DNA of 64,000 bases. It comes from Streptomyces sp. AM 2-1-1. GTDB lineage: Bacteria; Actinomycetota; Actinomycetes; Streptomycetales; Streptomycetaceae. The stretch lies in the NCBI RefSeq assembly GCF_029167645.1, contig NZ_CP119147.1, forward strand, positions 6,342,501 through 6,406,500, in the 5' to 3' direction. Position numbers and translations under genes: made by a program. Numbering within the stretch: the stretch's first letter is position 1; the number at the start of each line of letters is the position of its first letter. The notes under the pieces are model-generated. The model worked only from the letters and a program-made list of their open reading frames with translations, did no database searches and was not told where the DNA came from. Of the stretch, positions 1 through 64,000 are shown one piece after another.

Positions 1-3000
1 TGCCCCTGGTGGATGAACGCGGCCCAGGCTGCCGGGCGGTCCAGTTCCTGCGCACCGGCCAGTTCCCTCACGAGTTCGTCGCTGAGCGAACCGGGGTTCT
101 CGCGTTCCGGATCGAGCATCCACATCCGGGCCCGGTGGAGGGCGTCCACAGGGCTCAGCCCTTCGACGGCCAGGTAGTGGTGGAAGATCGCCATCATCAG
201 GGCCGCCGCCGAATCCCGCGCCGCCCACCGGGAGCCCACCACGTCCCGCGCCCCGCTCGCCACGAAGGCGGTGGTCAGGGTGAGCGCCTCGTCGTGGTCG
301 CGCCTGCTCAGGTCCGTCTCGCAGGCACTGAGTACGACCAACGGGCCTTCCGGGCAGTCCTGTTCACCGGCGACGCGGTCGAGCAGCCGCGACACGGTCA
401 GCAGCTCGGTGGGTGACCGGCCCTCCTTCCCCGGGTCAGGAGCCAGCCGTAGGGCCGATGCGGTCGGGCTGGTGCCGGCAGAGCCGTGACACGCCACGTG
501 GAGCAGGGACGGCCCCTCGGCGAGGGCCGCGAGGATGTCATCCGGCGTGCCGGTCGCCACGAGTCCGGCGGGAGGCGTGTAGAACGCCCCGTACAGGCGC
601 GCCCGTGGATACAGCGTCTGCTGGAGCCCTGTCACTTCCAGTTCCGCGAACGGTAGGCTCAAGGTGGGATCGGCCACCATGACGGGGGCGGAGGCTGGAG
701 AACGCCGGGCGCGCCGGACCGTGCTCAGGAACTGGCGTCCGGACGCCGCGTAACTGATGATCATGATCTGGCACACCCAGTCCCGGCGGGACCCGGCCGG
801 CAGGCGTGCCGCGTGCCAGGGGACGATGCCGAGGCGCCCGCAGGGCACCAGTACGATCCTCGGCGGTCCGGGGCGGTCCGTGCGTCGGCTCTCGTTCGCG
901 GCGAGCCGTTCCGCGACGCCGGTCAGCACCGGGAGGATGACGGCGTCCGTCGCCCAGTCGCAGAGCTCGGACAGCGCCTCCTCCCAGGCCCGCAACGCTT
1001 CGGGGGCATGGGGCTGCTGCTGGTACGCCGCCGCGGCGTCGAGGTACCGCTCCAGGGTTGCGCTGTTCTCGCCGGACAGCAGGGGCATCGCCCGTACGCC
1101 GGTGCCGATGTCCGGACCCAGTACGACCGCCATGCCCGGCGCGGCGCCCTCGCCCGCGATCAGATAGACGAGCGCGTCCGCGTCGCCCTCGGCCACGCCG
1201 GCCTTGAGTTCGTCGACCGTCGGAGTGCGGAACAGGGATCCGTCCCGTTCGCGATGGCCCAGGGCCCACAGGGCGCGGCGCCGCAGGGAACTGGGAAGCT
1301 CCCTGGGGAGCGCGCCGGCCGCGCCGCCCGACCCCTGCTGCGCCGCTCGCCATTCCCGGGCGAGGTCCTGGTGGCCGCCGGCCTCCAGGAGTTCGGGTAC
1401 GGCCCGTGAGGTGGACGCCGCTTGCAGCACCAGCGCGCGGCCCAGCTCCAGCGCGGCCACCGCCTCCTCCACCCGGCCCTGGGAGGCGGCCCAGACAGCG
1501 GCCCGCATTCCGTACTCGGATCCGGACCGGGCGGTCAGCAGAGCGTCGTGGGAGCCCGACTGCAGGACGACGTCACCGGCGAGTGCCCGCAGCGATTCCA
1601 GCGCGGCGGCCGTCGCCGCGTCCCGGTCAGCCGGGTCCTGAGTGCTCCGGAGGCGCGACCGGTAGCACTCCGCGAGCTGCCACAGGGCGGCGAATGCCAC
1701 GTGCTGCATCCGGCCCTGGCGTACCTCGTCGCGCACGTGCTCCAGGCCGGTGATGGCGGCCGCGAGATCGGTGGGGTCCTCGTTGGTCATGTGACGGACG
1801 GCCGCCGTCATGGCGCGGAGGTACTGGGTACCCGCCGACGAGTCGGCGGGGGACGGCACGGATCCGGGCATGAGGTCGGGCAGACGGTCCGCCACCGCCC
1901 GCGAGGCGCGTATCCCGTCGAGAAGGGCGTCGAGTTGCGCGTCGGGGACCCCGGTCCCTCCGTCGGGCCTGGACGCGAGGGCGGCCTCCTGCTGGGCCAG
2001 GCCGCGGGAGACCGCCTCGCTGTCGCGGGTACGTTCACCGAGCAGTACGAGAGCGGAGCCGTGTACGAGCGTCACGGCGAACCGGGCCGGATCCCCGGCG
2101 GTCATGGAGGCTTCGAGCGCGTCCAGTTCGCCCATCAGCCGACGGAACTCGTCGACGTTCTCACCCTCCTCGGACCGCATCCTGACGAAGAGGTCGACCG
2201 CCCGCGCCATCACGGCGATGTGGGCCACACGTGGATCGTCGGCCGCCCACTGCGCGAAGTGCTCGACGACGGGGCCCGTCTGCCGGAGGGCCTCCGCGTC
2301 GTCGAACCTGCTGCCTCCGAGGGGGCCGGCCGTCTGCAGCACCATGCGCATCAGCGTCTGGATGTCGGAGGCGGCCCCGGCGCCGTCCGCCGGCAGCCGG
2401 TCGAGCTGACCGCCGAGTCGTTCGAGAACCCTGTCCAAGGTCCGGGGATCTCCCGTGCGCAGTGCTTCGGGTAGCCCGATCATGGCGGTGAGCCACGCGT
2501 GGGTGACCGCGGTATCCGTCCGGTCCGCCGCCTCCGCTGCCGGATCCTGGGCGGCGGGCTCCGGCGCGGGTTCGTGGGCGGCGGGCTCCGGCGCGGGTGA
2601 GGCCGTTTCACGGAGAATCGGGGACAGAGTCTCCAGCATCGACCGGAGTTCATCGCTCAGGGGGAAGCCGGGGGGCAGCATCGACAACAGCGCTTCGGGA
2701 TCGGACAGATCCCCCTTCTCCAGGTACGAGAGCAGATCTCGCATCTGGTTCAGCTTCTGGTGCACTTCCGGCGGCAGCGTCGGTATCCGGCCGACCTCGG
2801 CGGCCAGGGCCGCGATCCGGGCCGCCTCGACGGCCGGCTGTCCGGGGAGAGACCCCGCGGAGAGGTCGAGGAGGGACCAGAGGTCCGGAGGGGAGGCCGT
2901 GGCGCCCGGCTGCACATGGGGAGAGACCATCAGCAGGAACATCGCCGCCCACTGCCTGTCGTCGTCCGCCATCCGCTCTCCCGCGGGCCTCGCCGGATCC

Positions 3001-3296
3001 CGTACCTCTTCCAACAGGAGCCGAGCCCGCTCCCGGTCGTCCGCCGTGCCGCGCCCGGAGGCGTGCCGCACGGCGAGCAGACTGCCGAGGACCAGGGTGA
3101 CCTTGCCGAGCAGGAGCCGGTCGTGGTCCAGGAGGGGGCGCAGCCGCAGGAGTTCCGCCACGGAGCCCTCGAACTCCTCTGCGGTGACCGTCTGGTTCTC
3201 GTCGTTGCGCCCGATCAGCCGGGCGGCGCGTCCGGTCGCATCCATGGCCCAGGCCCGAAGCCCCTGGACTCCGCCGCTGTCCTCGTCGCCCGCCAT
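1..3296 (-). CDS. CHAT-domain (caspase-like) protein, 3' end beyond window
   Basis: Predicted caspase-fold cysteine protease with a long helical N-terminal region, probably an effector in a conflict system. The ATG at 3296 opens a frame that stays open to the left edge (about 1098 codons seen). Its start (GGVQGLRAWAMDA) matches the start of the plus-strand CHAT gene at 4218 (GGVRGLRAWAFDA), so the two are paralogues. The C-terminal CHAT domain shows the catalytic pair: His at about residue 937 in HVACHGSAG and Cys at about 992 in LSACETDLS, then GARDVVGSRW. The low-complexity linker, rich in Glu-Pro-Ala, contains an in-frame 27-bp tandem duplication near 2551-2600. No convincing Shine-Dalgarno sequence precedes the ATG. 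The gene is divergent from 3566. By comparison with the paralogue only some 50 residues should be missing. The CHAT call is secure; the substrate is unknown. Confidence 0.88.
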   Translation of the reverse strand, partial: MAGDEDSGGVQGLRAWAMDATGRAARLIGRNDENQTVTAEEFEGSVAELLRLRPLLDHDRLLLGKVTLVLGSLLAVRHASGRGTADDRERARLLLEEVRDPARPAGERMADDDRQWAAMFLLMVSPHVQPGATASPPDLWSLLDLSAGSLPGQPAVEAARIAALAAEVGRIPTLPPEVHQKLNQMRDLLSYLEKGDLSDPEALLSMLPPGFPLSDELRSMLETLSPILRETASPAPEPAAHEPAPEPAAQDPAAEAADRTDTAVTHAWLTAMIGLPEALRTGDPRTLDRVLERLGGQLDRLPADGAGAASDIQTLMRMVLQTAGPLGGSRFDDAEALRQTGPVVEHFAQWAADDPRVAHIAVMARAVDLFVRMRSEEGENVDEFRRLMGELDALEASMTAGDPARFAVTLVHGSALVLLGERTRDSEAVSRGLAQQEAALASRPDGGTGVPDAQLDALLDGIRASRAVADRLPDLMPGSVPSPADSSAGTQYLRAMTAAVRHMTNEDPTDLAAAITGLEHVRDEVRQGRMQHVAFAALWQLAECYRSRLRSTQDPADRDAATAAALESLRALAGDVVLQSGSHDALLTARSGSEYGMRAAVWAASQGRVEEAVAALELGRALVLQAASTSRAVPELLEAGGHQDLAREWRAAQQGSGGAAGALPRELPSSLRRRALWALGHRERDGSLFRTPTVDELKAGVAEGDADALVYLIAGEGAAPGMAVVLGPDIGTGVRAMPLLSGENSATLERYLDAAAAYQQQPHAPEALRAWEEALSELCDWATDAVILPVLTGVAERLAANESRRTDRPGPPRIVLVPCGRLGIVPWHAARLPAGSRRDWVCQIMIISYAASGRQFLSTVRRARRSPASAPVMVADPTLSLPFAELEVTGLQQTLYPRARLYGAFYTPPAGLVATGTPDDILAALAEGPSLLHVACHGSAGTSPTASALRLAPDPGKEGRSPTELLTVSRLLDRVAGEQDCPEGPLVVLSACETDLSRRDHDEALTLTTAFVASGARDVVGSRWAARDSAAALMMAIFHHYLAVEGLSPVDALHRARMWMLDPERENPGSLSDELVRELAGAQELDRPAAWAAFIHQG

Positions 3297-3565
3297 GTTT
3301 TTTGACGCCCCGTCCGTCACGATGAATGCATCCGGCCGATCCCGCGGCCCCATGGACGCAGTGTGGCTCTTCGCACGGCCCATCGCCCCCGACTCCCTCC
3401 GAACGACCTCTTTTCGGCCCGGTTTCGCCCCCGCCCGACCCGTCGCCCCCACGCGGGTGGGCGGCGACGGGTCGAAGGGTGGGCGAGGTCCGGGTGCGGA
3501 CTTCACGCGGGGCGCACCGCGGTGCTTCGCTGTTCCCGCGGGGGAAACCAGGGGGAGGAGGCAGC

Positions 3566-4168
3566 GTGGACATCGGTGTGATGACCGCTCCGCTCGTGGC
3601 GGTCGTCGGTGTCGTCGGCACACTGATGTCCGCGCTGCTGACCCAACGGGCCGCCGACCGGAGCCGGCAGCGCGAGCAGGAACGCACGGAGGGGGCGTGG
3701 GACCGGCGCATCGAGGCGCGAGAGCGGTGGGCGTGCTACGTGGCACTCAACATCTCCGGTCGCCACTATCTGGCCGCTCTCACCGACCAGTTGCACGCAC
3801 TCGGCCATGATGTGGAGCTGCCGAACGTGCGTCAACGGCTCACCGACGCGCGGGACGACCACCGGGAGGCGTACGCGGAGGCACAGCTGATCCTCCCGGA
3901 CCGGGTTCTCGACCATGCCGAGGCCGTGAGTCACGGGCTGGGCATGGTCTACGGCATGGTCCGGCGGCTGGACGACGGCACCCCGGAGACGGCGGACTCC
4001 CCGAGCGCGGCGCACGAGGAGATCCGGGCCCTGTGGGAGCGACTGCGGCAGATGCGCGCGCAGATGAGGGCCGATCTGGCTGCCTCCCGGTCGCAATCCG
4101 GTCGTCGGCGGGGTGGAGCCGAGGAATCCGGGGTGGCACCCGCGACTGATCGGCATAGTGAGGAGTGA
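3566..4168 (+). CDS. Small membrane-anchored protein of unknown function
   Basis: About 200 residues. The GTG at 3566 was chosen because a GGAGG lies 6-7 bases upstream; the frame extends further upstream but reads as non-protein-like. An ATG at 3581 is the alternative start. A single hydrophobic segment (residues about 8-25, APLVAVVGVVGTLMSALL) is followed at once by a long, charged, helical stretch rich in Arg and Glu, so the protein is probably an N-terminally anchored cytoplasmic helical protein. A second charged helix closes the protein. The gene sits between two divergent CHAT genes and ends 49 bases before the plus-strand one, so it may be an accessory membrane component. I recognise no family. 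Confidence 0.7.
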   Translation: MDIGVMTAPLVAVVGVVGTLMSALLTQRAADRSRQREQERTEGAWDRRIEARERWACYVALNISGRHYLAALTDQLHALGHDVELPNVRQRLTDARDDHREAYAEAQLILPDRVLDHAEAVSHGLGMVYGMVRRLDDGTPETADSPSAAHEEIRALWERLRQMRAQMRADLAASRSQSGRRRGGAEESGVAPATDRHSEE

Positions 4169-4217
4169 CCCACGTTCGCTGGGGCTGTGGAGGGCCGCTG
4201 GGCCCGGAGAGGCGGGG

Positions 4218-7200
4218 ATGCCGGTGAACCGGGAGGAGAGCGGCGGTGTCCGGGGCCTGCGTGCCTGGGCCTTCGACGCCGGCGAGCGGGTGAAGCGTCA
4301 GCTCCCGGGCATGGGAGGTGGCGCGCTGCCGCCCGGGGCCCAAGGCGCCGTAGTGGCCGAACTCGAACAGCTCGCGGGGCTGCTGGACCATGACGACAGC
4401 CTGCGGGGCGCGGTGACCGTCTGGCTGGCGGGAGCGCTGGCCCTGCGGCACGCGGACGGGGACGCGGGCCGGGCCGAAGGGCTGTTGAGGGAGGTGAGGG
4501 ACCGGGCGACGCCGCTGGGAGCGGTGTTGGGCGAGGAGGACCGGCGGTGGGCCGCACTGTTCCTGATGGGCCTTCTCTCTCCGGTCCAGCCACAACCAGG
4601 GGCGTTCGGTTCGGCGCCCGACCTCTCCGGCTGTCTCGAGCGGATCAGTCGGGCGGGCCCCGCCGCAATGATCGCCACGGCCACGGAGATCGGCGCGCTG
4701 ATGACCGAAGTGGTGGAACTGCCCCTGCCGTCGGAGACGATCGGCTCATTGCGTCAGGCACAGGCGCTCTTCACGTCTCCCTCCGCGCAAGGGCTCTCCG
4801 ATCTGGTGAAGGGCATGATGCCTCCGGGGGCGGAGGGTTCCCCCTTCGAAGCCCAGGTGCAACGGATGATGGAGCGGATGCTCAGCGCCATGGCAGCAGG
4901 GGGCCGGAGCCCGGGAGCGTCAGCGCAGGACCAGGACCAGGACCAGGACCAGGACCAGGACCAGGGCCCGGGCCAGGGCCAGGGCCCGGCAGCGTCGGCG
5001 CAGCCGCCACCGCGGTCACGGCCAGAGCCACGGGCACCGGCGCAACCGCAGCCCGGTGTGCGTCCGGACCCGGAGCCGGGGCCCGGACGACCGCGCCTCC
5101 CGGGATTCCCGTTCACCCCGGAGGAGTTCCGGAACTCGGTCGCCGTCCTGGACGCCGTCCACGGAGTGACCGGCGGGCTTGATCCGGTCCTGCGCAGCGG
5201 GAAAGCCGCGGAGCTCAACGCCTTACTCGCAAGGCTCCGTTCGGCGCAGGACCTGGCGGTGCCGGGCACGTGGGACACAGCGCCGGGCCTGGAATCGATC
5301 AGGGCACTCCTCCTCGGACTGAGTCCCGCCGTGGGTGGCACCCACCAGGACCAGTCGACGGGCCGTGCCCATCTGGACAAGGTCGTCCGACACCTGGAGG
5401 GCCTTGGCGAATCGCTGCCACCGGAGATGGGCGACCCGGCTGTTCTGGCCGCGGCGATACGGATCGGCTCCGGTGCGAGGGAGGCCGGCGAGACCGGGGA
5501 CGGCTCGGCGCTGGGCGGACTCCTGAAGGAGGCCGAGGCGCTGGCGGCCGCTGTTCCCGAGGACGACCCGCTCAGGTTCGCGGTCGACGGTGCGCTCGGC
5601 GGGGTTCTCGGCGCGCTCGGTGTCGTGACCCATGACAGGGAGACGCTGCTGCGGGCCCTTCCCCACATCGAGCGGGGGACCGTCCGCCTCCAGGAGAGCG
5701 CCGCGCCGTTCGCCGGTGCCGTGCCCGTGCCGTCGGTGGGGAGCATCGAGATGCTCCGGGCGGCTCTCAGCGGCGACAAGGACGTTCCGGTACCCGATCT
5801 CCCTCCTCCCGCGCCGGACGCCTCGATGGAGGAGCGTTACAGCTACGCGCTTTCCCTGGGCATGCGTTTCGACCACACCGGCGATCCAGTGGTACTGGAC
5901 GCCTGTATCGAGGAGTTCGAACGGCTTCGAGCCGGCATCCGGGACGGCATGGGACCGCGGTTCGCCGCGGACGCGCTGTGGCACCTGACCGAGATGTACC
6001 ACCTGCGCCGCCTTCGCACCAGCGACGTGCCCGACCGGGCGGCGGAGACGCGCACGGTGGAAGCCGCCGAGGAGGCGCTCGCCTCGCTCGCGGCCGACGT
6101 CCTTCTCCAGACAGGGGCCGAACACGGGCTGCTGGCCGCCCGTACCGGGGCGAGAAGAGGCGTCAGGGCCGCCCGGATGGCTGCGTCGTACGGCATGCTG
6201 CACGAGGCGGTGGCCGCCCTGGAGGTCGGCAGGGCCCTGGTTCTGCAGGCTGCCTCCACCTCGTCGGCCGTGCCCGACCTGCTGGAGGCAGCCGGACGCC
6301 ACGACCTCGCCGAGGCATGGCGGACGGCCGGCCGGAGCAGCGGCGCCGACGACGGGGCAGAGGTGCCCGGGCTGCTGTCGAGCACGCTGCGGCGCGAAGC
6401 CCTCGACGTCCTGGGCCACCGCCGGGGAGTCCTCCTGAACACGCCCACGGTGAGCGAGCTCGCGGACGGGCTCGCCGAGGCGGGTGCGGACGTACTCCTC
6501 TATCTGGTGGCCGGTGACAGGGAGGGCCCGGGCCTGGTGATCCTGGTGGGACCGGAAGCCGGAGTCGGGGCTGGAGCCCTGCACGACCTCCTCGACGTCG
6601 AGGAGGGGCCTCTTTCCCGGTACGTCGAGGCGGCGGCGGCACGCGATCGCAGCCGGACCGGGGCCGCCGCGCAGGCGTGGGAGGCGGCCTTGGAGGAGTT
6701 GTGCGACTGGGCGGCGCAGGAGCTGGGTCCGGTCCTGAACGGCGTCGAGGAGCGCCTGGCGAGGACGGGCGCTGGGCGGAAGGGCCGACCGCTCCGCGTC
6801 GTACTGGTGCCTTGCGGGCGCCTGGGGATCGTCCCGTGGCACGCCGCGAGGCTCCCGGCCGAAGCGGCTCACGACCGGCTCTGCCAGGCCGCGGTCGTCA
6901 GCTACGCTGCATCGGCCGGCCAGTTCCTGCGGGCGGCACGCCGCGCGAGGCGGCATCCGGCCGCCGTCCCCGTACTGCTGGCCGATCCGTCGATGACTCT
7001 GTCGTACGCCGATACGGAGGTCACCGCTCTGCGGGACGCCTTCTACCCGGATGCCCGGCTGTGCGGCGCGCTCTACGACGAGAAGGTGCCACCGGGAACA
7101 CCCGACGCGGTCCTGGGGTTCCTCGGCGACGGCATCTCGCTGCTGCACATCGTCTCGCACGGGGAGGCGGGCACCCGCCCCACGGTCTCGGCCCTGCATC

Positions 7201-7670
7201 TCGTGGCCGAGGACAGGTGCACGCCGGCCCCACTGACGGTGGCCCGGCTGCTCGACCACGAGAAGCGACAGGACCACACCGACGGTCCGCTGGTCGTACT
7301 GAGCGCCTGTCAGACCGACCTGAGCGCACGGGATCACGACGAGGCGCTGACTCTCACCACGGCGTTCCTCGCCGCGGGGGCGCGGGACGTCGTGGGATCG
7401 CGCTGGCTGGCCCAGGACAGCGCTTCGGCGCTCCTGATGGCCGTTTTCCACCATTACCTGACCGTGGACGGGCTCAGCCCCGTCGACGCTTTGCGAGCGG
7501 CCCAGTTGTGGATGCTCGACCCCCTGCGCGAGAACCCCGGATCCCTCCAGGGCGACCTGCTCCGGGAGATGGAACAGCCGGGACTGGAACGGACCGCGTT
7601 CTGGGCCGCCTTCACCCATCAGGGACATCCAGGCCCGGACACGGCGAACCGAGGAGAGGGAATCGTATGA
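4218..7670 (+). CDS. CHAT-domain (caspase-like) protein with helical/TPR-like N-terminal region
   Basis: About 1150 residues. ATG 4218 is chosen because GGAGAGG lies just upstream and the paralogue at 3296 starts at the same point of the alignment. Residues about 1-230 are helical. A low-complexity (Asp-Gln)n then Gly-Pro-Gln tract follows (residues about 237-258), then long helical repeats resembling degenerate TPRs. The C-terminal 300 residues form the CHAT domain, with His981 in IVSHGEAG and Cys1031 in LSACQTDLS, and the hallmark GARDVVGSRW downstream. CHAT proteins are caspase-like proteases that cut partner proteins after a trigger. The stop overlaps the next start (ATGA), so translation is probably coupled to the antitoxin-like gene. 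The target is not evident; the following proteins are candidates by position only. Confidence 0.92.
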   Translation: MPVNREESGGVRGLRAWAFDAGERVKRQLPGMGGGALPPGAQGAVVAELEQLAGLLDHDDSLRGAVTVWLAGALALRHADGDAGRAEGLLREVRDRATPLGAVLGEEDRRWAALFLMGLLSPVQPQPGAFGSAPDLSGCLERISRAGPAAMIATATEIGALMTEVVELPLPSETIGSLRQAQALFTSPSAQGLSDLVKGMMPPGAEGSPFEAQVQRMMERMLSAMAAGGRSPGASAQDQDQDQDQDQDQGPGQGQGPAASAQPPPRSRPEPRAPAQPQPGVRPDPEPGPGRPRLPGFPFTPEEFRNSVAVLDAVHGVTGGLDPVLRSGKAAELNALLARLRSAQDLAVPGTWDTAPGLESIRALLLGLSPAVGGTHQDQSTGRAHLDKVVRHLEGLGESLPPEMGDPAVLAAAIRIGSGAREAGETGDGSALGGLLKEAEALAAAVPEDDPLRFAVDGALGGVLGALGVVTHDRETLLRALPHIERGTVRLQESAAPFAGAVPVPSVGSIEMLRAALSGDKDVPVPDLPPPAPDASMEERYSYALSLGMRFDHTGDPVVLDACIEEFERLRAGIRDGMGPRFAADALWHLTEMYHLRRLRTSDVPDRAAETRTVEAAEEALASLAADVLLQTGAEHGLLAARTGARRGVRAARMAASYGMLHEAVAALEVGRALVLQAASTSSAVPDLLEAAGRHDLAEAWRTAGRSSGADDGAEVPGLLSSTLRREALDVLGHRRGVLLNTPTVSELADGLAEAGADVLLYLVAGDREGPGLVILVGPEAGVGAGALHDLLDVEEGPLSRYVEAAAARDRSRTGAAAQAWEAALEELCDWAAQELGPVLNGVEERLARTGAGRKGRPLRVVLVPCGRLGIVPWHAARLPAEAAHDRLCQAAVVSYAASAGQFLRAARRARRHPAAVPVLLADPSMTLSYADTEVTALRDAFYPDARLCGALYDEKVPPGTPDAVLGFLGDGISLLHIVSHGEAGTRPTVSALHLVAEDRCTPAPLTVARLLDHEKRQDHTDGPLVVLSACQTDLSARDHDEALTLTTAFLAAGARDVVGSRWLAQDSASALLMAVFHHYLTVDGLSPVDALRAAQLWMLDPLRENPGSLQGDLLREMEQPGLERTAFWAAFTHQGHPGPDTANRGEGIV

Positions 7671-8449
7671 ACGAGGACGGCCGCGGGCCATCGGCGGAGC
7701 CGCTGCTCGCCCTGATAGGGGAGCACCGGGATTCCATCCGCGCGGCGTTGGGGGACACCCAGTACGCCCTGCTGCTCGCCCGTCTCGGCGAGCTCGCCGA
7801 GGCACCACCGGATGAGACCATGGCGGTCCGCAGGGGTATCCGGGGCGTCGAACTGGCCTTGCGTCCACTGCCGTTCACGCATCCGTTGCGCTCCGCGCTG
7901 GACAGGGTGCGGCTGGTCGCAGCACCTCCCGGGCCGGAGACCGTGTCGGAGGCGCTGCGGCTGGTCAACCTGTTCACGCACCCGGAACCCGAACCGGACC
8001 CGGAACCCGAACCGGACCCGGGACCCGCACCGGGCCCGGAGCTTGATCCGGATCCGGTCCCAGCACCCGGTCCGCTACCGCGTGCGGCATCAGAGTCGGT
8101 CTTCGCCCGGGGGCAAGCGCCCGATCCGCTGCTCGGGGAACCGGCCCTCTCGGCGGCCGAGGTGAGAGCCCGTTGCGGCGGTGCGCCACCACCCGAACTG
8201 ATCAGACTGCTGGACCCGCCGAACGGCGACCGCTACCCGGAGTTCCAGTTCCCCCGGGGCAGCGGCACCCCCCACGAGGTCGTGCTCACGGTCAACCGGC
8301 TGCTTCTGGCGGACGTCGATCCCCGCGGCGCCGCGTCGTGGTGGCTGGGCAGCAACACCTGGCTCGGTGGGTCGCCCGCGTCTCTCCTGGGACGGCTGCC
8401 CGACCAGGAGCTCGTGGGGGCGGCCGTCGCCCTCGTGGAGGGAGAGTGA
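7667..8449 (+). CDS. MbcA/ParS/Xre-type antitoxin-like protein
   Basis: 260 residues; the ATG overlaps the CHAT stop by 4 bases. The N-terminal 100 residues are helical. A Pro-Glu-Asp repeat linker (EPEPDPEPEPDPGP, near residues 106-120) joins them to a C-terminal domain of about 80 residues. That domain has the pattern of the toxin-binding domain of MbcA/ParS/Xre antitoxins: FQFPRG, VNRLL, DPRGAASWWLGSN, then LGGSPASLLG. This domain normally blocks the active site of a RES-domain toxin, and the very next gene (8452, two bases downstream) encodes a RES protein, in the usual antitoxin-toxin order. The usual N-terminal Xre DNA-binding HTH is not evident, so autoregulation is uncertain. The call rests on motif resemblance plus context. 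Confidence 0.72.
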   Translation: MNEDGRGPSAEPLLALIGEHRDSIRAALGDTQYALLLARLGELAEAPPDETMAVRRGIRGVELALRPLPFTHPLRSALDRVRLVAAPPGPETVSEALRLVNLFTHPEPEPDPEPEPDPGPAPGPELDPDPVPAPGPLPRAASESVFARGQAPDPLLGEPALSAAEVRARCGGAPPPELIRLLDPPNGDRYPEFQFPRGSGTPHEVVLTVNRLLLADVDPRGAASWWLGSNTWLGGSPASLLGRLPDQELVGAAVALVEGE

Positions 8450-8451
8450 CG

Positions 8452-9135
8452 ATGACTTATTCCGCGCCCCTGATCAGGTTCTTCCCCATGGCCCAGGGTG
8501 AACTGCACCCCAACCACAAGGTGATTCCGGCAGGCACGGAGCTGTGGCGGGTGCACAAGTCCAAGTACGGACCCGGTCAGTTCAATCCGACTCTCGCGGA
8601 CCTGCACTTCGGGGGAGGCCGCTTCGACGGCACCCTGCTGGACCCCTACCACAGCCTGTACGTGGCCGACAACGCGCTGACGGCGCTCGCGGAGAGCGTG
8701 CTGCGCTCCGTCCCCTGGAACGGGGAGAGGCGGGTGATCCCCTACGCCACCGTGCACGGCAGGTCGCTGAGCGTGCTGCGCACCACGTGCGAGCTGCGGG
8801 TGGTCTCGCTCATCAAGGAGGTGGATCTGGCCGCGGTCCGCCGGACCGCCGACCTCCTGGACGACGAGAGGAGTTACGCGAAGGCGCGGCGCTGGTCGAG
8901 CGAGATCCGCGCTCACGCGCCGGACGCCGTGGGGCTGGTGTGGCAATCCCGCCGTAACCGGCCCGAGGACGCCATCGTGCTCTTCCACGACCGCTTCGAC
9001 GACTGCCACTGCAAGGCTCTGGAGGTGCTGGAGGGTCAGGGCATCACGGACCTCGGCTCCCCGGCCGGCCTCAAGGAGGTGAACCGGTTCCTGGATCCGT
9101 TGTGGGCGGAAGTGTCGCAGCCCGAAGGGTGGTGA
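8452..9135 (+). CDS. RES-domain protein, predicted NAD+-degrading toxin
   Basis: 227 residues; the ATG is 2 bases after the antitoxin-like stop. The RES signature is visible: Arg in ELWRVH, the glycine-rich GGGRFDGT, LYVADN, and Glu in TALAESVL, with a serine-containing segment later. RES toxins such as MbcT and ParT act on NAD+ or ADP-ribosylate targets; MbcT is an NAD+ phosphorylase that yields ADP-ribose-1''-phosphate and nicotinamide. The N-terminal PLIRFFPMAQGELHP extension is longer than in minimal toxins. Its placement behind an MbcA-like gene, and before a macro-domain gene, supports an NAD+-linked role. Whether it is a toxin held in check by the upstream gene or activated by CHAT cleavage is inference. 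Confidence 0.85.
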   Translation: MTYSAPLIRFFPMAQGELHPNHKVIPAGTELWRVHKSKYGPGQFNPTLADLHFGGGRFDGTLLDPYHSLYVADNALTALAESVLRSVPWNGERRVIPYATVHGRSLSVLRTTCELRVVSLIKEVDLAAVRRTADLLDDERSYAKARRWSSEIRAHAPDAVGLVWQSRRNRPEDAIVLFHDRFDDCHCKALEVLEGQGITDLGSPAGLKEVNRFLDPLWAEVSQPEGW

Positions 9136-9208
9136 GGCGTGGCCGGTCATCGTCCCGGGCGCCCGGACGCTGCTTGTCAGCCCGGGAAGGTGGTGCCAAC
9201 GTGAGCGC

Positions 9209-10321
9209 ATGGCATCACCTGTTCCCGATTACGTCACGCTCCTCGCCGAGTTGAAGGACGTCAGGCTCGCGGGTCTGACCCGGCTGAGAGGGCGCACGCT
9301 GCCCGTGCTCGAAGCGGCTGCGGCGGCGGTCTCGTCCGACGCAGCGCGGGCGACCGGGTCACTCACGGAGGTGCTGCTGAGGAGTGCGGTGGCCCGCCTG
9401 GACGCGGGGACACTGCGCACCGCGGCCGAGTACACCCTGGGGCTGGCCCAGGGCACCCGGGACTGGCCGGCCTCCTCCCGCCGGGCCAGAGCGGCCTCGG
9501 TCTACGGAGTGAGCGTCGAACGGTTCCGCAAGGAACAGGAGGTGATGGTTCTCGGCCAGGTCGCCGAGCACATCCTGCTGCTGGTGTCCGACCGGGCGGG
9601 AGCCGAGGGCTCCGGCACCGCGGGGGACAACGGAGCCGCGGGCACCCATCGGTCCGTGGAGGTCCGGACAGGCGGCCGACCGGTCGTACTCTCCGTGCAC
9701 GTGCATCCCGTGGACCTGTTGCGTGACGTGGACGTGGTCGTCTCCCCGTCCAACGTCTACCTGGCGCTGCCCGAGGAGTACAAGTCGTCGGTCGCCGCGT
9801 CACTGCGCAGGGCGGCCGCCCAGCACGGCGTGACGGGGGAGATCCTGGCCGACCCGTTGTCGGCGGAGCTGCGTACGTGGGCGGAACAGCAGGGCACTTC
9901 GGGCCGTGCCGTGCGGCCGGGCACCGTGGTGGCCACCGGGGCGGGGGCGTTGGCCGAACAGGGAGTGCGGCGCATCTACCACGCGGCGATCGCCGTGCCC
10001 CGGGCCGGTACCAACGACTACGACGTGCTGGCGGCCGACGTCACCCGGGCCGTGGCCCGCGCCATGCGGATGCTCGACGACGAACACCGGCGCCACACGC
10101 CACCGTTGCGGTCGGTGTGCTTCCCGCTGCTCGGTTCGGGCCGCGGCGGGCTGTCGTACGAGGACAGTCTGGGAGCCGTCTGGGCGGCGGTGGAGGCGGA
10201 ATTGGCGCGCGGGGCGGACTGGGACGTGCACTTCGTGGTGCGCACGCCCGAGGCGGCGGCTCTGGTCGAGGGCATCGCCGCCGGAATCCGCCCGGCGTAC
10301 GACCGGAGACCGACCGGCTGA
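9209..10321 (+). CDS. Macro-domain protein with N-terminal helical domain
   Basis: 370 residues. The ATG at 9209 is the only sensible start; GTG 9201 is out of frame. Residues about 1-130 are helical and contain VYGVSVERFRKEQE, a segment seen at the N-terminus of many actinobacterial signalling and effector proteins. Residues about 160-355 look like a macro domain: a β-strand then VVVSPSNVYLALPEEYK, an alternating β/α order, and the late glycine loop FPLLGSGRGGLSYEDS. Macro domains bind ADP-ribose and some hydrolyse ADP-ribose-1''-phosphate, O-acetyl-ADP-ribose or protein ADP-ribosylation. The first loop lacks the classic GGG, so binding may be altered. Placed 73 bases after the RES gene, it could handle the RES reaction product. 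Confidence 0.75.
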   Translation: MASPVPDYVTLLAELKDVRLAGLTRLRGRTLPVLEAAAAAVSSDAARATGSLTEVLLRSAVARLDAGTLRTAAEYTLGLAQGTRDWPASSRRARAASVYGVSVERFRKEQEVMVLGQVAEHILLLVSDRAGAEGSGTAGDNGAAGTHRSVEVRTGGRPVVLSVHVHPVDLLRDVDVVVSPSNVYLALPEEYKSSVAASLRRAAAQHGVTGEILADPLSAELRTWAEQQGTSGRAVRPGTVVATGAGALAEQGVRRIYHAAIAVPRAGTNDYDVLAADVTRAVARAMRMLDDEHRRHTPPLRSVCFPLLGSGRGGLSYEDSLGAVWAAVEAELARGADWDVHFVVRTPEAAALVEGIAAGIRPAYDRRPTG

Positions 10322-10392
10322 CCCGGTGCAATGGAAGTACGCCGGTGCCCGAGGGGCACGGCGACGCTCAAGCGGTACAGGGAGACCCTGAT

Positions 10393-10728
10393 GTGGCTAA
10401 TCCCAGCCGACATGGCTGCGGTTGCGGTAAGCGTGCGTGCCGGGCGTCGCGGCGGGGCGGACCCCGGCGGCCGTGGCACCGGCGTGGGCGCATGAGCCGC
10501 GGGATGGACAAGTGGGGCCACGGGGCCGTCGGCCGGGTCGTCACCTGGCCGGCACCGGACGCGTACGTCATGGTCGAGGGGGTCCTGCTGCGGATGCCGA
10601 TGGACGCACCGGGGATGGCGCCGGGCGCGGAGGTCGTCGTGCGCCACGACCCCGCGCGGAATCGGCTCCGCGCCCACGGGACGACGGCGAGCCACCCGGA
10701 CCGGGGCGGGGCGTGCGGCGATGAGTGA
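10393..10728 (+). CDS. Small hypothetical protein with Cys-rich start
   Basis: About 111 residues from GTG 10393, which has AGGGAG eight bases upstream. Internal ATGs at 10492 and 10504 are alternatives that would give a protein of about 75 residues. The long form begins VANPSRHGCGCGKRAC, a possible metal-binding Cys cluster. The conserved-looking core is HGAVGRVVTWPAPDAYVMV, then GAEVVVRHDPARNRL, consistent with a small β-rich protein. It overlaps the following vWA gene by 8 bases, so it appears to be the first gene of the kinase/phosphatase operon. No family recognised. Confidence 0.5.
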   Translation: MANPSRHGCGCGKRACRASRRGGPRRPWHRRGRMSRGMDKWGHGAVGRVVTWPAPDAYVMVEGVLLRMPMDAPGMAPGAEVVVRHDPARNRLRAHGTTASHPDRGGACGDE

Positions 10729-11491
10729 GCCCGGTTTCGGACTGGCCGAGGGCTACGACGAGCGGCAGCCCGTAGTCCTGCTCCTCGACACTTCGGCCTC
10801 CATGGGACGCCCGGCCGAGAACCCCCGGATACGCGAGCTCAGCGAGGCGCTGACCGGCTGGTTCGAAGGAATCCGGAGGGAGCCGAGGCTGAGGGCGCGG
10901 GTGGAGGTGTGCCTGATCACCTTCGACTCCCGGGTGCGGGTCTACGACCCGGACCGAAAGCGACTGGTCCCCGTCGGTGAAGCCCCGCCGGACCGGTTGT
11001 TCGTGCCGGTGGACGAGGTGCGCCCACCGCGGCTGGAGGCGTTCGGGCTCACCCGGATGACAGAGGCCGTCGAGACCGGGCTCGACCTGGCCCGGGAGCG
11101 CTACAGGACACTCCAGGGACGGCACGTCCAGGTGCGCAGGCCGTTCCTGTGGGTACTGACGGACGGGGCGCCGAGCGACGGCGACGGGGAGCCGATGGCG
11201 CCGGCCGCCCTGGCCGGTACGGCACAGAGGGTGCGCCGGGGCGAGGAACGGGGCGAATGCGTGCTCCAGGCGATCGGGGTACGCGGTGCCGATCTGGAGC
11301 TGCTGGAGGTTCTGGCCCCCCGGGGGGCCTTCATGCTCGAGGACATGACTTTCGGGCAGATCCTCGACATTCTCTTCAAGAGCTCCGACGCGTCGGGCCC
11401 GCTCCAGGCCGTCGACGAGATCCAGAGCCAGACGGACCAGCTCGTGCAGTGGCAACGACGCCTGCGGCAGCTTGAGGACAGGCACCGGTGA
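10721..11491 (+). CDS. vWA-domain protein (TerY-like)
   Basis: 256 residues. The MIDAS metal-binding motif is intact: DTSAS at residues 23-27, a Thr in FGLTRMTEAVE, and an LTDGAPSDGD Asp at about 145-154. A C-terminal helical tail (IQSQTDQLVQWQRRLRQLE) follows. Together with the next two genes it forms a vWA-PP2C-kinase triad, known from tellurite-resistance-type (TerY-P) phosphorylation systems, in which the vWA protein acts as the scaffold or phosphorylation target. Its start overlaps the upstream gene and its stop overlaps the PP2C start (GTGA). Cytoplasmic; partner identity is inferred from context. Confidence 0.88.
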   Translation: MSEPGFGLAEGYDERQPVVLLLDTSASMGRPAENPRIRELSEALTGWFEGIRREPRLRARVEVCLITFDSRVRVYDPDRKRLVPVGEAPPDRLFVPVDEVRPPRLEAFGLTRMTEAVETGLDLARERYRTLQGRHVQVRRPFLWVLTDGAPSDGDGEPMAPAALAGTAQRVRRGEERGECVLQAIGVRGADLELLEVLAPRGAFMLEDMTFGQILDILFKSSDASGPLQAVDEIQSQTDQLVQWQRRLRQLEDRHR

Positions 11492-12306
11492 TCGTGGCGG
11501 GGGCCGTCGTCCAGGGCACCGCGCATCTGGCCCGGGGCCAGGGCTGCCAGGACGCCTTCAGGGCGGTCGACCTGGGCGCGTCGGCGGTGCTGGCGGTCGC
11601 GGACGGCGCCGGCGGCCAGGAGCGCAGCGCGCTCGGCGCGCACATCGCCGTGGACGCGGCCTGCCGCGCCCTGGCGGAGGACATACCGGATGCCGGGGAC
11701 GGGCCGGAGGTCTGGACGGAGTGGACGGCCAAGGCCGGCGCCAGGGTGATGAGGGACTACCGGCGTTCCGTGCGGGGCGTGTTGTCGGCGGACGGACCGG
11801 GCGCGCCGGAGGGGGCCCGCGCCCTCGCCGCCACGCTGGCCGCAGCGGTCGTACGGCCGCCCTGGGTGGCCTTCGTCGCGGTCGGCGACTGCTTCGGGAC
11901 GTTACTCACTCGCGGGCCCGTCGGCCCGGGTCCGGTTCGCGAGGCACGTGACCGGTGCCACCTGGTCCTGCCGCCGCCCTCTCCCGGCGCGGCGGAGACG
12001 GTCTTCCTCTCTTCGCCCGGGGCCGGTCTGCGGATACGGTCGTTCGTGGTCTGGGAACCGCAGCTGAGCGGAGTCGTGCTCGCCACCGACGGCTGTGTCC
12101 CCCTCACCCTCGACCATCCCTCCGTACGTCGGCTGCCGCCCGAGGCAGGACCCCTGCCCTCCGAACGGTTCTTCTGCGGGCTGGCGGCGACGTTGCGCGC
12201 CAACGGCGGTGACGCCGCGCCCCTGCACGCACTGCTCTCCGGACCGGAGGCGGCACGGTCCGGCGACGACCTGACCGTGCTGTGCGCCCTGACCGAAGGC
12301 GGGTGA
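11488..12306 (+). CDS. PP2C-family protein phosphatase
   Basis: 272 residues from GTG 11488, overlapping the vWA stop by 4 bases. PP2C metal-binding landmarks are present: the N-terminal CQDAF acidic residue (about residue 22), VADGAGG at 37-43, ATLAAAVV followed by FVAVGDCFGTLL, and a C-terminal SGDDLTVLCAL. It would dephosphorylate Ser/Thr residues using two metal ions, most likely reversing the action of the kinase encoded immediately downstream. The DATDG-equivalent near residue 193 reads LATDGCV. No membrane segment is seen. Confidence 0.9.
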   Translation: MIVAGAVVQGTAHLARGQGCQDAFRAVDLGASAVLAVADGAGGQERSALGAHIAVDAACRALAEDIPDAGDGPEVWTEWTAKAGARVMRDYRRSVRGVLSADGPGAPEGARALAATLAAAVVRPPWVAFVAVGDCFGTLLTRGPVGPGPVREARDRCHLVLPPPSPGAAETVFLSSPGAGLRIRSFVVWEPQLSGVVLATDGCVPLTLDHPSVRRLPPEAGPLPSERFFCGLAATLRANGGDAAPLHALLSGPEAARSGDDLTVLCALTEGG

Positions 12307-13421
12307 CGGTGGCCCTCACGGCGGTGTCCGACAGCGGACGCACATGGCACCTCACCCAGCAGGTCGGCAGCGGCTCGGAGGGAGTCGTCTACCGGGTGGA
12401 CGACGAGCGGCCGCTGGTGGTCAAGCTCGTCCTCGACCCGCCCGATCCCGCCGCCTACCGGCGCCGCGTCGTCCGGCTGGTGCGGCGCCGCCGACTGCCG
12501 CGCGCTGTCCGGGTCCTTTCCGCGACACCCGCCCGGGTCGCCTGGCCGATGGCCCCGGTCCGGGCGGGTGGCCCGGGTGACCACGGAATGGACGGCTATC
12601 TGATGACCGACATGCGCCACACCCACCAGCCGTTCACCCGTCTGCTGACCCCGCGGGCCGCCCGCACCTTCTTCCCGGGAGCTACGTGGGCCACCGCGCT
12701 CGCGGCCTCCCTCTCGCTCGCACGTCTCCTCGCGGATCTGCACACCGAGGGCTACGTGGTGGGCGACCTGAAACCGGACAACCTCTGGGTCGACGCACGC
12801 GGCAGGGCCGGCATCGCCGACGTGGACTCCTGGCAGTTCACCGACGGGGAAGAGCTCTTTCCCGGACGGATGAGCAGCCCGGGCCACACGGCACCCGAGC
12901 GGATCGCCGCGCCCGGCACCGCGCCCGACCGGGCGTCCGACGATTTCGTCCTCGCGGTCCTGGTCCACCAGTTGCTGATGTGCGGGCTCCACCCGTTCGC
13001 CGGGCACCCCGGGGCGGGCGGCGATTACCTCTCGTACGACGACAACGTCCTGCACGGCAGGTGTCGCCTGCTCGACCGCGCCTCGGTGGTCCTGCCTCGC
13101 TCCGCGCCACCCGTCGACCTGCTCCCGAGGCGCCTCGCAGTCCTCTTCCGGGCCGCGTTCGGCGGGGTCCGGCCCGCCGCGTCGGTCTGGGCCGAGGCGC
13201 TGGCCGCGGAGTCGGACCCGGCCCGGCTGCGGACCTGCCGGAAGAACGTCCTGCACGTGCATACCGCGGAGCGCCCCTGGTGCCCCTGGTGCGACCTCGC
13301 CGAGCGCGGGGCGGACGACCGTTGGCCGCTCACCGCTTCGGACCCGTCGTCGCGCACGGACGGCGCGCGGAACCTCGTGGACGCGAGCGAGGGGAAGGAC
13401 ACGGAGGAGGACACCGCATGA
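12303..13421 (+). CDS. Ser/Thr protein kinase with C-terminal Cys-rich tail
   Basis: 372 residues from GTG 12303, overlapping the PP2C stop; GTG 12309 is an alternative start. The glycine loop is VGSGSEG (21-27) and the β3 lysine is K41 in VVKLVLD. The catalytic loop is VGDLKPDNLWVD, so the HRD motif is replaced by VGD, but D155, K157 and N160 are kept. The DFG motif is DVD with D173 kept. The APE motif reads TAPER, followed by SDDFVLAVLVHQLL. The C-terminal CRKNVLHVH...CPWCD looks like a zinc-binding knuckle. The protein is probably active and regulated with the adjacent phosphatase and vWA protein. No transmembrane or PASTA region is present, unlike PknB-type kinases. Confidence 0.9.
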   Translation: MTVALTAVSDSGRTWHLTQQVGSGSEGVVYRVDDERPLVVKLVLDPPDPAAYRRRVVRLVRRRRLPRAVRVLSATPARVAWPMAPVRAGGPGDHGMDGYLMTDMRHTHQPFTRLLTPRAARTFFPGATWATALAASLSLARLLADLHTEGYVVGDLKPDNLWVDARGRAGIADVDSWQFTDGEELFPGRMSSPGHTAPERIAAPGTAPDRASDDFVLAVLVHQLLMCGLHPFAGHPGAGGDYLSYDDNVLHGRCRLLDRASVVLPRSAPPVDLLPRRLAVLFRAAFGGVRPAASVWAEALAAESDPARLRTCRKNVLHVHTAERPWCPWCDLAERGADDRWPLTASDPSSRTDGARNLVDASEGKDTEEDTA

Positions 13422-14068
13422 AGGAGACGAGACGGCTCTCGGTGGCGCGGACGCTCGACCGCTGCACCGTCCTGGGGCCGGGGACCAGAGCCGTGATCTG
13501 GGTGCAGGGCTGCCCGCTGCGCTGCCAGGGCTGCGTGGCGGCGGAGACACTGCCCTTCGAAGGGGGCGACGAGCACAGCGTGGACCAGCTCGCGGACTGG
13601 CTCTGCGGGTTGCCCGATGTCGAGGGAGTGACGCTCTCCGGCGGCGAGCCCTTCGCCCAAGCCGGACCGCTGGCCTCGCTGATCGACGCCGTCCGGGTGC
13701 GGCGTCCGGATTTCGGCGCGATGGCGTACTCCGGGTTCCGGTACGAGGCCCTGCTGCGGGGTGACCCGGACCGGCGCGCGCTGCTGCGCCGTCTCGATCT
13801 CCTCGTCGACGGTCCGTACGTGGCCTCCGCGCGGCACGGCCTGCGCTGGCGCGGCTCGTCCAACCAGCGCGTCATCGCGCTCACCGGACGCCACGACCAC
13901 CTGGAGACAGGGCCCGACACCAGTGCGGGCGTCGAACTGTCCGTGGCGGCCGACGGATCACTGTCCTGGGCAGGGGTGCCCCCCACTCCCGGCTTCAGGG
14001 AGTCATTCGAGAAGCGACTCGCGGCACGGGGCTTCGTCCTGCGCGCCGAGGTACGGAGGAAAGCATGA
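13418..14068 (+). CDS. Radical SAM protein, NrdG-like 4Fe-4S type
   Basis: 216 residues; ATG 13418 has GGAGGA upstream and overlaps the kinase stop. The cluster motif CxxxCxxC is visible as GCPLRCQGC (Cys 32, 36, 39) and is followed by the SAM-binding SGGEP at about residues 72-76. The short size and the IWVQGCPLRCQGC context match the activase group (NrdG, PflA). No ribonucleotide reductase or glycyl-radical enzyme is nearby, so its substrate should lie in this operon or be a small molecule. It overlaps the next gene by 4 bases. The presence of a radical enzyme within a kinase/chaperone/GTPase operon is unusual. Confidence 0.88.
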   Translation: MKETRRLSVARTLDRCTVLGPGTRAVIWVQGCPLRCQGCVAAETLPFEGGDEHSVDQLADWLCGLPDVEGVTLSGGEPFAQAGPLASLIDAVRVRRPDFGAMAYSGFRYEALLRGDPDRRALLRRLDLLVDGPYVASARHGLRWRGSSNQRVIALTGRHDHLETGPDTSAGVELSVAADGSLSWAGVPPTPGFRESFEKRLAARGFVLRAEVRRKA

Positions 14069-15501
14069 GCGGATCACCGAAGTACAGCGCCGTCACCGTG
14101 GCGCCGGCCTACGCGCGGATCGAAGCGGAACGGCGCCGCGCCCGCGAGGCGGCACGTCGGCGGCGGGAGGCGGAGCGCGCCGCGGAACGGGACCGGCGAG
14201 CCGCCGAGCGGGCCCGTGAAGTGGCAGCGCGACGGGAGTGGGCCAGGGCGGAGGCTGAGCGCAGGAGAGCGCGGCTGGACCATCAGCGGGAGGAGCACCG
14301 GCGTTCCCACGCGGCCATGGTGCGTCAGGAGCAGGCCGAAGCCGATGTGCGCGGGCTGACCGAGGTACGCGAACTGCTCGGCCGGGTCCGCGCGGAGGTC
14401 CCCGAAGTGCGGGAACTGCGGCAGCGGCTGGATCTTCTCCTGGACCGCGCCGGCCGGACCGAGGACGTGGGCGGGGCGATCGAGGAGCTGCGGGGCCGGG
14501 TCGTCCTGCTCGGACGCGGAGGGGACTCCGGCGTCCGCAGCGACGGCCACGGAGCTGTCCTGGCCGGTCTGGAGGAACGGCTCGCCCGGCTCGGACGGGA
14601 AGCCCGGGAACAGGATCCGCAGGGGCACCGGCGCTGCCGCGACCTCCTCGACGAGCTGCGTGCCTCGGCCGGCCCGGGCGCGGAGACCAGGTTCCAGGCG
14701 CTGCTCGGAACCGCGGAGCACGCCCTCGTACGGTTCGCCACGACCGCCGCCGACCGGGCCGCGGAAGGGCGGCGCGAGGCGGCGCGGGCACGGGAGGCCC
14801 GTCGGCTGGAGGAGGTACGCGCCGCCGAGGAGGAGGCGGTGCGTCAGGCGGCGCTGGATGCCGGACAGGAACGCCTGTCCGCAGAGCTCAGCGAGGTGAG
14901 GGACCGCCTCGGCGTCGTGGCAGGAGCGGTGGGCGAAGCAGCGGCCGAGGCCAGGGCGCTCGACGGCGCCGAACTCGCCGAGCGGATGGAGGCGGCGCTC
15001 AACGCCGTCACCACCCCGCTCGCGGCGGGGGCGGTGGCAGAGGCGCTGACGGCGGTCGCGGCGCTGGAGGACCTGCTCACCGGCACCGAAGTGCTCCTGG
15101 ACGAGATGCATGTGGCGGACAGGCGCCGCATGGACCTGGCGCAGGCCCTGCAGGATGCCATGATCGGCGAGGGCTTCGCCTTCACGGGGGGAGAGCAGCG
15201 GGCCGGAGGTCTGCTGCTGAGCTTCGAGCGTCCGAGCGGAGCGACCTACCGGACCACGATCACCACGGAGGACGGGGGCGCCCCCGTCCTCGTCTACCAG
15301 GTCGACGGCGAACCGGACGTCACCTTCCCGCCGGATCCCGAGAGCGCTCGGTGCGACCGCACGGAGGACCTCCTGGAGCGGGTGCACGAGACGATCGTCG
15401 AAGGGCGCGGGTTCGTCCCCGGAGAGCTCACCTGGCAGGGCAAACCGCGTCGGCCGGACGGGCGGCCCCAAGCCGCTGAGGACTGGACGTGGACCCGGTG
15501 A
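14065..15501 (+). CDS. Coiled-coil protein of unknown function
   Basis: 478 residues. Residues about 15-105 are dominated by Arg, Glu and Ala in heptad-like spacing (IEAERRRAREAARRRREAE), predicting a long coiled coil. Further helical segments run to about residue 370, with a second Arg/Glu-rich helix near 225-270. The last 100 residues form a compact β-containing domain (GLLLSFERPSGATYRTTI, VLVYQVDGEPD). It overlaps the radical SAM gene by 4 bases and the AAA+ gene by 13 bases. It may be a scaffold or adaptor for the ATPase. No named family recognised. Confidence 0.75.
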   Translation: MSGSPKYSAVTVAPAYARIEAERRRAREAARRRREAERAAERDRRAAERAREVAARREWARAEAERRRARLDHQREEHRRSHAAMVRQEQAEADVRGLTEVRELLGRVRAEVPEVRELRQRLDLLLDRAGRTEDVGGAIEELRGRVVLLGRGGDSGVRSDGHGAVLAGLEERLARLGREAREQDPQGHRRCRDLLDELRASAGPGAETRFQALLGTAEHALVRFATTAADRAAEGRREAARAREARRLEEVRAAEEEAVRQAALDAGQERLSAELSEVRDRLGVVAGAVGEAAAEARALDGAELAERMEAALNAVTTPLAAGAVAEALTAVAALEDLLTGTEVLLDEMHVADRRRMDLAQALQDAMIGEGFAFTGGEQRAGGLLLSFERPSGATYRTTITTEDGGAPVLVYQVDGEPDVTFPPDPESARCDRTEDLLERVHETIVEGRGFVPGELTWQGKPRRPDGRPQAAEDWTWTR

Positions 15502-17591
15502 CCACTGCGGACCGGGCGAAGGGCGAGAACAGCGGCGCCGGACCGGGCCGTCCGCCGGACCGGGGCCGCCGGGGCACACCCGCCGCCGACGGCACTCCGG
15601 CCACCGCGGACGCCATGATGCCGCTGTGGGCGGTGTCCCTCGGCTGGGAGCTCGGACGGGGCCGCCAGGTGATCCTGAACGGGCAGATCCGGGACCGGTG
15701 GTGGCTGGCCGACCGGCCCGCGTCTTTCCGCGAGGTGATCGCCGGCCTGCTGCGGATGCGCGGGGCGGAGGTCGTCGGATGGTGGGACCCGGTGGGCGGG
15801 CTCACCTTTCCGCTGCCGGGTGACGGACGGCGCTTCGAGGAGCTGCGCGAGGCGCGCCCCTCCGGGCCGGACGGCGCCTCCGCGGCAGCCGGTACGGAGC
15901 CGGACGGTACGGGCCCGCACGCGCCGCAGGACTACGGGTCCTCACCGGCGCCGCCCGGTGGTCCGGGGGACGTGGAGGCCGGCGTGTCCCGCCGGAGTGA
16001 GCGCGAGCGGAGCCGGGAGCGACTGCTGGCCCCGAGGCGGGCGGGCATGCCCCGCACCTTCGAGGACGTCGTCGCCACCGTGCACCGCTTGGTGTCCTCG
16101 CCCGACGCTGCCACCGCCTTCGTCTTCGAGGACGTCGACCACCACCTTCCGCCCGGGCAGCCCGAATCGCATCTGGGGTACCTGAGGCTGCGCGCCGCGA
16201 TGACGGACGCCGTGACCCCGAGGAGCGCCGTCGGTCCGGCCCCGCACGCACGCAACGCGGTGCTGTGTGCGGTGGGTGACGTCGGACGGCTGCCCGGCTG
16301 GTTCCACCTGGAGGACCCGAGGATCACCGCACTGCGCATCGGCCCGCCCGACCCCAGCGAGCGGCGTCTCTGGCTCACCTGGCTGCTGCGGCACTTCAAC
16401 GGGGCGAAGGACGCCACACGCGCCGATCTGGAGGCGCTCGTGGGATCCACCGACGGGATGGCGGCCTGGGACATCGAGTCCCTGGCCCGGACCTCCTGGC
16501 TGCGCGACGCTCCGCTGCGGAAGCCGGACAAGCTGATGGAGGTCCACCGGCTCAACGTGAGCGTCGATCCGTGGACCCAGCTCGACCGGACCACCGTCGC
16601 GGGTGCCGCCGGGGCTCTGGGAGCCCGGGTGGTCGGCCAGTCCGCGGCGGTGAACGCCGTCGCGTCGGCGCTCCAGTCCGCCTTCGTGGGCATCGACTTC
16701 GGCAGGTCGGGTACCGCACGCCCCCGTGGCGCCTTCTTCTTCGTCGGACCCACCGGCGTAGGGAAAACCGAACTCGCCAAGGCCGTCGCCGAGTTGATGT
16801 TCGGAGACCAGAGCGCCTACGCCCGCTTCGACATGAGCGAGTACCAGCAGGAGCACGCCGCCGAGCGCCTGGCCGGCGCGCCGCCGGGCTTCATCGGCCA
16901 CGAGCAGGGCGGCGAGCTGACCCGCCGGGTCCAGGAACGGCCGTTCAGCGTGCTGCTCTTCGACGAGATCGAGAAGGCCCACCCCAAGGTGCTGGACAAG
17001 TTCCTGCAGATCCTGGAGGACGGCCGCCTCACCGACGGGCGCGGCCAGACCGCCCACTTCTCCCAGTGCTTGATCATCTTCACCTCCAACACCGGCGCGG
17101 AGCAGGTCCAGAACCTTCTGGAGGAGAGCGACGAGGAACTCACCTATCCCCGGCTGGAAGCGCATTTCACCCGGGCGGTGGAGGAGAAGTTCCGAGAGAT
17201 CGGCAGGCCGGAGATCTACGGCCGGCTCAAGCCCGGAGTGGTGGTCTTCGACATGCTGCGCGACGAGCACGTCGTCAGGATCGCCGAGCGGCTGCTGCGC
17301 CAGCTGGTGGAGTCCGTCCACGAACGCCACCGCGTGGAACTGGTGCCCGACACGGACACCCTGCACCCGTGGATCACGAAGCGGATGTCGGAGCCCGGGC
17401 ACCAGGCGTACGGCGGTCGGCAGATCCGAAATGAATTGGAACTGGTGCGATCGGCCGTCGTCGGGCATCTGCTGGCACACCGCCCCGAGCCCGGCAGCCG
17501 GATCAGGGTCGGTGTGGGTGCCGACGACGCCGCGTGGGTCACCGTCGACGGCTCGGCACCTTCCGAGGACGGAAGGAGCGGGGAGGCATGA
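15489..17591 (+). CDS. ClpB-like AAA+ ATPase with degenerate first AAA domain
   Basis: 700 residues from GTG 15489, chosen for TGAGGA six bases upstream; GTG 15498 is an alternative. The C-terminal half is a ClpB/ClpA second-module AAA+: Walker A GPTGVGKTE (about 419-427), FDMSEYQQEH pore region, Walker B LLFDEIEKAH (about 488-497), sensor-1 IFTSNTGAE and a C-terminal GGRQIRNELE sensor-2 region. The middle region (about residues 185-370) resembles an AAA domain that has lost Walker A: TAFVFEDVDHHLP sits where Walker B belongs and AVGDVGRLPGWF where sensor-1 belongs. The N-terminal region is a different domain (RPASFREVIAGLLRMRG). It is probably an unfoldase or remodeller paired with the adjacent Hsp70-like protein, as ClpB pairs with DnaK. 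Confidence 0.88.
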   Translation: MDPVTTADRAKGENSGAGPGRPPDRGRRGTPAADGTPATADAMMPLWAVSLGWELGRGRQVILNGQIRDRWWLADRPASFREVIAGLLRMRGAEVVGWWDPVGGLTFPLPGDGRRFEELREARPSGPDGASAAAGTEPDGTGPHAPQDYGSSPAPPGGPGDVEAGVSRRSERERSRERLLAPRRAGMPRTFEDVVATVHRLVSSPDAATAFVFEDVDHHLPPGQPESHLGYLRLRAAMTDAVTPRSAVGPAPHARNAVLCAVGDVGRLPGWFHLEDPRITALRIGPPDPSERRLWLTWLLRHFNGAKDATRADLEALVGSTDGMAAWDIESLARTSWLRDAPLRKPDKLMEVHRLNVSVDPWTQLDRTTVAGAAGALGARVVGQSAAVNAVASALQSAFVGIDFGRSGTARPRGAFFFVGPTGVGKTELAKAVAELMFGDQSAYARFDMSEYQQEHAAERLAGAPPGFIGHEQGGELTRRVQERPFSVLLFDEIEKAHPKVLDKFLQILEDGRLTDGRGQTAHFSQCLIIFTSNTGAEQVQNLLEESDEELTYPRLEAHFTRAVEEKFREIGRPEIYGRLKPGVVVFDMLRDEHVVRIAERLLRQLVESVHERHRVELVPDTDTLHPWITKRMSEPGHQAYGGRQIRNELELVRSAVVGHLLAHRPEPGSRIRVGVGADDAAWVTVDGSAPSEDGRSGEA

Positions 17592-19708
17592 TCGCCATCG
17601 ATCTGGGTCACCGTTTCGGACGCCTCGCACGGCTCGGCCCCGACGGTGCCCAGGAGGTGACCACGACCGGGCTCGTCGGCGCGGACGGGGTGCTCGATCC
17701 GGGCCGGGCGCTGCCCCAGGTGATCGGAGCGGCCACGGACGCCCATGGGGTGGAGCCGGACGGAACGGCCTTCATCGGACTCGCGCTGTCGGGTGGGCGG
17801 GAGGACGAGCTCAGGTACGCGGTGGAGCGCGCCGGCCTCAGAGTGGGGCGGGCGGTGCCCGATCCCGTGGCCGTGGCCCTGCACTACGGGGCCGTCGCGG
17901 AGGGGGTGGACCATACGGTCCTGGTCTGCGACCAGGGGGCGACGACTCTGGACCTGAGCGTCCTGTCCATCACCCCCGACCTCACCGTGCGCATGGTCAG
18001 CGGACGCAGCCTTCCCCTCGGCGGCAGTGACTGGGACGCTGCGGTCGCCGACTCTCTCGCCGGCCGTCTGCCGGACGGTGCCGACCCGCTCGGGGCGGCG
18101 GAGGGCCTTCGACGGGCGTACGGCAACGGGGCGGACGTGACCGAAGTCGTGGACACGTCGGGCGGGCGGTACTCGCCGACCCTCGACCGGACCGGATTCG
18201 AGCGGGCGGTCGCGCCGCTGCGGGAGCGCATGCTCGAAGCCGTCGCGGAAGAACTCACCGCCGCGCGACCGGGCGTGGACACCGTGCTGCTGGCGGGCGG
18301 CATGTGCGCCGCGCCCGGGCTGCGGGGCCGGATCGAGGCCCTGCCGGCCGCGCGGGGTCTGACGGTGCGCCGTGACCGCCCCGAACTGGCCGTCGTGCTC
18401 GGTCTGCTGGCGCTGAACGACTTCGGTGTGCTGCGCGTGATCTCCCGCCCCACAGCGGAGCCGGAGCGGGCGCAGGCGTGGTACCCGGGCGCGGGCTCCG
18501 GGTACCCGCGCATCCGGAGCCCGCATCCCACCCCGGCCCCGCGCCCCGCGGGCGCGGAGCCCTTCGACGCCGGCCCGGGCCCCGTCTCCGCCGACGCGGT
18601 GGAGGATCCGGAGCCGCGGGCCGGACGCTCCCTGTCCGAGGACCCCCTACCGCGCTCGTGGCAACGTGGCGGGGTGGCCGTCCGGGATGCGGAGGCGCCG
18701 AACGCCGGGCGTGCCGGGCAGCGGGAGGACTCCGAGCCGTCCGCCGCACCGTCAGGGCCGCCCCCTCCCGGGCCCGGATTCCCCCAGGATCCCGATGTCG
18801 TCCCGGAGCCCCAGGCCGTCCCGGAGCCCGATGCTGTCCCGGAGCCCCAGGCCGCCCCGGAGCCCGAGGCCGCCCGGCTCTCCAGCGCCGGACCCACCGG
18901 TGCCGCCGACGCCGCTGCCCCAGGACGCGCGCAGCCGCCGAGGACACCCCGGTCGAGCACCGCCAGCGCCGGTTCCGCGCCCGGCGCCGAGGACCCGTTC
19001 CCACCGCGGGCCACTGCGGTCAGCGATCCGTACGACGCCGCGGGGGAGGCTCCGGTGGTGTCGTTCGTCGATCCGCGCCCCCGGTTCGCGGTCCCCGTGG
19101 ACCAGCTCCAGGCCGTCCGGCGCGGGGGCCATCTCCTCGTGCTGTGGGCCTGGCCCGACGGAGCCCTGACCGCACGGGTGCGCTGGTCCCGAGAGGGAAG
19201 CACCGCCGCGTCCGGTGACGGGGACGTGGTGTGCCGCCGCCGGGCCTACGAGCACGACGGAGGGTTCGAACTGGCCGTCGGTCCCGGGGCCGTGGTCCTC
19301 ACTGTGGAGGCATTGGTCCCGGAGCTCGACGAGTTCGCCGAGGACACGTCTCCACTGCTCGTCCCGGCCGCCCCGACGGTCGTGGTGTACGAGCCGAGCG
19401 TGCGACGGCGCCTCCGGGGCCGGGTCGCGTCGGTCACGTTCACCACCGAGTCAGGCTGCCGGCTGCCCGGTCTCCGTATCGTCCACGGCCTCGGACGCTT
19501 CCGCCCCACCAGCACCGCCGAGGGCACCGTCCTGCACGAGGTGCCCGCGCAGCGGCTGTCCGCCGGCGCCCCCCTGACCGTGGAGTTCGCGCTGCCCGCC
19601 ACCCGCGGTCCGTCCTGGCTGGTCTGCTTCCCGGCGGACGCGGACGCGGGGACCGACTCCGGCATCGAGATCCGCCCGTCGGCACTGCACAGATTGCGAG
19701 TCACCTGA
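17588..19708 (+). CDS. Hsp70-like ATPase with Pro-rich linker and β-rich C-terminus
   Basis: 706 residues; ATG 17588 overlaps the AAA+ stop. The first ~285 residues have the actin/Hsp70 ATPase motifs: phosphate-1 IAIDLGH (2-8), phosphate-2 VCDQGATTLDLS (about 113-124), GGSDWD, and adenosine motif VLLAGGM (about 234). The rest is unlike DnaK: a long Pro/Glu-rich linker (about 295-485) with repeated VPEPQA-type units, then a C-terminal β-rich part (about 490-700) starting VSFVDPRPRFAVP that resembles stacked Fn3-like sandwiches. The normal substrate-binding lid is absent. The order AAA+ then Hsp70-like suggests a chaperone pair dedicated to this system. Confidence 0.85.
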   Translation: MIAIDLGHRFGRLARLGPDGAQEVTTTGLVGADGVLDPGRALPQVIGAATDAHGVEPDGTAFIGLALSGGREDELRYAVERAGLRVGRAVPDPVAVALHYGAVAEGVDHTVLVCDQGATTLDLSVLSITPDLTVRMVSGRSLPLGGSDWDAAVADSLAGRLPDGADPLGAAEGLRRAYGNGADVTEVVDTSGGRYSPTLDRTGFERAVAPLRERMLEAVAEELTAARPGVDTVLLAGGMCAAPGLRGRIEALPAARGLTVRRDRPELAVVLGLLALNDFGVLRVISRPTAEPERAQAWYPGAGSGYPRIRSPHPTPAPRPAGAEPFDAGPGPVSADAVEDPEPRAGRSLSEDPLPRSWQRGGVAVRDAEAPNAGRAGQREDSEPSAAPSGPPPPGPGFPQDPDVVPEPQAVPEPDAVPEPQAAPEPEAARLSSAGPTGAADAAAPGRAQPPRTPRSSTASAGSAPGAEDPFPPRATAVSDPYDAAGEAPVVSFVDPRPRFAVPVDQLQAVRRGGHLLVLWAWPDGALTARVRWSREGSTAASGDGDVVCRRRAYEHDGGFELAVGPGAVVLTVEALVPELDEFAEDTSPLLVPAAPTVVVYEPSVRRRLRGRVASVTFTTESGCRLPGLRIVHGLGRFRPTSTAEGTVLHEVPAQRLSAGAPLTVEFALPATRGPSWLVCFPADADAGTDSGIEIRPSALHRLRVT

Positions 19709-20898
19709 TGGCCAGAGCGCTCATCTGCCCCTACTGCTACGAAGGCTTCGCCGCGAGAGAGATCCTCTTCCGCTGCAACGCCCGCCTCAGCAAAGCGGGC
19801 AGGCAGTGCCCGCGCAGCCGCGACCAGGTACTCGACCAGCGGAAGGGACCGCGCCCCAGCCACGACCTCGGCCCGGCCTTCGCCGCGGACGGCCGCAAAT
19901 CCTCGGTGACCTGCCCGGACTGCGAGGGGGAGACCAACTACCGGATCTGCCCGGTGTGCCACTCCGCGCTGCCCGTCCAGTTCGGCATGGTGGACAACCG
20001 CCTGATCGCCATGGTCGGGCCGAAGGCGTCCGGCAAGACCGTCTACATGACGGTGCTGCTCCACGAGGTCCGCCACCGGGTCGGTGAGGCGTTCGGGGCC
20101 TCCCTGATGGGCTCGGACGACGCGACGATGCAGCGCTTCAGTTCCGACTACGAGGAACGTCTCTACCAGGACAACCAGATGTTCCCGCCCACCTCGCCCG
20201 CCTCCACCACCCTCAACCGGGTGGACCCGCTGGTCTTCCGGTTCGGCATGCGCCGGCGGACTCTGCTCGGTGAACGCCCGCAGCACACCGTGCTCTCCTT
20301 CTTCGACACCGCCGGCGAGGACTTCAGCTCCCAGGAGAACATCGAGCTGAACACCCGCTACCTGGCCGGAGCCGACGGCATAGTCCTGCTGCTCGATCCC
20401 CTCCAGATGCCGGGCGCCCGCGGCCACGCCCTGCCCGGCACCATGCTGCCGGGCTCGGAGGCACTGGACCCGCCCGGCAACGTCCTTTCCCGGGTGACCA
20501 CCATGCTGCTGGCCGCCCGCGCCGGCCGGCCCGCGCAGCGGATCGACACCCCGATCGCCGTCGTCTTCTCGAAGATCGACGCCTTCTGGCACCACCTCGA
20601 TCCCGTAAGTCCCCTGCGCGACCACGCGCCCCTGACGGGCCGCTTCGACGTGAACGACAGCATGAGCGTGCACGAGGAGGTGCGCCGGCTCCTCAAGGAG
20701 TGGGACGGCGTGCCGATCGACCAGCTCCTCGACATCCACTACACCCGCTACCGGTACTTCGGAGTGTCGGCCCTCGGCCGCAACCCCACCCCCGAAGCCA
20801 GGGTCGCCGCCACCGGTATCCAGCCCTACCGGGTGGCCGACCCCTTGCTGTGGCTGCTGAGCGAATTCGGCTCGGTGCCCAAGGAAGGACGCGGGTGA
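19708..20898 (+). CDS. Zinc-ribbon P-loop GTPase, first of a pair
   Basis: 396 residues; ATG 19708 shares one base with the previous stop (TGATG). The N-terminus is a zinc-ribbon region with CPYC (7-10), further Cys at 23 and 34, and a second CPDC...CPVC set near residues 69-85. The GTPase domain follows: P-loop MVGPKASGKT (about residue 104), DTAGED (about 200), and the guanine-specificity motif SKID (about 287), with VLLLDPLQM between. It has the features of one member of the paired 'double-GTPase' families predicted in conflict systems, and a second such GTPase is encoded at 23461 on the other side of a GAP1-like gene. Soluble; probably a molecular switch. Confidence 0.83.
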   Translation: MARALICPYCYEGFAAREILFRCNARLSKAGRQCPRSRDQVLDQRKGPRPSHDLGPAFAADGRKSSVTCPDCEGETNYRICPVCHSALPVQFGMVDNRLIAMVGPKASGKTVYMTVLLHEVRHRVGEAFGASLMGSDDATMQRFSSDYEERLYQDNQMFPPTSPASTTLNRVDPLVFRFGMRRRTLLGERPQHTVLSFFDTAGEDFSSQENIELNTRYLAGADGIVLLLDPLQMPGARGHALPGTMLPGSEALDPPGNVLSRVTTMLLAARAGRPAQRIDTPIAVVFSKIDAFWHHLDPVSPLRDHAPLTGRFDVNDSMSVHEEVRRLLKEWDGVPIDQLLDIHYTRYRYFGVSALGRNPTPEARVAATGIQPYRVADPLLWLLSEFGSVPKEGRG

Positions 20899-23468
20899 CC
20901 GGCTTTCAGCAGCTCTACTACACCTCCTGCGAGCACGGGCTCAGCCGCTTCTCGGGGTTCCAGTTCAACGCCGTCAGCGCGGGGGTCACCTTCGAGACCC
21001 GCCAGGCCGTCGAAGCCCTGGCCGGGTACGAGCCACCGCGGTACCTGATGGAGTCGGACACACCGGAGCTGCTCGAGCGGTGCCCGGTCAACCTCTGCCA
21101 CCGGCCCCACGACCCGCAGGGGCGCAGCGCCACCACGCTGTGCGTACGGTACGTGGGCCGGGACTCGGCCCGTCGCTTCGGCAACTACTTCGCCCACGCT
21201 CTGCACAGTGAGGACTTCCCGGCGGCCGGGGGCGGGATGCTCGGTATCGAACTGTGGAACTCCCCGGTGTGGACCAGCACGGTGTCGCCCAGCACGGACA
21301 TCCCGGAACTGACGGCGCCCGCGCCCGGCCCGCTCGACGCCCGCGCGGTGAGCGAGTTCCTGCGCGGCCACCCTCACGCGGCCCGGCTGCCGGACCTGCT
21401 GTCAGCCGTGTTCGCCGCGCTCGGCGAGAACGGATCGGTGGTGGTGATCGAGCGTACGACCGAGCGGATCGCGCACTGGTTCGCCGCGGTCTCCTACCTC
21501 ATGCCGCCCCCGCTCGCCCGTGGGCTCTCCTTCGCCACCTACGTGCTGCGTCCCGCTCGCAGCCGGTTGCACCTGATCGGCACGGTTCCGGAGGCACAGC
21601 TTGCCTTCGGGCCGGACGACGAGGCGGCCTACACCGTCTTCGACTTCGCGCGCGGTATCTTCCCCGAGGTGCCCGTCGGCGCCGCGGTCCGTCTCCTCAC
21701 CCGGATCGGCGCCGGTTCCATCCGCCCCGTCTGGTCCTGGACGGCGGACTACGCCCGAGGCGGGGAGAAGGCACCGGAGGAGTGGCACGCGCCGGTCGCC
21801 GCTGCGGCTGCCTCCGGCGGCATGCCGCTCACCGCGGCCGACGCCGACGCGGTGATCGACTGGCTGGCCGGCGCGGACCACCTGGGAGCACGCCGGGCGG
21901 CCGTGGCGGCGGACATCCACCGCGAGCACCGGGACCTGGACGAGCGCCGGCTGATCGTGCTCAGCGCGGCCGCGAAGGCCGGCGGTGACGACGCGGTCCA
22001 GCAGGAGATCGAGGGGAAACTGCACGGCTCGCGCATGCGGGCCTACCTCGACGCCGGCACCGGCGCCCTCGAGCCCGTGCCGATCACCGACCCGACGGCA
22101 CGCGAGCGGGCCACCGTCCTGTGGCGACGACTTCTGACGGAGGTCCGGACCGCCCGCGAGCGGACCCGTCTGCTGCTTTGGGCCCTCGGCGCCGGGCTTC
22201 CGGTGCCACCGGAAATCATGGTGCGCGAGACACGCGCGCTGGCCCGCACGCTGCTCGGCTCCGCCGCGCCCGCCCCCGGGTTCCGGCACGAGGTGGCCGA
22301 GCTCCTGCGTCAGCTGCCCGCCATGAGGGAATCCCTGGCCGCGGCGGTCGGGGAGGCACTCCGCGAACGCGTCGGCCAGGAACAACTTTTCTCGCAGTTC
22401 CCCGCCGACCTCCTGCGCGAAGAGGACCTGGCGGGCCGCCCTCTGCTTCTGGAACACCATCTGCGGGCGAGGGCCGAACGCGAGCCCGCGAACACGGTGC
22501 CCCTCATGATGAAGATCTTGGGTGTACGGCAGCGCGCGTCGCCGGACGAGGAACTGCTCCGCGGTCTGTGGCGAGCGCCCTCACGGACCTGGACCCACCG
22601 GGAAGCGGCCCGGATCGCCCGGGAGCTGCCGGTTTCGACGCCGGTGGACCCGGCGGTGGGCGAGTGGTTCGACCGCGCGCTGAGCCAGGAGGTCGAGGGC
22701 GAGGAGGCGCTGGAGGACTGCCTCGACCTGTGCCGGCAGCTCGCAGCCCCGGGCCGCTCCGGCTGGCTCTCCCCGCGCGCCCGGGATCGGGTACGGATCA
22801 CGCTCGGTCTCCTGCGCTCCCTCAGCGACGCCCGGGAGGCCGGCGAACTCGTCGCAGCGTTCGCGGTTCCGGAGGCCGGCACCTGGGCGGCCCCGAGGGC
22901 GCTCAAGCGCCTTCGCATGGTGCCCGCCCTGCTGGGCCTGCCCGCCGACACCGATCGACTGCGCGCACTGCTGGGGAATTTGACCCACCGTGACCTCGAC
23001 CTGTACCTCTCGGGCGTGGCCTGCAGGGTGGGCAGTGATGAGCGGATCGACGACGTCCTGCTGGGCCACGTCGCCGCCGTCGTCACTCTGCCCGACACAG
23101 TCCCGGTCTCCCAGGCCCAGGGGGAGATGGTGGTCGCGATCCGCTCCCACCCGTACCGGCACTGGAGCGCGGCCGATCTGAGCAGGCTGGAGGCGGTGGT
23201 GCGGCCCCATGGGGCCGACCTCGCCGACCGCTATGCCGAGAGGGCCGAGAGCCGGCGGCAGCGCGCGCCGCGTGACGCGCCGCGCAGGTTTCCGCTCTTC
23301 GGCCGCCGGGCGGCAACCGCAGCCGCGACGCAGGATGATCCTCCCCGTCGGGCGGCGGCCGCAGCGCAGGAGCCTCCGCCGTCGGCGGAGACCCGAGGCG
23401 ACCGAACCGGACGCGACCGGACCCGCCGACCTCCCGAAGAAGAAGGACCGGTGACGCATCGTGACTGA
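20895..23468 (+). CDS. GTPase-associated protein 1 (GAP1)-like protein
   Basis: 857 residues from GTG 20895, overlapping the first GTPase gene by 4 bases. The N-terminus FQQLYYTSCEHGLSRFSGF followed by NAVSAGV is the recognisable signature of streptomycete 'GTPase-associated protein 1-related' proteins. The N-terminal ~230 residues are α/β (with LCVRYVGRDSARRFGNYFAH), and the rest is a long all-helical region. The last ~60 residues are charged and disordered. It is encoded between two GTPases, so it probably binds or regulates them. The molecular role is not experimentally established to my knowledge. Its stop overlaps the next start by 8 bases. Confidence 0.83.
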   Translation: MTGFQQLYYTSCEHGLSRFSGFQFNAVSAGVTFETRQAVEALAGYEPPRYLMESDTPELLERCPVNLCHRPHDPQGRSATTLCVRYVGRDSARRFGNYFAHALHSEDFPAAGGGMLGIELWNSPVWTSTVSPSTDIPELTAPAPGPLDARAVSEFLRGHPHAARLPDLLSAVFAALGENGSVVVIERTTERIAHWFAAVSYLMPPPLARGLSFATYVLRPARSRLHLIGTVPEAQLAFGPDDEAAYTVFDFARGIFPEVPVGAAVRLLTRIGAGSIRPVWSWTADYARGGEKAPEEWHAPVAAAAASGGMPLTAADADAVIDWLAGADHLGARRAAVAADIHREHRDLDERRLIVLSAAAKAGGDDAVQQEIEGKLHGSRMRAYLDAGTGALEPVPITDPTARERATVLWRRLLTEVRTARERTRLLLWALGAGLPVPPEIMVRETRALARTLLGSAAPAPGFRHEVAELLRQLPAMRESLAAAVGEALRERVGQEQLFSQFPADLLREEDLAGRPLLLEHHLRARAEREPANTVPLMMKILGVRQRASPDEELLRGLWRAPSRTWTHREAARIARELPVSTPVDPAVGEWFDRALSQEVEGEEALEDCLDLCRQLAAPGRSGWLSPRARDRVRITLGLLRSLSDAREAGELVAAFAVPEAGTWAAPRALKRLRMVPALLGLPADTDRLRALLGNLTHRDLDLYLSGVACRVGSDERIDDVLLGHVAAVVTLPDTVPVSQAQGEMVVAIRSHPYRHWSAADLSRLEAVVRPHGADLADRYAERAESRRQRAPRDAPRRFPLFGRRAATAAATQDDPPRRAAAAAQEPPPSAETRGDRTGRDRTRRPPEEEGPVTHRD

Positions 23469-25041
23469 GATCGTTGCCTTCGTTCTCATCCCCGCACTCT
23501 TCCTTTTCGGGATCGGACTGTTCCTCCCCCTCGTGCCGTTCATCGTCGCTCTTCGGGGCCTCGCGCTGATGATGCAGGTGCTCTCCGGCTACGGGCGCAC
23601 CCTGGTCGGCGTCGTGCACCGGCGCACGCCCGAGTTCCGGACGCTGCCCCCGTACCGGCCCCAGGACGACGCGGTGAAGGCGTACCGCAACTACTTCTAC
23701 GGTCCGGCTCTTCGCGACCTGCGCCAGCTCGTCACCCTGGAGAGACGGTTGTACGCAAGGACGGTCGGGGACTCCTTCCGTGCCGTGACCTCGCGCCAGC
23801 TCGTCGCGCCGACGCGGCACCGGGCCTTCACCGTGCCGTACGGTCTGACGCTGTACCTGGGTCTCTGCGCGGGTCTGGTTGCGGTCCTTCCGCTGCTCGT
23901 CCTGGCGCTGGTGCTGCACGCGCTTCTCCTGGCCCTGCTGACAGCTGGGGCCCGGCTTCTCGCGGGCGCGCTGCGGACCACCGACCGGTTGGCGTTGTGG
24001 ACGAAGCGGCTCGGCTCGGGGATGATCTGCCCGCACTGCTTCGAACGCGTGCGATATCCGGCGTACGACTGCCCGAGCCCCACCTGCCGTCGTCGGCACA
24101 CGGACATCCGGCCCGGGAGGTACGGCCTCTTCCGGCGCCGCTGCGAGTGCGGCCGCCGCATGCCGACCCTGCTGATGCTGATGGACCGGGAAACGCGGCT
24201 CCAGGGCTACTGCGGCCACCCGCACTGCGGAAAGCCGATGAACGTGGCCGCAGGCCACATGCCCGAGGTGGTGATACCGCTGATCGGCGGACAGGCGGCG
24301 GGCAAGACACAGCTGATGGCGGCCATGCTGCTGTCGCTGGAGCGCGCGGCGGAGAACGGCGGACCGGCGATCACCCTCGCGGACGACGAGTCGGACGCCA
24401 ACTACCGGGTGCTGCGGGAAGTGCTGCGGATGCGCGGACACACCCGCGCCACCCAGAAGACGCTGCCGAGGGCGCACTCGTTCGTCCTCGGCGACGGCCG
24501 CTCCCAGCGGCTGCTCCACCTCTTCGACACGGCCGGTGAGCGGTTCGTCGATCGCGACGAAACCGACGCGCTGCGCTACGCGCGGGCCGCGCGCACTTTT
24601 GTCTTCGTCCTCGACCCGATGGCGGTCAAGGCGTTCTGGACCCGGCTGGACCCTTCACCCGGCCCTCTTCTGGACCGCACCCTGGGCTCCACGGTCGATC
24701 CCGAGGAGGTCTTTGCCCGGTCGGTCCAGGCAGTGGCCGCGATGGGTGCTCCGCTCCGGCGCTCCCGACTGGCGGTCTCCATCAGCAAGATGGACCTGCT
24801 CGCCGAACACGGCCTGGTACCGGCCGGGACCGACAGCGACAGCGCCCGGGCATGGCTGGTCGAAGGGCTCGGTCTGCACAGCCTCGTGCGGGCCATGGAA
24901 CTGCATTTCCGGGAAGTCCGCTTTTTCGGCACCGCCGCCGTGACGGACGAGCACGCGGATGTGCACAGCAGCGTCGTACGGCTGACCGACTGGTGCCTGC
25001 GAGGAGTCGGCGGCAGGCGACGCGCCCTGCGGCAAAGGTGA
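23461..25041 (+). CDS. Membrane-anchored zinc-ribbon GTPase, second of a pair
   Basis: 526 residues from GTG 23461. Two hydrophobic blocks, residues about 5-40 (VAFVLIPALFLFGIGLFLPL) and about 124-168, anchor it in the membrane. A Cys/His-rich zinc-ribbon region follows (CPHC, CPSPTC, RCECG, YCGHPHC). The GTPase domain has P-loop GGQAAGKT (about 274), DTAGER (about 356) and SKMD (about 441). Its order of parts (membrane, zinc, GTPase) mirrors the soluble GTPase at 19708, so the two are likely relatives working as a pair, with the GAP1-like protein encoded between them. It is the last clear gene of the operon. Confidence 0.83.
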   Translation: MTEIVAFVLIPALFLFGIGLFLPLVPFIVALRGLALMMQVLSGYGRTLVGVVHRRTPEFRTLPPYRPQDDAVKAYRNYFYGPALRDLRQLVTLERRLYARTVGDSFRAVTSRQLVAPTRHRAFTVPYGLTLYLGLCAGLVAVLPLLVLALVLHALLLALLTAGARLLAGALRTTDRLALWTKRLGSGMICPHCFERVRYPAYDCPSPTCRRRHTDIRPGRYGLFRRRCECGRRMPTLLMLMDRETRLQGYCGHPHCGKPMNVAAGHMPEVVIPLIGGQAAGKTQLMAAMLLSLERAAENGGPAITLADDESDANYRVLREVLRMRGHTRATQKTLPRAHSFVLGDGRSQRLLHLFDTAGERFVDRDETDALRYARAARTFVFVLDPMAVKAFWTRLDPSPGPLLDRTLGSTVDPEEVFARSVQAVAAMGAPLRRSRLAVSISKMDLLAEHGLVPAGTDSDSARAWLVEGLGLHSLVRAMELHFREVRFFGTAAVTDEHADVHSSVVRLTDWCLRGVGGRRRALRQR

Positions 25042-25045
25042 GCGG

Positions 25046-25321
25046 GTGCGAGCCGCGGACCGGCCGGTTCCTGCGGCGTTCGCGCCGCCGGGCAGCCCAT
25101 CCGTCCTTGTCCCCGCCGGTGCCGTGAGGAGCGAGCCCGCAGGGCGAACCGGTCCCGGACTTCCCGTCGCACCGGAGCGGGCCCCCACGGAGCCCTCCGC
25201 CGTCGGCGGAGTGACGGCTGCCGCTCCTCTGCCCGACGGGCGCCCGGACGACCGAGCCGTGCCGGCGAAGGTGCCGGTGCCGGTGCTCGCGACGGTGGAC
25301 ACCCGCTCGCCGGAACTTTGA
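25046..25321 (+). CDS. Possible small Pro/Ala/Val-rich protein, doubtful
   Basis: A 91-codon frame from GTG 25046, five bases after the membrane GTPase stop. The composition is low-complexity (Pro, Ala, Val, Gly) with no motif or membrane segment. Its close spacing would fit a last operon gene, but high-GC DNA makes such frames by chance and no clear ribosome-binding site is seen. Treat as a weak call. Confidence 0.22.
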   Translation: MRAADRPVPAAFAPPGSPSVLVPAGAVRSEPAGRTGPGLPVAPERAPTEPSAVGGVTAAAPLPDGRPDDRAVPAKVPVPVLATVDTRSPEL

Positions 25322-25480
25322 CATCCCGGCCTGGCAGGAGGAGCCTCCTCCCCTCACTGACTACGTTGTTGGCCGGGCACCCGGTGCGTGTACCTGCTTC
25401 TCGCCTCGTGCTATCTCCCGTGGAATCTCAAATTCCCAGTCTCCAGGTCTCCACGCTGAAGGGAAGCTTCATGGGACACC

Positions 25481-25806
25481 TACACCTGGAAGCCGGCGTC
25501 GGCCGAGGCCGGCGTCATCCCGCCGCGCCGAGGGGACGGAAGCCTGGCAGTGCGCGGCGGCCCCGAAGGACGGATTCCATGTGCTTCGGCACATCTACGT
25601 CTCGATCATGTCGGAAGCTGGAGAGTCCGTCGTGACCTTGGCGCGCTGGCTCGGACACTCGTCGCCCGCGATCACTCTCGGTTACTATGCTCACTTCATG
25701 CCGGGGGCCGGCAGCAAGGGGGCGCGGCATTGTCGACGGTCTGCTGGGGGAGCGCGGGGCATCGGCGCCGGCCGAACTTCCCAGTTCTCCCCAGGGCCGT
25801 CGACCG
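25481..25806 (+). pseudogene. Tyrosine recombinase (phage/pSAM2-type integrase) remnant, frameshifted
   Basis: The C-terminal third of an integrase survives in three frames. The first piece reads YTWKPASAEAGVIPPRRGD (from 25481). After a shift the second reads DGFHVLRHIYVSIMSEAGES, then LARWLGHSSPAITLGYYAHF (about 25560-25710); it keeps the Arg of HVLRH, the His of LGH and the Tyr of LGYYAH. After another shift the tail reads IVDGLLGERGASAPAELPSS (about 25728-25795). No N-terminal part, excisionase or att repeat is visible. At least two frameshifts and the missing front make it non-functional. It marks a former integrative element at the right border of the conflict operon. Confidence 0.8.
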
Positions 25807-25879
25807 GCGATTCCCGCCTTTGCGCCCCGGAGAGGCTGTACGTGGATTGCAAGGCTGAAAAGATGGGTGGCCTGGGAAA

Positions 25880-26767
25880 GTGTTGGAAGAAGTAGTAGCG
25901 ACCCGCTACGTCACGCCCCTGCGTGAGGGCGGTTCGCTCCCCGGGATCGTCGAAGCCGACGACCTCGGTACGTACGTCATGAAGTTCACCGGGGCCGGCC
26001 AGGGGCGGAAGACCCTGGTCGCCGAGGTCATCTGCGGGGAGCTCGGCCGCCGGCTCGGGCTGCGGGTCCCCCGGCTCGTGACCATGCAGCTCGACCCGGT
26101 CATCGGGCTCGGCGAGCCCGACCAGGAGGTGCAGGAGCTTCTCAAGGCGAGCGGCGGGCTGAATCTCGGGATGGACTACCTCCCCGGCTCCCTGGGCTTC
26201 GACCCGCTCGCGTACCATGTCGATCCGCTGGAGGCGGGGCGGATCGTCTGGTTCGACGCGCTGATCAACAATGTCGACCGTTCCTGGCGCAACCCCAACA
26301 TGCTGGTCTGGCACGGTGACGTCTGGCTGATCGACCACGGCGCCACGATGATCTGGCACCACAACTGGCCGGGCGCCGAGGCGTCCGCGGCCAAGCCGTA
26401 CAACGCCTCCGACCACGTGCTGGCCCCGGTGGGACCGGACATCGCGACGGCCGCCGCCGCGCTGGCGCCGCTCGTCACCGAGGAGCTGCTCACCGAGGTG
26501 GCCGCCCAGGTGCCCGACGCGTGGCTGCTCGACGAGCCCGGCTTCGGCTCGACGGACGAACTCCGGCGCGCGTACGTGGCGCCCCTGCTGGCCCGTGCCG
26601 CCACCGTCCACGAGCGGGTCGTCATGGACGCACCTGCGCCGACCGGTCCGTCCAAGGCGCCCGGCTGGCTCGCCGACCGCCTCGCACCCCGGTCGCGACC
26701 GACGGCGCAGGACCGTGCCGCGGGCCCGGACACGACCACCGGCGAGCGCGAGGACGAGGCCCGATGA
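25880..26767 (+). CDS. HipA-like kinase family protein
   Basis: 295 residues from GTG 25880. The protein has the compact HipA/PI3K-like fold features: VMKFTGAGQGRKTLVAEVICGELG for nucleotide binding and helix αC, ALINNVDRSWRNPNML for the catalytic loop (Asp and Asn present), and WLIDHGATM for the metal-binding Asp. The N-terminal DNA-binding and HipB-interaction regions of classic HipA are absent, and no HipB-like gene is adjacent. It overlaps the DUF3037 gene by 4 bases, a pairing common in streptomycetes. The target is unknown. Ribosome-binding site weak. Confidence 0.8.
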   Translation: MLEEVVATRYVTPLREGGSLPGIVEADDLGTYVMKFTGAGQGRKTLVAEVICGELGRRLGLRVPRLVTMQLDPVIGLGEPDQEVQELLKASGGLNLGMDYLPGSLGFDPLAYHVDPLEAGRIVWFDALINNVDRSWRNPNMLVWHGDVWLIDHGATMIWHHNWPGAEASAAKPYNASDHVLAPVGPDIATAAAALAPLVTEELLTEVAAQVPDAWLLDEPGFGSTDELRRAYVAPLLARAATVHERVVMDAPAPTGPSKAPGWLADRLAPRSRPTAQDRAAGPDTTTGEREDEAR

Positions 26768-27147
26768 GCACACGTGACGTCTTCGAGTACGCGCTGCTGC
26801 GCGTCGTCCCGCGCGTCGAGCGCGGGGAGTGCTTCAACGCGGGGGTGCTCGTCTACTGCCGGGCGCACTCGTTCGTGGCCGCCCGCACCCATCTCGACGA
26901 GGCCAAACTGCGGGCGCTCGACCCGGCCGCCGACGTCGTCGGAGTACGGGCCGCGCTGGCGGCGGTGGAGAACGTCTGCGGCGGCGGCGACGCGGCCGGA
27001 CAGGCGTCCGGCGACGACGCGGGGCGGCGCTTCCGCTGGCTGATCGCCCCCCGCTCCACGGTCGTGCAGCCGGGCCCCGTACACACCGGCCTGACGCTGG
27101 ATCCGGAGGCCGAGGTCGAGCGGCTGCTCGACCTGCTCGTCCGCTGA
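26764..27147 (+). CDS. DUF3037-type protein
   Basis: 127 residues, ATG overlapping the HipA-like stop. The start EYALLRVVPRVERGECFNAGV matches the DUF3037 family, small proteins encoded beside HipA-like kinases. The C-terminus ends GLTLDPEAEVERLLDLLV. Function unknown; co-translation with the kinase suggests a partner or inhibitor. A strong hairpin follows at 27184-27229 and closes the two-gene unit. Confidence 0.78.
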   Translation: MSTRDVFEYALLRVVPRVERGECFNAGVLVYCRAHSFVAARTHLDEAKLRALDPAADVVGVRAALAAVENVCGGGDAAGQASGDDAGRRFRWLIAPRSTVVQPGPVHTGLTLDPEAEVERLLDLLVR

Positions 27148-27183
27148 CGGCCGGCGCACCCACCGGTCACCCGGTACACACCT

Positions 27184-27229
27184 CGGCGGAGGGGCTGCCC
27201 GCGACCGGTCGCGGGCAGCCCCTCCGCCG
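27184..27229. terminator. Perfect 23-bp inverted repeat, terminator
   Basis: Arms 27184-27206 and 27207-27229 are exact reverse complements, very GC-rich, 37 bases after the DUF3037 stop. No U-tract, as is usual in streptomycetes. Confidence 0.85.
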
Positions 27230-27270
27230 TCTCCTTCGGGTGTGACATGCGCCCCTGCGCGTCCGGGCCG

Positions 27271-27330
27271 TTGACACCGGGTGCCAGGGCTTCTAGCGTC
27301 GCACTCACAGTTGAACTAAGCGCTTGCTCA
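27271..27330 (+). promoter_or_regulatory. σ70-type promoter with downstream operator-like palindrome
   Basis: A consensus -35 TTGACA (27271-27276), 17-base spacer and TAGCGT -10 (27294-27299) precede the FabG-like gene, with expected transcription start near 27306. Just downstream lies AAGCGCTT (27318-27325) within ACTAAGCGCTTGCTCAG, a palindromic site of the style bound by TetR-type fatty-acid regulators. The repressor identity is inference; none is adjacent. Confidence 0.6.
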
Positions 27331-27417
27331 GTCGATGGAGGGCTCGCGCCGGGAACGTCCGGCGCCGGGGCTCTTCCCGTCGGCGGGGCCGCGATCCAAC
27401 GGCGAGGAGAACCCAGC

Positions 27418-28179
27418 ATGTCCACCACCGAGCAGCGTGTCGCCATCGTGACGGGAGCGGCGCGGGGCATCGGCGCCGCCACCGCCGTGCGCCTGGCGGC
27501 CGAGGGCCGCGCCGTGGCCGTACTCGACCTCGACGAGGCCGCCTGCAAGGAGACCGTCGAGAAGATCACCGCCGCCGGCGGCACCGCGCTCGCCGTCGGC
27601 TGCGACGTGTCCGACGGAGCGCAGGTGGAGGCCGCCGTCGCGCGGGTCGTCACCGAACTCGGCGCGCCGACGATCCTCGTCAACAACGCGGGGGTCCTCC
27701 GGGACAACCTGCTCTTCAAGATGAGCGAGTCCGACTGGGACATCGTGATGAACGTCCACCTCAAGGGCGCGTTCCTGATGGCCAAGGCCGTCCAGAAGCA
27801 CATGGTGGACGCGGGCTTCGGCCGTATCGTCTCGCTCTCCTCCTCCTCGGCGCTCGGCAACCGCGGTCAGGCCAACTACGCGGCCGTCAAGGCGGGCCTC
27901 CAGGGCTTCACCAAGACCCTGGCGAAGGAGCTCGGCAAGTTCGGCATCACCGCCAACGCCGTCGCTCCCGGCTTCATCGTGACGGAGATGACCGCGCAGA
28001 CCGCGGCCCGCGTCGGGATGGGCTTCGAGGAGTTCCAGGCCGCCGCGGCCACCCAGATCCCGGTGCAGCGCGTGGGCCGCCCGGAGGACATCGCCAACGC
28101 CATCTCCTTCTTCACCGGCGAGGACGCGGGCTTCGTCTCCGGACAGGTGCTGTACGTCGCCGGCGGCCCGCTCAACTGA
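27418..28179 (+). CDS. Short-chain dehydrogenase, 3-oxoacyl-ACP reductase (FabG)-like
   Basis: 253 residues from ATG 27418 with GGCGAGGAG upstream. NAD(P)-binding TGAARGIGAA, NNAGV, the catalytic Ser (SLSSSSALG), Tyr and Lys (NYAAVKAG) are all present, and the C-terminus ends GQVLYVAGGPLN. It would reduce 3-oxoacyl or related β-keto thioesters with NAD(P)H. The gene is likely co-transcribed with the second SDR at 28200 (20 bases downstream). It stands apart from the fatty-acid synthase cluster and has an operator-like site upstream, which suggests acyl breakdown or specialised use rather than core biosynthesis. Confidence 0.88.
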   Translation: MSTTEQRVAIVTGAARGIGAATAVRLAAEGRAVAVLDLDEAACKETVEKITAAGGTALAVGCDVSDGAQVEAAVARVVTELGAPTILVNNAGVLRDNLLFKMSESDWDIVMNVHLKGAFLMAKAVQKHMVDAGFGRIVSLSSSSALGNRGQANYAAVKAGLQGFTKTLAKELGKFGITANAVAPGFIVTEMTAQTAARVGMGFEEFQAAAATQIPVQRVGRPEDIANAISFFTGEDAGFVSGQVLYVAGGPLN

Positions 28180-28199
28180 CCCGAAGGACGAGGGAGATC

Positions 28200-28955
28200 A
28201 TGACTGTGCAGGACAGTGGGAAGGTCGCGCTCGTCACCGGCGCGAGCAGGGGGATCGGGTACGGCGTCGCCGAGGCGCTCGTCGCCCGCGGCGACCGGGT
28301 CTGCATCACGGGCCGCGGCGAGGAGGCGCTCAAGGAGGCGGTCGAGCGGCTGGGCTCCGACCGGGTGATCGGTGTCGCCGGAAAGGCGCACGACGAGGCG
28401 CACCAGGCGCACGCCGTCGAGCGCACCATGGAGGCCTTCGGGCGGGTCGACTACCTCGTCAACAACGCGGGGACCAACCCGGTGTTCGGCCCCATGGCGG
28501 AGCTCGACCTCAACGTCGCGCGCAAGGTCTTCGAGACCAACGTGATCTCCGCGCTCGGCTTCGCCCAGCGGACCTGGAAGGCCTGGCAGGCCCAGAACGG
28601 CGGGGCGATCGTCAACATCGCCTCGGTGGCCGGGATCTCGGCGTCGCCCTTCATCGGCGCGTACGGCATGAGCAAGGCCGCCATGGTCAACCTGACGCTG
28701 CAGCTCGCCCACGAGTTCGCGCCGGTCGTCCGGGTCAACGCGATCGCGCCGGCCGTCGTCAAGACCAAGTTCGCCGAGGCGCTGTACGAGGGCCGTGAGG
28801 CCGAGGTGGCCGCCGCGTACCCCATGGCGCGGCTGGGAGTTCCCGAGGACATCGGCGGCGCGGCCGCCTTCCTCACCTCGGATCAGTCGGGCTGGATCAC
28901 GGGACAGACCCTCGTGATCGACGGGGGAATTTTCCTGAATGCCGGAGTGAGCTGA
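28200..28955 (+). CDS. SDR family oxidoreductase
   Basis: 251 residues from ATG 28200, with GAAGGACGAGGGAG just upstream. Classical SDR motifs: TGASRGIGYG, NNAGTNPVF, IASVAGISASP for the catalytic Ser, YGMSKAA for Tyr and Lys, and a C-terminal GQTLVIDGG. The sequence NNAGTNP resembles the 3-oxoacyl reductase/DHRS4-like subgroup. Substrate unassigned; the tandem arrangement with the FabG-like gene suggests a shared acyl or hydroxyacyl substrate. Confidence 0.85.
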   Translation: MTVQDSGKVALVTGASRGIGYGVAEALVARGDRVCITGRGEEALKEAVERLGSDRVIGVAGKAHDEAHQAHAVERTMEAFGRVDYLVNNAGTNPVFGPMAELDLNVARKVFETNVISALGFAQRTWKAWQAQNGGAIVNIASVAGISASPFIGAYGMSKAAMVNLTLQLAHEFAPVVRVNAIAPAVVKTKFAEALYEGREAEVAAAYPMARLGVPEDIGGAAAFLTSDQSGWITGQTLVIDGGIFLNAGVS

Positions 28956-29009
28956 ACGGCCTGCGCCGGTTCGCCCCGATTGACGCAAGTGCCCTGCCGG
29001 GCCTGGTGA

Positions 29010-29037
29010 TTGAACCGGTGGGGCACTGCGATATGGT
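29010..29037 (+). promoter_or_regulatory. Promoter of the solute-binding lipoprotein gene
   Basis: TTGAAC (29010-29015), 16-base spacer, TATGGT (29032-29037). Expected start near 29044, 25-30 bases before the GTG at 29071. Confidence 0.55.
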
Positions 29038-29070
29038 CTGCCGACCCATGGCTGATCGAGGAGCGTGCAC

Positions 29071-30648
29071 GTGTTCTACCGGGCCAGTCTGCAGGCTGCT
29101 GCAGCCCTAGCATCCCTGTCTCTCGTCGCCGGCTGCAGTGTGTTCTCCGGCAGCGGGTCCGACGTCGACCAGCACATAGCGGTCGGATCGACCAGTTCGC
29201 CCTCGACCCTCGACCCGGCCGGGGCCTGGGACAACTCCTGGGAGCTGATGCGCAACGTCTTCCAGACCCTGGTGTCCTTCCCGACGGGCAGTACCGCGCC
29301 GGAGCCGGACGCGGCGGAATGCACCTTCACCGACTCGACGAGCATGGCGTACCGCTGCGAACTCCGCCCCGGTCTGACGTTCTCCAACGGCGACAAGCTC
29401 GACGCCGAGGCGGTCAAGTACTCCATCGACCGGATCGTGACGATCAAGGCCAAGGGTGGCCCGCTCGGCCTGCTGGGGTCGCTCGACCGCGTGGAGACGA
29501 AGGGCGACGACCTCGTCATCTTCCACCTCAAGAAGTCCGACGCCACGTTCCCGTTCGTCCTCGCCACCCCGGCGATGTCGATCGTCTCGCCCCACGACTA
29601 CCCCAAGGACAAACTCCGCACCGGCAACTCGGTGACCGGTTCGGGTCCGTACGTCCTGGACCACTACGAGCCCCACGCCGTGGCGGAGTTGCAGAAGAAC
29701 GACAGCTACAAGGGGTTCGCGGACCGGAAGAACGAGTCCGTCACCATCCGGTACTTCGACAAGTCCGACGCGATGGTCGCGGCGCTGCGGGCCGACAAGA
29801 TCGACGCCACCTACCGCGGGCTCACCGCCGACGAGGTCGTCGGCCTCCAGAACGGCAAGGGGGACAACAAGGGCCTCCAGCTCGTCGAGTCCGTGGGCGC
29901 GGACATCCGCTTCCTCGTCTTCAACCCGAAGGACCCGGTCGCCGGCAAGCAGGCCGTGCGCGAGGCCATCGCCCGGCTCGTGGACCGGGACGCCCTCGTC
30001 GCCAAGGTCTACCAGGGCACCGCCGAACCCCTCTACTCCATCGTGCCGAAGGGCATCGCCGCCCACACCACGAGCTTCTTCGACACCTTCGGCGACCCCG
30101 ACGTGGCGAAGGCCCGGGGCGCCCTCCAGGACGCCGGCATCACGACCCCGGTCGCCATGACCTTCTGGTACACCACGGACCGATACGGGTCGTCGACCGG
30201 ACCGGAGTTCGAGGAGATCAAGCGGCAGCTGGAGAAGTCGGGCCTCTTCAGGATCACCCTGCGCAGCGCACCCTGGACCACGTTCCAGGAGGGCTTCAAC
30301 AAGGGCGACTACCCGGTCTTCGGCCGCGGTTGGTTCCCCGACTTCCCCGACCCCGACAACTTCGTCGCGCCCTTCGTCGGCAAGGAGAGCGCCACCGGCG
30401 GGATGTACGTCAACAAGAAGATCACCGACCAGATCCTGCCCGCCTCGCGCCAGGAGAGCGACCGCGGCGCGGTCAGCAAGCAGTTCGCCGAGGCCCAGCA
30501 GATCCTGGTCGAGGACATCCCGCTGCTGCCGCTCTGGCAGGGCAAGCTCTACATCGCCGCCGGCGAGGACATCGGCGGCGGCGAGCGTGCCCTCGACCCG
30601 CAGACCGTCATGCAGATGTGGGAGCTCTACCGCAAGGCCAGCTGGTAA
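29071..30648 (+). CDS. ABC transporter solute-binding lipoprotein, family 5 (peptide/nickel type)
   Basis: 525 residues. GTG 29071 was preferred to GTG 29065 because GAGGAG lies 7 bases before it. The signal peptide ends in the lipobox LVAGC, so the mature protein is lipid-anchored outside the membrane. The SBP_bac_5 pattern is clear: STLDPAGAWD, LRPGLTFSNGDKLDAEAVKYSIDR, GSGPYVLDHYEPH, and the C-terminal VEDIPLLPLWQGK. No permease or ATPase genes are adjacent, so it must serve a transporter encoded elsewhere or have a signalling role. Substrate is probably oligopeptides but is not determined. It has its own promoter and is followed by a terminator at 30664. Confidence 0.9.
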   Translation: MFYRASLQAAAALASLSLVAGCSVFSGSGSDVDQHIAVGSTSSPSTLDPAGAWDNSWELMRNVFQTLVSFPTGSTAPEPDAAECTFTDSTSMAYRCELRPGLTFSNGDKLDAEAVKYSIDRIVTIKAKGGPLGLLGSLDRVETKGDDLVIFHLKKSDATFPFVLATPAMSIVSPHDYPKDKLRTGNSVTGSGPYVLDHYEPHAVAELQKNDSYKGFADRKNESVTIRYFDKSDAMVAALRADKIDATYRGLTADEVVGLQNGKGDNKGLQLVESVGADIRFLVFNPKDPVAGKQAVREAIARLVDRDALVAKVYQGTAEPLYSIVPKGIAAHTTSFFDTFGDPDVAKARGALQDAGITTPVAMTFWYTTDRYGSSTGPEFEEIKRQLEKSGLFRITLRSAPWTTFQEGFNKGDYPVFGRGWFPDFPDPDNFVAPFVGKESATGGMYVNKKITDQILPASRQESDRGAVSKQFAEAQQILVEDIPLLPLWQGKLYIAAGEDIGGGERALDPQTVMQMWELYRKASW

Positions 30649-30663
30649 TCCGGGGAACCGGGC

Positions 30664-30692
30664 ACCCGGCCCCGCTGTCAGTGGGGCCGGGT
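30664..30692 (+). terminator. Terminator hairpin after the binding-protein gene
   Basis: Perfect 10-bp stem (30664-30673 with 30683-30692) and a 9-base loop, 15 bases after the stop codon. Confidence 0.75.
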
Positions 30693-30735
30693 AGGTTCAG
30701 GACCAAGAACCGATCGCTCTCCGGAGGTTGTGGAC

Positions 30736-31422
30736 GTGACCGACACCGACCTGCTGCTGCCCGAGTCCTGGCGCGGCGTCCTCGGCGACGAAATGCAGAA
30801 GCCGTACGTGAAGGAACTCGCGGACTTCGTCGAGGAAGAGCGGGCCAAGGGGCCGGTGTACCCCCCGCGTGACCAGGTCTTCGCGGCGCTGGAAGCCACT
30901 CCCTACGACCGGGTCAAGGTGCTCGTCCTCGGCCAGGACCCGTACCACGGCGAGGGGCAGGGACACGGGCTCTGCTTCTCCGTCCGGCCCGGCGTGCGGA
31001 CGCCCCCCTCGCTGCGCAACATCTACAAGGAGATGCAGGAAGAGCTGGGTCTCCCCGTTCCGGACAACGGCTATCTGATGCCGTGGGCCGAGCAGGGCGT
31101 CCTGTTGCTCAACGCCGTTCTCACCGTGCGCGCCGGCGAGGCCAACTCGCACAAGGGCAAGGGCTGGGAAAAGATCACCGACGCGGTGATCCGTGCCGTT
31201 GCCGAGCGCCCGGAGCCCGCCGTGTTCGTCCTCTGGGGCAACTACGCGCAGAAGAAGCTCCCCCTCATCGACGAGTCGCGGCACGTGGTCGTGAAGGGCG
31301 CGCACCCCTCGCCGCTCTCCGCGAAGAGGTTCTTCGGCTCCCGGCCCTTCAGCCAGATCAACGAGGCGGTGGCCGCCCAGGGCCACGACCCCATCGACTG
31401 GCGCATCCCCGACCTCGGCTGA
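30736..31422 (+). CDS. ung: Uracil-DNA glycosylase, family 1
   Basis: 228 residues. GTG 30736 is preferred because GGAGG lies 8 bases upstream; GTG 30730 would have only 2 bases of spacing. Family-1 UDG motifs are intact: GQDPYHGEGQ with the catalytic Asp, GLCFSV for uracil stacking, LLLNAVLTV, and the DNA-intercalation loop HPSPLS. It removes uracil from DNA to start base-excision repair. The start LLLPESWRGVLGDE is typical of streptomycete Ung. It is a single gene between two terminators. Confidence 0.95.
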   Translation: MTDTDLLLPESWRGVLGDEMQKPYVKELADFVEEERAKGPVYPPRDQVFAALEATPYDRVKVLVLGQDPYHGEGQGHGLCFSVRPGVRTPPSLRNIYKEMQEELGLPVPDNGYLMPWAEQGVLLLNAVLTVRAGEANSHKGKGWEKITDAVIRAVAERPEPAVFVLWGNYAQKKLPLIDESRHVVVKGAHPSPLSAKRFFGSRPFSQINEAVAAQGHDPIDWRIPDLG

Positions 31423-31448
31423 GCCTCGGGCCCGGTCGTCGCACGGCC

Positions 31449-31477
31449 GTCCGCCGGGCCCCCGGCCTCCGGCGGAC
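31449..31477 (+). terminator. Terminator hairpin after ung
   Basis: 9-bp perfect stem (31449-31457 with 31469-31477), loop of 11, 27 bases after the ung stop. Confidence 0.65.
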
Positions 31478-31649
31478 CACGGTGGTGTGAGACACGGCCC
31501 CGGACGCGGCGACGAGGCCTGGATCCGTCCTGCCGCGCCTGAGCGGATCCGCGCACCGGTGCGGCTAGGGTCTTGTCCCGTCACCGGAGCCGGCACACCC
31601 GCGGGCATGGCCCGGGGCCGCGCCCGTACACCCGCGCGAGGAGACCGCA

Positions 31650-32126
31650 GTGGTGGACCAGCAGTCGTCGACGGACGCCGTCGGCACCCGGATCGGCCAG
31701 GCGGTCATGCTCCTCCATGGCGGGGACCGCGAAGAGGCACGCAACCGCTTCGCCGCCCTCTGGTCCGAGCTGGGGGAGGACGGGGACGCGCTGCACCGCT
31801 GCACCCTGGCGCACTACATGGCCGACACCCAGGACGATCCCGGTGACGAACTGGCCTGGGACCTGCGAGCACTGGACGCGGCGGCCGAAGGGATGACCGG
31901 CGAGCGGCCCGCCCCGCGCCAGGACCTGCTGGCGATGCACGCGTTCTCCCCGGCTCTCCACCTCAGCCTCGCCGCGGACTACCTCAAGCTGCGCCGGCCC
32001 GGGGTCGCCCGCCACCACCTGGACCGGGCCCGGAAGGCGGCGGACGCACTCCCGGACGGTGGCCGCGGCAGCGGCGTCAGGACCGCCATCGACCGGCTGG
32101 AGGCGCGGCTCGGCCGGGACCGCTGA
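31650..32126 (+). CDS. Hypothetical helical (TPR-like) protein
   Basis: 158 residues from GTG 31650 with GAGGAG six bases upstream; GTG 31653 is equally possible. The sequence is all-helical with alternating hydrophobic and Ala-rich helices (AVMLLHGGDREEARNRFAALW; HLSLAADYLKLRRPGVARHHL), as in one or two TPR-type helix pairs. No signal peptide or catalytic motif is seen. Conserved-looking streptomycete protein of unknown role. Confidence 0.72.
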   Translation: MVDQQSSTDAVGTRIGQAVMLLHGGDREEARNRFAALWSELGEDGDALHRCTLAHYMADTQDDPGDELAWDLRALDAAAEGMTGERPAPRQDLLAMHAFSPALHLSLAADYLKLRRPGVARHHLDRARKAADALPDGGRGSGVRTAIDRLEARLGRDR

Positions 32127-32172
32127 CCCCCCCCACGCCCCGGCTCGGCGCGCCGTCGCCGGGCCGGCGGTC

Positions 32173-32616
32173 TCAGTGGCCGTACGCCTGGTCGCAGATC
32201 CGGGACTGCGGACTCCCCGCCGACCACCCGCCGAAACCGCGCCCGAGAGCGCAGACGTTCTGGCCCGACACCGGAACGCGTGGCAGACCCGACACCCTCA
32301 CCTCGGGGAGCGGAGCGGCAGGGCGCGGCGGGGGATGGGCAGCCGGAGGCGTTCCGCCCGACCGCGGCGGCCGCGGCCGTGACACGGGGGCCGGTGCCCG
32401 CTCGGAGCGGGCGGACGCGGACGGCGCGTCCCGGGGCAGGGCGTCCAGCGCCTCGCGGCCGGGCGGCTGGCCGATCTGCGGCTCCACTTCCTGGACGGGG
32501 CCGTTCGACGGGGGCGGCGGAGTCCGCGGCCCGCCGGGGTCGACCGTTACACAGCCGGACACGGTGGCGACGGCCAGGCCCACGAGGACGGCCGCGGTCA
32601 TTCGGTTTCGTTGCAC
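32173..32616 (-). CDS. Putative small lipoprotein, Pro-rich
   Basis: 147 residues from GTG 32616. The signal peptide MTAAVLVGLAVATVSGC ends with a plausible lipobox (TVSGC). The middle is Pro/Ser/Arg-rich and probably disordered; the last ~40 residues contain two Cys (QNVCALG, SRICDQAYGH) that could form a disulfide. The C-terminal GWSAGSPQSRICDQAYG resembles short secreted streptomycete proteins. Function unknown. Confidence 0.68.
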   Translation of the reverse strand: MQRNRMTAAVLVGLAVATVSGCVTVDPGGPRTPPPPSNGPVQEVEPQIGQPPGREALDALPRDAPSASARSERAPAPVSRPRPPRSGGTPPAAHPPPRPAAPLPEVRVSGLPRVPVSGQNVCALGRGFGGWSAGSPQSRICDQAYGH

Positions 32617-32952
32617 CCGGACACTCTGCGGGTGGCCTGGGCCCGGCGGGAGTCCGTACGCGCCGAATGCCCCGCACGAGTGACCCGGTCAGCACGGTGT
32701 GCAGGTGTGTCCATCCGTACGGCGGAGCGGCGCCGGGGCCCAGGGTGGACGGGGGCGGGCCGAGGGTCGGGGCCGCGTTCCGACGGGGTGCCGGCCGCGG
32801 GTCGCGGACCGGGTGCCACGTGCGGACCGGGGCGGCGTACGTGGCAGCGTGTACATGGCGGCCGCGTCCGGCGCCCGCCGGCCGGGCGGCGCCGTCGCGC
32901 ACGTATGCTGCCGGGATCAAGGACGGGCGCAGGGCAGAGTGAGGGAGTTCCC

Positions 32953-33855
32953 GTGAAGGTCGGCTGCATCGGACTCGGCGACATCGCGCAGAAGGCCTAT
33001 CTGCCGGTGCTCACCGCCCTGCCGGGGATCGAACTGCACCTGCAGACCCGGACCCCCGCCACCCTGGACGCCGTCGCCGCCGCGCACCGCATCCCCGACG
33101 GGCAGCGCCACGCGACCCTCGACTCCCTGCTCGCCCAGGGGGTCGACGCCGCCTTCGTCCACGCCCCGACGACCGCGCATCCGGAGATCGCCACCCGGCT
33201 GCTGGAAGCCGGCGTCCCCACGTACGTCGACAAGCCCCTCGCGTACGAACTCGCCGACTCCACGCGGCTGGTGGAGCTGGCAGAGGAACGCGGCACGAGT
33301 CTCGCGGTGGGCTTCAACCGCCGTCTCGCCCCCGGCTACGCGCAGTGCGCGGAACACCCGCGCGAGCTGATCCTGCTGCAGAAGAACCGGGTGGGGCTGC
33401 CGGAGGATCCCCGGACGCTGGTGCTCGACGACTTCATCCACGTTGTGGACACCCTGCGCTTCCTGGTACCCGGCCCCGTCGACCGGGTCTCGGTGCGGGC
33501 CCGGATCGCCGACGGACTGATGCACCACGTCGTCCTCGAACTGTCCGGCGACGGCTTCACCGCCCTCGGCATGATGAACCGTCGGGGCGGCTCCACCGAG
33601 GAGATCCTCGAAGTCTCGGGCCAGGACAGCAAGCGACAGGTCATCAACCTCGCGGAGGTCGTCGACCACCGGGGACAGCCCACCCTGCGCCGGCGCGGCG
33701 ACTGGGTACCGGTCGCCCGACAGCGCGGCATCGAGAGCTGTGTCACCTCGTTCCTGGACGCCGTACGCGCCGGCGTGACGCTCAGCGCGCGCGACGCGCT
33801 GGCGACCCACGAACTCTGCGAGCGCGTCGTCCTGGAGGCACTGGCGCAGGCATAG
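32953..33855 (+). CDS. Gfo/Idh/MocA family oxidoreductase
   Basis: 300 residues from GTG 32953 with GAGGGAG upstream. The Rossmann NAD(P) motif is GCIGLGDIAQ, followed by the family's EKP-equivalent VDKPLA, and a β-sheet C-terminal domain beginning near LDDFIHVVDTLRF. Members oxidise or reduce sugars, inositols or similar with NAD(P). No sugar pathway genes are adjacent, so the substrate cannot be assigned. It is convergent with the small secreted protein at 34008. Confidence 0.85.
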   Translation: MKVGCIGLGDIAQKAYLPVLTALPGIELHLQTRTPATLDAVAAAHRIPDGQRHATLDSLLAQGVDAAFVHAPTTAHPEIATRLLEAGVPTYVDKPLAYELADSTRLVELAEERGTSLAVGFNRRLAPGYAQCAEHPRELILLQKNRVGLPEDPRTLVLDDFIHVVDTLRFLVPGPVDRVSVRARIADGLMHHVVLELSGDGFTALGMMNRRGGSTEEILEVSGQDSKRQVINLAEVVDHRGQPTLRRRGDWVPVARQRGIESCVTSFLDAVRAGVTLSARDALATHELCERVVLEALAQA

Positions 33856-33967
33856 GCGGCGAGGGGCAGCACATCCACGGGGTGGTGACCACCACCGCCG
33901 TTCCTGCCGCCCCGCCACGGGTTTGGGAACTCCACCAGCCACCGTGGCGCGGACCGGACGGCCGGAA

Positions 33968-33997
33968 GGGAGGCGTCCCCGGCCGGGTATGCCTCCC
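33968..33997. terminator. Weak hairpin between convergent genes
   Basis: 7-bp stem GGGAGGC/GCCTCCC (33968-33974, 33991-33997) with a 16-base loop, just past the stop of the minus-strand gene at 34008 and 113 bases after the oxidoreductase stop. Confidence 0.4.
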
Positions 33998-34007
33998 GGC
34001 GGTGACG

Positions 34008-34316
34008 TCAGACGGCCACGACCGCCCCTTCGCGCATCCAGCCCCGGCCGTCCGCTGCCGCATCAGTGGTGACGAGGACGTAGCCGTACTCGTTGTAGGA
34101 CGCACCCTCACAGGTCGACGCTCCGACGATGTCGCCTGCGTACTTGGTCTTGACGACCACGCTGTACGGATTCGGGTTCTCGTACACCCCGGCGGTCGGC
34201 CAGACGACCTTGTACTGACAGCCCGTCCCGGCTGCGGCCCCGGAGGCGGTGGCGAACACCCCGGCGAAGCCGAGCGCGGTGGCCAGGACGGTGGTGGTGA
34301 GACGGGTCATCTTCAT
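34008..34316 (-). CDS. Small secreted protein, SH3-like
   Basis: About 102 residues from ATG 34316 with GAGGA about 12 bases upstream; ATG 34310 and GTG 34328 are alternatives. A Sec signal peptide (MTRLTTTVLATALGFAGVFATASGAAAG) is followed by ~70 mature residues containing a Cys pair (TGCQYKV and ASTCEGAS), with β-strand spacing VVWPTAGVYENP...VVVKTKYAGDIVG typical of a bacterial SH3-like fold. It is likely exported and may bind the cell wall. Role unknown. Confidence 0.75.
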   Translation of the reverse strand: MKMTRLTTTVLATALGFAGVFATASGAAAGTGCQYKVVWPTAGVYENPNPYSVVVKTKYAGDIVGASTCEGASYNEYGYVLVTTDAAADGRGWMREGAVVAV

Positions 34317-34328
34317 GATCGGTGGCAC

Positions 34329-34830
34329 TCCTCGGGAGGCTTCGACGTGTCAGGAGCATGATCATAGGGGCGGATTGCGTCCCGGCGCCCCCCCGGTGCA
34401 CCGCAGCCCGGGTGCACCGCAGACGGAGAGGGCGCCCGGCGTCGCTGCCGCCGGGGCCGAGGGCGTGTCGCCCACCGGGACCGCAACGACCCCACGCCGG
34501 GGGCGTCTTCGTCGCCCTGGTACGGCTCCGGGTGCCGGGGTGGAAGGAGGCGACGCGGCGTCCGCACGGCGCGACCTCGCGGGCGCCGCGCACGATCCGC
34601 GCTGCCCTCGCCGGGAACGACGGCCTGCGGTGGCCCGAAGCCTCGCGGTCACGCGGTCGCCCGCGGACTTCGCTCAGGCGGGTGGCGTCGACCGGTCTCC
34701 CCATCCTCCGATCCGTGCCCCCGTGGGTGAGTTGGGCCGACCGGCGACGGGAGGCGGAACATCCCGGGCGCCACGGATCGCCCGCCCGGGCGGCCGCACC
34801 CGATCCGGAGCGGAGAGGCGTCGCCATCAC
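34329..34830. other. Non-coding stretch
   Basis: About 500 bases between the divergent small secreted protein and the HTH gene. Frames here are open but of arbitrary composition, with no ribosome-binding site or motif. I see no gene; it probably holds the promoters of both neighbours. Confidence 0.5.
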
Positions 34831-34847
34831 TGTAAAATGCCTTTACA
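34831..34847. promoter_or_regulatory. Operator-like inverted repeat TGTAAA-N5-TTTACA
   Basis: Perfect 6-5-6 inverted repeat in an AT-rich island (TGTAAAATGCCTTTACA), ending 29 bases before the GTG of a helix-turn-helix protein gene. Placement suggests autoregulation or control by a dimeric regulator. Confidence 0.55.
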
Positions 34848-34876
34848 AGTCAATGTTGTTTACTGGAGGTTGCGGC

Positions 34877-35665
34877 GTGAGCAGGACACGAGCGGCGGCA
34901 CTGGAGGCGCTGCACGACTGGGCCGCGAACTTCCGGACCGCCCGCAGGGACGCGTTGATCGCCGCGGCCTGGCAGGCGGGGGTGACCAGCGTCCCCGCAC
35001 TCTCCGAGGCCGCCCGGGTCAGCCGTCCGACCGTCTACGCGGCTTTGCGCTCGCAGGGCATCGAGCCCAACCACCGGGCGAACGGACCCGCGGTGCTCGA
35101 CAGCGGGCCGCTGGACATCGAGGGTTTCACCGGCCAGGACGAGACCGCCGAAGCGGAGTTCGACAGGGCGCTGGGCCGTTGGAAGGCGACCCGTCCTCAC
35201 GCGACCTCCGCCGAGTTCTGCGACGAGGGAACACGGCTCGTCGCGCTGATGGACACGACCGCCCGGTACGTCGACGCGCGCGACCGCCTGGCGCGCGAAC
35301 AGGTCGCCCGCGCCGAACGGGACCGCCTGCTCCGACGGGTCGACCAGCGCTGGGAGGCGCTCAGCACCGCCCCGGCCTGGCACGCCGCCCACCACGCCTA
35401 CGTCCTCGCGGTCGGCGACGCCCACGCGGGTGTCGACGCGTGGCGGGAAAGCGCGGAGACCGCTCTGCTGCGCCCCTTCCACTGCCGGACGCCGCTGCAC
35501 GAAGCCGTGTACGGACGGATCAAGGCAGCCGGCCACCCCGGACTGGAGCTCGTGGCGGCCGACGTCGACCGCACACCTGCCCGGACCGCCGGATGGCTCC
35601 GCGCCGATCTCGAACGGAACCACGAGCGCCGCCGGCGGCTCGCCGCCGAGACGCTCACCCTCTGA
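34877..35665 (+). CDS. Helix-turn-helix DNA-binding protein of unknown target
   Basis: 262 residues from GTG 34877 with GGAGGT six bases upstream. Residues about 15-55 form an HTH: ALIAAAWQAGVTSVPALSEAARVSRPTVYAAL, with the SRPTVYAAL segment as the recognition helix. The remainder is helical and Arg/Glu-rich, with no ligand-binding fold I recognise. The inverted repeat at 34831 lies just upstream. Probably a transcription regulator controlling its own gene; targets unknown. Confidence 0.72.
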   Translation: MSRTRAAALEALHDWAANFRTARRDALIAAAWQAGVTSVPALSEAARVSRPTVYAALRSQGIEPNHRANGPAVLDSGPLDIEGFTGQDETAEAEFDRALGRWKATRPHATSAEFCDEGTRLVALMDTTARYVDARDRLAREQVARAERDRLLRRVDQRWEALSTAPAWHAAHHAYVLAVGDAHAGVDAWRESAETALLRPFHCRTPLHEAVYGRIKAAGHPGLELVAADVDRTPARTAGWLRADLERNHERRRRLAAETLTL

Positions 35666-36531
35666 CCTCGGCGAAGGCCGGGGACAGCGGGGCGGAGCCG
35701 GACGGCGGGGCGGGGAACGGGAATCGGCGTCAGGTCCAGCCGGGACAGGACCCCGGAACGGGGAAACCGCATGAGTCGCGTGCGCGCGATGATCAAGGGA
35801 TGTCCCCGTCCGGACCATGCGCGCTCCCTGCCCCGTCGGCGAAGGCGAACCGCACGCCCAGCGCAGACCGTACGAGTCCCGGGGCCGCACCTACCGGTAC
35901 ACGGCGCTCCTCTGTCCCGCCGTCCTCACCCTCGGGGATGTCGGGGTGCAGCGGTACGACCAGCTGACCGGCGCCCCCCAGGAGGGCCGCGCGCTCAGCG
36001 CGACCGCGTTCCGGGGCCCCGCCGCGCCCGGGGACGGCAGCGGACCGCCGCCCGGTGTGGCCGGGGGACCCGCACGTCCCCGACCGGCGCTGCGCCGGCC
36101 CCCGCGCGAGACGGAGCGCGCCCACGACGAGCAGGATGCCCCTGGCACAGACCGGGCCCTGTTCTCCGCGCACGCCACCGGTGTCCGTCTGGCCCACCAG
36201 GAGGACACGGTGCGGTCGTGGGCCCCGCCCGGTTCGACGATCCGTCTGTGTAACGGTGCCACCACCACGTCGCACCTCGACGACGCCGAGGAGACCACAC
36301 TGCGTCCGCCGCTCGCCGATCCGGCCGATCCGTCGGCGGGGCGCACCGGCGCGGCCGTCTCCACCCGCGGCGACCGGTTGGCGCCGATGGCTCGACGCCT
36401 ACGCGGCCGTACGTACGTGCCCGGGTGCATGGCCTCGTACCGGCACCGGCGGGTCAGCACCCGAACGGCCCCGGAGCACGGGGAGCCGTCCGCGCACTGC
36501 GGTTGTCAGTGGGGGGTGCGATCCTGCCCGT
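35666..36531. other. Unassigned 866-base stretch with competing weak frames
   Basis: Long frames are open on both strands (35817-36575 plus; 35891-36460 and 35793-36275 minus), but none has a motif, a good ribosome-binding site or a convincing protein composition. The plus-frame stretch near 35860-36000 (RGRTYRYTALLCPAVLTLGD) is the most protein-like and could be a decayed gene. Left uncalled. Confidence 0.4.
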
Positions 36532-36798
36532 ATGGACGAGCTGATGCGGCGTCGGGTGTACGGCGCCGACCATGAGGACCCGGATCCCGGACCGCGCCCC
36601 GGGCACACCTACCGTGAGCTGGTCGGCGGCCCGCTGGACGGGCTGCTCCTCGACGTGACCGGTTGGTCGGAAACGGCACTGGCCGAGGGGGCGGCCCTGA
36701 TCACGGAGATAGGGGCGTACGGCCCGGGCGGCCGAGCCGAGTACGGCCCCCGCCGGGGTGACCTCCACCGGTGGGACTGGCAGGGCGACACCCCGTAA
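36532..36798 (+). CDS. Small conserved hypothetical protein
   Basis: 88 residues from ATG 36532. The core is YRELVGGPLDGLLLDVTGW, then GAALITEIGAYGPGGRAEYGP, ending RWDWQGDTP. The recurring GGPLDG motif is typical of short streptomycete proteins related to phage-type small proteins. No signal peptide. Function unknown. An upstream Shine-Dalgarno sequence is not obvious. Confidence 0.65.
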   Translation: MDELMRRRVYGADHEDPDPGPRPGHTYRELVGGPLDGLLLDVTGWSETALAEGAALITEIGAYGPGGRAEYGPRRGDLHRWDWQGDTP

Positions 36799-36925
36799 CG
36801 CCGCAGGGGACTCCGCCTTGGGATCGTACGCACCGGACACCGCCCTGCCCGGCCTCCGGCCGAACGACCGCACGGCGACGGCAGTGACGCAGAGGCGGAA
36901 GAGGCGGCGCGCCTAGGGTGGTCCG

Positions 36926-37705
36926 GTGACTCTGAGCGCGGCATCACTCCTCCCGGTCAACCTCACCCTCGGCATCCTGCTCGGTGTGCTCGCGCTGGTG
37001 GCGGCGGCCGTGGCGGGAGTGTGCCACCTCGCTCCGGACGACCGGACCAACCGGGCCAGGGAGATCCTGATCGCCGGGGTGCGTGCGGCGGTCCAGCTCG
37101 CCGCGGTGTCCCTCGTCCTCACCTGGGCGGTCGACGAGGTCCTCGGGCTGCTGGTGTTCCTGGCCGTCATGTTCGCGGTCGCGGTGCGTACGGCCGGGCG
37201 CCGGATCACCGGCAATCACACCTGGTGGCTGGCGTGCGTTCCGATCGCCGCCGGGGTGGCGCCGGTGGTCGCTCCGCTGCTGCTGACCGGCCTCGTACCG
37301 CTGAAGGGCATCGCGCTCATCCCCGTCACGGGGATCCTCATCGGCGGGGCACTCACGGTGACCGTCCAGGCCGGGCGGCGTGCGCTGGACGAGCTCAAGC
37401 AGCGGCGGGGGGAGGTGGAGGCGGCCATGGCCCTGGGATTCTCCGACCGGGACGCCCGGCTGGAGATCGCGAGGCCGTCCGCCTCCGACGCGCTGCTGCC
37501 CGGACTCGACCAGACGCGAACCGTCGGACTGGTCACGCTGCCGGGCGCGTTCGTCGGCATGCTGCTGGGAGGCGCGAGCCCGCTGACGGCCGGCGCGGTG
37601 CAACTCTTCGTGCTGGTCGCGCTGATGGCCGTGCAATCGATCGCGGTGGCGATCACCGTCGAACTCGTCGCCCGCCACCGAGTCTTCCGTACCGCACCCG
37701 ACTGA
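36926..37705 (+). CDS. FetB/YbbM-type (UPF0014) membrane permease
   Basis: 259 residues from GTG 36926. About seven hydrophobic segments are visible, from LTLGILLGVLALVAAAVAGV to LFVLVALMAVQSIAVAITV. The family hallmark region EAAMALGFSDRDARLEI and the LPGAFVGMLLGGASP loop are present. In E. coli FetB pairs with the ATPase FetA in iron export; no ATPase gene lies next to this one. It converges with the small minus-strand gene at 37718, 12 bases apart. Confidence 0.82.
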   Translation: MTLSAASLLPVNLTLGILLGVLALVAAAVAGVCHLAPDDRTNRAREILIAGVRAAVQLAAVSLVLTWAVDEVLGLLVFLAVMFAVAVRTAGRRITGNHTWWLACVPIAAGVAPVVAPLLLTGLVPLKGIALIPVTGILIGGALTVTVQAGRRALDELKQRRGEVEAAMALGFSDRDARLEIARPSASDALLPGLDQTRTVGLVTLPGAFVGMLLGGASPLTAGAVQLFVLVALMAVQSIAVAITVELVARHRVFRTAPD

Positions 37706-37717
37706 CCGCACCCGGAG

Positions 37718-37927
37718 TCACGCCGCCTCGTAGCGGTGGGCCCGGCCTCCCCGCCACTCGACCCATCGGGGATCGTCGAGCAACTGCTCGGCATCGGGCA
37801 GGCCCGCCCGCCGGAGGAACTCCACCACGTCGGAATCTCCCATCGCGAGCCCGGCGATCTGCCCCCGTATGGTGACCCGTCGGCCGCCGGAGGGGGAGGG
37901 GCGATGGATGCTGATGGGCGCGCTCAT
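37718..37927 (-). CDS. Small conserved hypothetical protein, second gene of a putative SOS operon
   Basis: 69 residues from ATG 37927, which overlaps the stop of an upstream 48-codon frame (ATGA). The sequence has a basic start (ISIHRPSPSGGRRVTIRG) and an acidic, helical middle (DSDVVEFLRRAGLPDAEQLL) ending in GGRAHRYEAA. No known domain recognised. The LexA-like box at 38063 would control it through the upstream frame. Confidence 0.68.
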   Translation of the reverse strand: MSAPISIHRPSPSGGRRVTIRGQIAGLAMGDSDVVEFLRRAGLPDAEQLLDDPRWVEWRGGRAHRYEAA

Positions 37928-38070
37928 GCTTCCAGGGTGCGCCGGGCGCGGGGTTGCCGCAGGCGGGCGAGGTCGACCGAGCGAGTGGTGCCGACCGGAG
38001 TGAGGCCGGGTCGGGCCGACAGGGGTCGCGGGGGCGGTGAGAGGCAGGGACCGGTCAGTGATTCGAACAT
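37924..38070 (-). CDS. Putative 48-residue leaderless small protein
   Basis: ATG 38070 begins MFESLTGPCLSPPPRPL and ends ARLRQPRARRTLEA, stopping at 37924-37926 inside the ATGA overlap with the next gene. A TATACT -10 hexamer (38084-38079) sits 8 bases upstream of the ATG, so the mRNA would be leaderless. The Arg/Pro-rich sequence has no recognised domain. Evidence is the tight coupling and the promoter position; it could also be only a translated leader. Confidence 0.5.
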   Translation of the reverse strand: MFESLTGPCLSPPPRPLSARPGLTPVGTTRSVDLARLRQPRARRTLEA

Positions 38071-38084
38071 TGATTCGAGTATAG
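38063..38084 (-). promoter_or_regulatory. LexA-like (SOS) box overlapping a -10 and start codon
   Basis: On the minus strand, TCGAATCAATGTTCGA (38078-38063) differs by one base from the symmetrical TCGAAC-N4-GTTCGA actinobacterial LexA consensus. TATACT lies directly upstream. Binding here would block transcription start. LexA identity is inference from consensus. Confidence 0.55.
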
Positions 38085-38165
38085 GCCGAGAGGTACTGCC
38101 TGCGGGCCCGAAAAGGGTGGGGGCTCCCCGAGCCCGTCCGGCTACCCTCCCCGCGGAGGTGCACC

Positions 38166-38570
38166 GTGTCCTGGCCGTCTGTGATCATCCTCGTTCCCGC
38201 ATCCCGACGCCGACTGCTCGAACAGCGCATTCGGGCCTTCGGACTCGTGCCCGACCCCGTCACGGGTGAGGACAGACTGGACCGGTACGGCTACGCGTAC
38301 TCCCTCGACCTCTCCGGCGGGATCCTGGCCGACTACGAGCCGGAAGAGCTCGCCCGGGTGGCGCACCGCATCGGCGAACCCTACGCCGCGTACGTCGCGT
38401 GCCAGTCCATGGACGCGGCTCGGGCATTCCTCCGCGAGGTTCTCCCCGGGGTCGATGGCCTCGTCGACACCAACCACTTCGAAATCCTGCGGGCGAGCGC
38501 ATTTCTCGCCCTGGTGGAGCGTCACCCCGGCTGGGACTGGCGCCGCCGACCGAGCACCGAGGTGCGGTAG
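38166..38570 (+). CDS. Hypothetical protein
   Basis: 134 residues from GTG 38166 with GGAGG 6 bases upstream. It starts with a hydrophobic β-strand (WPSVIILVPASRRRLLEQR) and contains YGYAYSLDLSGGILADYEPEEL and HFEILRASAFLALVERHPGW, an α/β pattern of a small soluble protein. No signal peptide or catalytic motif. It is divergent from the putative SOS operon, 95 bases away. Function unknown. Confidence 0.72.
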   Translation: MSWPSVIILVPASRRRLLEQRIRAFGLVPDPVTGEDRLDRYGYAYSLDLSGGILADYEPEELARVAHRIGEPYAAYVACQSMDAARAFLREVLPGVDGLVDTNHFEILRASAFLALVERHPGWDWRRRPSTEVR

Positions 38571-38842
38571 AGCGGTCGGGGCCGCCCTTCCCCGCCCGTC
38601 CATGGAGCCCGGAGCGGCAGGCAGTGGGACACGGGCACCCTGAGGGTGCGAGCGCGAGCTGACCCTGACCGCGGCGTGGGCGACACGGGGACGAGATCGG
38701 AGGCCGCTCGGCATGGCGCACGTCGTGGCTGGTCCCGGACTTACCCGGCACCGGATGTCTGCCCCGGCCCTCCGCGGCCACCTGCCGGCGAACCCGCCGG
38801 TCTCCCCGCGGGTGAGGTCACCGCCGCTGCGTCACGGCCTCC

Positions 38843-39478
38843 CTAGCGGCTCTCCGGCGCTACCGCTGCCCCCAGCCGGGCTGCCGGCGGCAGGGGTGCG
38901 TGCCGGGGACAGGCTTCGAACGCCTGGATCGCCAACGCGGCGAAGCGTCGGGAGGCCTTGATCCGGGTGTCGGTCGAGGTGGCGCTGATCCCCTTGTTGG
39001 CCATGAGCACGAGGACGAGGTCGTCCAGGACGAAGTCGGGCCGCAGACGCCCGCTTCCCTGGGCCCGCAAGGCGAGTCCGGCGACCGCTCGTACCGTGTA
39101 CGCACGGCCCGCCGCGACATCGGTCGCCCCCGGGAAGGTCGACAGGAAGGCTTCGGTGAAGCCCCGATCGCGGGCGTGAAGCTCACAGATCTTCTCGATC
39201 ACCAGGCACAGGCCGCGCCAAGGATCGGGATCGGCACACCCTTCGTCGACGAGGGTGCGGCAGGCGTGCAGCTGGTCCGCGAAAGCGTCGGTGACCAGCG
39301 TCTGCTTGGTGGGGAAGTGACGGTACAAGGTGGCGGGCCCCACCCCGGCCCGCCGCGCGATCTCGCGCATCGGCACGTCCAGGCCCTCGGCGGAGAACAG
39401 CGCCCGGGCCGCGTCGAGGATGCGTTCGCGGTTGTCCCGCGCGTCGGATCGCAGGAGGTGAGGCACTTGGTCGGTCAC
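38843..39478 (-). CDS. TetR-family transcriptional repressor
   Basis: About 211 residues from GTG 39478; in-frame GTG 39481, GTG 39487 and TTG 39496 are alternatives, and none has a clear ribosome-binding site. The N-terminal HTH is typical: RERILDAARALFSAEGL, MREIARRAGVGPATLYRHFPTKQTL. The C-terminal ligand domain is helical. It is divergent from the quinone-oxidoreductase-like gene at 39679. A perfect 8-4-8 inverted repeat at 39496-39515 lies immediately upstream and is the probable operator, so it most likely represses itself and the oxidoreductase. Confidence 0.9.
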   Translation of the reverse strand: MTDQVPHLLRSDARDNRERILDAARALFSAEGLDVPMREIARRAGVGPATLYRHFPTKQTLVTDAFADQLHACRTLVDEGCADPDPWRGLCLVIEKICELHARDRGFTEAFLSTFPGATDVAAGRAYTVRAVAGLALRAQGSGRLRPDFVLDDLVLVLMANKGISATSTDTRIKASRRFAALAIQAFEACPRHAPLPPAARLGAAVAPESR

Positions 39479-39495
39479 CACTCTCACTTTAGCCA

Positions 39496-39515
39496 AACGG
39501 ACGGGGGCGTCCGTT
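39496..39515. promoter_or_regulatory. Probable TetR operator
   Basis: Perfect dyad AACGGACG-GGGG-CGTCCGTT between the divergent TetR and oxidoreductase genes. Confidence 0.65.
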
Positions 39516-39678
39516 AACGTCCGACGGCGGGGGCACCGGCACGGCGACCCGTCGCGACCGTCCCGCCCACGCGCCGTACCGGCCCTTTTTTACGGAGAGG
39601 CCGACTCTCCGCACGGCCGCGATGGACGACGGTATGGAACAGGACCCCGCGCGAGCGGTCGAAGGAGAGGAAGACGAC

Positions 39679-40641
39679 GTGAAGGCAGTCGAGATACGGA
39701 GGTTCGGAGGTCCTGAAGGGCTGGCCGTGGTCGATCTGCCGGTACCCGTACCCGCAGCCGGGCAGGTGGTGATCGCCACGGAGGCGGTGGGCGTGGGCGG
39801 TGTCGACACCGTGATCCGCAGCGGAGCCCTGGCCGCCTACGGATTCAAGGAGGGCCACATACCGGGGGGTGAGGTGGCTGGCACCGTGACCGCGGTCGGC
39901 GACGGAGTCGACATGTCGTGGATCGGCCGCCGGGTGTGGGGCTCCACCGGAACCGGTGGAGGCTACGTCGAACGCGCCGTCGTGCTGGCCGAGGAGGTTC
40001 TTCCCCTCCCGAGCGGCCTCTCCTCCATCGACGCGGTGACCCTCGGCAGCTCCGGGGTGGTCGCCCACTTCGGCCTTCGCCACGCCCGTTTCGCCCCCGG
40101 GGAGACGGTCCTCGTGCGCGGCGCAGCCGGCAGCATCGGCATCATGGCGGTGCAACTCGCCGCACGCGGAGGTGCCGCCGCGGTGGCGGTCACGACCTCG
40201 TCGGCCGAACGCGGCGAACGGCTGCACCGTCTCGGTGCGACCCATGTGCTGGACCGCTCCGGTGACGGAGGCGCAGATGCTCCCGCCGGCTACGACGTCA
40301 TCATCGACGTGGTGGCCGGTGCGGACATGCCGTCGTTCTTCGACCGGCTCAACCCCAACGGCCGCATGGTGGCCGTGGGCGCGGTGGCGGGTCAGCCGCC
40401 GGCGGACTTCGGCACGAAAATCATGGCGGCCTTCCAGAAGTCGATGTCCTTCGCCGCCTTCAGCGCGGCCACCGTCAGCGGGGCCGACCGGCGTGCCGTA
40501 CGCGGCGAGCAGTTCGCTGCAGCCGTACGCGGCGAGATCGAGACGGTGGTGCACGAGGTGTTGCCCCTCGACGGCGCCGCGCTGGCGCACCGGAAGATGG
40601 ACGCGGGCGAGGTCTTCGGCAGGATCGTGCTGACGCCGTAG
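39679..40641 (+). CDS. Zinc-binding dehydrogenase / quinone oxidoreductase-like (MDR superfamily)
   Basis: 320 residues from GTG 39679 with GGAGAGG eight bases upstream; the frame is open further up but lacks a good site. It has the MDR shape: a start like that of QorA (VEIRRFGGPEGLAVVDLPVP), the NADPH-binding AAGSIGIMAVQLA and VIIDVVAGADM. No structural zinc Cys cluster is seen, as in quinone oxidoreductases. It would reduce quinones or enones with NADPH. Control by the divergent TetR repressor suggests induction by an electrophile. A terminator at 40799 follows. Confidence 0.87.
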   Translation: MKAVEIRRFGGPEGLAVVDLPVPVPAAGQVVIATEAVGVGGVDTVIRSGALAAYGFKEGHIPGGEVAGTVTAVGDGVDMSWIGRRVWGSTGTGGGYVERAVVLAEEVLPLPSGLSSIDAVTLGSSGVVAHFGLRHARFAPGETVLVRGAAGSIGIMAVQLAARGGAAAVAVTTSSAERGERLHRLGATHVLDRSGDGGADAPAGYDVIIDVVAGADMPSFFDRLNPNGRMVAVGAVAGQPPADFGTKIMAAFQKSMSFAAFSAATVSGADRRAVRGEQFAAAVRGEIETVVHEVLPLDGAALAHRKMDAGEVFGRIVLTP

Positions 40642-40798
40642 AGCCCGCACGAACAGAGGAGTGACCGTCGGAACGCGGCGACAAGCGCCCAGCGGCATGG
40701 CCAGTGACGCCCTGCTGCCTGGTTCCGGGCGACAGCCCTACGGGCAACTCTCTTCGAACTTCACCCGTCGGAACCGGTGCCTCGGCAGCGGTGGAGAC

Positions 40799-40835
40799 GC
40801 GCCCTGTTGCCCGCCGACTTCGGGCAACAGGGCGC
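40799..40835. terminator. Perfect 15-bp stem, bidirectional terminator
   Basis: Arms 40799-40813 and 40821-40835 with a 7-base loop, between the oxidoreductase stop and the stop of the convergent gene at 40842. Confidence 0.8.
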
Positions 40836-40841
40836 TCGGGC

Positions 40842-41120
40842 TCAGAAGGGAGCCAAGCCCGCGCCGAAGACATCGATGACCAACGGGTCTCCCGTCGTCG
40901 GGCTCCACGTGGGAGCACCTCGCCGACTCACCTCGCCCGACTGTCCACCGATGAGCACATGCCCATCCGGGCTCTTCAGCAGCGCCTGCACCATGGTGAT
41001 GTCGTGGAAGGTCAACGTCCCGCCCCAGTCGTCAGGCGTCGTGCTGGTGAGGTTCGCGTCGGCGTCGAACCGTTGGCCGCTCTCGGCGAGGAAGACGGCA
41101 GGGCCTCGGTATGTGGTCAT
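40842..41120 (-). CDS. Small hypothetical protein, β-rich
   Basis: 92 residues from ATG 41120. The sequence alternates short β-like strands (YRGPAVFLAESGQRF, WGGTLTFHDITMVQAL) and contains LIGGQSGEVSRRGA. It resembles small streptomycete β-barrel proteins, but I cannot name a family. No signal peptide. It converges on the terminator at 40799. Neighbouring DNA is lower in GC than the flanking housekeeping genes. Confidence 0.65.
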   Translation of the reverse strand: MTTYRGPAVFLAESGQRFDADANLTSTTPDDWGGTLTFHDITMVQALLKSPDGHVLIGGQSGEVSRRGAPTWSPTTGDPLVIDVFGAGLAPF

Positions 41121-41751
41121 GGCCTGAGGCTAGCGCGGAGGCGTGAGCGCGACCCAACTAGGTTCTCGTGCGTTCCGGTTGAACCCCCCAGCACCCTCGA
41201 TGACATGCCCTGTCGAGACCTTCCGGCGCCTCACGAGAGGCTTGGCGGCTGCCGTCGCCCGGCTCGTGTGACGATCCGTAGGTCATCGTTGCCCATGGTG
41301 GTGATCAGGGGTTCGCCGACGTTGTCGAAGAGGATGACCGGCTCAGCCTCCCGGTGACCGGCTTCGGTCCTGCACCCCTTCGGTGCGGGTGGCCCGGCCG
41401 AGGACGATCTCCTGCACGTCGGTCCGTGTGCATGCTGCGCGCCACCCGTCGGGACAGCGGCACTGAAAGCGGTGATGACGTGTGAGGGGAGGGTCGGGCC
41501 GGCCAGAGCTTCAGGTGCGCGTTCTCCGCGCGGGTCGTCCGGGCGGATCCACGCTGCCCGGTAGTGGTCCGCAGACCCTCCCCGCCACTCGAGCCGCTGC
41601 CAGGTACGTGGTGTCTTGGCTCGCGGTAGCGGTCAAAGCCTCAGTTCTCGAGGCCCCCGGCCTGGTCGGCTGCTTTCACCCAGCCGCTCCGAGAGCGGGC
41701 TTCGGGAGGATCGGACCACGCCAACGGTAGGGGCGGGGCGCAGCGGCCACG
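41121..41751. other. Non-coding or degenerate stretch
   Basis: About 630 bases without an acceptable gene. On the minus strand a short readable piece near 41270-41345 (EAEPVILFDNVGEPLITT, MGNDDLRIVTRAG) looks like part of a former coding region but is cut on both sides. Otherwise I see nothing. The patch is consistent with accessory-DNA decay. Confidence 0.4.
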
Positions 41752-41964
41752 TCATCCGCCCAATTCCTCGGCGGCTTTCATGATCGTGCGGATCTGTTCC
41801 CGGGTCCAGCCGGTGATGCGGACGACCTCGCCCTGGTCCCCGCGCTTGGGGTCTTGCTGCAGAGCCGCAACGGCTTCGGCGCGGAGGTCTGCTCTGGCGG
41901 CGTCCAGTGCCGCTTCGGCTTCCCGGTATCGCTGAGCTGCGAGTTGGAGCTTGGCTGTGTCCAT
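41752..41964 (-). CDS. Small HTH-like hypothetical protein
   Basis: About 70 residues from ATG 41964; ATG 41985 would add seven. The first part is a coiled helix (KLQLAAQRYREAEAALDAARADLRAEAVAAL), the second an HTH-like segment GEVVRITGWTREQIRTIM. Such short proteins are frequent in streptomycete integrative elements and near regulators. It may bind DNA. No ribosome-binding site stands out. Confidence 0.6.
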   Translation of the reverse strand: MDTAKLQLAAQRYREAEAALDAARADLRAEAVAALQQDPKRGDQGEVVRITGWTREQIRTIMKAAEELGG

Positions 41965-42110
41965 ACCCTCATCTTGCCACCGCATTGGCCAAGTCGCTGG
42001 GCCAAGCCCATTGACCCACCGTGGCGCCGTCGCGCATCACGTCCCGGGTCCGGGACGAGGTGCCTGTTCCGTTGTCGCCCGGTGGCTGTCACCCGGACCG
42101 CCCGAGGGCT

Positions 42111-42320
42111 CTAAGCAGCGCCCGGCTGGTTGTCGTACCGGCCTCGTGGATCGTCCCCCCGCACAGCCGCCGCCCACTCCGCGAGCAGCCGCTCATACTC
42201 CCGGCGCCCTTCCACGGACAGGCGACCACCATGAGCCCGCACCAGCGCGCGGATCTCCGCGTTCACCACAGGCAGCGGGCGCGCAGCAGCAGCGTCACAC
42301 GAAGTCGGGGGCATGCCCAC
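42111..42320 (-). CDS. Small hypothetical protein of accessory-DNA type
   Basis: 69 residues from ATG 42320 (ATG 42314 also possible). The core PLPVVNAEIRALVRAHGGRLS followed by EGRREYERLLAEWAAAVRG is helical and of a kind common beside streptomycete mobile-element genes. No motif or signal peptide. Function unknown. Confidence 0.6.
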   Translation of the reverse strand: MGMPPTSCDAAAARPLPVVNAEIRALVRAHGGRLSVEGRREYERLLAEWAAAVRGDDPRGRYDNQPGAA

Positions 42321-42462
42321 AGACTACGGGCACGGGGCGACGGAGCCCAGAGCGCCCGGACTACGATGGCGCGATCTTGGTGGGCGACGCGCGGGAGACA
42401 GCGATGAGCGAGTGGACCGTGCACGGCGCACGACCCATCTCCACTAGGCCGTCTCTTTCGGA

Positions 42463-42738
42463 TCAAGCTTGGGCGGCATCCCGCTCTGCTTGCAGCCAAC
42501 TGAGCTGCGCCTCGCTGAGCGGCGGCTCAAAGCCTTCAGGGAACATGAGCGTGAGGGGCTGTGGCCACATGCTTTCAGGCCCGTGCTCTTCACAGTGCAG
42601 AGCGATGAGATGCGGTCCCTCCCCGCAAGCCTCGTGCTGGTAGACGCGGTCATGCGCCTGGCAGAAGTACGAGAACATCGTGCAGTCGTCCTCGTCAGTC
42701 GGCTCGTAGTAGCCGGGATCCCGGACGATCAGTGTCAC
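42463..42738 (-). CDS. Hypothetical protein with several Cys/His
   Basis: About 91 residues from GTG 42738, with AGGAA a few bases upstream. The frame is open 150 bases further upstream, but that part is the tail of a transposase remnant, not part of this gene. The sequence EDDCTMFSYFCQAHDRVYQHEACGEGPH followed by LIALHCEEHG contains five Cys/His clusters that could bind zinc. It ends LSEAQLSWLQAERDAAQA. Function unknown; lower GC than flanks. Confidence 0.5.
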   Translation of the reverse strand: MTLIVRDPGYYEPTDEDDCTMFSYFCQAHDRVYQHEACGEGPHLIALHCEEHGPESMWPQPLTLMFPEGFEPPLSEAQLSWLQAERDAAQA

Positions 42739-42839
42739 CCGTTCCTGACGGTTGAACCGAGGGATGGGCCGAGGATCGCACCACAGCAGTCGAGGAGGAA
42801 GCACGCGACCATTCTGTGCCAAGAGCGGCTTCGAGTCAG

Positions 42840-42970
42840 CGCGCGGACCAGATGAAGATGCCGCGAGGTGGAGTACCGCCTGGTACATGGTGGCGGTCTT
42901 GTCGTACCGGGTGGCCAGACCGCGCCACTGCTTGTTGATGCACCGCTCAACGGTGTGGCGCTGTTTGTAG
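42840..42970 (-). mobile_element. IS5-type transposase C-terminal remnant
   Basis: On the minus strand the sequence reads AYKQRHTVERCINKQWRGLA and then TRYDKTATMYQAVLHLAASS. This is the recognisable C-terminus of IS5-group transposases, but it is missing two or three residues between the N and KQWRG. No other part of the element, terminal repeat or target duplication was found. Its upstream end abuts the truncated NUDIX gene, so insertion or deletion here broke that gene. Confidence 0.75.
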
Positions 42971-43385
42971 GCGTCGCGAACTCGACCTCGTCGACGTCGA
43001 ACCGCCCGGTCGCCCCCGGTACGAACACCACCTCATCAAGCTCGCACCTGTCGCCGCCACCGTGCTCCTCAACGAAGCCGATGAGGTGCTGCTGATGTGG
43101 CGGTACCGCTTCGCCACCAACACCTGGAACTGGGAGATTCCCAGCGGCATCGTCGAGCCCGGCGAGGATCTGGCGGCTGCCGCTGCCCGCGAGGTGCTGG
43201 AGGAGACCGGCTACCAGGTCGACCCGGCCGCCCTGGTCCCGCTCGCCTACAACCAGCCCATCGGCGGCATGTCGAATGCCGAACACCACGTGTTCCTCGC
43301 TCGCGACTCCATGCGGGTCGCGGAACCGGTCGACACCCACGAGGCCGACCGCATCGAGTGGCACCCGCTCTCCGCGTGCCACGCG
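42966..43385 (+). pseudogene. NUDIX hydrolase, truncated at both ends
   Basis: A readable frame runs RRELDLVDVEPPGRPRYEHH, LLMWRYRFATNTWNWEIPSG, then IVEPGEDLAAAAAREVLEET. The NUDIX box G-x5-E-x7-REVLEETGY is complete. The N-terminal ~20 residues are missing where the transposase remnant begins, and the C-terminus is lost after RIEWHPLS, where sequence turns into unrelated text. No start codon with a ribosome site precedes the NUDIX box. It would have hydrolysed nucleoside-diphosphate derivatives. Most likely dead. Confidence 0.7.
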
Positions 43386-43485
43386 CACCGTCGGGGAAAC
43401 CCTCCCGCTCGTCGCGCACCCCTTTGGCAGCGGGCGGGAGGCTTCCACACCACGCGGTACCGCAGGGTGCGTCGTGCGCCGAACA

Positions 43486-43543
43486 GGAAGCCGGGGCGAG
43501 ACCACATTCCACCCCTCCAGGTGGCGGTCTTGCCCCGGCTTCC
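43486..43543. terminator. Long hairpin downstream of uppP
   Basis: 18-bp stem (43486-43503 with 43526-43543, one G-U pair) with a 22-base loop, 47 bases beyond the uppP stop on the minus strand. Confidence 0.7.
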
Positions 43544-43589
43544 CGCTGCCGCGCTCGGCCTTGGCCAGGGCCGGGTGAGAAAGGCCGGG

Positions 43590-44462
43590 TCAGCCCGCCG
43601 ACTCTCCCGCGTGCGGGCTCAGCACGCCTGCGGCGACCAGGGCGAAGAGGACGATGCCGAGGATGACGCGGTAGTAGACGAACGGCATGAAGCTCTTGGA
43701 GGAGATGAACTTCATGAACCAGGAGATGACCACGTAACCCACCACGAACGCGACCACGGTCGCGAAGATCGTCGGGCCCCAGGAGACGTGGCCTTCGCCC
43801 GCGTCCTTGAGTTCGAAGACACCGGAAGCCAGGACGGCGGGGATGGCGAGCAGGAAGGAGTAACGCGCCGCGGCCTCGCGGGTGTAGCCCATGAGCAGGC
43901 CACCGCTGATGGTGGCGCCCGAGCGCGAGACCCCCGGAATCAGCGCCATCGCCTGGCACAGCCCGTAGATCAGACCGTCCCGCACTCCCAGGTCCTGGAG
44001 CGACTTGCGCTCCCTGGCGGCGCGGTGCTTGCCGCCGACCTCGTCGCGGGCCGCGAGACGGTCCGCGATGCCGAGGACGATGCCCATCACGATCAGGGTC
44101 GTCGCGATGAGACGAAGATCGCGGAACGGGCCCTCGATCTGGTCCTTGAAGGTCACCCCGAGCACACCGATCGGGATCGAGCCGACGATGACCAGCCAGC
44201 CCATCTGGGCGTCGTGGTCGCGGCGCATGTCGCGGTCGAAGAGTGACCGGAACCAGGACGACAGGATACGGGCGATGTCCTTGCGGAAGTAGATGATCAC
44301 CGCCGCCTCCGTGCCGATCTGGGTGATGGCGGTGAACGCCGCGCCGGGGTCGTGCCAGCCCGCGAAAGCCGCGGTCAGCCGCAGATGGGCGCTGGAGGAG
44401 ATCGGCAGGAACTCGGTCAGTCCCTGAACGAGGCCCAGGACGAATGATTCGAACCAGCTCAT
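43590..44462 (-). CDS. uppP: Undecaprenyl-diphosphatase (BacA/UppP type)
   Basis: 290 residues. ATG 44462 (MSWFESFVLGLVQGL) was chosen as the family start; upstream codons look like non-coding. Family motifs: LTEFLPISSSAHL with the catalytic Glu and Ser region, and ALIPGVSRSGATI. About eight membrane segments. It dephosphorylates undecaprenyl diphosphate to recycle the cell-wall lipid carrier, and its overproduction gives bacitracin resistance. Single gene followed by a hairpin. Confidence 0.95.
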   Translation of the reverse strand: MSWFESFVLGLVQGLTEFLPISSSAHLRLTAAFAGWHDPGAAFTAITQIGTEAAVIIYFRKDIARILSSWFRSLFDRDMRRDHDAQMGWLVIVGSIPIGVLGVTFKDQIEGPFRDLRLIATTLIVMGIVLGIADRLAARDEVGGKHRAARERKSLQDLGVRDGLIYGLCQAMALIPGVSRSGATISGGLLMGYTREAAARYSFLLAIPAVLASGVFELKDAGEGHVSWGPTIFATVVAFVVGYVVISWFMKFISSKSFMPFVYYRVILGIVLFALVAAGVLSPHAGESAG

Positions 44463-44668
44463 GGGGCTTAGGCCATCCCGGAGGTGATCAGGCGACGGCC
44501 GCACGACAGGGGAAGCGTCGGCAGCGTGCGAATGCGGTCAGAAAAGGACAAGGCGCAAGCCTCGGAGATCCTTTGTCGGTCGGGCGCAGCGTATCGCCTG
44601 TGGGTGAACGGCTTGCCGCCTGCCCCCGCCCCGGGCCACCTTCTCTGCGACGGACGCCGGGACGACGT

Positions 44669-45382
44669 TCAGACGGCCGCAGCGAGCCGGTGGCGTTTGC
44701 GCCAGGCGACCAGTGCGCCCCCGACCGCCGACAGCACGATGAACCCGGTCGCGGCGAGGAAGGCGGGGGAGGTGGGTGAGGCGGCCTGGCTGCCGGCGAT
44801 GACGTACGCCGCCGTGTTGGGGATCGAACCGATTCCGGTGGCCAGCAGGAACGGCGCGTACCGCATGCGGGAGGTGGCCGCGCAGTAGTTGGCGGCGGCG
44901 AACGGGACGCCCGGGAAAAGCCTGAGCGCCAGCATGGAGCGGAAGCCGTGCCGACTGAGCTGGCCGTCCGCGGCCTTCAGCCAGCGCCCGCGCAGCAGGG
45001 TGCGCAGCGCGTCCTGCCCCAGTACCCGGCCGAGCAGGAACGAGATACCGGCTCCGAGCACCGTGCCCGCGAGGGCGGCGGCCAGCCCTGCCTGGGTGCC
45101 GAACAGTGCTCCCGCCGCCAGGTTGAGGAGAGGGCGGGGGGCGAAGGCCACCGTGGAGACGCCGTAGGCCAGTCCGAAGAGCAGGACCGCCGTGGCGCCG
45201 GTGAGCTGTGCCGGCCAGCCGGAGGAGAGCAGGCGCTGTGGATCGAAGAGCAGCATGGTCGACGCGGCGGCGGCGAGAACCACGACGAGCAGGGAGAACC
45301 GGGACCAGGGGGACATCAGCGCCTTCGAACAGCGCAGGGCCGGACCGTTGCGGGGACGGGCCGCGGAGGCGGGTTCGAACAT
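44669..45382 (-). CDS. TVP38/TMEM64 (DedA-like) membrane protein
   Basis: About 237 residues from ATG 45382; ATG 45316, with GAAGG upstream, is a shorter alternative. Five or six hydrophobic segments surround the family motifs FAPRPLLNLAAGALFG, LGAGISFLLGRVLG and RLFPGVPFAAANYCAA. VTT-domain proteins are linked to lipid handling across membranes. It is divergent from the EF-Tu gene region. No neighbours give a specific role. Confidence 0.85.
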   Translation of the reverse strand: MFEPASAARPRNGPALRCSKALMSPWSRFSLLVVVLAAAASTMLLFDPQRLLSSGWPAQLTGATAVLLFGLAYGVSTVAFAPRPLLNLAAGALFGTQAGLAAALAGTVLGAGISFLLGRVLGQDALRTLLRGRWLKAADGQLSRHGFRSMLALRLFPGVPFAAANYCAATSRMRYAPFLLATGIGSIPNTAAYVIAGSQAASPTSPAFLAATGFIVLSAVGGALVAWRKRHRLAAAV

Positions 45383-45656
45383 CTGGGGAGAGTAACGGAA
45401 GAGGACATGTGATCGCCGTAATGCACGCGTGATGAACTGACGATCCAACAGGATCTGCCGGGTTTGCACCCACCGTGCGGACCCCTGCCCGGCGCACCTG
45501 TGTCCGGCGTCCCCGGTCCCTGCCCGGCGCGCACCCTGCCCGGCCGCGAGCACCCGCCCTGCCCGCGGACCTGCGCGGGGGACCGCACCACCCGCCTCCG
45601 CGACCCAACCGGAAAACCTGTCGACGCGCGCGGTCCCGGAGGGCCATCATCCAGAC

Positions 45657-45821
45657 ATGTCCCGGTACGCCTTCCTCGCAGCGCCGTCCGCAGTCGCGGA
45701 CGCGCCGAAGGCTGCCGCGCACACCGCGGTCGCACTCCACGCAGTGGCAGGCCCCGCAGCCGCGTTCCCCGCGGCGGTCGCGGCCGCCGCGACGGCGCTC
45801 CTCGACGGCGCCCGAAGCTGA
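45657..45821 (+). CDS. Possible 54-residue Ala-rich protein upstream of EF-Tu
   Basis: ATG 45657 opens 54 codons ([19 protein letters not shown], ending [10 protein letters not shown]) about 90 bases before EF-Tu. GGAGGG lies 13 bases upstream, further than ideal. Ala-rich and helical; no known family. It could be a real small protein, an upstream regulatory frame or chance. Confidence 0.3.
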
Positions 45822-45912
45822 CCCTCCTCCGCATGTCCGGCGGACCCCGGGAGGGGAGGGTCGGACAGGCGCAGGGGTCCCCTCCCACGGCTTCGCAACC
45901 AAGGAACGAGCC

Positions 45913-47088
<1,176 letters not shown>

Positions 47089-47095
47089 CGGCGGA

Positions 47096-47136
47096 CGCCG
47101 GGCGTGCCCGCCCCACCCGGGGAGGCACGCCCGGCG
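47096..47136 (+). terminator. Terminator of the EF-Tu3 gene
   Basis: Perfect 13-bp stem (47096-47108 with 47124-47136), loop of 15, starting 8 bases after the stop. Confidence 0.85.
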
Positions 47137-47172
47137 CACCCCCCGTCCCGGCCGACACCCCACAATGGGGGA

Positions 47173-48018
47173 GTGAACGAGCCGATACCCGTCATCCGTG
47201 ATGTCGACCGCGGTACCGCCCGCCTGCTGCCCGACGTCGACCGGGACCGCGCCTGGCTGCTCACGGTCGACGGCGCCCCGCAGTCGTACGTGGACCTGGA
47301 CGACCCCGCGCACCTGGAGTTCGAGTACGTCCAGCGGCTCGCGCACGTACTGGACACGGCCGCGGCCGCGGGCGAACCGCTCGACGTGCTGCACCTGGGC
47401 GGCGGCGCCCTCACCCTGCCCCGTTACACCGCCGCCACCCGGCCCGGTTCCCGCCAGCGCGTGGCGGAAGCCGACCGGGGACTGCTGGACCTGGTGGCGG
47501 AGGTCATGCCGCTCCCCGACGGCAGCGGCATCGCCGTGCACGCCGAGGACGCGCGGGAACTGCTGGAGCGGACCGCACCGGACTCGGTGGACGTACTGAT
47601 CGCCGACGTCTTCGGCGGGTCACGGGTCCCCGCCCACCTCACCTCCGTCGAGTACGCGCGGGCCGCGGGCCGGGTCCTGCGCACGGGCGGGGTCTACGCG
47701 GCCAACCTCGCCGACAGCGCGCCCTTCGACTTCCTCCGCTCCCAGCTCGCCGGCTTCGCCGCCGTCTTCCCGGAACTGGCGGTCGTCGCCGAACCCGCCG
47801 TGCTGCGCGGCCGGCGTTTCGGGAACATCGTGCTGCTGGCCGCCCACGCGCCCCTGGACACCGCCGCGCTCACCCGGCGCTGCGCGGGAGACGCCTTCCC
47901 CGCGCGGGTCGAGCACGGCCCGGCGCTCACCCGCCTGATCGGACGGGCGCAGCCGGTCGCCGACGCCGAGGCGGTCGCCTCACCCGAGCCGCCCCAGGGT
48001 GCCTTCACCGTCGGCTGA
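47173..48018 (+). CDS. Spermidine-synthase-like methyltransferase-fold protein
   Basis: 281 residues from GTG 47173. The Rossmann-like core has VLHLGGGALTLPRYTAATRP for cofactor binding, VHAEDARELL and LIADVFGGSRVPAHLTS, the arrangement of actinobacterial spermidine-synthase relatives. The canonical GGGxG is GGGAL and the substrate loop differs from SpeE, so aminopropyl transfer is not certain. Its last 39 bases overlap the end of the convergent MFS gene. Confidence 0.82.
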   Translation: MNEPIPVIRDVDRGTARLLPDVDRDRAWLLTVDGAPQSYVDLDDPAHLEFEYVQRLAHVLDTAAAAGEPLDVLHLGGGALTLPRYTAATRPGSRQRVAEADRGLLDLVAEVMPLPDGSGIAVHAEDARELLERTAPDSVDVLIADVFGGSRVPAHLTSVEYARAAGRVLRTGGVYAANLADSAPFDFLRSQLAGFAAVFPELAVVAEPAVLRGRRFGNIVLLAAHAPLDTAALTRRCAGDAFPARVEHGPALTRLIGRAQPVADAEAVASPEPPQGAFTVG

Positions 48019-49431
48019 GGAACCGTCGGCTGAGGAAGCGCCCGGTGGAGGAGCGGACGCCGATGCGGCGGGAGCGGCAGCCAGGAGGGACGCGGCGGGG
48101 AGCGGAGTGGCCGTGAGGGGAGTGGCCGGGAGAGGAGCGGCCGGTGCCTGCGCGGCGTCCCCGGTGGGGGAACCGCCCTTCGCGACCGGGGCGGTGTGTT
48201 CGCGCCGGGTCATGTTCCGTACGTCCGGTACGAGCAGGACCAGCGCGGTCGTGAGCACCACCAGGGCCGCGCACCCCCAGAGCGCCGTGCTCCGCCCGAC
48301 CAGTCCTTCGACCGGGCCGGCGACCGCCGTGGCGAGGGGCAGCATCGCGACCGAGCCGAACCAGTCGTAGGCGGAGACCCGCGACAGCTTCTCCTCCGGG
48401 ATCTCCTGATGCATCGTCGTCATCCAGGACACCCCGAACACCTCGAGGGTGACCCCGCTCACGAACATCACGGCGCAGAGCCCCGCCACCGGCAGCGGTA
48501 CGGCGAGCGCGGCCGAGGGGAGAGCCAGCGGAAAGACGCCGAGGGTGCCGGCGAGCAGCAGCCGCCGGGGCTTCCACCGGGACATCAGGACCGCCCCGCC
48601 GAGCGTGCCCACACCGAACGCGGCCAGCGCGGTGCCCCAGGGGCCGGGGCCGCCGAACTCGTCGCGGGCGACCAGTGGACCGTAGACCGACTCGGCGGCG
48701 CCGACGACCGCCACCACCACCGAGAACTGCGCCACGATCGCCCACAGCCAGGGACGGCCGATGAACTCCTGCCACCCTTCCCGCATGTCGGAGAGGAGGC
48801 CGCCGCCCGGCTCGCGGGCGGGGATGTGACTGACGTCGAGGAAGGCACGGAGGCCACCGGCGACCGCGAAGGCCGCCGCGTCCACGGCCAGGACCCACCC
48901 CGGGTTCACCGCCGAGGCCATGATCCCGCCGAGAGCCGCCCCGCCGATCCCGGCCCCCTGGCTCGACATGCGGAAGAAGGAGAAGGCGCGGCCGGCCTGC
49001 TCCGGGGTGACGGAGGACATCAGCATGCCCTCCGCGGCCGGGTTGAAGAAGGCCTGGCCGGTGCCGCAGAGCGCGGTGAGCACCATCATCTGCCAGAGCT
49101 CGGCCGTGCCGGTCAGGACGAGCACGGCGAAGACGGCCTGCGAGACGCAGTTGAGGGCGTTGGCCGCGACCATGACCCGGTGCCGGGGCATCCGGTCCGC
49201 CACGGCGCCGCCGATCAGGATGAAGAGCACCAGCGGAAGGGTGCGCGCGGCGGCGACGAGCCCGATGTCCCCGCCGTCCCCGCCCTGCCCCAGCACCGCG
49301 AACGAGGTGGCGATCAGAGCGCTGCTGCTGCCCACCCCGGTGATGACGGCGGCGCTGGTCAGCAGGGTGTAGTTGCGGCCGGCCCACTCGGGGCGGCGGC
49401 GCTTCACGGGGGAAATGGCGGGGGATGTCAC
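47980..49431 (-). CDS. MFS transporter, EntS-like exporter type
   Basis: About 483 residues from GTG 49431; no convincing ribosome-binding site, and a longer frame upstream looks non-coding. About twelve membrane segments with the MFS loop GGAVADRMPRHRVMV between helices 2 and 3, and SSSALIATSFAVLGQGGDGG after helix 1. The pattern matches the EntS/tetracenomycin-type exporters. The last ~60 residues are a Pro/Ala-rich cytoplasmic tail (PLPATPLTATPLPAASLL). Substrate unknown. It overlaps the convergent gene by 39 bases. Confidence 0.85.
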   Translation of the reverse strand: MTSPAISPVKRRRPEWAGRNYTLLTSAAVITGVGSSSALIATSFAVLGQGGDGGDIGLVAAARTLPLVLFILIGGAVADRMPRHRVMVAANALNCVSQAVFAVLVLTGTAELWQMMVLTALCGTGQAFFNPAAEGMLMSSVTPEQAGRAFSFFRMSSQGAGIGGAALGGIMASAVNPGWVLAVDAAAFAVAGGLRAFLDVSHIPAREPGGGLLSDMREGWQEFIGRPWLWAIVAQFSVVVAVVGAAESVYGPLVARDEFGGPGPWGTALAAFGVGTLGGAVLMSRWKPRRLLLAGTLGVFPLALPSAALAVPLPVAGLCAVMFVSGVTLEVFGVSWMTTMHQEIPEEKLSRVSAYDWFGSVAMLPLATAVAGPVEGLVGRSTALWGCAALVVLTTALVLLVPDVRNMTRREHTAPVAKGGSPTGDAAQAPAAPLPATPLTATPLPAASLLAAAPAASASAPPPGASSADGSSADGEGTLGRLG

Positions 49432-49650
49432 CCAGGGACTAAACACGCCGGGGCCCCGCGTTGCCAAATGGATATCTTCCACCGGAGGGCCCGAGCCGCC
49501 GTCCCCCGGGCCACCCACCCCCGGGGCCGGCCGCGCGGGGCCCGGCGCGTACCCGCCGCCCGCGTCCCGGCCGCGGTTCTCCGGGCGCCCGCCGCCGGGC
49601 TCCCGGGGAACCCGGCGGCCGGGGGCACGGTCGGCGGGACACGGCCGCGG

Positions 49651-50715
49651 TCAGGAGGTGGCGTCCACCAGCCGGACGGTGCTCAGGATCTTGTCGATCG
49701 TGGTGTCGGGGAGTTCGTCCTCCACGCCGGCGTTGGCGTAGAGGATCCAGGTCGCGTACTCGCCCTTGTCGTTCTTGAAGCCGAACGCCACCGACTTGCC
49801 GTCCGTGTCGCACTTGTTCTTCTTCGCGAGACCGAGCGCGGTGGCCTTCACGACACTGCCGGACAGGCCGGACTTGGTGGTGAACGCCTCGGGAGACCCG
49901 ACCTTCACCTTGTCCTTGGGGTCGGACTGCCCGTACGCGGCCCAGACCCAGGTGCCCGCCGCAGCGGTCGCGGCCTCGTCGGTCGACTTGGCACCCTGCG
50001 CGCCCTTGCTGCCGGCCCCGGCGAGGTCGCTCGTCTCCTCCCTGCCGTCCTTGTCGGAGTCGTCGACGCACCACTTGCTCTGGTAGAACGCGGGGGCACT
50101 GAACCCGGCGACCGGTCCGCCCGTCGGGTTCTTGGCGTCCTCGAACCCGGAGATCAGGCCGGCGCTCGCCACCTCCCAGTCGCCCGGCACGTCGAACTGC
50201 GTGCCCCACTTGGGGTTGGTGACGACCTTCCACCCGGGCACGGTCGGCTGCGGGTCGTTGTCGTCGCTGCGCGGGTTGGCCGGCGGGGAGGTGACGGCGG
50301 ACGGCTTGGCCGGGGCGGACGACGAGGCCTTGCCGTCGGCGACGTCCTTGCCGCCGCCTCCGTCGTCCTTCTTCATCACGACGATGCCGGTGACGACCGC
50401 CGTCGCCACCACCGCTGCCGCCGCGACCACGGCGACCACCGCCGTCTTCCGCTTGTCGTCGGGCGGCTTCGGTGCGCCGGGAGGCGCCTGCACGGCGTAC
50501 GCCGGCACGGTCGGCTGCTGGTACGGGTTCGGCTGGGGATGGCCGGGCTGCGGCCCGCCCTGCGGGTAGCCCTGAGGCTGCCCCGGCTGCCCCTGCGGGT
50601 ACCCCGGCTGCTGCTGGTACGGATTCGGTTGCTGGTACCCCGGCTGCTGGTACGGATTCTGGCTCGGGTCCTGCGGGTTCTGCTCGCCCCCGGGCGGCTG
50701 CTGTCCTGGCCACAT
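49651..50715 (-). CDS. Membrane-anchored protein with Pro/Gln-rich cytoplasmic tail
   Basis: 354 residues from ATG 50715. The first ~85 residues are repeats of Pro, Gln, Tyr and Gly (NPYQQPGYQQPNPYQQQP), a disordered tail. One transmembrane segment follows (TAVVAVVAAAAVVATAVVTGIVV, about residues 90-112), then a ~240-residue extracytoplasmic domain starting after a Ser/Pro linker, with WKVVTNPKWGTQFDVPGDWEV and a Cys pair. The type is common in streptomycetes; role unknown, perhaps cell-envelope sensing. Confidence 0.82.
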   Translation of the reverse strand: MWPGQQPPGGEQNPQDPSQNPYQQPGYQQPNPYQQQPGYPQGQPGQPQGYPQGGPQPGHPQPNPYQQPTVPAYAVQAPPGAPKPPDDKRKTAVVAVVAAAAVVATAVVTGIVVMKKDDGGGGKDVADGKASSSAPAKPSAVTSPPANPRSDDNDPQPTVPGWKVVTNPKWGTQFDVPGDWEVASAGLISGFEDAKNPTGGPVAGFSAPAFYQSKWCVDDSDKDGREETSDLAGAGSKGAQGAKSTDEAATAAAGTWVWAAYGQSDPKDKVKVGSPEAFTTKSGLSGSVVKATALGLAKKNKCDTDGKSVAFGFKNDKGEYATWILYANAGVEDELPDTTIDKILSTVRLVDATS

Positions 50716-50916
50716 GGCGAGTAACCATAGAGGGACCCGGGGCCCCGGGCTACGGCTGCCCCCGCGGGGGACGGCCAGGAGGCTGTCCTACCCGTGAGTA
50801 ACCCACGTGGCCGTGAGTGCCGCAGCGGAGAAGAGTCCCGGAGAGACGCTCGCCGCGACGGTCCCGAAGGCCGGCGCTCCCCCTCTCATTCGCCCGGACG
50901 ACGGACCAGCACCCAC

Positions 50917-50958
50917 CGCTGATCCTCCCGGCCGGTCCGCTGATCCTCCCGGCCGGTC
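50917..50958. repeat. Two tandem 21-bp copies
   Basis: The unit CGCTGATCCTCCCGGCCGGTC is repeated twice with no interruption in the ~400-base gap before the DedA gene. The rest of that gap shows no gene. Confidence 0.6.
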
Positions 50959-51135
50959 CGCCGTGTCGGGCCATCCGCCGGCGTGCTCCGCGGACCGGGG
51001 CCACCCTCGCCGGCCGGAGTGCCCGCCGTCGGGCGCGGCCGTCCCCGGCGTGGTCGGGCCCGGTACGCTGGCCCCTGTTGCCGTGGCGTCGCAGGGACGG
51101 CCGGCAGGGGGAACACCCGCACGGGAGGAACGGCT

Positions 51136-51783
51136 TTGCACGTCCAGGAGTGGCTCGAAACCATCCCCGCGCTCAGCATCTACCTTCTCGTGGGGGGCGT
51201 CATCGGCGTCGAGAGTCTGGGCATTCCGCTGCCCGGCGAGATCGTCCTCGTCTCCGCTGCGCTCCTCGCGTCCCAGCACGGGGAGATCGACCCGTACATC
51301 CTCGGGGCCTGTGCCACCGCCGGGGCCGTCATCGGCGACTCGATCGGCTACGCGATCGGCAGGAAGGGCGGACGCCCCCTGCTGGCCTGGCTGGAGGCGA
51401 GGTTCCCCCGGCACTTCGGCGCCGCCCAAGTCGGCATGGCCGAGCGCTCGTTCCAGAAGTGGGGCATGTGGGCGGTGTTCTTCGGCCGGTTCGTGGCGCT
51501 GCTGCGCATCTTCGCGGGCCCGCTCGCCGGCGTGCTGCACATGCCGTACTGGAAGTTCCTGATCGCCAACGTGCTCGGGGGGATCGTCTGGGCGGGTGGC
51601 ACCACCGCCGTCATCTACTCGGTGGGCGTGGTGGCGGAGGCATGGCTGAAGCGCTTCTCCTGGCTGGGGCTGGTGATCGCCGTACTCATCGGCCTGGCGT
51701 CGATGCTGGTGCTGAAGAACCGTGCCAAGAAGGCGGCCGCCCAGGCCGGCGAGGTCCCCGCGCCGGTCGCCACGGCGGACTGA
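51136..51783 (+). CDS. DedA-family membrane protein
   Basis: 215 residues from TTG 51136, chosen for GGGAGGA six bases upstream; the frame above is not protein-like. About five membrane segments with the DedA motifs ESLGIPLPGEIVLVSAALLA, GDSIGYAIGRKGG and FFGRFVALLRIFAGPLAG. DedA proteins affect envelope lipid transport and proton-motive force. A second, TVP38-type member lies at 44669. A hairpin at 51792 follows. Confidence 0.88.
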   Translation: MHVQEWLETIPALSIYLLVGGVIGVESLGIPLPGEIVLVSAALLASQHGEIDPYILGACATAGAVIGDSIGYAIGRKGGRPLLAWLEARFPRHFGAAQVGMAERSFQKWGMWAVFFGRFVALLRIFAGPLAGVLHMPYWKFLIANVLGGIVWAGGTTAVIYSVGVVAEAWLKRFSWLGLVIAVLIGLASMLVLKNRAKKAAAQAGEVPAPVATAD

Positions 51784-51791
51784 GGGACCCT

Positions 51792-51858
51792 GCCGGGGCA
51801 CCGGAGCCGGTACACCCGGGCCGCGCGACCGGCACCCCTCCCGGCTCCGGCCCCCGGC
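51792..51858. terminator. Hairpin between convergent genes
   Basis: CCGGAGCCGG (51801-51810) pairs with CCGGCTCCGG (51841-51850), extended by GCCGGGG/CCCCGGC. It abuts the carbonic anhydrase stop and lies 8 bases after the DedA stop. Confidence 0.6.
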
Positions 51859-52389
51859 TCACTCCGCGTGTGCCCGCCGGTGGGCCTTGGCCAGTTCCAC
51901 GTAGCCGACCGCGTTGAACCTGATCCCCTCCAGCTCCTCCGCCGTGACCTCGCGCTTGACCCGGGCGGGCACGCCCGCGACGAGGGAACCCGGCGGGACC
52001 CGCATGCCCTGGGGGACGAGGGCCTGCGCCGCGACCAGCGATCCGGCACCGATGTGCGCGCCGTTGAGCACGGTCGCGCCCATGCCGATCAGTACGTCGT
52101 CCTCGATCACGCATCCGTGCAGCACGGCGTTGTGGCCCACCGACACCCGGGCTCCGACCGTGAGCGGGAAGCCCGGGTCGGTGTGGACGCTGCAGTTGTC
52201 CTGGATGTTGCTGTCCGCACCCAGCGAGACGGGTCCGCAGTCGGCCCGCAGGACGGCCTGGTACCAGACGCTCGAACCGGGCGCGAGCGTGACCTCGCCG
52301 AGCACGACGGCGGTCGGCGCCACGAAGGCGTCCGGGTCGACGAACGGCTCCTGGCCACCCACACCCCTGATCAACGGCTGTTCCGCCAC
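51859..52389 (-). CDS. Gamma-class carbonic anhydrase-like protein
   Basis: 176 residues from GTG 52389. The left-handed β-helix is built from hexapeptide repeats (VVLGEVTLAPGSSVWYQAVL, VRADCGPVSLGADSNIQDNC). The metal-binding His residues appear as HTDPG, VSVGHNAVLHGC; the ADCGPV motif and the VPPGSLVAGVPARV C-terminus match the family (YrdA/CaiE-like). Catalytic activity of bacterial relatives varies. No partner genes indicated. Confidence 0.87.
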   Translation of the reverse strand: MAEQPLIRGVGGQEPFVDPDAFVAPTAVVLGEVTLAPGSSVWYQAVLRADCGPVSLGADSNIQDNCSVHTDPGFPLTVGARVSVGHNAVLHGCVIEDDVLIGMGATVLNGAHIGAGSLVAAQALVPQGMRVPPGSLVAGVPARVKREVTAEELEGIRFNAVGYVELAKAHRRAHAE

Positions 52390-52546
52390 GGTCCGCTCCT
52401 TCGTCCGGTGATGACCCGTCGGGGGAACCGTAGGTGACGGGTGCGCGCCTCCCCGCCAGTGGGGTGAGTACGGCGGTGAAGCGGTGGGGTGAACATCACA
52501 GAGCGGAGTGCCGAGGGGGGTGAATCCGGAGGGCTACCGTGAGCGG

Positions 52547-53296
52547 GTGCCGAAGAGCGATCACACCCCCTCCTTCCTGTCCCGCTGGTGGCGTCGCGCC
52601 GCCTCCCGGGCGGTCCACCGCGGCCGGGCCTGGGTGGGGGAGCACGGTGCGGTGACCGCCGAGCACCCCGGTCCGCTGCGCTTCCGCCGGATCGGGGAGG
52701 GGACGCGGCTGGCGTTCCCGCAGGGCACGGTCTTCGGTGAGCCGTGGATCCGTCTGGGAGACCATTGCGTCATAGCCGAGCAGGTGACGCTGACCGCCGG
52801 GATGATGCCCGGCCTGGAACTGGGCCCCGACCCGATCCTGACCCTGGGCGACGGTGTCGTCCTCGGCCGCGGCAGCCACGTCATCGCCGACACCACGGTG
52901 ACGATCGGCTCCGACACCTACTGCGGGCCGTACGTCTACATCACCTCGACCAACCACAGCTACGACGACCCGGACCAGCCGGTCGGCCGGCAGTGGCCGC
53001 GTACGGAACCCGTGGTGATAGGCCCGGGCTGCTGGATCGGCACCGGAGCGGTGGTGCTGCCCGGCGCCCGGCTCGGCCGCAACGTCGTGGTGGCGGCGGG
53101 CGCGATCGTGCGGGGAGAGGTCCCCGACCACGCCGTGGTGGCGGGCGCCCCGGCCCGGGTGGTGCGGAGTTTCGACCCGGAGCGGGGCTGGCAGCCCCCG
53201 CTGCGCACGCCCGCGCCCCGGCCCATCCCCGAAGGCGTCACCCCCGCGCAGCTCCTGGACTTCGCGGCCTCGGACAACGCCGCCGGTCCCGTCTGA
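52547..53296 (+). CDS. Hexapeptide-repeat acyltransferase (left-handed β-helix)
   Basis: About 249 residues from GTG 52547 (GTG 52520 is a possible earlier start). The central part consists of hexapeptide repeats and has the transferase hallmarks STNHSYDDP, with the catalytic His and loop, VVIGPGCWIGTGAVVLPGA and VPDHAVVAGAPARVV. It resembles maltose/galactoside or chloramphenicol-type acetyltransferases, including members that modify cell-envelope sugars. Acceptor unknown. Not adjacent to a pathway. Confidence 0.82.
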   Translation: MPKSDHTPSFLSRWWRRAASRAVHRGRAWVGEHGAVTAEHPGPLRFRRIGEGTRLAFPQGTVFGEPWIRLGDHCVIAEQVTLTAGMMPGLELGPDPILTLGDGVVLGRGSHVIADTTVTIGSDTYCGPYVYITSTNHSYDDPDQPVGRQWPRTEPVVIGPGCWIGTGAVVLPGARLGRNVVVAAGAIVRGEVPDHAVVAGAPARVVRSFDPERGWQPPLRTPAPRPIPEGVTPAQLLDFAASDNAAGPV

Positions 53297-53304
53297 CCCG
53301 CACC

Positions 53305-53606
53305 GCCCGGTCCGGGCGGGGAGATCACGCCCAGGGGACCGAGGGCGAGTGCCTGGCAGAAGCAGAGCCTCGCCACCGGGCCGACAGCGCCGGCGGCCAC
53401 TGCGAACCAGAGCCGGTCGCCCGCCTCGCTCCACGCGCCGGTCGCCACCGCGGTGGCTCCCAGCCCCACCACGGCGATCACTTGTGAGACGACGACCACG
53501 GTCAGGGCGGGGATCCGGCGGGTCGGCGGACCGCCCCCGAAGTCGGACAGCCCTCAGAGGAGACCGGTGGCCAGGGCGAAGAGTGCTGACAGGACGGGCC
53601 TCGCAG
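53305..53606 (-). pseudogene. DMT (EamA) transporter, decayed
   Basis: The minus-strand reading LSALFALATGLL is followed by a TGA where related transporters have Trp, then continues in frame as GLSDFGGGPPTRRIPALTVV and QVIAVVGLGATAVATGA. After about 90 residues, near LGVISPPGPGG, the similarity stops. Thus the N-terminal third of a drug/metabolite-type transporter remains with a premature stop and the rest is gone, removed up to the end of the acyltransferase gene. It would have been divergent from the Xre/cupin regulator. Confidence 0.75.
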
Positions 53607-53768
53607 TACAGTGCGGCGAACGGTGGGACGTGGCGCGGGGGGTGCGCGGCCGGCGGGCGCGCACGGGCGACATGCGCTGCGGGCCTTCGACGGTGCGCGA
53701 ACGGCTGCGGGGCGCATCACCCGGTAGTTCATTTTTTTGCACTCGGCATCAAGGATATTGGACTGAAT

Positions 53769-54341
53769 GTGTCTGATCTCGATCAGTTGACCCAGTCGCT
53801 GGCCCGGAACCTCAAGCGCTGGCGGGGGGAGCGCGGCTTCACGCTCGACGCTCTCGCGGCCCGTTCCGGCGTCAGCCGAGGAATGATCATCCAGATCGAG
53901 CAGGCCCGCACCAACCCGAGCGTCGGCACCACGGTCAAGCTCGCGGACGCCCTCGGCGTCACCATCATGGCGCTCCTCGACTACGAGCAGGGCCCCCAGG
54001 TCCGCCTGGTCGGCCCCGAGCAGGCGGTACGCCTCTGGTCGACCGAGGCGGGCAGCTCGACGACCCTGCTCGTCGGCGCCGACGCGGGTGGGCCCTTCGA
54101 ACTCTGGTCCTGGCACCTGGAGCCGGGGGACGGCAGCGCCTCCGACCCCCACTTGGAGGGAACGGTCGAACTGCTCCACGTCACGGCCGGGGAGCTGACC
54201 CTCCTCGTCGGCACGGAGGCCCACACCGTCCCGGCCGGCACCTCGGCGACCTTCCAGGCGCACGTCGCCCACGCCTACCGCAACGACGGCACCGAACCGG
54301 TCGAGCTGACCATGGCCGTCCGGATCCCGCCGGTCCGCTGA
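53769..54341 (+). CDS. Xre-cupin transcriptional regulator
   Basis: 190 residues from GTG 53769. The N-terminal Xre HTH is clear: LARNLKRWRGERGFTLDALA, SGVSRGMIIQIEQARTNPSVGT. The C-terminal cupin β-barrel contains HLEPGDGSASDPHLEGTVEL and GELTLLVGTEAHTVPAGTSA. The family senses small ligands through the cupin and often controls an adjacent transporter; here that transporter (53305) is broken, leaving an orphan regulator. No ribosome-binding site is clear. Confidence 0.85.
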   Translation: MSDLDQLTQSLARNLKRWRGERGFTLDALAARSGVSRGMIIQIEQARTNPSVGTTVKLADALGVTIMALLDYEQGPQVRLVGPEQAVRLWSTEAGSSTTLLVGADAGGPFELWSWHLEPGDGSASDPHLEGTVELLHVTAGELTLLVGTEAHTVPAGTSATFQAHVAHAYRNDGTEPVELTMAVRIPPVR

Positions 54342-54464
54342 AACCGGCATGCTCCGGCTCGTGGGCGGCTGTCGGCGTGCTGGGCGGGTCCTCATCGGCA
54401 GCGGCAGCGGCGGGCGCCGCGGTGTGCTGCTGGGCCGTGCTCCGGCGTACGCCCACTCTTCCGG

Positions 54465-55322
54465 TCAGTGCCGCCGGGGCCCGTACGCCACCGCCGGCGG
54501 GGGGCCGGCGCGCCGGGCGTCGTACGGGCCGGTGCCGTGGGTGAACCGGTCCACCGCGAAGTCCACCGCCTCCCGCACGGGCACCAGGGTGCCGGCCGCC
54601 TCACCCACCCGGCCGGTGCGGACGGTTCCCGGACCCGCGGCGGCCGCGAACTCCGCGCCGAGCGCCACGAAACCGGTGTCGTCGAGGGCCACGTCCTCGT
54701 ACTCCCACCACCGGCCCGCACCGGCTGGGCCCACCACACACCGGTAGCGGCGCACGGGCGGGTCGGGCACGCGGTACTCGGCGAGGTGGAAGGCGCTGAA
54801 CGTGCCGAAACCGGTGCCGAGCAGCAACGCCTGCGCCTTCGCCTCGTACAGGCGGGCGAGCGGCGACTCCTCGCCGAGGTGGCAGTCGGCGCGATGGTCC
54901 CGGGTGAGCCGTGCGGCGTCCGGGCCGAGAGCGGCGAAGGAGGTCTGCGGGTGGCCGCTGCGGCGCGCGCCGGGGCTGAGCCGTACCGCCTCCGCGAGCC
55001 GGCCCATCGTCGGGGCGGGGGTGGTGGCCGGATCGAAGGGCGGCATCCGCGCGCGTACCCGGGCACGCTCCGCGTCGGTGAGACCGGCCACGCGCAGCAG
55101 ATGAGCGCGCGAGGTGTCGGAGTTCTCCTGGGTGAACGAGGGGACGACCAGCGTCCCCTCCGGCCCCAGGGCGGCCCGCAGCCCCGCCACCACACCGGCC
55201 GCCCGACGGTCCGGAGGGCGCAGCGCACGCATCGAGGCGTGCACGATCAGCGTGCCCCCGGGACGCACGCCCAGGGTGAGCAGTTCGGCCGCCAGCCGCT
55301 CCGGGTACGACACCGTGTCCAC
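54465..55322 (-). CDS. AAC(3)-family aminoglycoside N-acetyltransferase-like protein
   Basis: 285 residues from GTG 55322. Family features: GGTLIVHASMRAL near the N-terminus, EGTLVVPSFTQENSD, the acetyl-CoA/substrate region RRSGHPQTSFAALGPDA and LLLGTGFGTFSAFHLAE. AAC(3) enzymes acetylate the 3-amino group of 2-deoxystreptamine aminoglycosides using acetyl-CoA. Many streptomycetes carry chromosomal homologues whose true substrate is unknown, so resistance is possible but not proven. No antibiotic cluster is visible here. Confidence 0.88.
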   Translation of the reverse strand: MDTVSYPERLAAELLTLGVRPGGTLIVHASMRALRPPDRRAAGVVAGLRAALGPEGTLVVPSFTQENSDTSRAHLLRVAGLTDAERARVRARMPPFDPATTPAPTMGRLAEAVRLSPGARRSGHPQTSFAALGPDAARLTRDHRADCHLGEESPLARLYEAKAQALLLGTGFGTFSAFHLAEYRVPDPPVRRYRCVVGPAGAGRWWEYEDVALDDTGFVALGAEFAAAAGPGTVRTGRVGEAAGTLVPVREAVDFAVDRFTHGTGPYDARRAGPPPAVAYGPRRH

Positions 55323-55417
55323 AGCCGGCCATTCTCCGCCCCCGTCCGTGCTCCCGGAAGGGTGTGACCGGCCCCGGCCGGTCTTGCCCCGACGTGATCG
55401 GCGCGGACCGGACCGGA

Positions 55418-55825
55418 TCAGTCCAGGGAGCGGATCTCGATCGCGGGGCAGCGGTCCATGACCATGTCAAGTCCGGCCTCGCGCGTGCGTGCGTACGCCG
55501 CCTCGTCGATCACCGACAACTGGAACCAGACCGCCTTCGCGCCGATGGCCACGGCCTCGTCCGCCACGGCGCCGGCCTGCTCGCTGTTGACGAACACGTC
55601 CACCACGTCCACCGGGAACGGGATGTCCGCGAGGGAGGCGTACCCCTGCTCACCGTGGACCGACTCGGCCTTCGGGTGGACGGGGACGACCCGCTTGCCG
55701 AACCGCTGGAGGACGCCGGCGACCCCGTAGGCCGCGCGGGAGGTGTTGGAGGACAGGCCGACCACGGCCCAGGTGTCTCCGGAGTCCAGCAGGATCCGCC
55801 GGACCGTCTCATCGTCTGCGTACAT
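55418..55825 (-). CDS. CoA-binding (YccU-type) protein
   Basis: 135 residues from ATG 55825; upstream in-frame codons look like non-coding DNA. The Rossmann-like nucleotide region is TWAVVGLSSNTSRAAYGVAG, followed by VVPVHPKAES, VDVVDVFVN and a C-terminal MDRCPAIEIRSL. This short CoA_binding_2 family is widespread. Function unknown; Cys near the C-terminus conserved in relatives as far as I recall. Confidence 0.87.
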   Translation of the reverse strand: MYADDETVRRILLDSGDTWAVVGLSSNTSRAAYGVAGVLQRFGKRVVPVHPKAESVHGEQGYASLADIPFPVDVVDVFVNSEQAGAVADEAVAIGAKAVWFQLSVIDEAAYARTREAGLDMVMDRCPAIEIRSLD

Positions 55826-55970
55826 GCCACCGACAACCCGGCAGGATCCGCCGCCATTCCCGCATCGCCACCGCGATCCCGGCTCCGCCGTGCTCCCCGC
55901 CCCGCCGTTGCCGTCGGCCCCACGAGGAAGCACGGGGCGGCCCCTCGGGTGGTGTCCGGCGGATCACGGC

Positions 55971-56034
55971 CGGGGTCGCGAGGCCCCGCAGGGTGCGTCG
56001 CGAGGCGCCGCAGGGTGCGTCGCGAGGCGCCGGA
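55971..56034. repeat. Tandem 22-bp repeat, about three copies
   Basis: Units at 55991-56012 and 56013-56034 differ by one base; a partial copy with substitutions precedes them from about 55971. It lies between the divergent CoA-binding and YigZ genes. No hairpin or coding role is evident. Confidence 0.65.
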
Positions 56035-56084
56035 CGCCGTGACCTGCCCGACCGTGGTCCGCCGGACCCCCCTAGGCTGGCCGC

Positions 56085-56711
56085 ATGCAGGAGCAGTACC
56101 GCACCATCGCCCGAGCGGGCGTGCACGAGACCGAGATCAACCGTTCGCGGTTCCTCTGCGCGCTCGCCCCCGCCGCCACCGAACAGGACGCGCAGGAGTT
56201 CGTCGCCCGCGTCCGCAGGGAGCACCCCACCGCCGGCCACCACTGCTACGCCTACGTGGTCGGCGCCGACGCCTCGGTGCAGAGGGCCAGCGACGACGGC
56301 GAACCCGGCGGGACCGCCGGTGTGCCGATGCTGCAGATGCTGATGCGCCGCGAGGTCCGCTACGTCGTCGCCGTCGTGACCCGGTACTACGGCGGAGTGA
56401 AACTCGGCGCCGGCGGCCTCATCAGGGCGTACGGGGGAGCGGTCGGCGAGGCGCTGGACGACGTGGGCACCCTCACCCGCCGCCGCTACCGCCTGGCCAC
56501 CGTCACGGTCGACCACCAGCGGGCGGGCAAGCTGGAGAACGATCTGAGGGCGACCGGAATCTCCGTGCGCGAGGTGCGGTACGCCGAGGAGGTCACCCTC
56601 TCCGTCCAGCTCCCCGACGCGGACGTGGACGGGTTCCGGGCCTGGCTGGCCGACGCGACGGCCGGCTCCGCCGCACTCGGACTCGGCGGCGAGACCTACG
56701 GGGACGCGTGA
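56085..56711 (+). CDS. YigZ/IMPACT family protein
   Basis: 208 residues from ATG 56085. The IMPACT N-terminal domain shows EINRSRFLCALAP, HHCYAYVVG, ASDDGEPGGTAGVPMLQ and VTRYYGGVKLGAGGL, all strongly diagnostic. The C-terminal part is a ferredoxin-like fold. The family's precise function is not settled; the eukaryotic IMPACT relative acts in translation control. Single gene. Confidence 0.92.
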   Translation: MQEQYRTIARAGVHETEINRSRFLCALAPAATEQDAQEFVARVRREHPTAGHHCYAYVVGADASVQRASDDGEPGGTAGVPMLQMLMRREVRYVVAVVTRYYGGVKLGAGGLIRAYGGAVGEALDDVGTLTRRRYRLATVTVDHQRAGKLENDLRATGISVREVRYAEEVTLSVQLPDADVDGFRAWLADATAGSAALGLGGETYGDA

Positions 56712-56983
56712 CCTACGCGGGGTGACGTACGGTCTCCGTGACCGCGGGCCGGACCACCGCCGGTGAGGTTCGCCACCTCGGGCGATGCGGGAGCCGGCAC
56801 CCGACGGCATTAGCGTGGAGCCCGCACGGCCCCGGCCGGGGCCCGGTGGACTCCACGGGTTCGCGGGTTCACGGGTCCGCGCGGGCAACAGGAGACCGGG
56901 ACGGCCCGGCGGGGCGCGAGGCCTCCGCCGGTCACGGGGCGGAGGACGAGGGACATGCGGACCACAGCGGGCGGAGCGACGCC

Positions 56984-58150
56984 TTGAGGATGCTGCACAC
57001 CTCGGACTGGCACCTGGGCCGGTCCTTCCACCGCGTCGCCCTGCTCGACGCCCAGGCCGCCTACCTCGACCACCTCGTCGCCACGGTCCGCGACCGCGAG
57101 GTCGACGCGGTCCTCGTCGCCGGTGACGTCTACGACCGCGCCGTGCCGCCGCTCGCCGCCGTCGCCCTCTTCGACGCCGCCCTCCACCGGCTCGCCGCCC
57201 TCGAAGTGCCCACCGTCATGATCTCCGGCAACCACGACTCCGCCCGCAGGCTCGGGGTCGGCGCCGGGCTGATCGACCGGGCCGGCATCCACCTGCGCAC
57301 CGACCCCGCCGGGTGCGGCACCCCCGTCCTGCTCGCCGACGCCCACGGCGAGGTCGCCTGCTACGGGCTGCCCTACCTCGAACCCGCTCTGGTGAAGGAC
57401 TCCCTGGGTGCCGGCAAGGCCGCGCACGAGGCCGTCCTGACCGCCGCGATGGACCGGGTCCGCGCCGATCTCGCCGGCCGGGCGCCGGGTACCCGCTCCG
57501 TGGTGCTCGCGCACGCCTTCGTCGCCGGCGGCGAACCCAGCGACAGCGAGCGCGACATCACCGTCGGCGGAGTCGCCGCCGTACCCGCGGGCGTCTTCGA
57601 CGGCGTCGACTACGTGGCCCTCGGGCACCTGCACGGCAGCCAGCGGGTGACCGAGCGGGTGCGGTACTCCGGCTCCCCGCTCGCGTACTCCTTCTCCGAG
57701 GCGGACCACCGCAAGACCATGTGGCTGATCGACCTGGACGCCGAGGGCACGGTCACCGGCGAGCGCGTCGACTGCCCGGTGCCCCGGCCCCTCGCCCGGC
57801 TGCGCGGCCGGCTCGACACGCTCCTGACCGACCCGGATCTGGAACGGCACCAGGACTCCTGGATCGAGGCCACCCTCACGGACGCCACCCGCCCCGCCGA
57901 ACCCATGGCACGGCTCGCCGAACGGTTCCCGCACACCCTCAGCCTCGTCTTCGACCCGGAACGGGGCCCCGGAGACCCGCTCGCCTCGTACGCGCAGCGC
58001 CTCAAGGGCCGCGACGACCACCAGATCGCGGAGGACTTCGTGGCACACGTGCGCGGCGGCAGCGGACCCGACGACTCCGAACGCGCCGTGCTGCGCGCCG
58101 CCTTCGACGACGTACGCGTGGACGACGGCGTCCGGGAGGTGTCCCGATGA
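56984..58150 (+). CDS. sbcD: Exonuclease SbcCD, nuclease subunit
   Basis: 388 residues. TTG 56984 gives MRMLHTSDWHLG, as in related proteins; ATG 56990 is the alternative. Mre11-type phosphoesterase motifs are intact: TSDWHLGRSFH, VAGDVYDR, SGNHDSARR, and GHLHGSQ with metal-binding His. It is the Mn2+-dependent nuclease that cleaves DNA hairpins and double-strand ends with SbcC. Its stop overlaps the sbcC start (ATGA), so the two are co-translated. Confidence 0.95.
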   Translation: MRMLHTSDWHLGRSFHRVALLDAQAAYLDHLVATVRDREVDAVLVAGDVYDRAVPPLAAVALFDAALHRLAALEVPTVMISGNHDSARRLGVGAGLIDRAGIHLRTDPAGCGTPVLLADAHGEVACYGLPYLEPALVKDSLGAGKAAHEAVLTAAMDRVRADLAGRAPGTRSVVLAHAFVAGGEPSDSERDITVGGVAAVPAGVFDGVDYVALGHLHGSQRVTERVRYSGSPLAYSFSEADHRKTMWLIDLDAEGTVTGERVDCPVPRPLARLRGRLDTLLTDPDLERHQDSWIEATLTDATRPAEPMARLAERFPHTLSLVFDPERGPGDPLASYAQRLKGRDDHQIAEDFVAHVRGGSGPDDSERAVLRAAFDDVRVDDGVREVSR

Positions 58151-61100
58151 GGCTCCACCGGCTCACCCTCACCGCCTTCGGCCCCTTCGGCACCACCACC
58201 GAGGTCGACTTCGACGGGCTCAGCTCGGCCGGCCTCTTCCTGCTGCACGGACCCACCGGAGCGGGAAAGACCTCGGTGCTCGACGCGGTCTGCTACGCCC
58301 TCTACGGAGCCGTCCCCGGTGCCCGGCAGAGCCCCGGCACCTCGCTGCGCAGCGATCACGCCGACCCCGGTACCCCCACCGAGGTACTCCTGGAACTGAC
58401 CGCCGGCGGGAGGCGCCTGGAGATCACCCGGTCGCCCGCCCAGTCCCGCCCCAAGAAGAAGGGCGCCGGCTGCACCACCGAGAAGGCCCAGAGCCGGCTT
58501 CGCGCCTACGACCCCGACAAGGGCTGGCAGGCCCTCAGCAAATCCCACCAGGAGATCGGCGAGGAGATCACCCAGCTCCTCGGCATGAGCCGGGACCAGT
58601 TCTGCCAGGTGGTGCTGCTCCCGCAGGGCGACTTCGCCCGGTTCCTGCGGGCCGACGCCGAGGCGCGGGGCAAGCTCCTCGGCAGGCTCTTCGACACCCG
58701 GCGCTTCGCCGCCGTCGAGGAACGCCTCGCCGAACTGCGCCGCGCGGCCGAGTCCCGGGTGAGGGCGGGCGACGAGCGTGTCCTGGCGATCGCCCAGCGG
58801 CTGGCGCAGGCCGCGGGACCCGTCGCCGAAACCCCCCTGCCCGCCCTCCAGCCCGGCGAACCCGGCCTCACCGAAGGCGTGCTGGGATGGGCGGCGACCG
58901 CGCGCTCCGGCGCGCGGGAGCGGCTGGAGATCACCCGCGTCGCGGTGGCCGCCGCCGAGGAGCGCCGGGGGGCAGCCCGGGACGCGCTGGACGCGGAACT
59001 CGAACGGGCCCGCCTCCAGCAGCGGTTCGCGGAGACCCGGCGGCGCGCGTCCGCTCTGGAAGAGGGCCGCGCCGAACGCGACCGTTGCGACGAACGCCTG
59101 GCCAGGGCCCGCAAGGCGGAGCTGATCGTCCCCGCCCTCGACGTGCTGGACGCCGCCGAGCGCGAGGCCGCCGCCGCAGGAGCCGACCGTGACCGCGTCC
59201 GCGCCCGGCTGCCCGCCGAACTCGCCGACGCGTCGGCCGGACACCTCGCCGAACTGGAGCGTCGCTACCGGCAGGAGCTGGGCGGCCTCGACGCCGCCCG
59301 CCGCGCCGAATCGCGCAGCACCGCCATCGACGCCGAACGGGCCCAGCTGGACGACGAGTCGGCCCAGGACGACGAGACGATCCAGGAAGCGGCCGCCTGG
59401 CTGGCCGGCTGGGACGACACCCGTACGGCCCTGACCGCCGAGGTCGAGGAAGCGCAGGAGGCCGCGACCCGGACGGAACGGCTCGCCGCACGGCTCGCCG
59501 TCGCCCAGAACCGGTTGGACGCCGCCCGGCGCCGTGACGCTCTCGCCCGTGAAATCGAGGGTGCCAGGGAGGAGTTGACCGCCGTCCGGGAGAGCGCGCT
59601 GCTCGCCCACGAGCGGTGGCTGTCCTTGCGGGAGCGCCGACTGGGCGACATCGCGGCCGAGTTGGCGGCCGGTCTCACCGCCGGAGAACCGTGCGCGGTC
59701 TGCGGATCCGCCGACCACCCCGCGCCCGCGCGGCCGGGTGACGGGCATGTGGACCGCGCCACCGAGGAAGCGGCCCTCGCCTCCCACCGGGCCGCCGAGC
59801 AGGACCGGGTCCGGGCCGAGCAAGGGCTCGTGCTCCTGTCGCAACGGCACGCCGCGGCGCGCGCCGATGCCCTCGGGGACGCCCGTGACGGGCTCGCCGC
59901 CCCGGTGGTCACGGACGGCCCGGACGCCCCTGACGACACGGAGGCGGGGCGGAGGACCGGGTCCGGTGACCCTTCCGTCGCCGTACTGAGCGCGCACGTC
60001 CAGGAGTTGACCCGCGAGCACCGCGAGGCCCACCGGCTCGCCACCGGTGCGCACCGGGCCCGCGAGACCCTGGCCGCCGCCCAGCGGGAGCACCAGGACC
60101 GGCTGGACCAGCGCCGCCACGCCGAGCGGCGGGCGGCCGGCCGCATCTCCCGGCGTGAGGCCCTCGACCGCGAACAGGCGGCCCTGGAAGTCGAACTCGC
60201 CGGTGTGCGCGAGGTGTCGGGCTCCATCGCGGCCCACGCCGACCGGCTCGCCCGCCGCGCCGACCTGCTCGCCGCAGCCGCCGACGCCGTGCGGGTCGAA
60301 GCGAGCGCGGCCGAGCGGCGGAAGGAAGCCGACGGTCGCCTCTCCGACGCCGCCTTCCGTGCCGGATTCGACACCCCGCAGGCAGCCGTCGCGACCCTCC
60401 TCGACCGGTCCGCGCAGCGGCAGTTGCAGAGCCGGATCGACGTCTGGCAGGCCGAGGCGGCCACTGTCGCCGACCGGCTCGCGGAGGACGACGCCCGCGA
60501 GGCGGCGGGCCGCCCCGCCGCGGCACCGGACCGGGCGCGCCAGACGTACGACCGCGCCGAGACCCTGCTGCGGGACGCCTCTGCGTCTCTCGCCGCCGCC
60601 CAGGAACGCACCACCGAGCTGGACCGCCTCTCCCGGGAAGCCGTGACGGAGACGCGCGCTCTGGGACCGCTCCGGGCGGAGTACGAGGGGGTCGCCCGCC
60701 TCGCCGCGCTCACCGCCGGCACCTCGGCCGACAACGAACGCAAGATGCGCCTGGAGTCCTACGTACTCGCCGCCCGGCTGGAGCAGGTGGCGGCCGCCGC
60801 CACCGTGCGGCTCCAGCGGATGTCCGCCGGCCGCTACACCCTGGTCCACTCCGACGCCCGCACCGGGGGACGCCGGGCCGGACTGGGGCTGCACGTCGTG
60901 GATGCCTGGACGGGACGCGAACGCGACACCGCGACCCTCTCCGGCGGCGAGACCTTCTTCGCCTCGCTGGCCCTCGCCCTGGGCCTCGCCGACGTGGTGA
61001 CCGACGAGGCGGGGGGCACGCGGCTGGACACCCTCTTCATCGACGAGGGCTTCGGCAGCCTGGACGAGCAGACGCTCGACGAGGTGCTGGACGTCCTGGA

Positions 61101-61230
61101 CGCGCTCCGCGAACGGGACCGCAGTGTCGGTATCGTCAGCCACGTGGGCGATCTGCGACGTCGGGTACCCGTGCAGCTCGAAGTCGTGAAGGGGCGGCGG
61201 GGATCGACGGTGCGGCATCACCTGGGCTGA
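58147..61230 (+). CDS. sbcC: Exonuclease SbcCD, SMC-like ATPase subunit
   Basis: 1027 residues from ATG 58147. Walker A is LLHGPTGAGKTSVLDA (about 39), followed by QVVLLPQGDFARFL. Two long coiled coils flank the zinc hook CAVCGSADHP (Cys-x2-Cys, near residue 520). The C-terminal half has the ABC signature TLSGGETFFASLALALGLAD and Walker B LDTLFIDEGFGSLDEQTL. It is a Rad50-like ATPase that opens and processes DNA ends with SbcD. Codon use is uniform with the surroundings. A terminator at 61295 follows. Confidence 0.95.
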   Translation: MRLHRLTLTAFGPFGTTTEVDFDGLSSAGLFLLHGPTGAGKTSVLDAVCYALYGAVPGARQSPGTSLRSDHADPGTPTEVLLELTAGGRRLEITRSPAQSRPKKKGAGCTTEKAQSRLRAYDPDKGWQALSKSHQEIGEEITQLLGMSRDQFCQVVLLPQGDFARFLRADAEARGKLLGRLFDTRRFAAVEERLAELRRAAESRVRAGDERVLAIAQRLAQAAGPVAETPLPALQPGEPGLTEGVLGWAATARSGARERLEITRVAVAAAEERRGAARDALDAELERARLQQRFAETRRRASALEEGRAERDRCDERLARARKAELIVPALDVLDAAEREAAAAGADRDRVRARLPAELADASAGHLAELERRYRQELGGLDAARRAESRSTAIDAERAQLDDESAQDDETIQEAAAWLAGWDDTRTALTAEVEEAQEAATRTERLAARLAVAQNRLDAARRRDALAREIEGAREELTAVRESALLAHERWLSLRERRLGDIAAELAAGLTAGEPCAVCGSADHPAPARPGDGHVDRATEEAALASHRAAEQDRVRAEQGLVLLSQRHAAARADALGDARDGLAAPVVTDGPDAPDDTEAGRRTGSGDPSVAVLSAHVQELTREHREAHRLATGAHRARETLAAAQREHQDRLDQRRHAERRAAGRISRREALDREQAALEVELAGVREVSGSIAAHADRLARRADLLAAAADAVRVEASAAERRKEADGRLSDAAFRAGFDTPQAAVATLLDRSAQRQLQSRIDVWQAEAATVADRLAEDDAREAAGRPAAAPDRARQTYDRAETLLRDASASLAAAQERTTELDRLSREAVTETRALGPLRAEYEGVARLAALTAGTSADNERKMRLESYVLAARLEQVAAAATVRLQRMSAGRYTLVHSDARTGGRRAGLGLHVVDAWTGRERDTATLSGGETFFASLALALGLADVVTDEAGGTRLDTLFIDEGFGSLDEQTLDEVLDVLDALRERDRSVGIVSHVGDLRRRVPVQLEVVKGRRGSTVRHHLG

Positions 61231-61294
61231 GCCGCGGGTACGCGCCTGCGCGGTGCCCGGTCGGGGGCGGGTGCTCGTCGGGTCCGCCCCTCCC

Positions 61295-61331
61295 GGCCGA
61301 TCGATCGCCTTCGGTGGGCGGTCGATCGGCC
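61295..61331. terminator. Terminator after sbcC
   Basis: 15-bp near-perfect stem (61295-61309 with 61317-61331, one mismatch or G-U), loop of 7, between convergent sbcC and the Lrp gene. Confidence 0.75.
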
Positions 61332-61359
61332 GCGGCCGAGATCCCCGGCCAGGCTCTCT

Positions 61360-61806
61360 TCACCGGGTGATCGGGCGCCGGGGGAGGGGGGAGGAGTACA
61401 CCACGCTGGTGGTCACCGCCCCCAGACCGCTGATGCGCCCGGTCACCTCTTCCAGGTGGCGCATGGAACGGGCGGTCACCTTCAGGACGAAGCAGTCGTC
61501 GCCGGTGGTGTGATGGGCCTCGATGATCTCCGGGGTGGTGGCGAGGAGATCGTGGAACGGCTTGTAGTTGCCGGTCGGGTAGCGCAGCCGTACGAAGGCC
61601 AGGATCGGCAGTCCCACACGTTCCGGCTCGACGGCGGCGCCGTACCCGCTGATCACCCCGGACTCCTCCAGCCGCCGGACCCGTTCGGTCACCGCGCTCG
61701 GGGACATGGCCACGGCCCGCGCGAGATCGGCGAAGCTGGCCCGCCCGTCGCGCTGCAGTACCTCGAGGATGCGCCAGTCGGTGGCGTCCGGGGAATAGTC
61801 GGTCAT
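61360..61806 (-). CDS. Lrp/AsnC-family transcriptional regulator
   Basis: 148 residues from ATG 61806. The HTH is DWRILEVLQRDGRASFADLARAVAMSPSAVTERVRRLEESGVI. The C-terminal RAM ligand domain shows IIEAHHTTGDDCFVLKVTA. It is divergent from the rhodanese gene (94 bases between starts), an arrangement in which Lrp-type regulators often control the neighbour. The ligand, perhaps an amino acid, is unknown. Confidence 0.92.
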   Translation of the reverse strand: MTDYSPDATDWRILEVLQRDGRASFADLARAVAMSPSAVTERVRRLEESGVISGYGAAVEPERVGLPILAFVRLRYPTGNYKPFHDLLATTPEIIEAHHTTGDDCFVLKVTARSMRHLEEVTGRISGLGAVTTSVVYSSPLPRRPITR

Positions 61807-61863
61807 GTGCCCAGACAACAGGGGAATCCCCGGCCGATCAAACCGAGCGGCGTGGTTCGGACC

Positions 61864-61892
61864 TTCTTGTGGGCAGCGCAACCGCCTAGATT
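61864..61892 (+). promoter_or_regulatory. Promoter of a leaderless rhodanese transcript
   Basis: TTCTTG (61864-61869), 17-base spacer and TAGATT (61887-61892) place transcription start at or within a base or two of ATG 61900. No Shine-Dalgarno sequence is present, as expected for a leaderless mRNA. Confidence 0.6.
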
Positions 61893-61899
61893 TCTGTCC

Positions 61900-62418
61900 A
61901 TGACCTCTCCGACACTCGTGCCCCCGCCCCTTCCGGCGCCGCGGGCCGCTCCCTCGGACCACCCCGTCCTGAGGGTGCCGCCGGCCCCTCCGGCCATCGC
62001 AGCCGCGTACTTCGCCGCCTCCCTCGCCTTCCACGCCGATGTCTCCGACGTCGCGGCGGCCCTGACCCTCGACGGGGGCCCGGGCATCACCGTGCTGGAC
62101 TCCCGCTCGGCGGCCTCGTGGGACCAGGGCCACATCCCGGGCGCGGTGCACCTGCCCACCGCTCTGATCCCGGAGCAGGCCGCCCGGCTGCTGGACCCCG
62201 CGGTCCCCGTCGTCACCTACTGCTGGGGGCCGGCCTGCAACGGAGCGACGAAAGCCGCCCTCGCTCTGGCCGAACTCGGCTACCAGGTCAAGGAGATGCT
62301 CGGCGGGTTCGAATACTGGGCACGCGAGGGCTTCGCCTTCGAGACCTGGCAGGGCGGGGAGCGGCACGACCCCGACCCGCTGACCGCACCGGTGGGCGAC
62401 GAGAACTGCGGCTGCTGA
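61900..62418 (+). CDS. Rhodanese-like domain protein
   Basis: 172 residues from ATG 61900. The single rhodanese domain has VLDSRSAASWDQGHIPGAVH and the active-site loop VVTYCWGPACNGATKAALAL with a catalytic Cys; the loop CWGPACN is longer than classic rhodanese. The C-terminus ends in GDENCGC, a possible metal or disulfide site. It may transfer sulfur. Divergent from Lrp, so probably amino-acid or sulfur regulated. Confidence 0.88.
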   Translation: MTSPTLVPPPLPAPRAAPSDHPVLRVPPAPPAIAAAYFAASLAFHADVSDVAAALTLDGGPGITVLDSRSAASWDQGHIPGAVHLPTALIPEQAARLLDPAVPVVTYCWGPACNGATKAALALAELGYQVKEMLGGFEYWAREGFAFETWQGGERHDPDPLTAPVGDENCGC

Positions 62419-62506
62419 GCCGGGCCGGGTCCGGGGTCCGGTAAGGGCTCGGGGGTGCTCCGGGCTCGGAAGTCCGGGTAGGAGCCGGGATCGGTTCGGA
62501 GGTCGT

Positions 62507-62524
62507 CCGGGGGAAGGCCCCCGG
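62507..62524 (+). terminator. Short hairpin after the rhodanese gene
   Basis: 7-bp stem CCGGGGG/CCCCCGG with AAGG loop. A (GGGGC)n tract at about 62549-62570 follows in the same spacer. Confidence 0.5.
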
Positions 62525-62656
62525 TCGGAGCTGGGATCGGTTCCATGCAGGCGGGGCGGGGCGGGGCGGGTCACGGTCGGGCCCGGCCAGGGGCGCGCCC
62601 CGTTCTTGTCGGAATTCCGCCGGACGTCGGGTGATGCCCGGTGCTTGACTGCGGAC

Positions 62657-63496
62657 ATGCACCTCATCTCCGCAGAAATGACCTCCACCCGCGCGGACCG
62701 GGTCCAGCTCCTCCGCTCCCTGCACACCCCGTCCAGACCCCTCGCCCTCGCCAACGCCTGGGACGTGGCGAGCGCCCGCGTCATCGAGGAAGCGGGTGCG
62801 CCCGTCATCGCCACCACGAGCGCCGGTGCCGCCTGGTCGCTGGGCTCGCCGGACGGCGAGACCCTCACCCGCGACGATGCCCTGCGACTGATCGCCCGCA
62901 TCGTCGCGGCGGTCGCCGTTCCGGTCACCGCCGACATCGAGGGCGGGTACGCGAGCGACGCAGCCGGCGTCGCCGAGACCGTGGCCGGGGTGCTGGCGGC
63001 GGGCGCCGCGGGCATCAACATCGAGGACGGCCCCCGGCCGCCGGCCGAGTTCGAGGCACGGTTGGCCGTGGCACGGCGGGTCACCGAGCGCGCGGGGGTG
63101 GACCTGTTCGTCAATGCGCGCATCGACACCTTCCTCCTCGCGCTCGGTGACCCGGAGACCCGGCTGGAGGAAACCCTGGCCCGGGCGCGCCGGTACGTCG
63201 ACTCCGGCGCGGACGGCGTCTTCGTGCCGGGTGTCACCGACGCCGCCACCCTCTCGGTGCTGGCCCGGGAGATCTCCGTACCGCTGAACGTCATGGCCGG
63301 CCCGGGTGCCCCGACCGTGGCGGAACTCGGCGCTCTGGGAGTGGCGCGCGTCAGTCTCGGTTCCGGCGTCGCACAGGCCGCCTACGCGGCCGCCCGCCGC
63401 GCGGCGCGGGAACTGTCCGCGACCGGTGCCTACGCGTCCCTGGGCGACGGCATCGCTTTCAGGGAGCTCGACGCGCTCGTCGCCGGCCCTCGCTGA
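62657..63496 (+). CDS. Isocitrate lyase/PEP mutase superfamily protein
   Basis: About 279 residues from ATG 62657; ATG 62678 is possible, and neither has a clear Shine-Dalgarno sequence. The barrel motifs are present: LANAWDVASARVIEEAGAPVIATTS, VPVTADIEGGYA with metal-binding Asp/Glu, and AAGINIEDG. This group (including 2-methylisocitrate lyase and phosphonomutase relatives) cleaves or rearranges C-C or C-P bonds; the catalytic Cys of isocitrate lyase is absent, so the exact reaction is unassigned. Single gene. Confidence 0.85.
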   Translation: MHLISAEMTSTRADRVQLLRSLHTPSRPLALANAWDVASARVIEEAGAPVIATTSAGAAWSLGSPDGETLTRDDALRLIARIVAAVAVPVTADIEGGYASDAAGVAETVAGVLAAGAAGINIEDGPRPPAEFEARLAVARRVTERAGVDLFVNARIDTFLLALGDPETRLEETLARARRYVDSGADGVFVPGVTDAATLSVLAREISVPLNVMAGPGAPTVAELGALGVARVSLGSGVAQAAYAAARRAARELSATGAYASLGDGIAFRELDALVAGPR

Positions 63497-63508
63497 GGAC
63501 GCCGCCCC

Positions 63509-64000
63509 TCACGCCCCCGCGTCGCGGAGCGCCTCCAGCAGAGGCCGCGCGCCGGTGCCGGCGGGGAACCCGCTCACCTGTCCGTCGCCGACCTCGACCA
63601 CCCGCCACGCACCGTCCTCACGGAGCGCCAGATCGGTGGTCACCAGCCGGCACCCGAGCCGGCGCACGGCCTCGCCGACCCGGCCCAGCTCGGGGTCCGG
63701 CCGGTCGCCCGGGGTGTCCGGATGAGCGGTCACCATGACCGGCACCCCGTCCACCCACCACGCCCGCGCCTCACCGTCCGGCACGAACCGTTCGAACGCG
63801 CGCACCACCATCCCGCCGGCGAGGAAGTCGCCCTGAAGCTCGGCGAACCGTGCGACGACCGCCCCAAGCCTCTCGGCATCCCGCAACTCGGGTACGAAAC
63901 ATGCCTCGTGCCACTCGTGCTTCCGTGACTTCACGAAGTCCTTGACGATCCCGGGGCCCCCGCCGAGCGGCCGCGCGAGCGCGGCCCAGAACGCACCGTC
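63509..64000 (-). CDS. ATP-grasp domain protein, 5' end beyond window
   Basis: The frame is open from the right edge, reading DGAFWAALARPLGGGPGIVK, then HEWHEACFVPELRDAERLG and ending ARPLLEALRDAGA. The segments VVRAFERFVPDG, RAWWVDGVPVM and LVTTDLALREDGAWRVVEVGD (metal-binding E and G-D) match the C-terminal half of an ATP-grasp enzyme of the DUF4343 kind. About 163 codons are seen. These enzymes form amide or ester bonds with ATP; substrate unknown. Confidence 0.78.
   Translation of the reverse strand, partial: DGAFWAALARPLGGGPGIVKDFVKSRKHEWHEACFVPELRDAERLGAVVARFAELQGDFLAGGMVVRAFERFVPDGEARAWWVDGVPVMVTAHPDTPGDRPDPELGRVGEAVRRLGCRLVTTDLALREDGAWRVVEVGDGQVSGFPAGTGARPLLEALRDAGA

Follow-up and report, generated by a model that had tools for sequence, protein, structure and literature searches.

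The window analyzed here, a 64,000-nucleotide stretch of the genome of Streptomyces sp. AM 2-1-1, contains a block of eleven open genes, all on the + strand and extending from about 10504 to 25041. The initial annotation had described eleven overlapping genes, and the overlaps are borne out: the ten junctions that link the small first gene through to the last GTPase measure, in order, −8, −4, −4, −4, −4, −4, −4, −1, −4, and −8 bp. The first gene (10504..10728) encodes a small 74-aa protein with homologues in G154, G104, G107, and L170 and with no Pfam family (best 0.075). It is followed by a triad consisting of a vWA protein (10721..11491; PF00092, 2e-4, just under the cut-off, with DxSxS and TDG motifs), a PP2C phosphatase (11488..12306; PP2C_2, PF13672, 1.5e-27), and a protein kinase with a C-terminal zinc-ribbon-like CPWC motif (12303..13421; Pkinase, PF00069, 4.5e-8, as well as motifs). 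Next come an NrdG-like radical SAM enzyme (13418..14068; Fer4_12, PF13353, 3e-31, CX3CX2C); a coiled-coil protein, hereafter the coil, with an N-terminal MSGSPKY, a C-terminal beta domain, and no Pfam family (14065..15501); and a tandem AAA+ protein (15498..17591; AAA_2, PF07724, 1.5e-48). The block continues with an Hsp70-like nucleotide-binding domain bearing a long C-terminal extension (17588..19708; HSP70, PF00012, 3.6e-13), a soluble DO-GTPase with N-terminal, zinc-ribbon-like cysteine pairs (19708..20898; DO-GTPase2, PF19993, 9e-10), a GAP1 protein with N2, M, and C domains (20895..23468; PF20013, 5e-37; PF20014, 1e-22; PF20052, 2e-67), and a membrane DO-GTPase (23461..25041; PF19993, 1e-16).

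The beginning of the block had been placed at 10393, and here the description needs revision: a start at 10504 is more plausible for the small gene because its homologues align from that position, and the gene chain continues further upstream and takes in CHAT, RES, and macro-domain genes. A CHAT-domain protein, a candidate protease effector, occupies ORF 4113..7670 on the + strand (PF12770, 1e-36; His and Cys motifs present), with its true start probably near 4218. Four-bp overlaps tie it to a conserved gene for a 260-aa protein of no assigned function (7667..8449, +; found in G154, G104, and L127) and tie that gene in turn to one for a RES-domain protein, a candidate NAD-consuming toxin (8446..9135, +; PF08808, 9e-18; conserved in G154, G104, L122, L127, and L128). 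After a gap of 73 bp lies a macro-domain gene whose product is a candidate guard of RES (9209..10321, +; PF01661, 5e-5, above the cut-off; conserved in G154, G104, L170, L122, L127, and L128), and a further 182 bp separate it from the small gene. A protein with a single N-terminal hydrophobic stretch (3581..4168, +, start approximate; hydropathy) is kept upstream of CHAT in G154 and G104 (tblastn, 60%–64% identity), and its membership in the system is uncertain. A tRNA-Arg call at 7990–8073 was considered as an integration site and rejected; the call is probably false because it sits within the 260-aa coding gene and because no tRNA was found when L111 and L113–L115 were searched for one.

The locus belongs, on its domain content, to the GAP1-N2/DO-GTPase family of conflict systems, a computational prediction of Kaur et al. 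2020 (PMC7159879), and represents a distinct subtype; the assignment to an NTP-dependent conflict-system family made in the initial annotation agrees with this, as the GAP1-N2/M/C and DO-GTPase domains match the family as described there. All three GAP1 domains score above their Pfam cut-offs, and both DO-GTPases carry an intact P-loop and DTAGE in a motif check. Like the systems set out in the GAP1-N2 section of PMC7159879, the block has two DO-GTPases, one of them with hydrophobic N-terminal stretches, and it has both the Hsp70 theme and the kinase theme, the latter marked by a kinase encoded with PP2C and vWA genes. That section treats the two themes as non-overlapping, whereas the window joins them, and the radical SAM enzyme, coil, and ClpB-like AAA protein found here go unmentioned in it. 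For systems with two GTPases, the family account describes one that has four TM helices at its N terminus and a further one at its C terminus; hydropathy gives the second GTPase here two long hydrophobic stretches (residues 1–43 and 124–172) and none at the C terminus. Of the family-typical FNIII and GrpE, Pfam detected no FNIII in the eleven genes or the Hsp70-like extension, which a divergent copy could escape, and no GrpE in the eleven genes, despite the Hsp70-like gene. PADLOC gave no match for the GAP1, DO-GTPase, radical SAM, RES, or macro proteins. Because the kinase/PP2C/vWA triad with GAP1-N2 is a theme already described for actinobacteria in PMC7159879, part of the combination was known, and the newer and more unusual part is the radical SAM–coil–AAA trio. 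The initial remark that no experimental work is known on this combination agrees with our search of the open-access PMC literature, which found none on it or on GAP1/DO-GTPase systems.

The gene content and order of the block are conserved, and its catalytic motifs are intact. The same genes in the same order occur in G154, G104, G107, and L170, giving with the window five colinear Streptomyces-type loci, although G154 and G104 count as one because their DNA is ~94% identical; since the genes recur in this order, the arrangement is not due to chance. Separation of these genes in actinobacterial neighborhoods had been named beforehand as the result that would speak against a single system, and the genes are kept together. 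In another family (L137, L138), the block is rearranged, with the radical SAM gene on the opposite strand. Within the genus, the radical SAM gene is patchy (15 places in 14 of 150 genomes), and an AAA+ gene lies within about 7 kb of it at all 15 places; the coil gene is near it at ten and is undetectable at the other five. A radical SAM search across the phylum matched 11 of 246 genomes, these being the window's genome, G104, and nine with weaker matches. For comparison, GAP1 loci were fetched from 10 places in one search and 36 in another, the 36 comprising nearly all lower-scoring places, with the higher-scoring places sampled. HMM searches found radical SAM or AAA genes at none of 43 other GAP1 loci. 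CHAT relatives occur near 10 of 17 radical SAM loci, RES and macro relatives are also found near radical SAM loci, and none of the three was found at those 43, in keeping with the link to upstream genes that the initial annotation had drawn.

The trio may be a portable module on which other defence-like operons draw as well. Six further phyla have it beside kinases, DO-GTPases, or helicase/PIN genes, at times within defence-like plasmid regions, and it is found without the GTPases too. Because loci outside the genus were fetched by radical SAM, AAA, or GAP1 queries, they document recurrence and not frequency.

Read together, these features suggest that the block is a conflict system of a distinct GAP1-N2/DO-GTPase subtype that probably serves antiviral defence or self-killing, is gated by GTP and phosphorylation, acts through CHAT and RES effectors, and includes a radical SAM enzyme that modifies the coil; we regard the chances of this full reading as evenly balanced. 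The switching and remodeling design proposed initially agrees with this reading. The two DO-GTPases, membrane and soluble, would form a GTP switch with GAP1, and the vWA/PP2C/kinase triad would set its threshold through reversible phosphorylation. The AAA+ and Hsp70-like proteins may remodel a client, with the coil as adaptor or client of the former, and the radical SAM enzyme would modify the coil, most likely near MSGSPKY, such that the state of the coil determines readiness. Upon a trigger, CHAT would cleave proteins and RES would consume NAD, with the macro-domain protein acting as a restraint. An anti-phage function of the block, killing, and modification of the coil are what we infer. 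Kinase, phosphatase, GTPases, and chaperones would also suit ordinary signaling, and the conflict role of other GAP1 systems in the family is itself a prediction in the account of PMC7159879. The block could then be a developmental, stress-signaling, or membrane-organization complex of sporulating actinobacteria, with CHAT and RES as chance neighbors and no part in defence. We consider this unlikely, in view of the patchiness of the radical SAM gene, the restriction of RES, macro, and CHAT relatives to the radical SAM side of the comparison, and the related trio beside defence genes on plasmids. If the conflict-system reading is right, the locus is a complete, conserved form of a predicted GAP1/DO-GTPase system with candidate effectors.

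The radical SAM enzyme shares with NrdG and pyruvate formate-lyase activase a short radical SAM fold, CX3CX2C, and an NrdG-like WRGSxNQ motif. NrdG is its best-scoring model, but its 104.4 bits fall below the cut-off of 126.1. Unlike NrdG, it lacks an NrdD partner, since neither the window's genome nor any other of the 17 that carry it encodes one, and it falls outside the NrdD-linked clade in a quick tree in which L203, L126, L007, L003, and L119 form long branches and from which sequences of <110 residues were dropped. The absence of NrdD would also fit a protein serving as bait for the radical enzyme of an infecting phage, with catalysis needless, and decoys derived from inactive enzymes have been proposed for related systems; the cluster cysteines and SGGEP motif, invariant in an 18-sequence alignment, would be superfluous for bait, and we hold this idea to be very improbable. 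A small-molecule or modified-nucleotide product, viperin-like and serving as signal or poison, is also quite improbable: the radical SAM protein of a Photobacterium plasmid weakly matches PADLOC pVip models (4e-8), but for that of the window PADLOC returned nothing at 0.01, NrdG is the best-scoring model, and the nearest solved relative (3c8f) is a protein-radical activase. A radical SAM enzyme thought to modify a peptide also appears in the FtsH ternary systems of PMC7159879. By their description there, these too place such an enzyme within a chaperone-based conflict system, although around a MoxR-vWA/FtsH core instead of a DO-GTPase–GAP1 core.

The trio suggests a probably protein-modifying radical enzyme within bacterial conflict systems, with MSGSPKY as a concrete candidate peptide. 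This N-terminus of the coil is nearly invariant and forms a predicted-disordered tail on a long helix. Its SG pair is reminiscent of the glycyl-radical loop. A DNA-pattern scan for MSGSPKY adds little as evidence (11 sites in 10 of 396 phylum genomes, of which only the coil-gene sites of G000 and G104 encode it). A fold search with the coil model returned nothing at E 0.001, and homology beyond Actinomycetota is weak: the actinobacterial C-terminal HMM reaches Geminocystis (3e-3) and no further, and HHalign probabilities are ≤33% for groups outside the model. The AAA+ protein resembles ClpB in its intact, D2-like second AAA domain and its adjoining Hsp70-like gene. ClpB, however, has Clp_N and two active AAA domains, whereas the window protein lacks Clp_N, has a first AAA-like domain without a P-loop, and scores 245 bits against a ClpB cut-off of 1232. 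Tentatively, and with rather low confidence, we propose that this NrdG-like lineage without NrdD is the maturase of a portable trio used by unrelated defence-like systems, acting on MSGSPKY and possibly creating a glycyl-type radical at Gly3 or a stable modification. If so, SAM, reductant, and oxygen state would all bear on the immune switch, which would depend on them, and modification would license the coil for the AAA+ unfoldase. A terminal disordered tail on a long helix, encoded beside an unfoldase gene, could instead act as a tag, for docking or for entry, by which the coil is fed into the AAA+ ring, with the target of the radical SAM enzyme elsewhere, a doubtful but serious possibility. 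Trios without the exact tail still have both AAA and radical SAM genes, so the tail has no power to explain retention of the latter.

The wider listing of radical SAM loci comprises at least 80. Among the matches listed, 46 of 80 have an NrdD-like neighbor cluster, one member of which was confirmed by Pfam, and five of the remaining 34 (L002, L003, L005, L007, and L010) have a coil gene; four of these five also have an AAA+ partner, and L010 ends at a contig edge. Some HMMs were partly built from loci that they later matched: the coil HMM draws on the window, G107, G141, L003, L005, L007, L010, L121, L123, L137, L188, and L200–L203, the CbxX HMM on L005, L007, and L122, and the AAA HMM on L003, L188, and L200–L203, while L119, L120, L124, L125, L127, L128, and L170 stand outside all builds. 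On the Photobacterium plasmid, a large gene adjoining the trio matches MkoA of Mokosh (8e-93), perhaps through the helicase fold only, in a comparison that covered the Photobacterium gene among those of Photobacterium, Acinetobacter, and Polaromonas; the window has no such MkoA-like gene. Scytonema NrdG-like genes were rejected as trio members, the AAA protein near L029 being an ordinary Clp ATPase with Clp_N. A second Scytonema case, L044, resembles L029 in appearance.

Eleven plus-strand genes of the window (10504-25041) encode, in order, a small protein, a vWA protein, a PP2C phosphatase, a kinase, an NrdG-like radical SAM enzyme (rSAM), a coiled-coil (coil) protein, an AAA+ protein, an Hsp70-like protein, a DO-GTPase, a GAP1 protein and a second DO-GTPase. 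Neighbors overlap by 1 to 8 bases at every junction, which bears out the initial annotation of these genes as one overlapping chain, and they are probably co-expressed. Upstream, the chain is extended by CHAT (a candidate protease effector), a 260-aa protein and RES (a candidate NAD-consuming toxin), linked by 4-bp overlaps; 3' of RES, a gap of 73 bp leads to a macro-domain gene and one of 182 bp to the small gene that heads the eleven. GC content of the window is 72.6%, and the host genome is 7.2 Mb, with its closest named protein relatives in Streptomyces. The window's vWA, PP2C, kinase, rSAM and CHAT proteins, its two GTPases and the second of the AAA domains all show the motifs expected of them, with DVD in place of DFG in the kinase. 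Some motifs are unmatched in five orthologous loci, reflecting either regex misses or real changes. The function assigned to the block is one that we infer.

The Pfam-type domains in the block (GAP1-N2/M/C and two DO-GTPase2) place it among the GAP1-N2 GTPase-centric conflict systems predicted computationally by Kaur et al. (2020; PMC7159879). As described in the section of that paper on these systems, they follow three non-overlapping themes, namely tubulin, Hsp70 plus GrpE, and a kinase accompanied by PP2C and vWA, the last making up ~10% of systems and restricted to actinobacteria. In contrast, the window unites the kinase triad with an Hsp70-like gene in one operon-like chain and adds rSAM, coil and ClpB-like genes that the section does not mention, whereas the FNIII and GrpE it presents as typical were not detected among the block's genes. 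Searches of the open PMC library yielded no further paper centered on GAP1/DO-GTPase domains (PMC11237479 names DO-GTPase once) and nothing on the rSAM-coil-AAA combination (PMC10853773 included); within that literature, the trio appears unreported.

The block is a real, conserved subtype of this known predicted system. The initial annotation had proposed a check of gene-neighborhood conservation, and tblastn with the window proteins found the same order in genomes G154, G104 and G107 and at locus L170, with G154 and G104 counted as one because they are ~94% identical across most of the stretch. Within another family, the block is rearranged at locus L137 and partly so at L138, and both carry rSAM and a CHAT gene convergent to the block. 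Distribution is patchy: rSAM occurs in 14/150 genus genomes (E 1e-20 or better) and GAP1-C in 73/245 order genomes. Among 46 GAP1-C loci examined (10 from one search and 36 selected from the order-wide search), three are of the window type (L137, L138 and L170); HMMs detected neither rSAM nor a ClpB-like or CbxX-like AAA at the remaining 43, and the extra genes thus define a subtype. The host genome carries a second GAP1-C locus (C1:1233001-1253000) of a different type, without rSAM or AAA genes.

The trio of rSAM, coil and AAA+ is the part of the block that offers a sharp and cheap test. An AAA+ gene lies within ~7 kb of rSAM at 15/15 places in the 14 carrier genomes of the genus: ClpB-D2-like in the window, G154, G104, G107, G141, L119, L125, L127 (on the strand opposite rSAM) and L128, CbxX-like at L120-L124, and of another kind at L126. 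A coil gene is present at 10 of these places, and none was detected by tblastn or HMM at L119, L125, L126, L127 and L128. The N-terminal half of the window AAA+ protein has no P-loop, its second AAA domain is intact, and the modeled N-terminal half has an AAA-domain-like fold (Foldseek E 1e-5, probability 1.00, with TM-scores of only ~0.3); the protein resembles a tandem unfoldase whose first ring is dead.

The window rSAM scores under the NrdG cut-off. NrdD was found in 0/17 carrier genomes (the 14 of the genus plus G524, G029 and G037), and any glycyl-radical domain in 3/17, the window's genome not among them. On a quick tree of 102 rSAM sequences, the 45 NrdD-linked genes sit in a single clade (support 99) that also takes in 10 unclassified rows. 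None of the 28 genes linked to AAA or coil falls inside it, and 23 of these group as one clade with weak support (87); at L010 and L138, both among the 28, the AAA gene is beyond the stretch examined. The linkage label changes 3 times, versus 24.8 in shuffles. Eighteen cyanobacterial NrdG-like rows form a distinct clade (support 99: L029, L031, L035, L036, L039, L040, L044, L051, L055, L056, L057, L058, L060, L070, L071, L074, L076 and L081), and in their vicinity neither an NrdD-like neighbor nor a coil or an AAA of the trio type was detected. Among solved structures, the one closest to the window rSAM is pyruvate formate-lyase activase (2.6e-9), whose structure has been determined with a model peptide (PMC9326890), so a protein substrate is the natural guess for the rSAM, and the adjoining coil protein is the natural candidate.

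Of 76 coil homologs, 71 have an intact N-terminus, beginning MSGSPKY in 69, MSGSPMY in one and MSGSVMF in one. MSGSPKY is the most conserved 7-mer in a 72-row alignment (mean column identity 0.978, versus 0.71 at residues 8-60), nearly equaled by LLERVHE in the C-terminal domain (0.968), and may be a modification site or docking tag. The model (mean pLDDT 80) places the motif in a disordered tail that precedes long helices and, at the C-terminus, a beta domain; a fold search with this model gave no significant match. A second Streptomyces group (L120-L124 and L010) combines rSAM, a CbxX-like AAA (not seen at L010, which is cut by a contig end) and a coil protein starting MSGRKRI (L010, L120, L121, L123 and L124) or MSCRKRI (L122). 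The gene before rSAM in L121-L123 encodes a secreted-looking vWA protein (Pfam basis for L122 only), and L122 additionally has a RES gene, a macro gene and a weak hit to DO-GTPase2.

The combination recurs in other phyla, although these loci were found via rSAM or AAA queries and thus do not show its frequency. A Geminocystis plasmid carries rSAM, a ClpB-like AAA and a coil protein beginning MSGSPKY, with two DO-GTPase domain proteins above cut-off and a third below; genes nearby encode toxins, a dGTPase and a dCTP deaminase annotated as anti-phage, and UvrD-like pieces also occur there. Rhodopirellula (coil start MSGRKDY) and Kordia (MSRTFKV) have the trio alongside DO-GTPase and GAP1-N2, a Lentisphaeria contig has the trio (MSGLKEG internal in the coil gene), and an Aristaeella plasmid encodes a DUF4011 protein, kinase, coil (MSGPKSS), FHA, rSAM, AAA, phosphatase and second kinase. 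Plasmids of Photobacterium, Acinetobacter and Polaromonas (L200-L202) carry consecutive genes for a large protein annotated as AAA domain-containing, PIN, coil, AAA and rSAM, a candidate separate defense operon in three Pseudomonadota; the large Photobacterium gene, the only one of the three compared, matches MkoA. Pseudomonadota coil genes begin MSE, MSA or MSK and, with Kordia, limit the motif to part of the coil family. By sequence comparison, coil homology is solid inside Actinomycetota for the MSGSPKY group, becomes marginal when extended to Geminocystis (C-terminal domain 3e-3, full length 8e-7), and is only suggestive past it, the second Streptomyces group included.

The candidate effector RES and the macro gene recur beside rSAM modules of differing type, together in G154, G104, L122, L127 and L128, with macro also at L170. 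G154, G104 and L127 share the 260-aa gene, and CHAT relatives lie near rSAM at 10/17 loci. The 43 other GAP1 loci gave no match to CHAT, RES, macro, the 260-aa gene or the small gene, a comparison that favors the rSAM side somewhat because these stretches span 16-20 kb versus 34-37 kb for four rSAM stretches. If RES is a toxin and the macro-domain protein guards it, the two would parallel other ADP-ribose toxin pairs. A HipA-like kinase gene (PF20613; 25880-26767), beginning 838 bp downstream of the block, found no counterpart by tblastn at the orthologous loci and so is probably not a member of the system. An ARAGORN tRNA-Arg call (7990-8073) is probably false, as it sits within a Pro/Glu-rich coding stretch. 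At the window start, which clips it, a second CHAT-like gene (3-3746, minus strand) is divergent from the block, with its His and Cys motifs intact.
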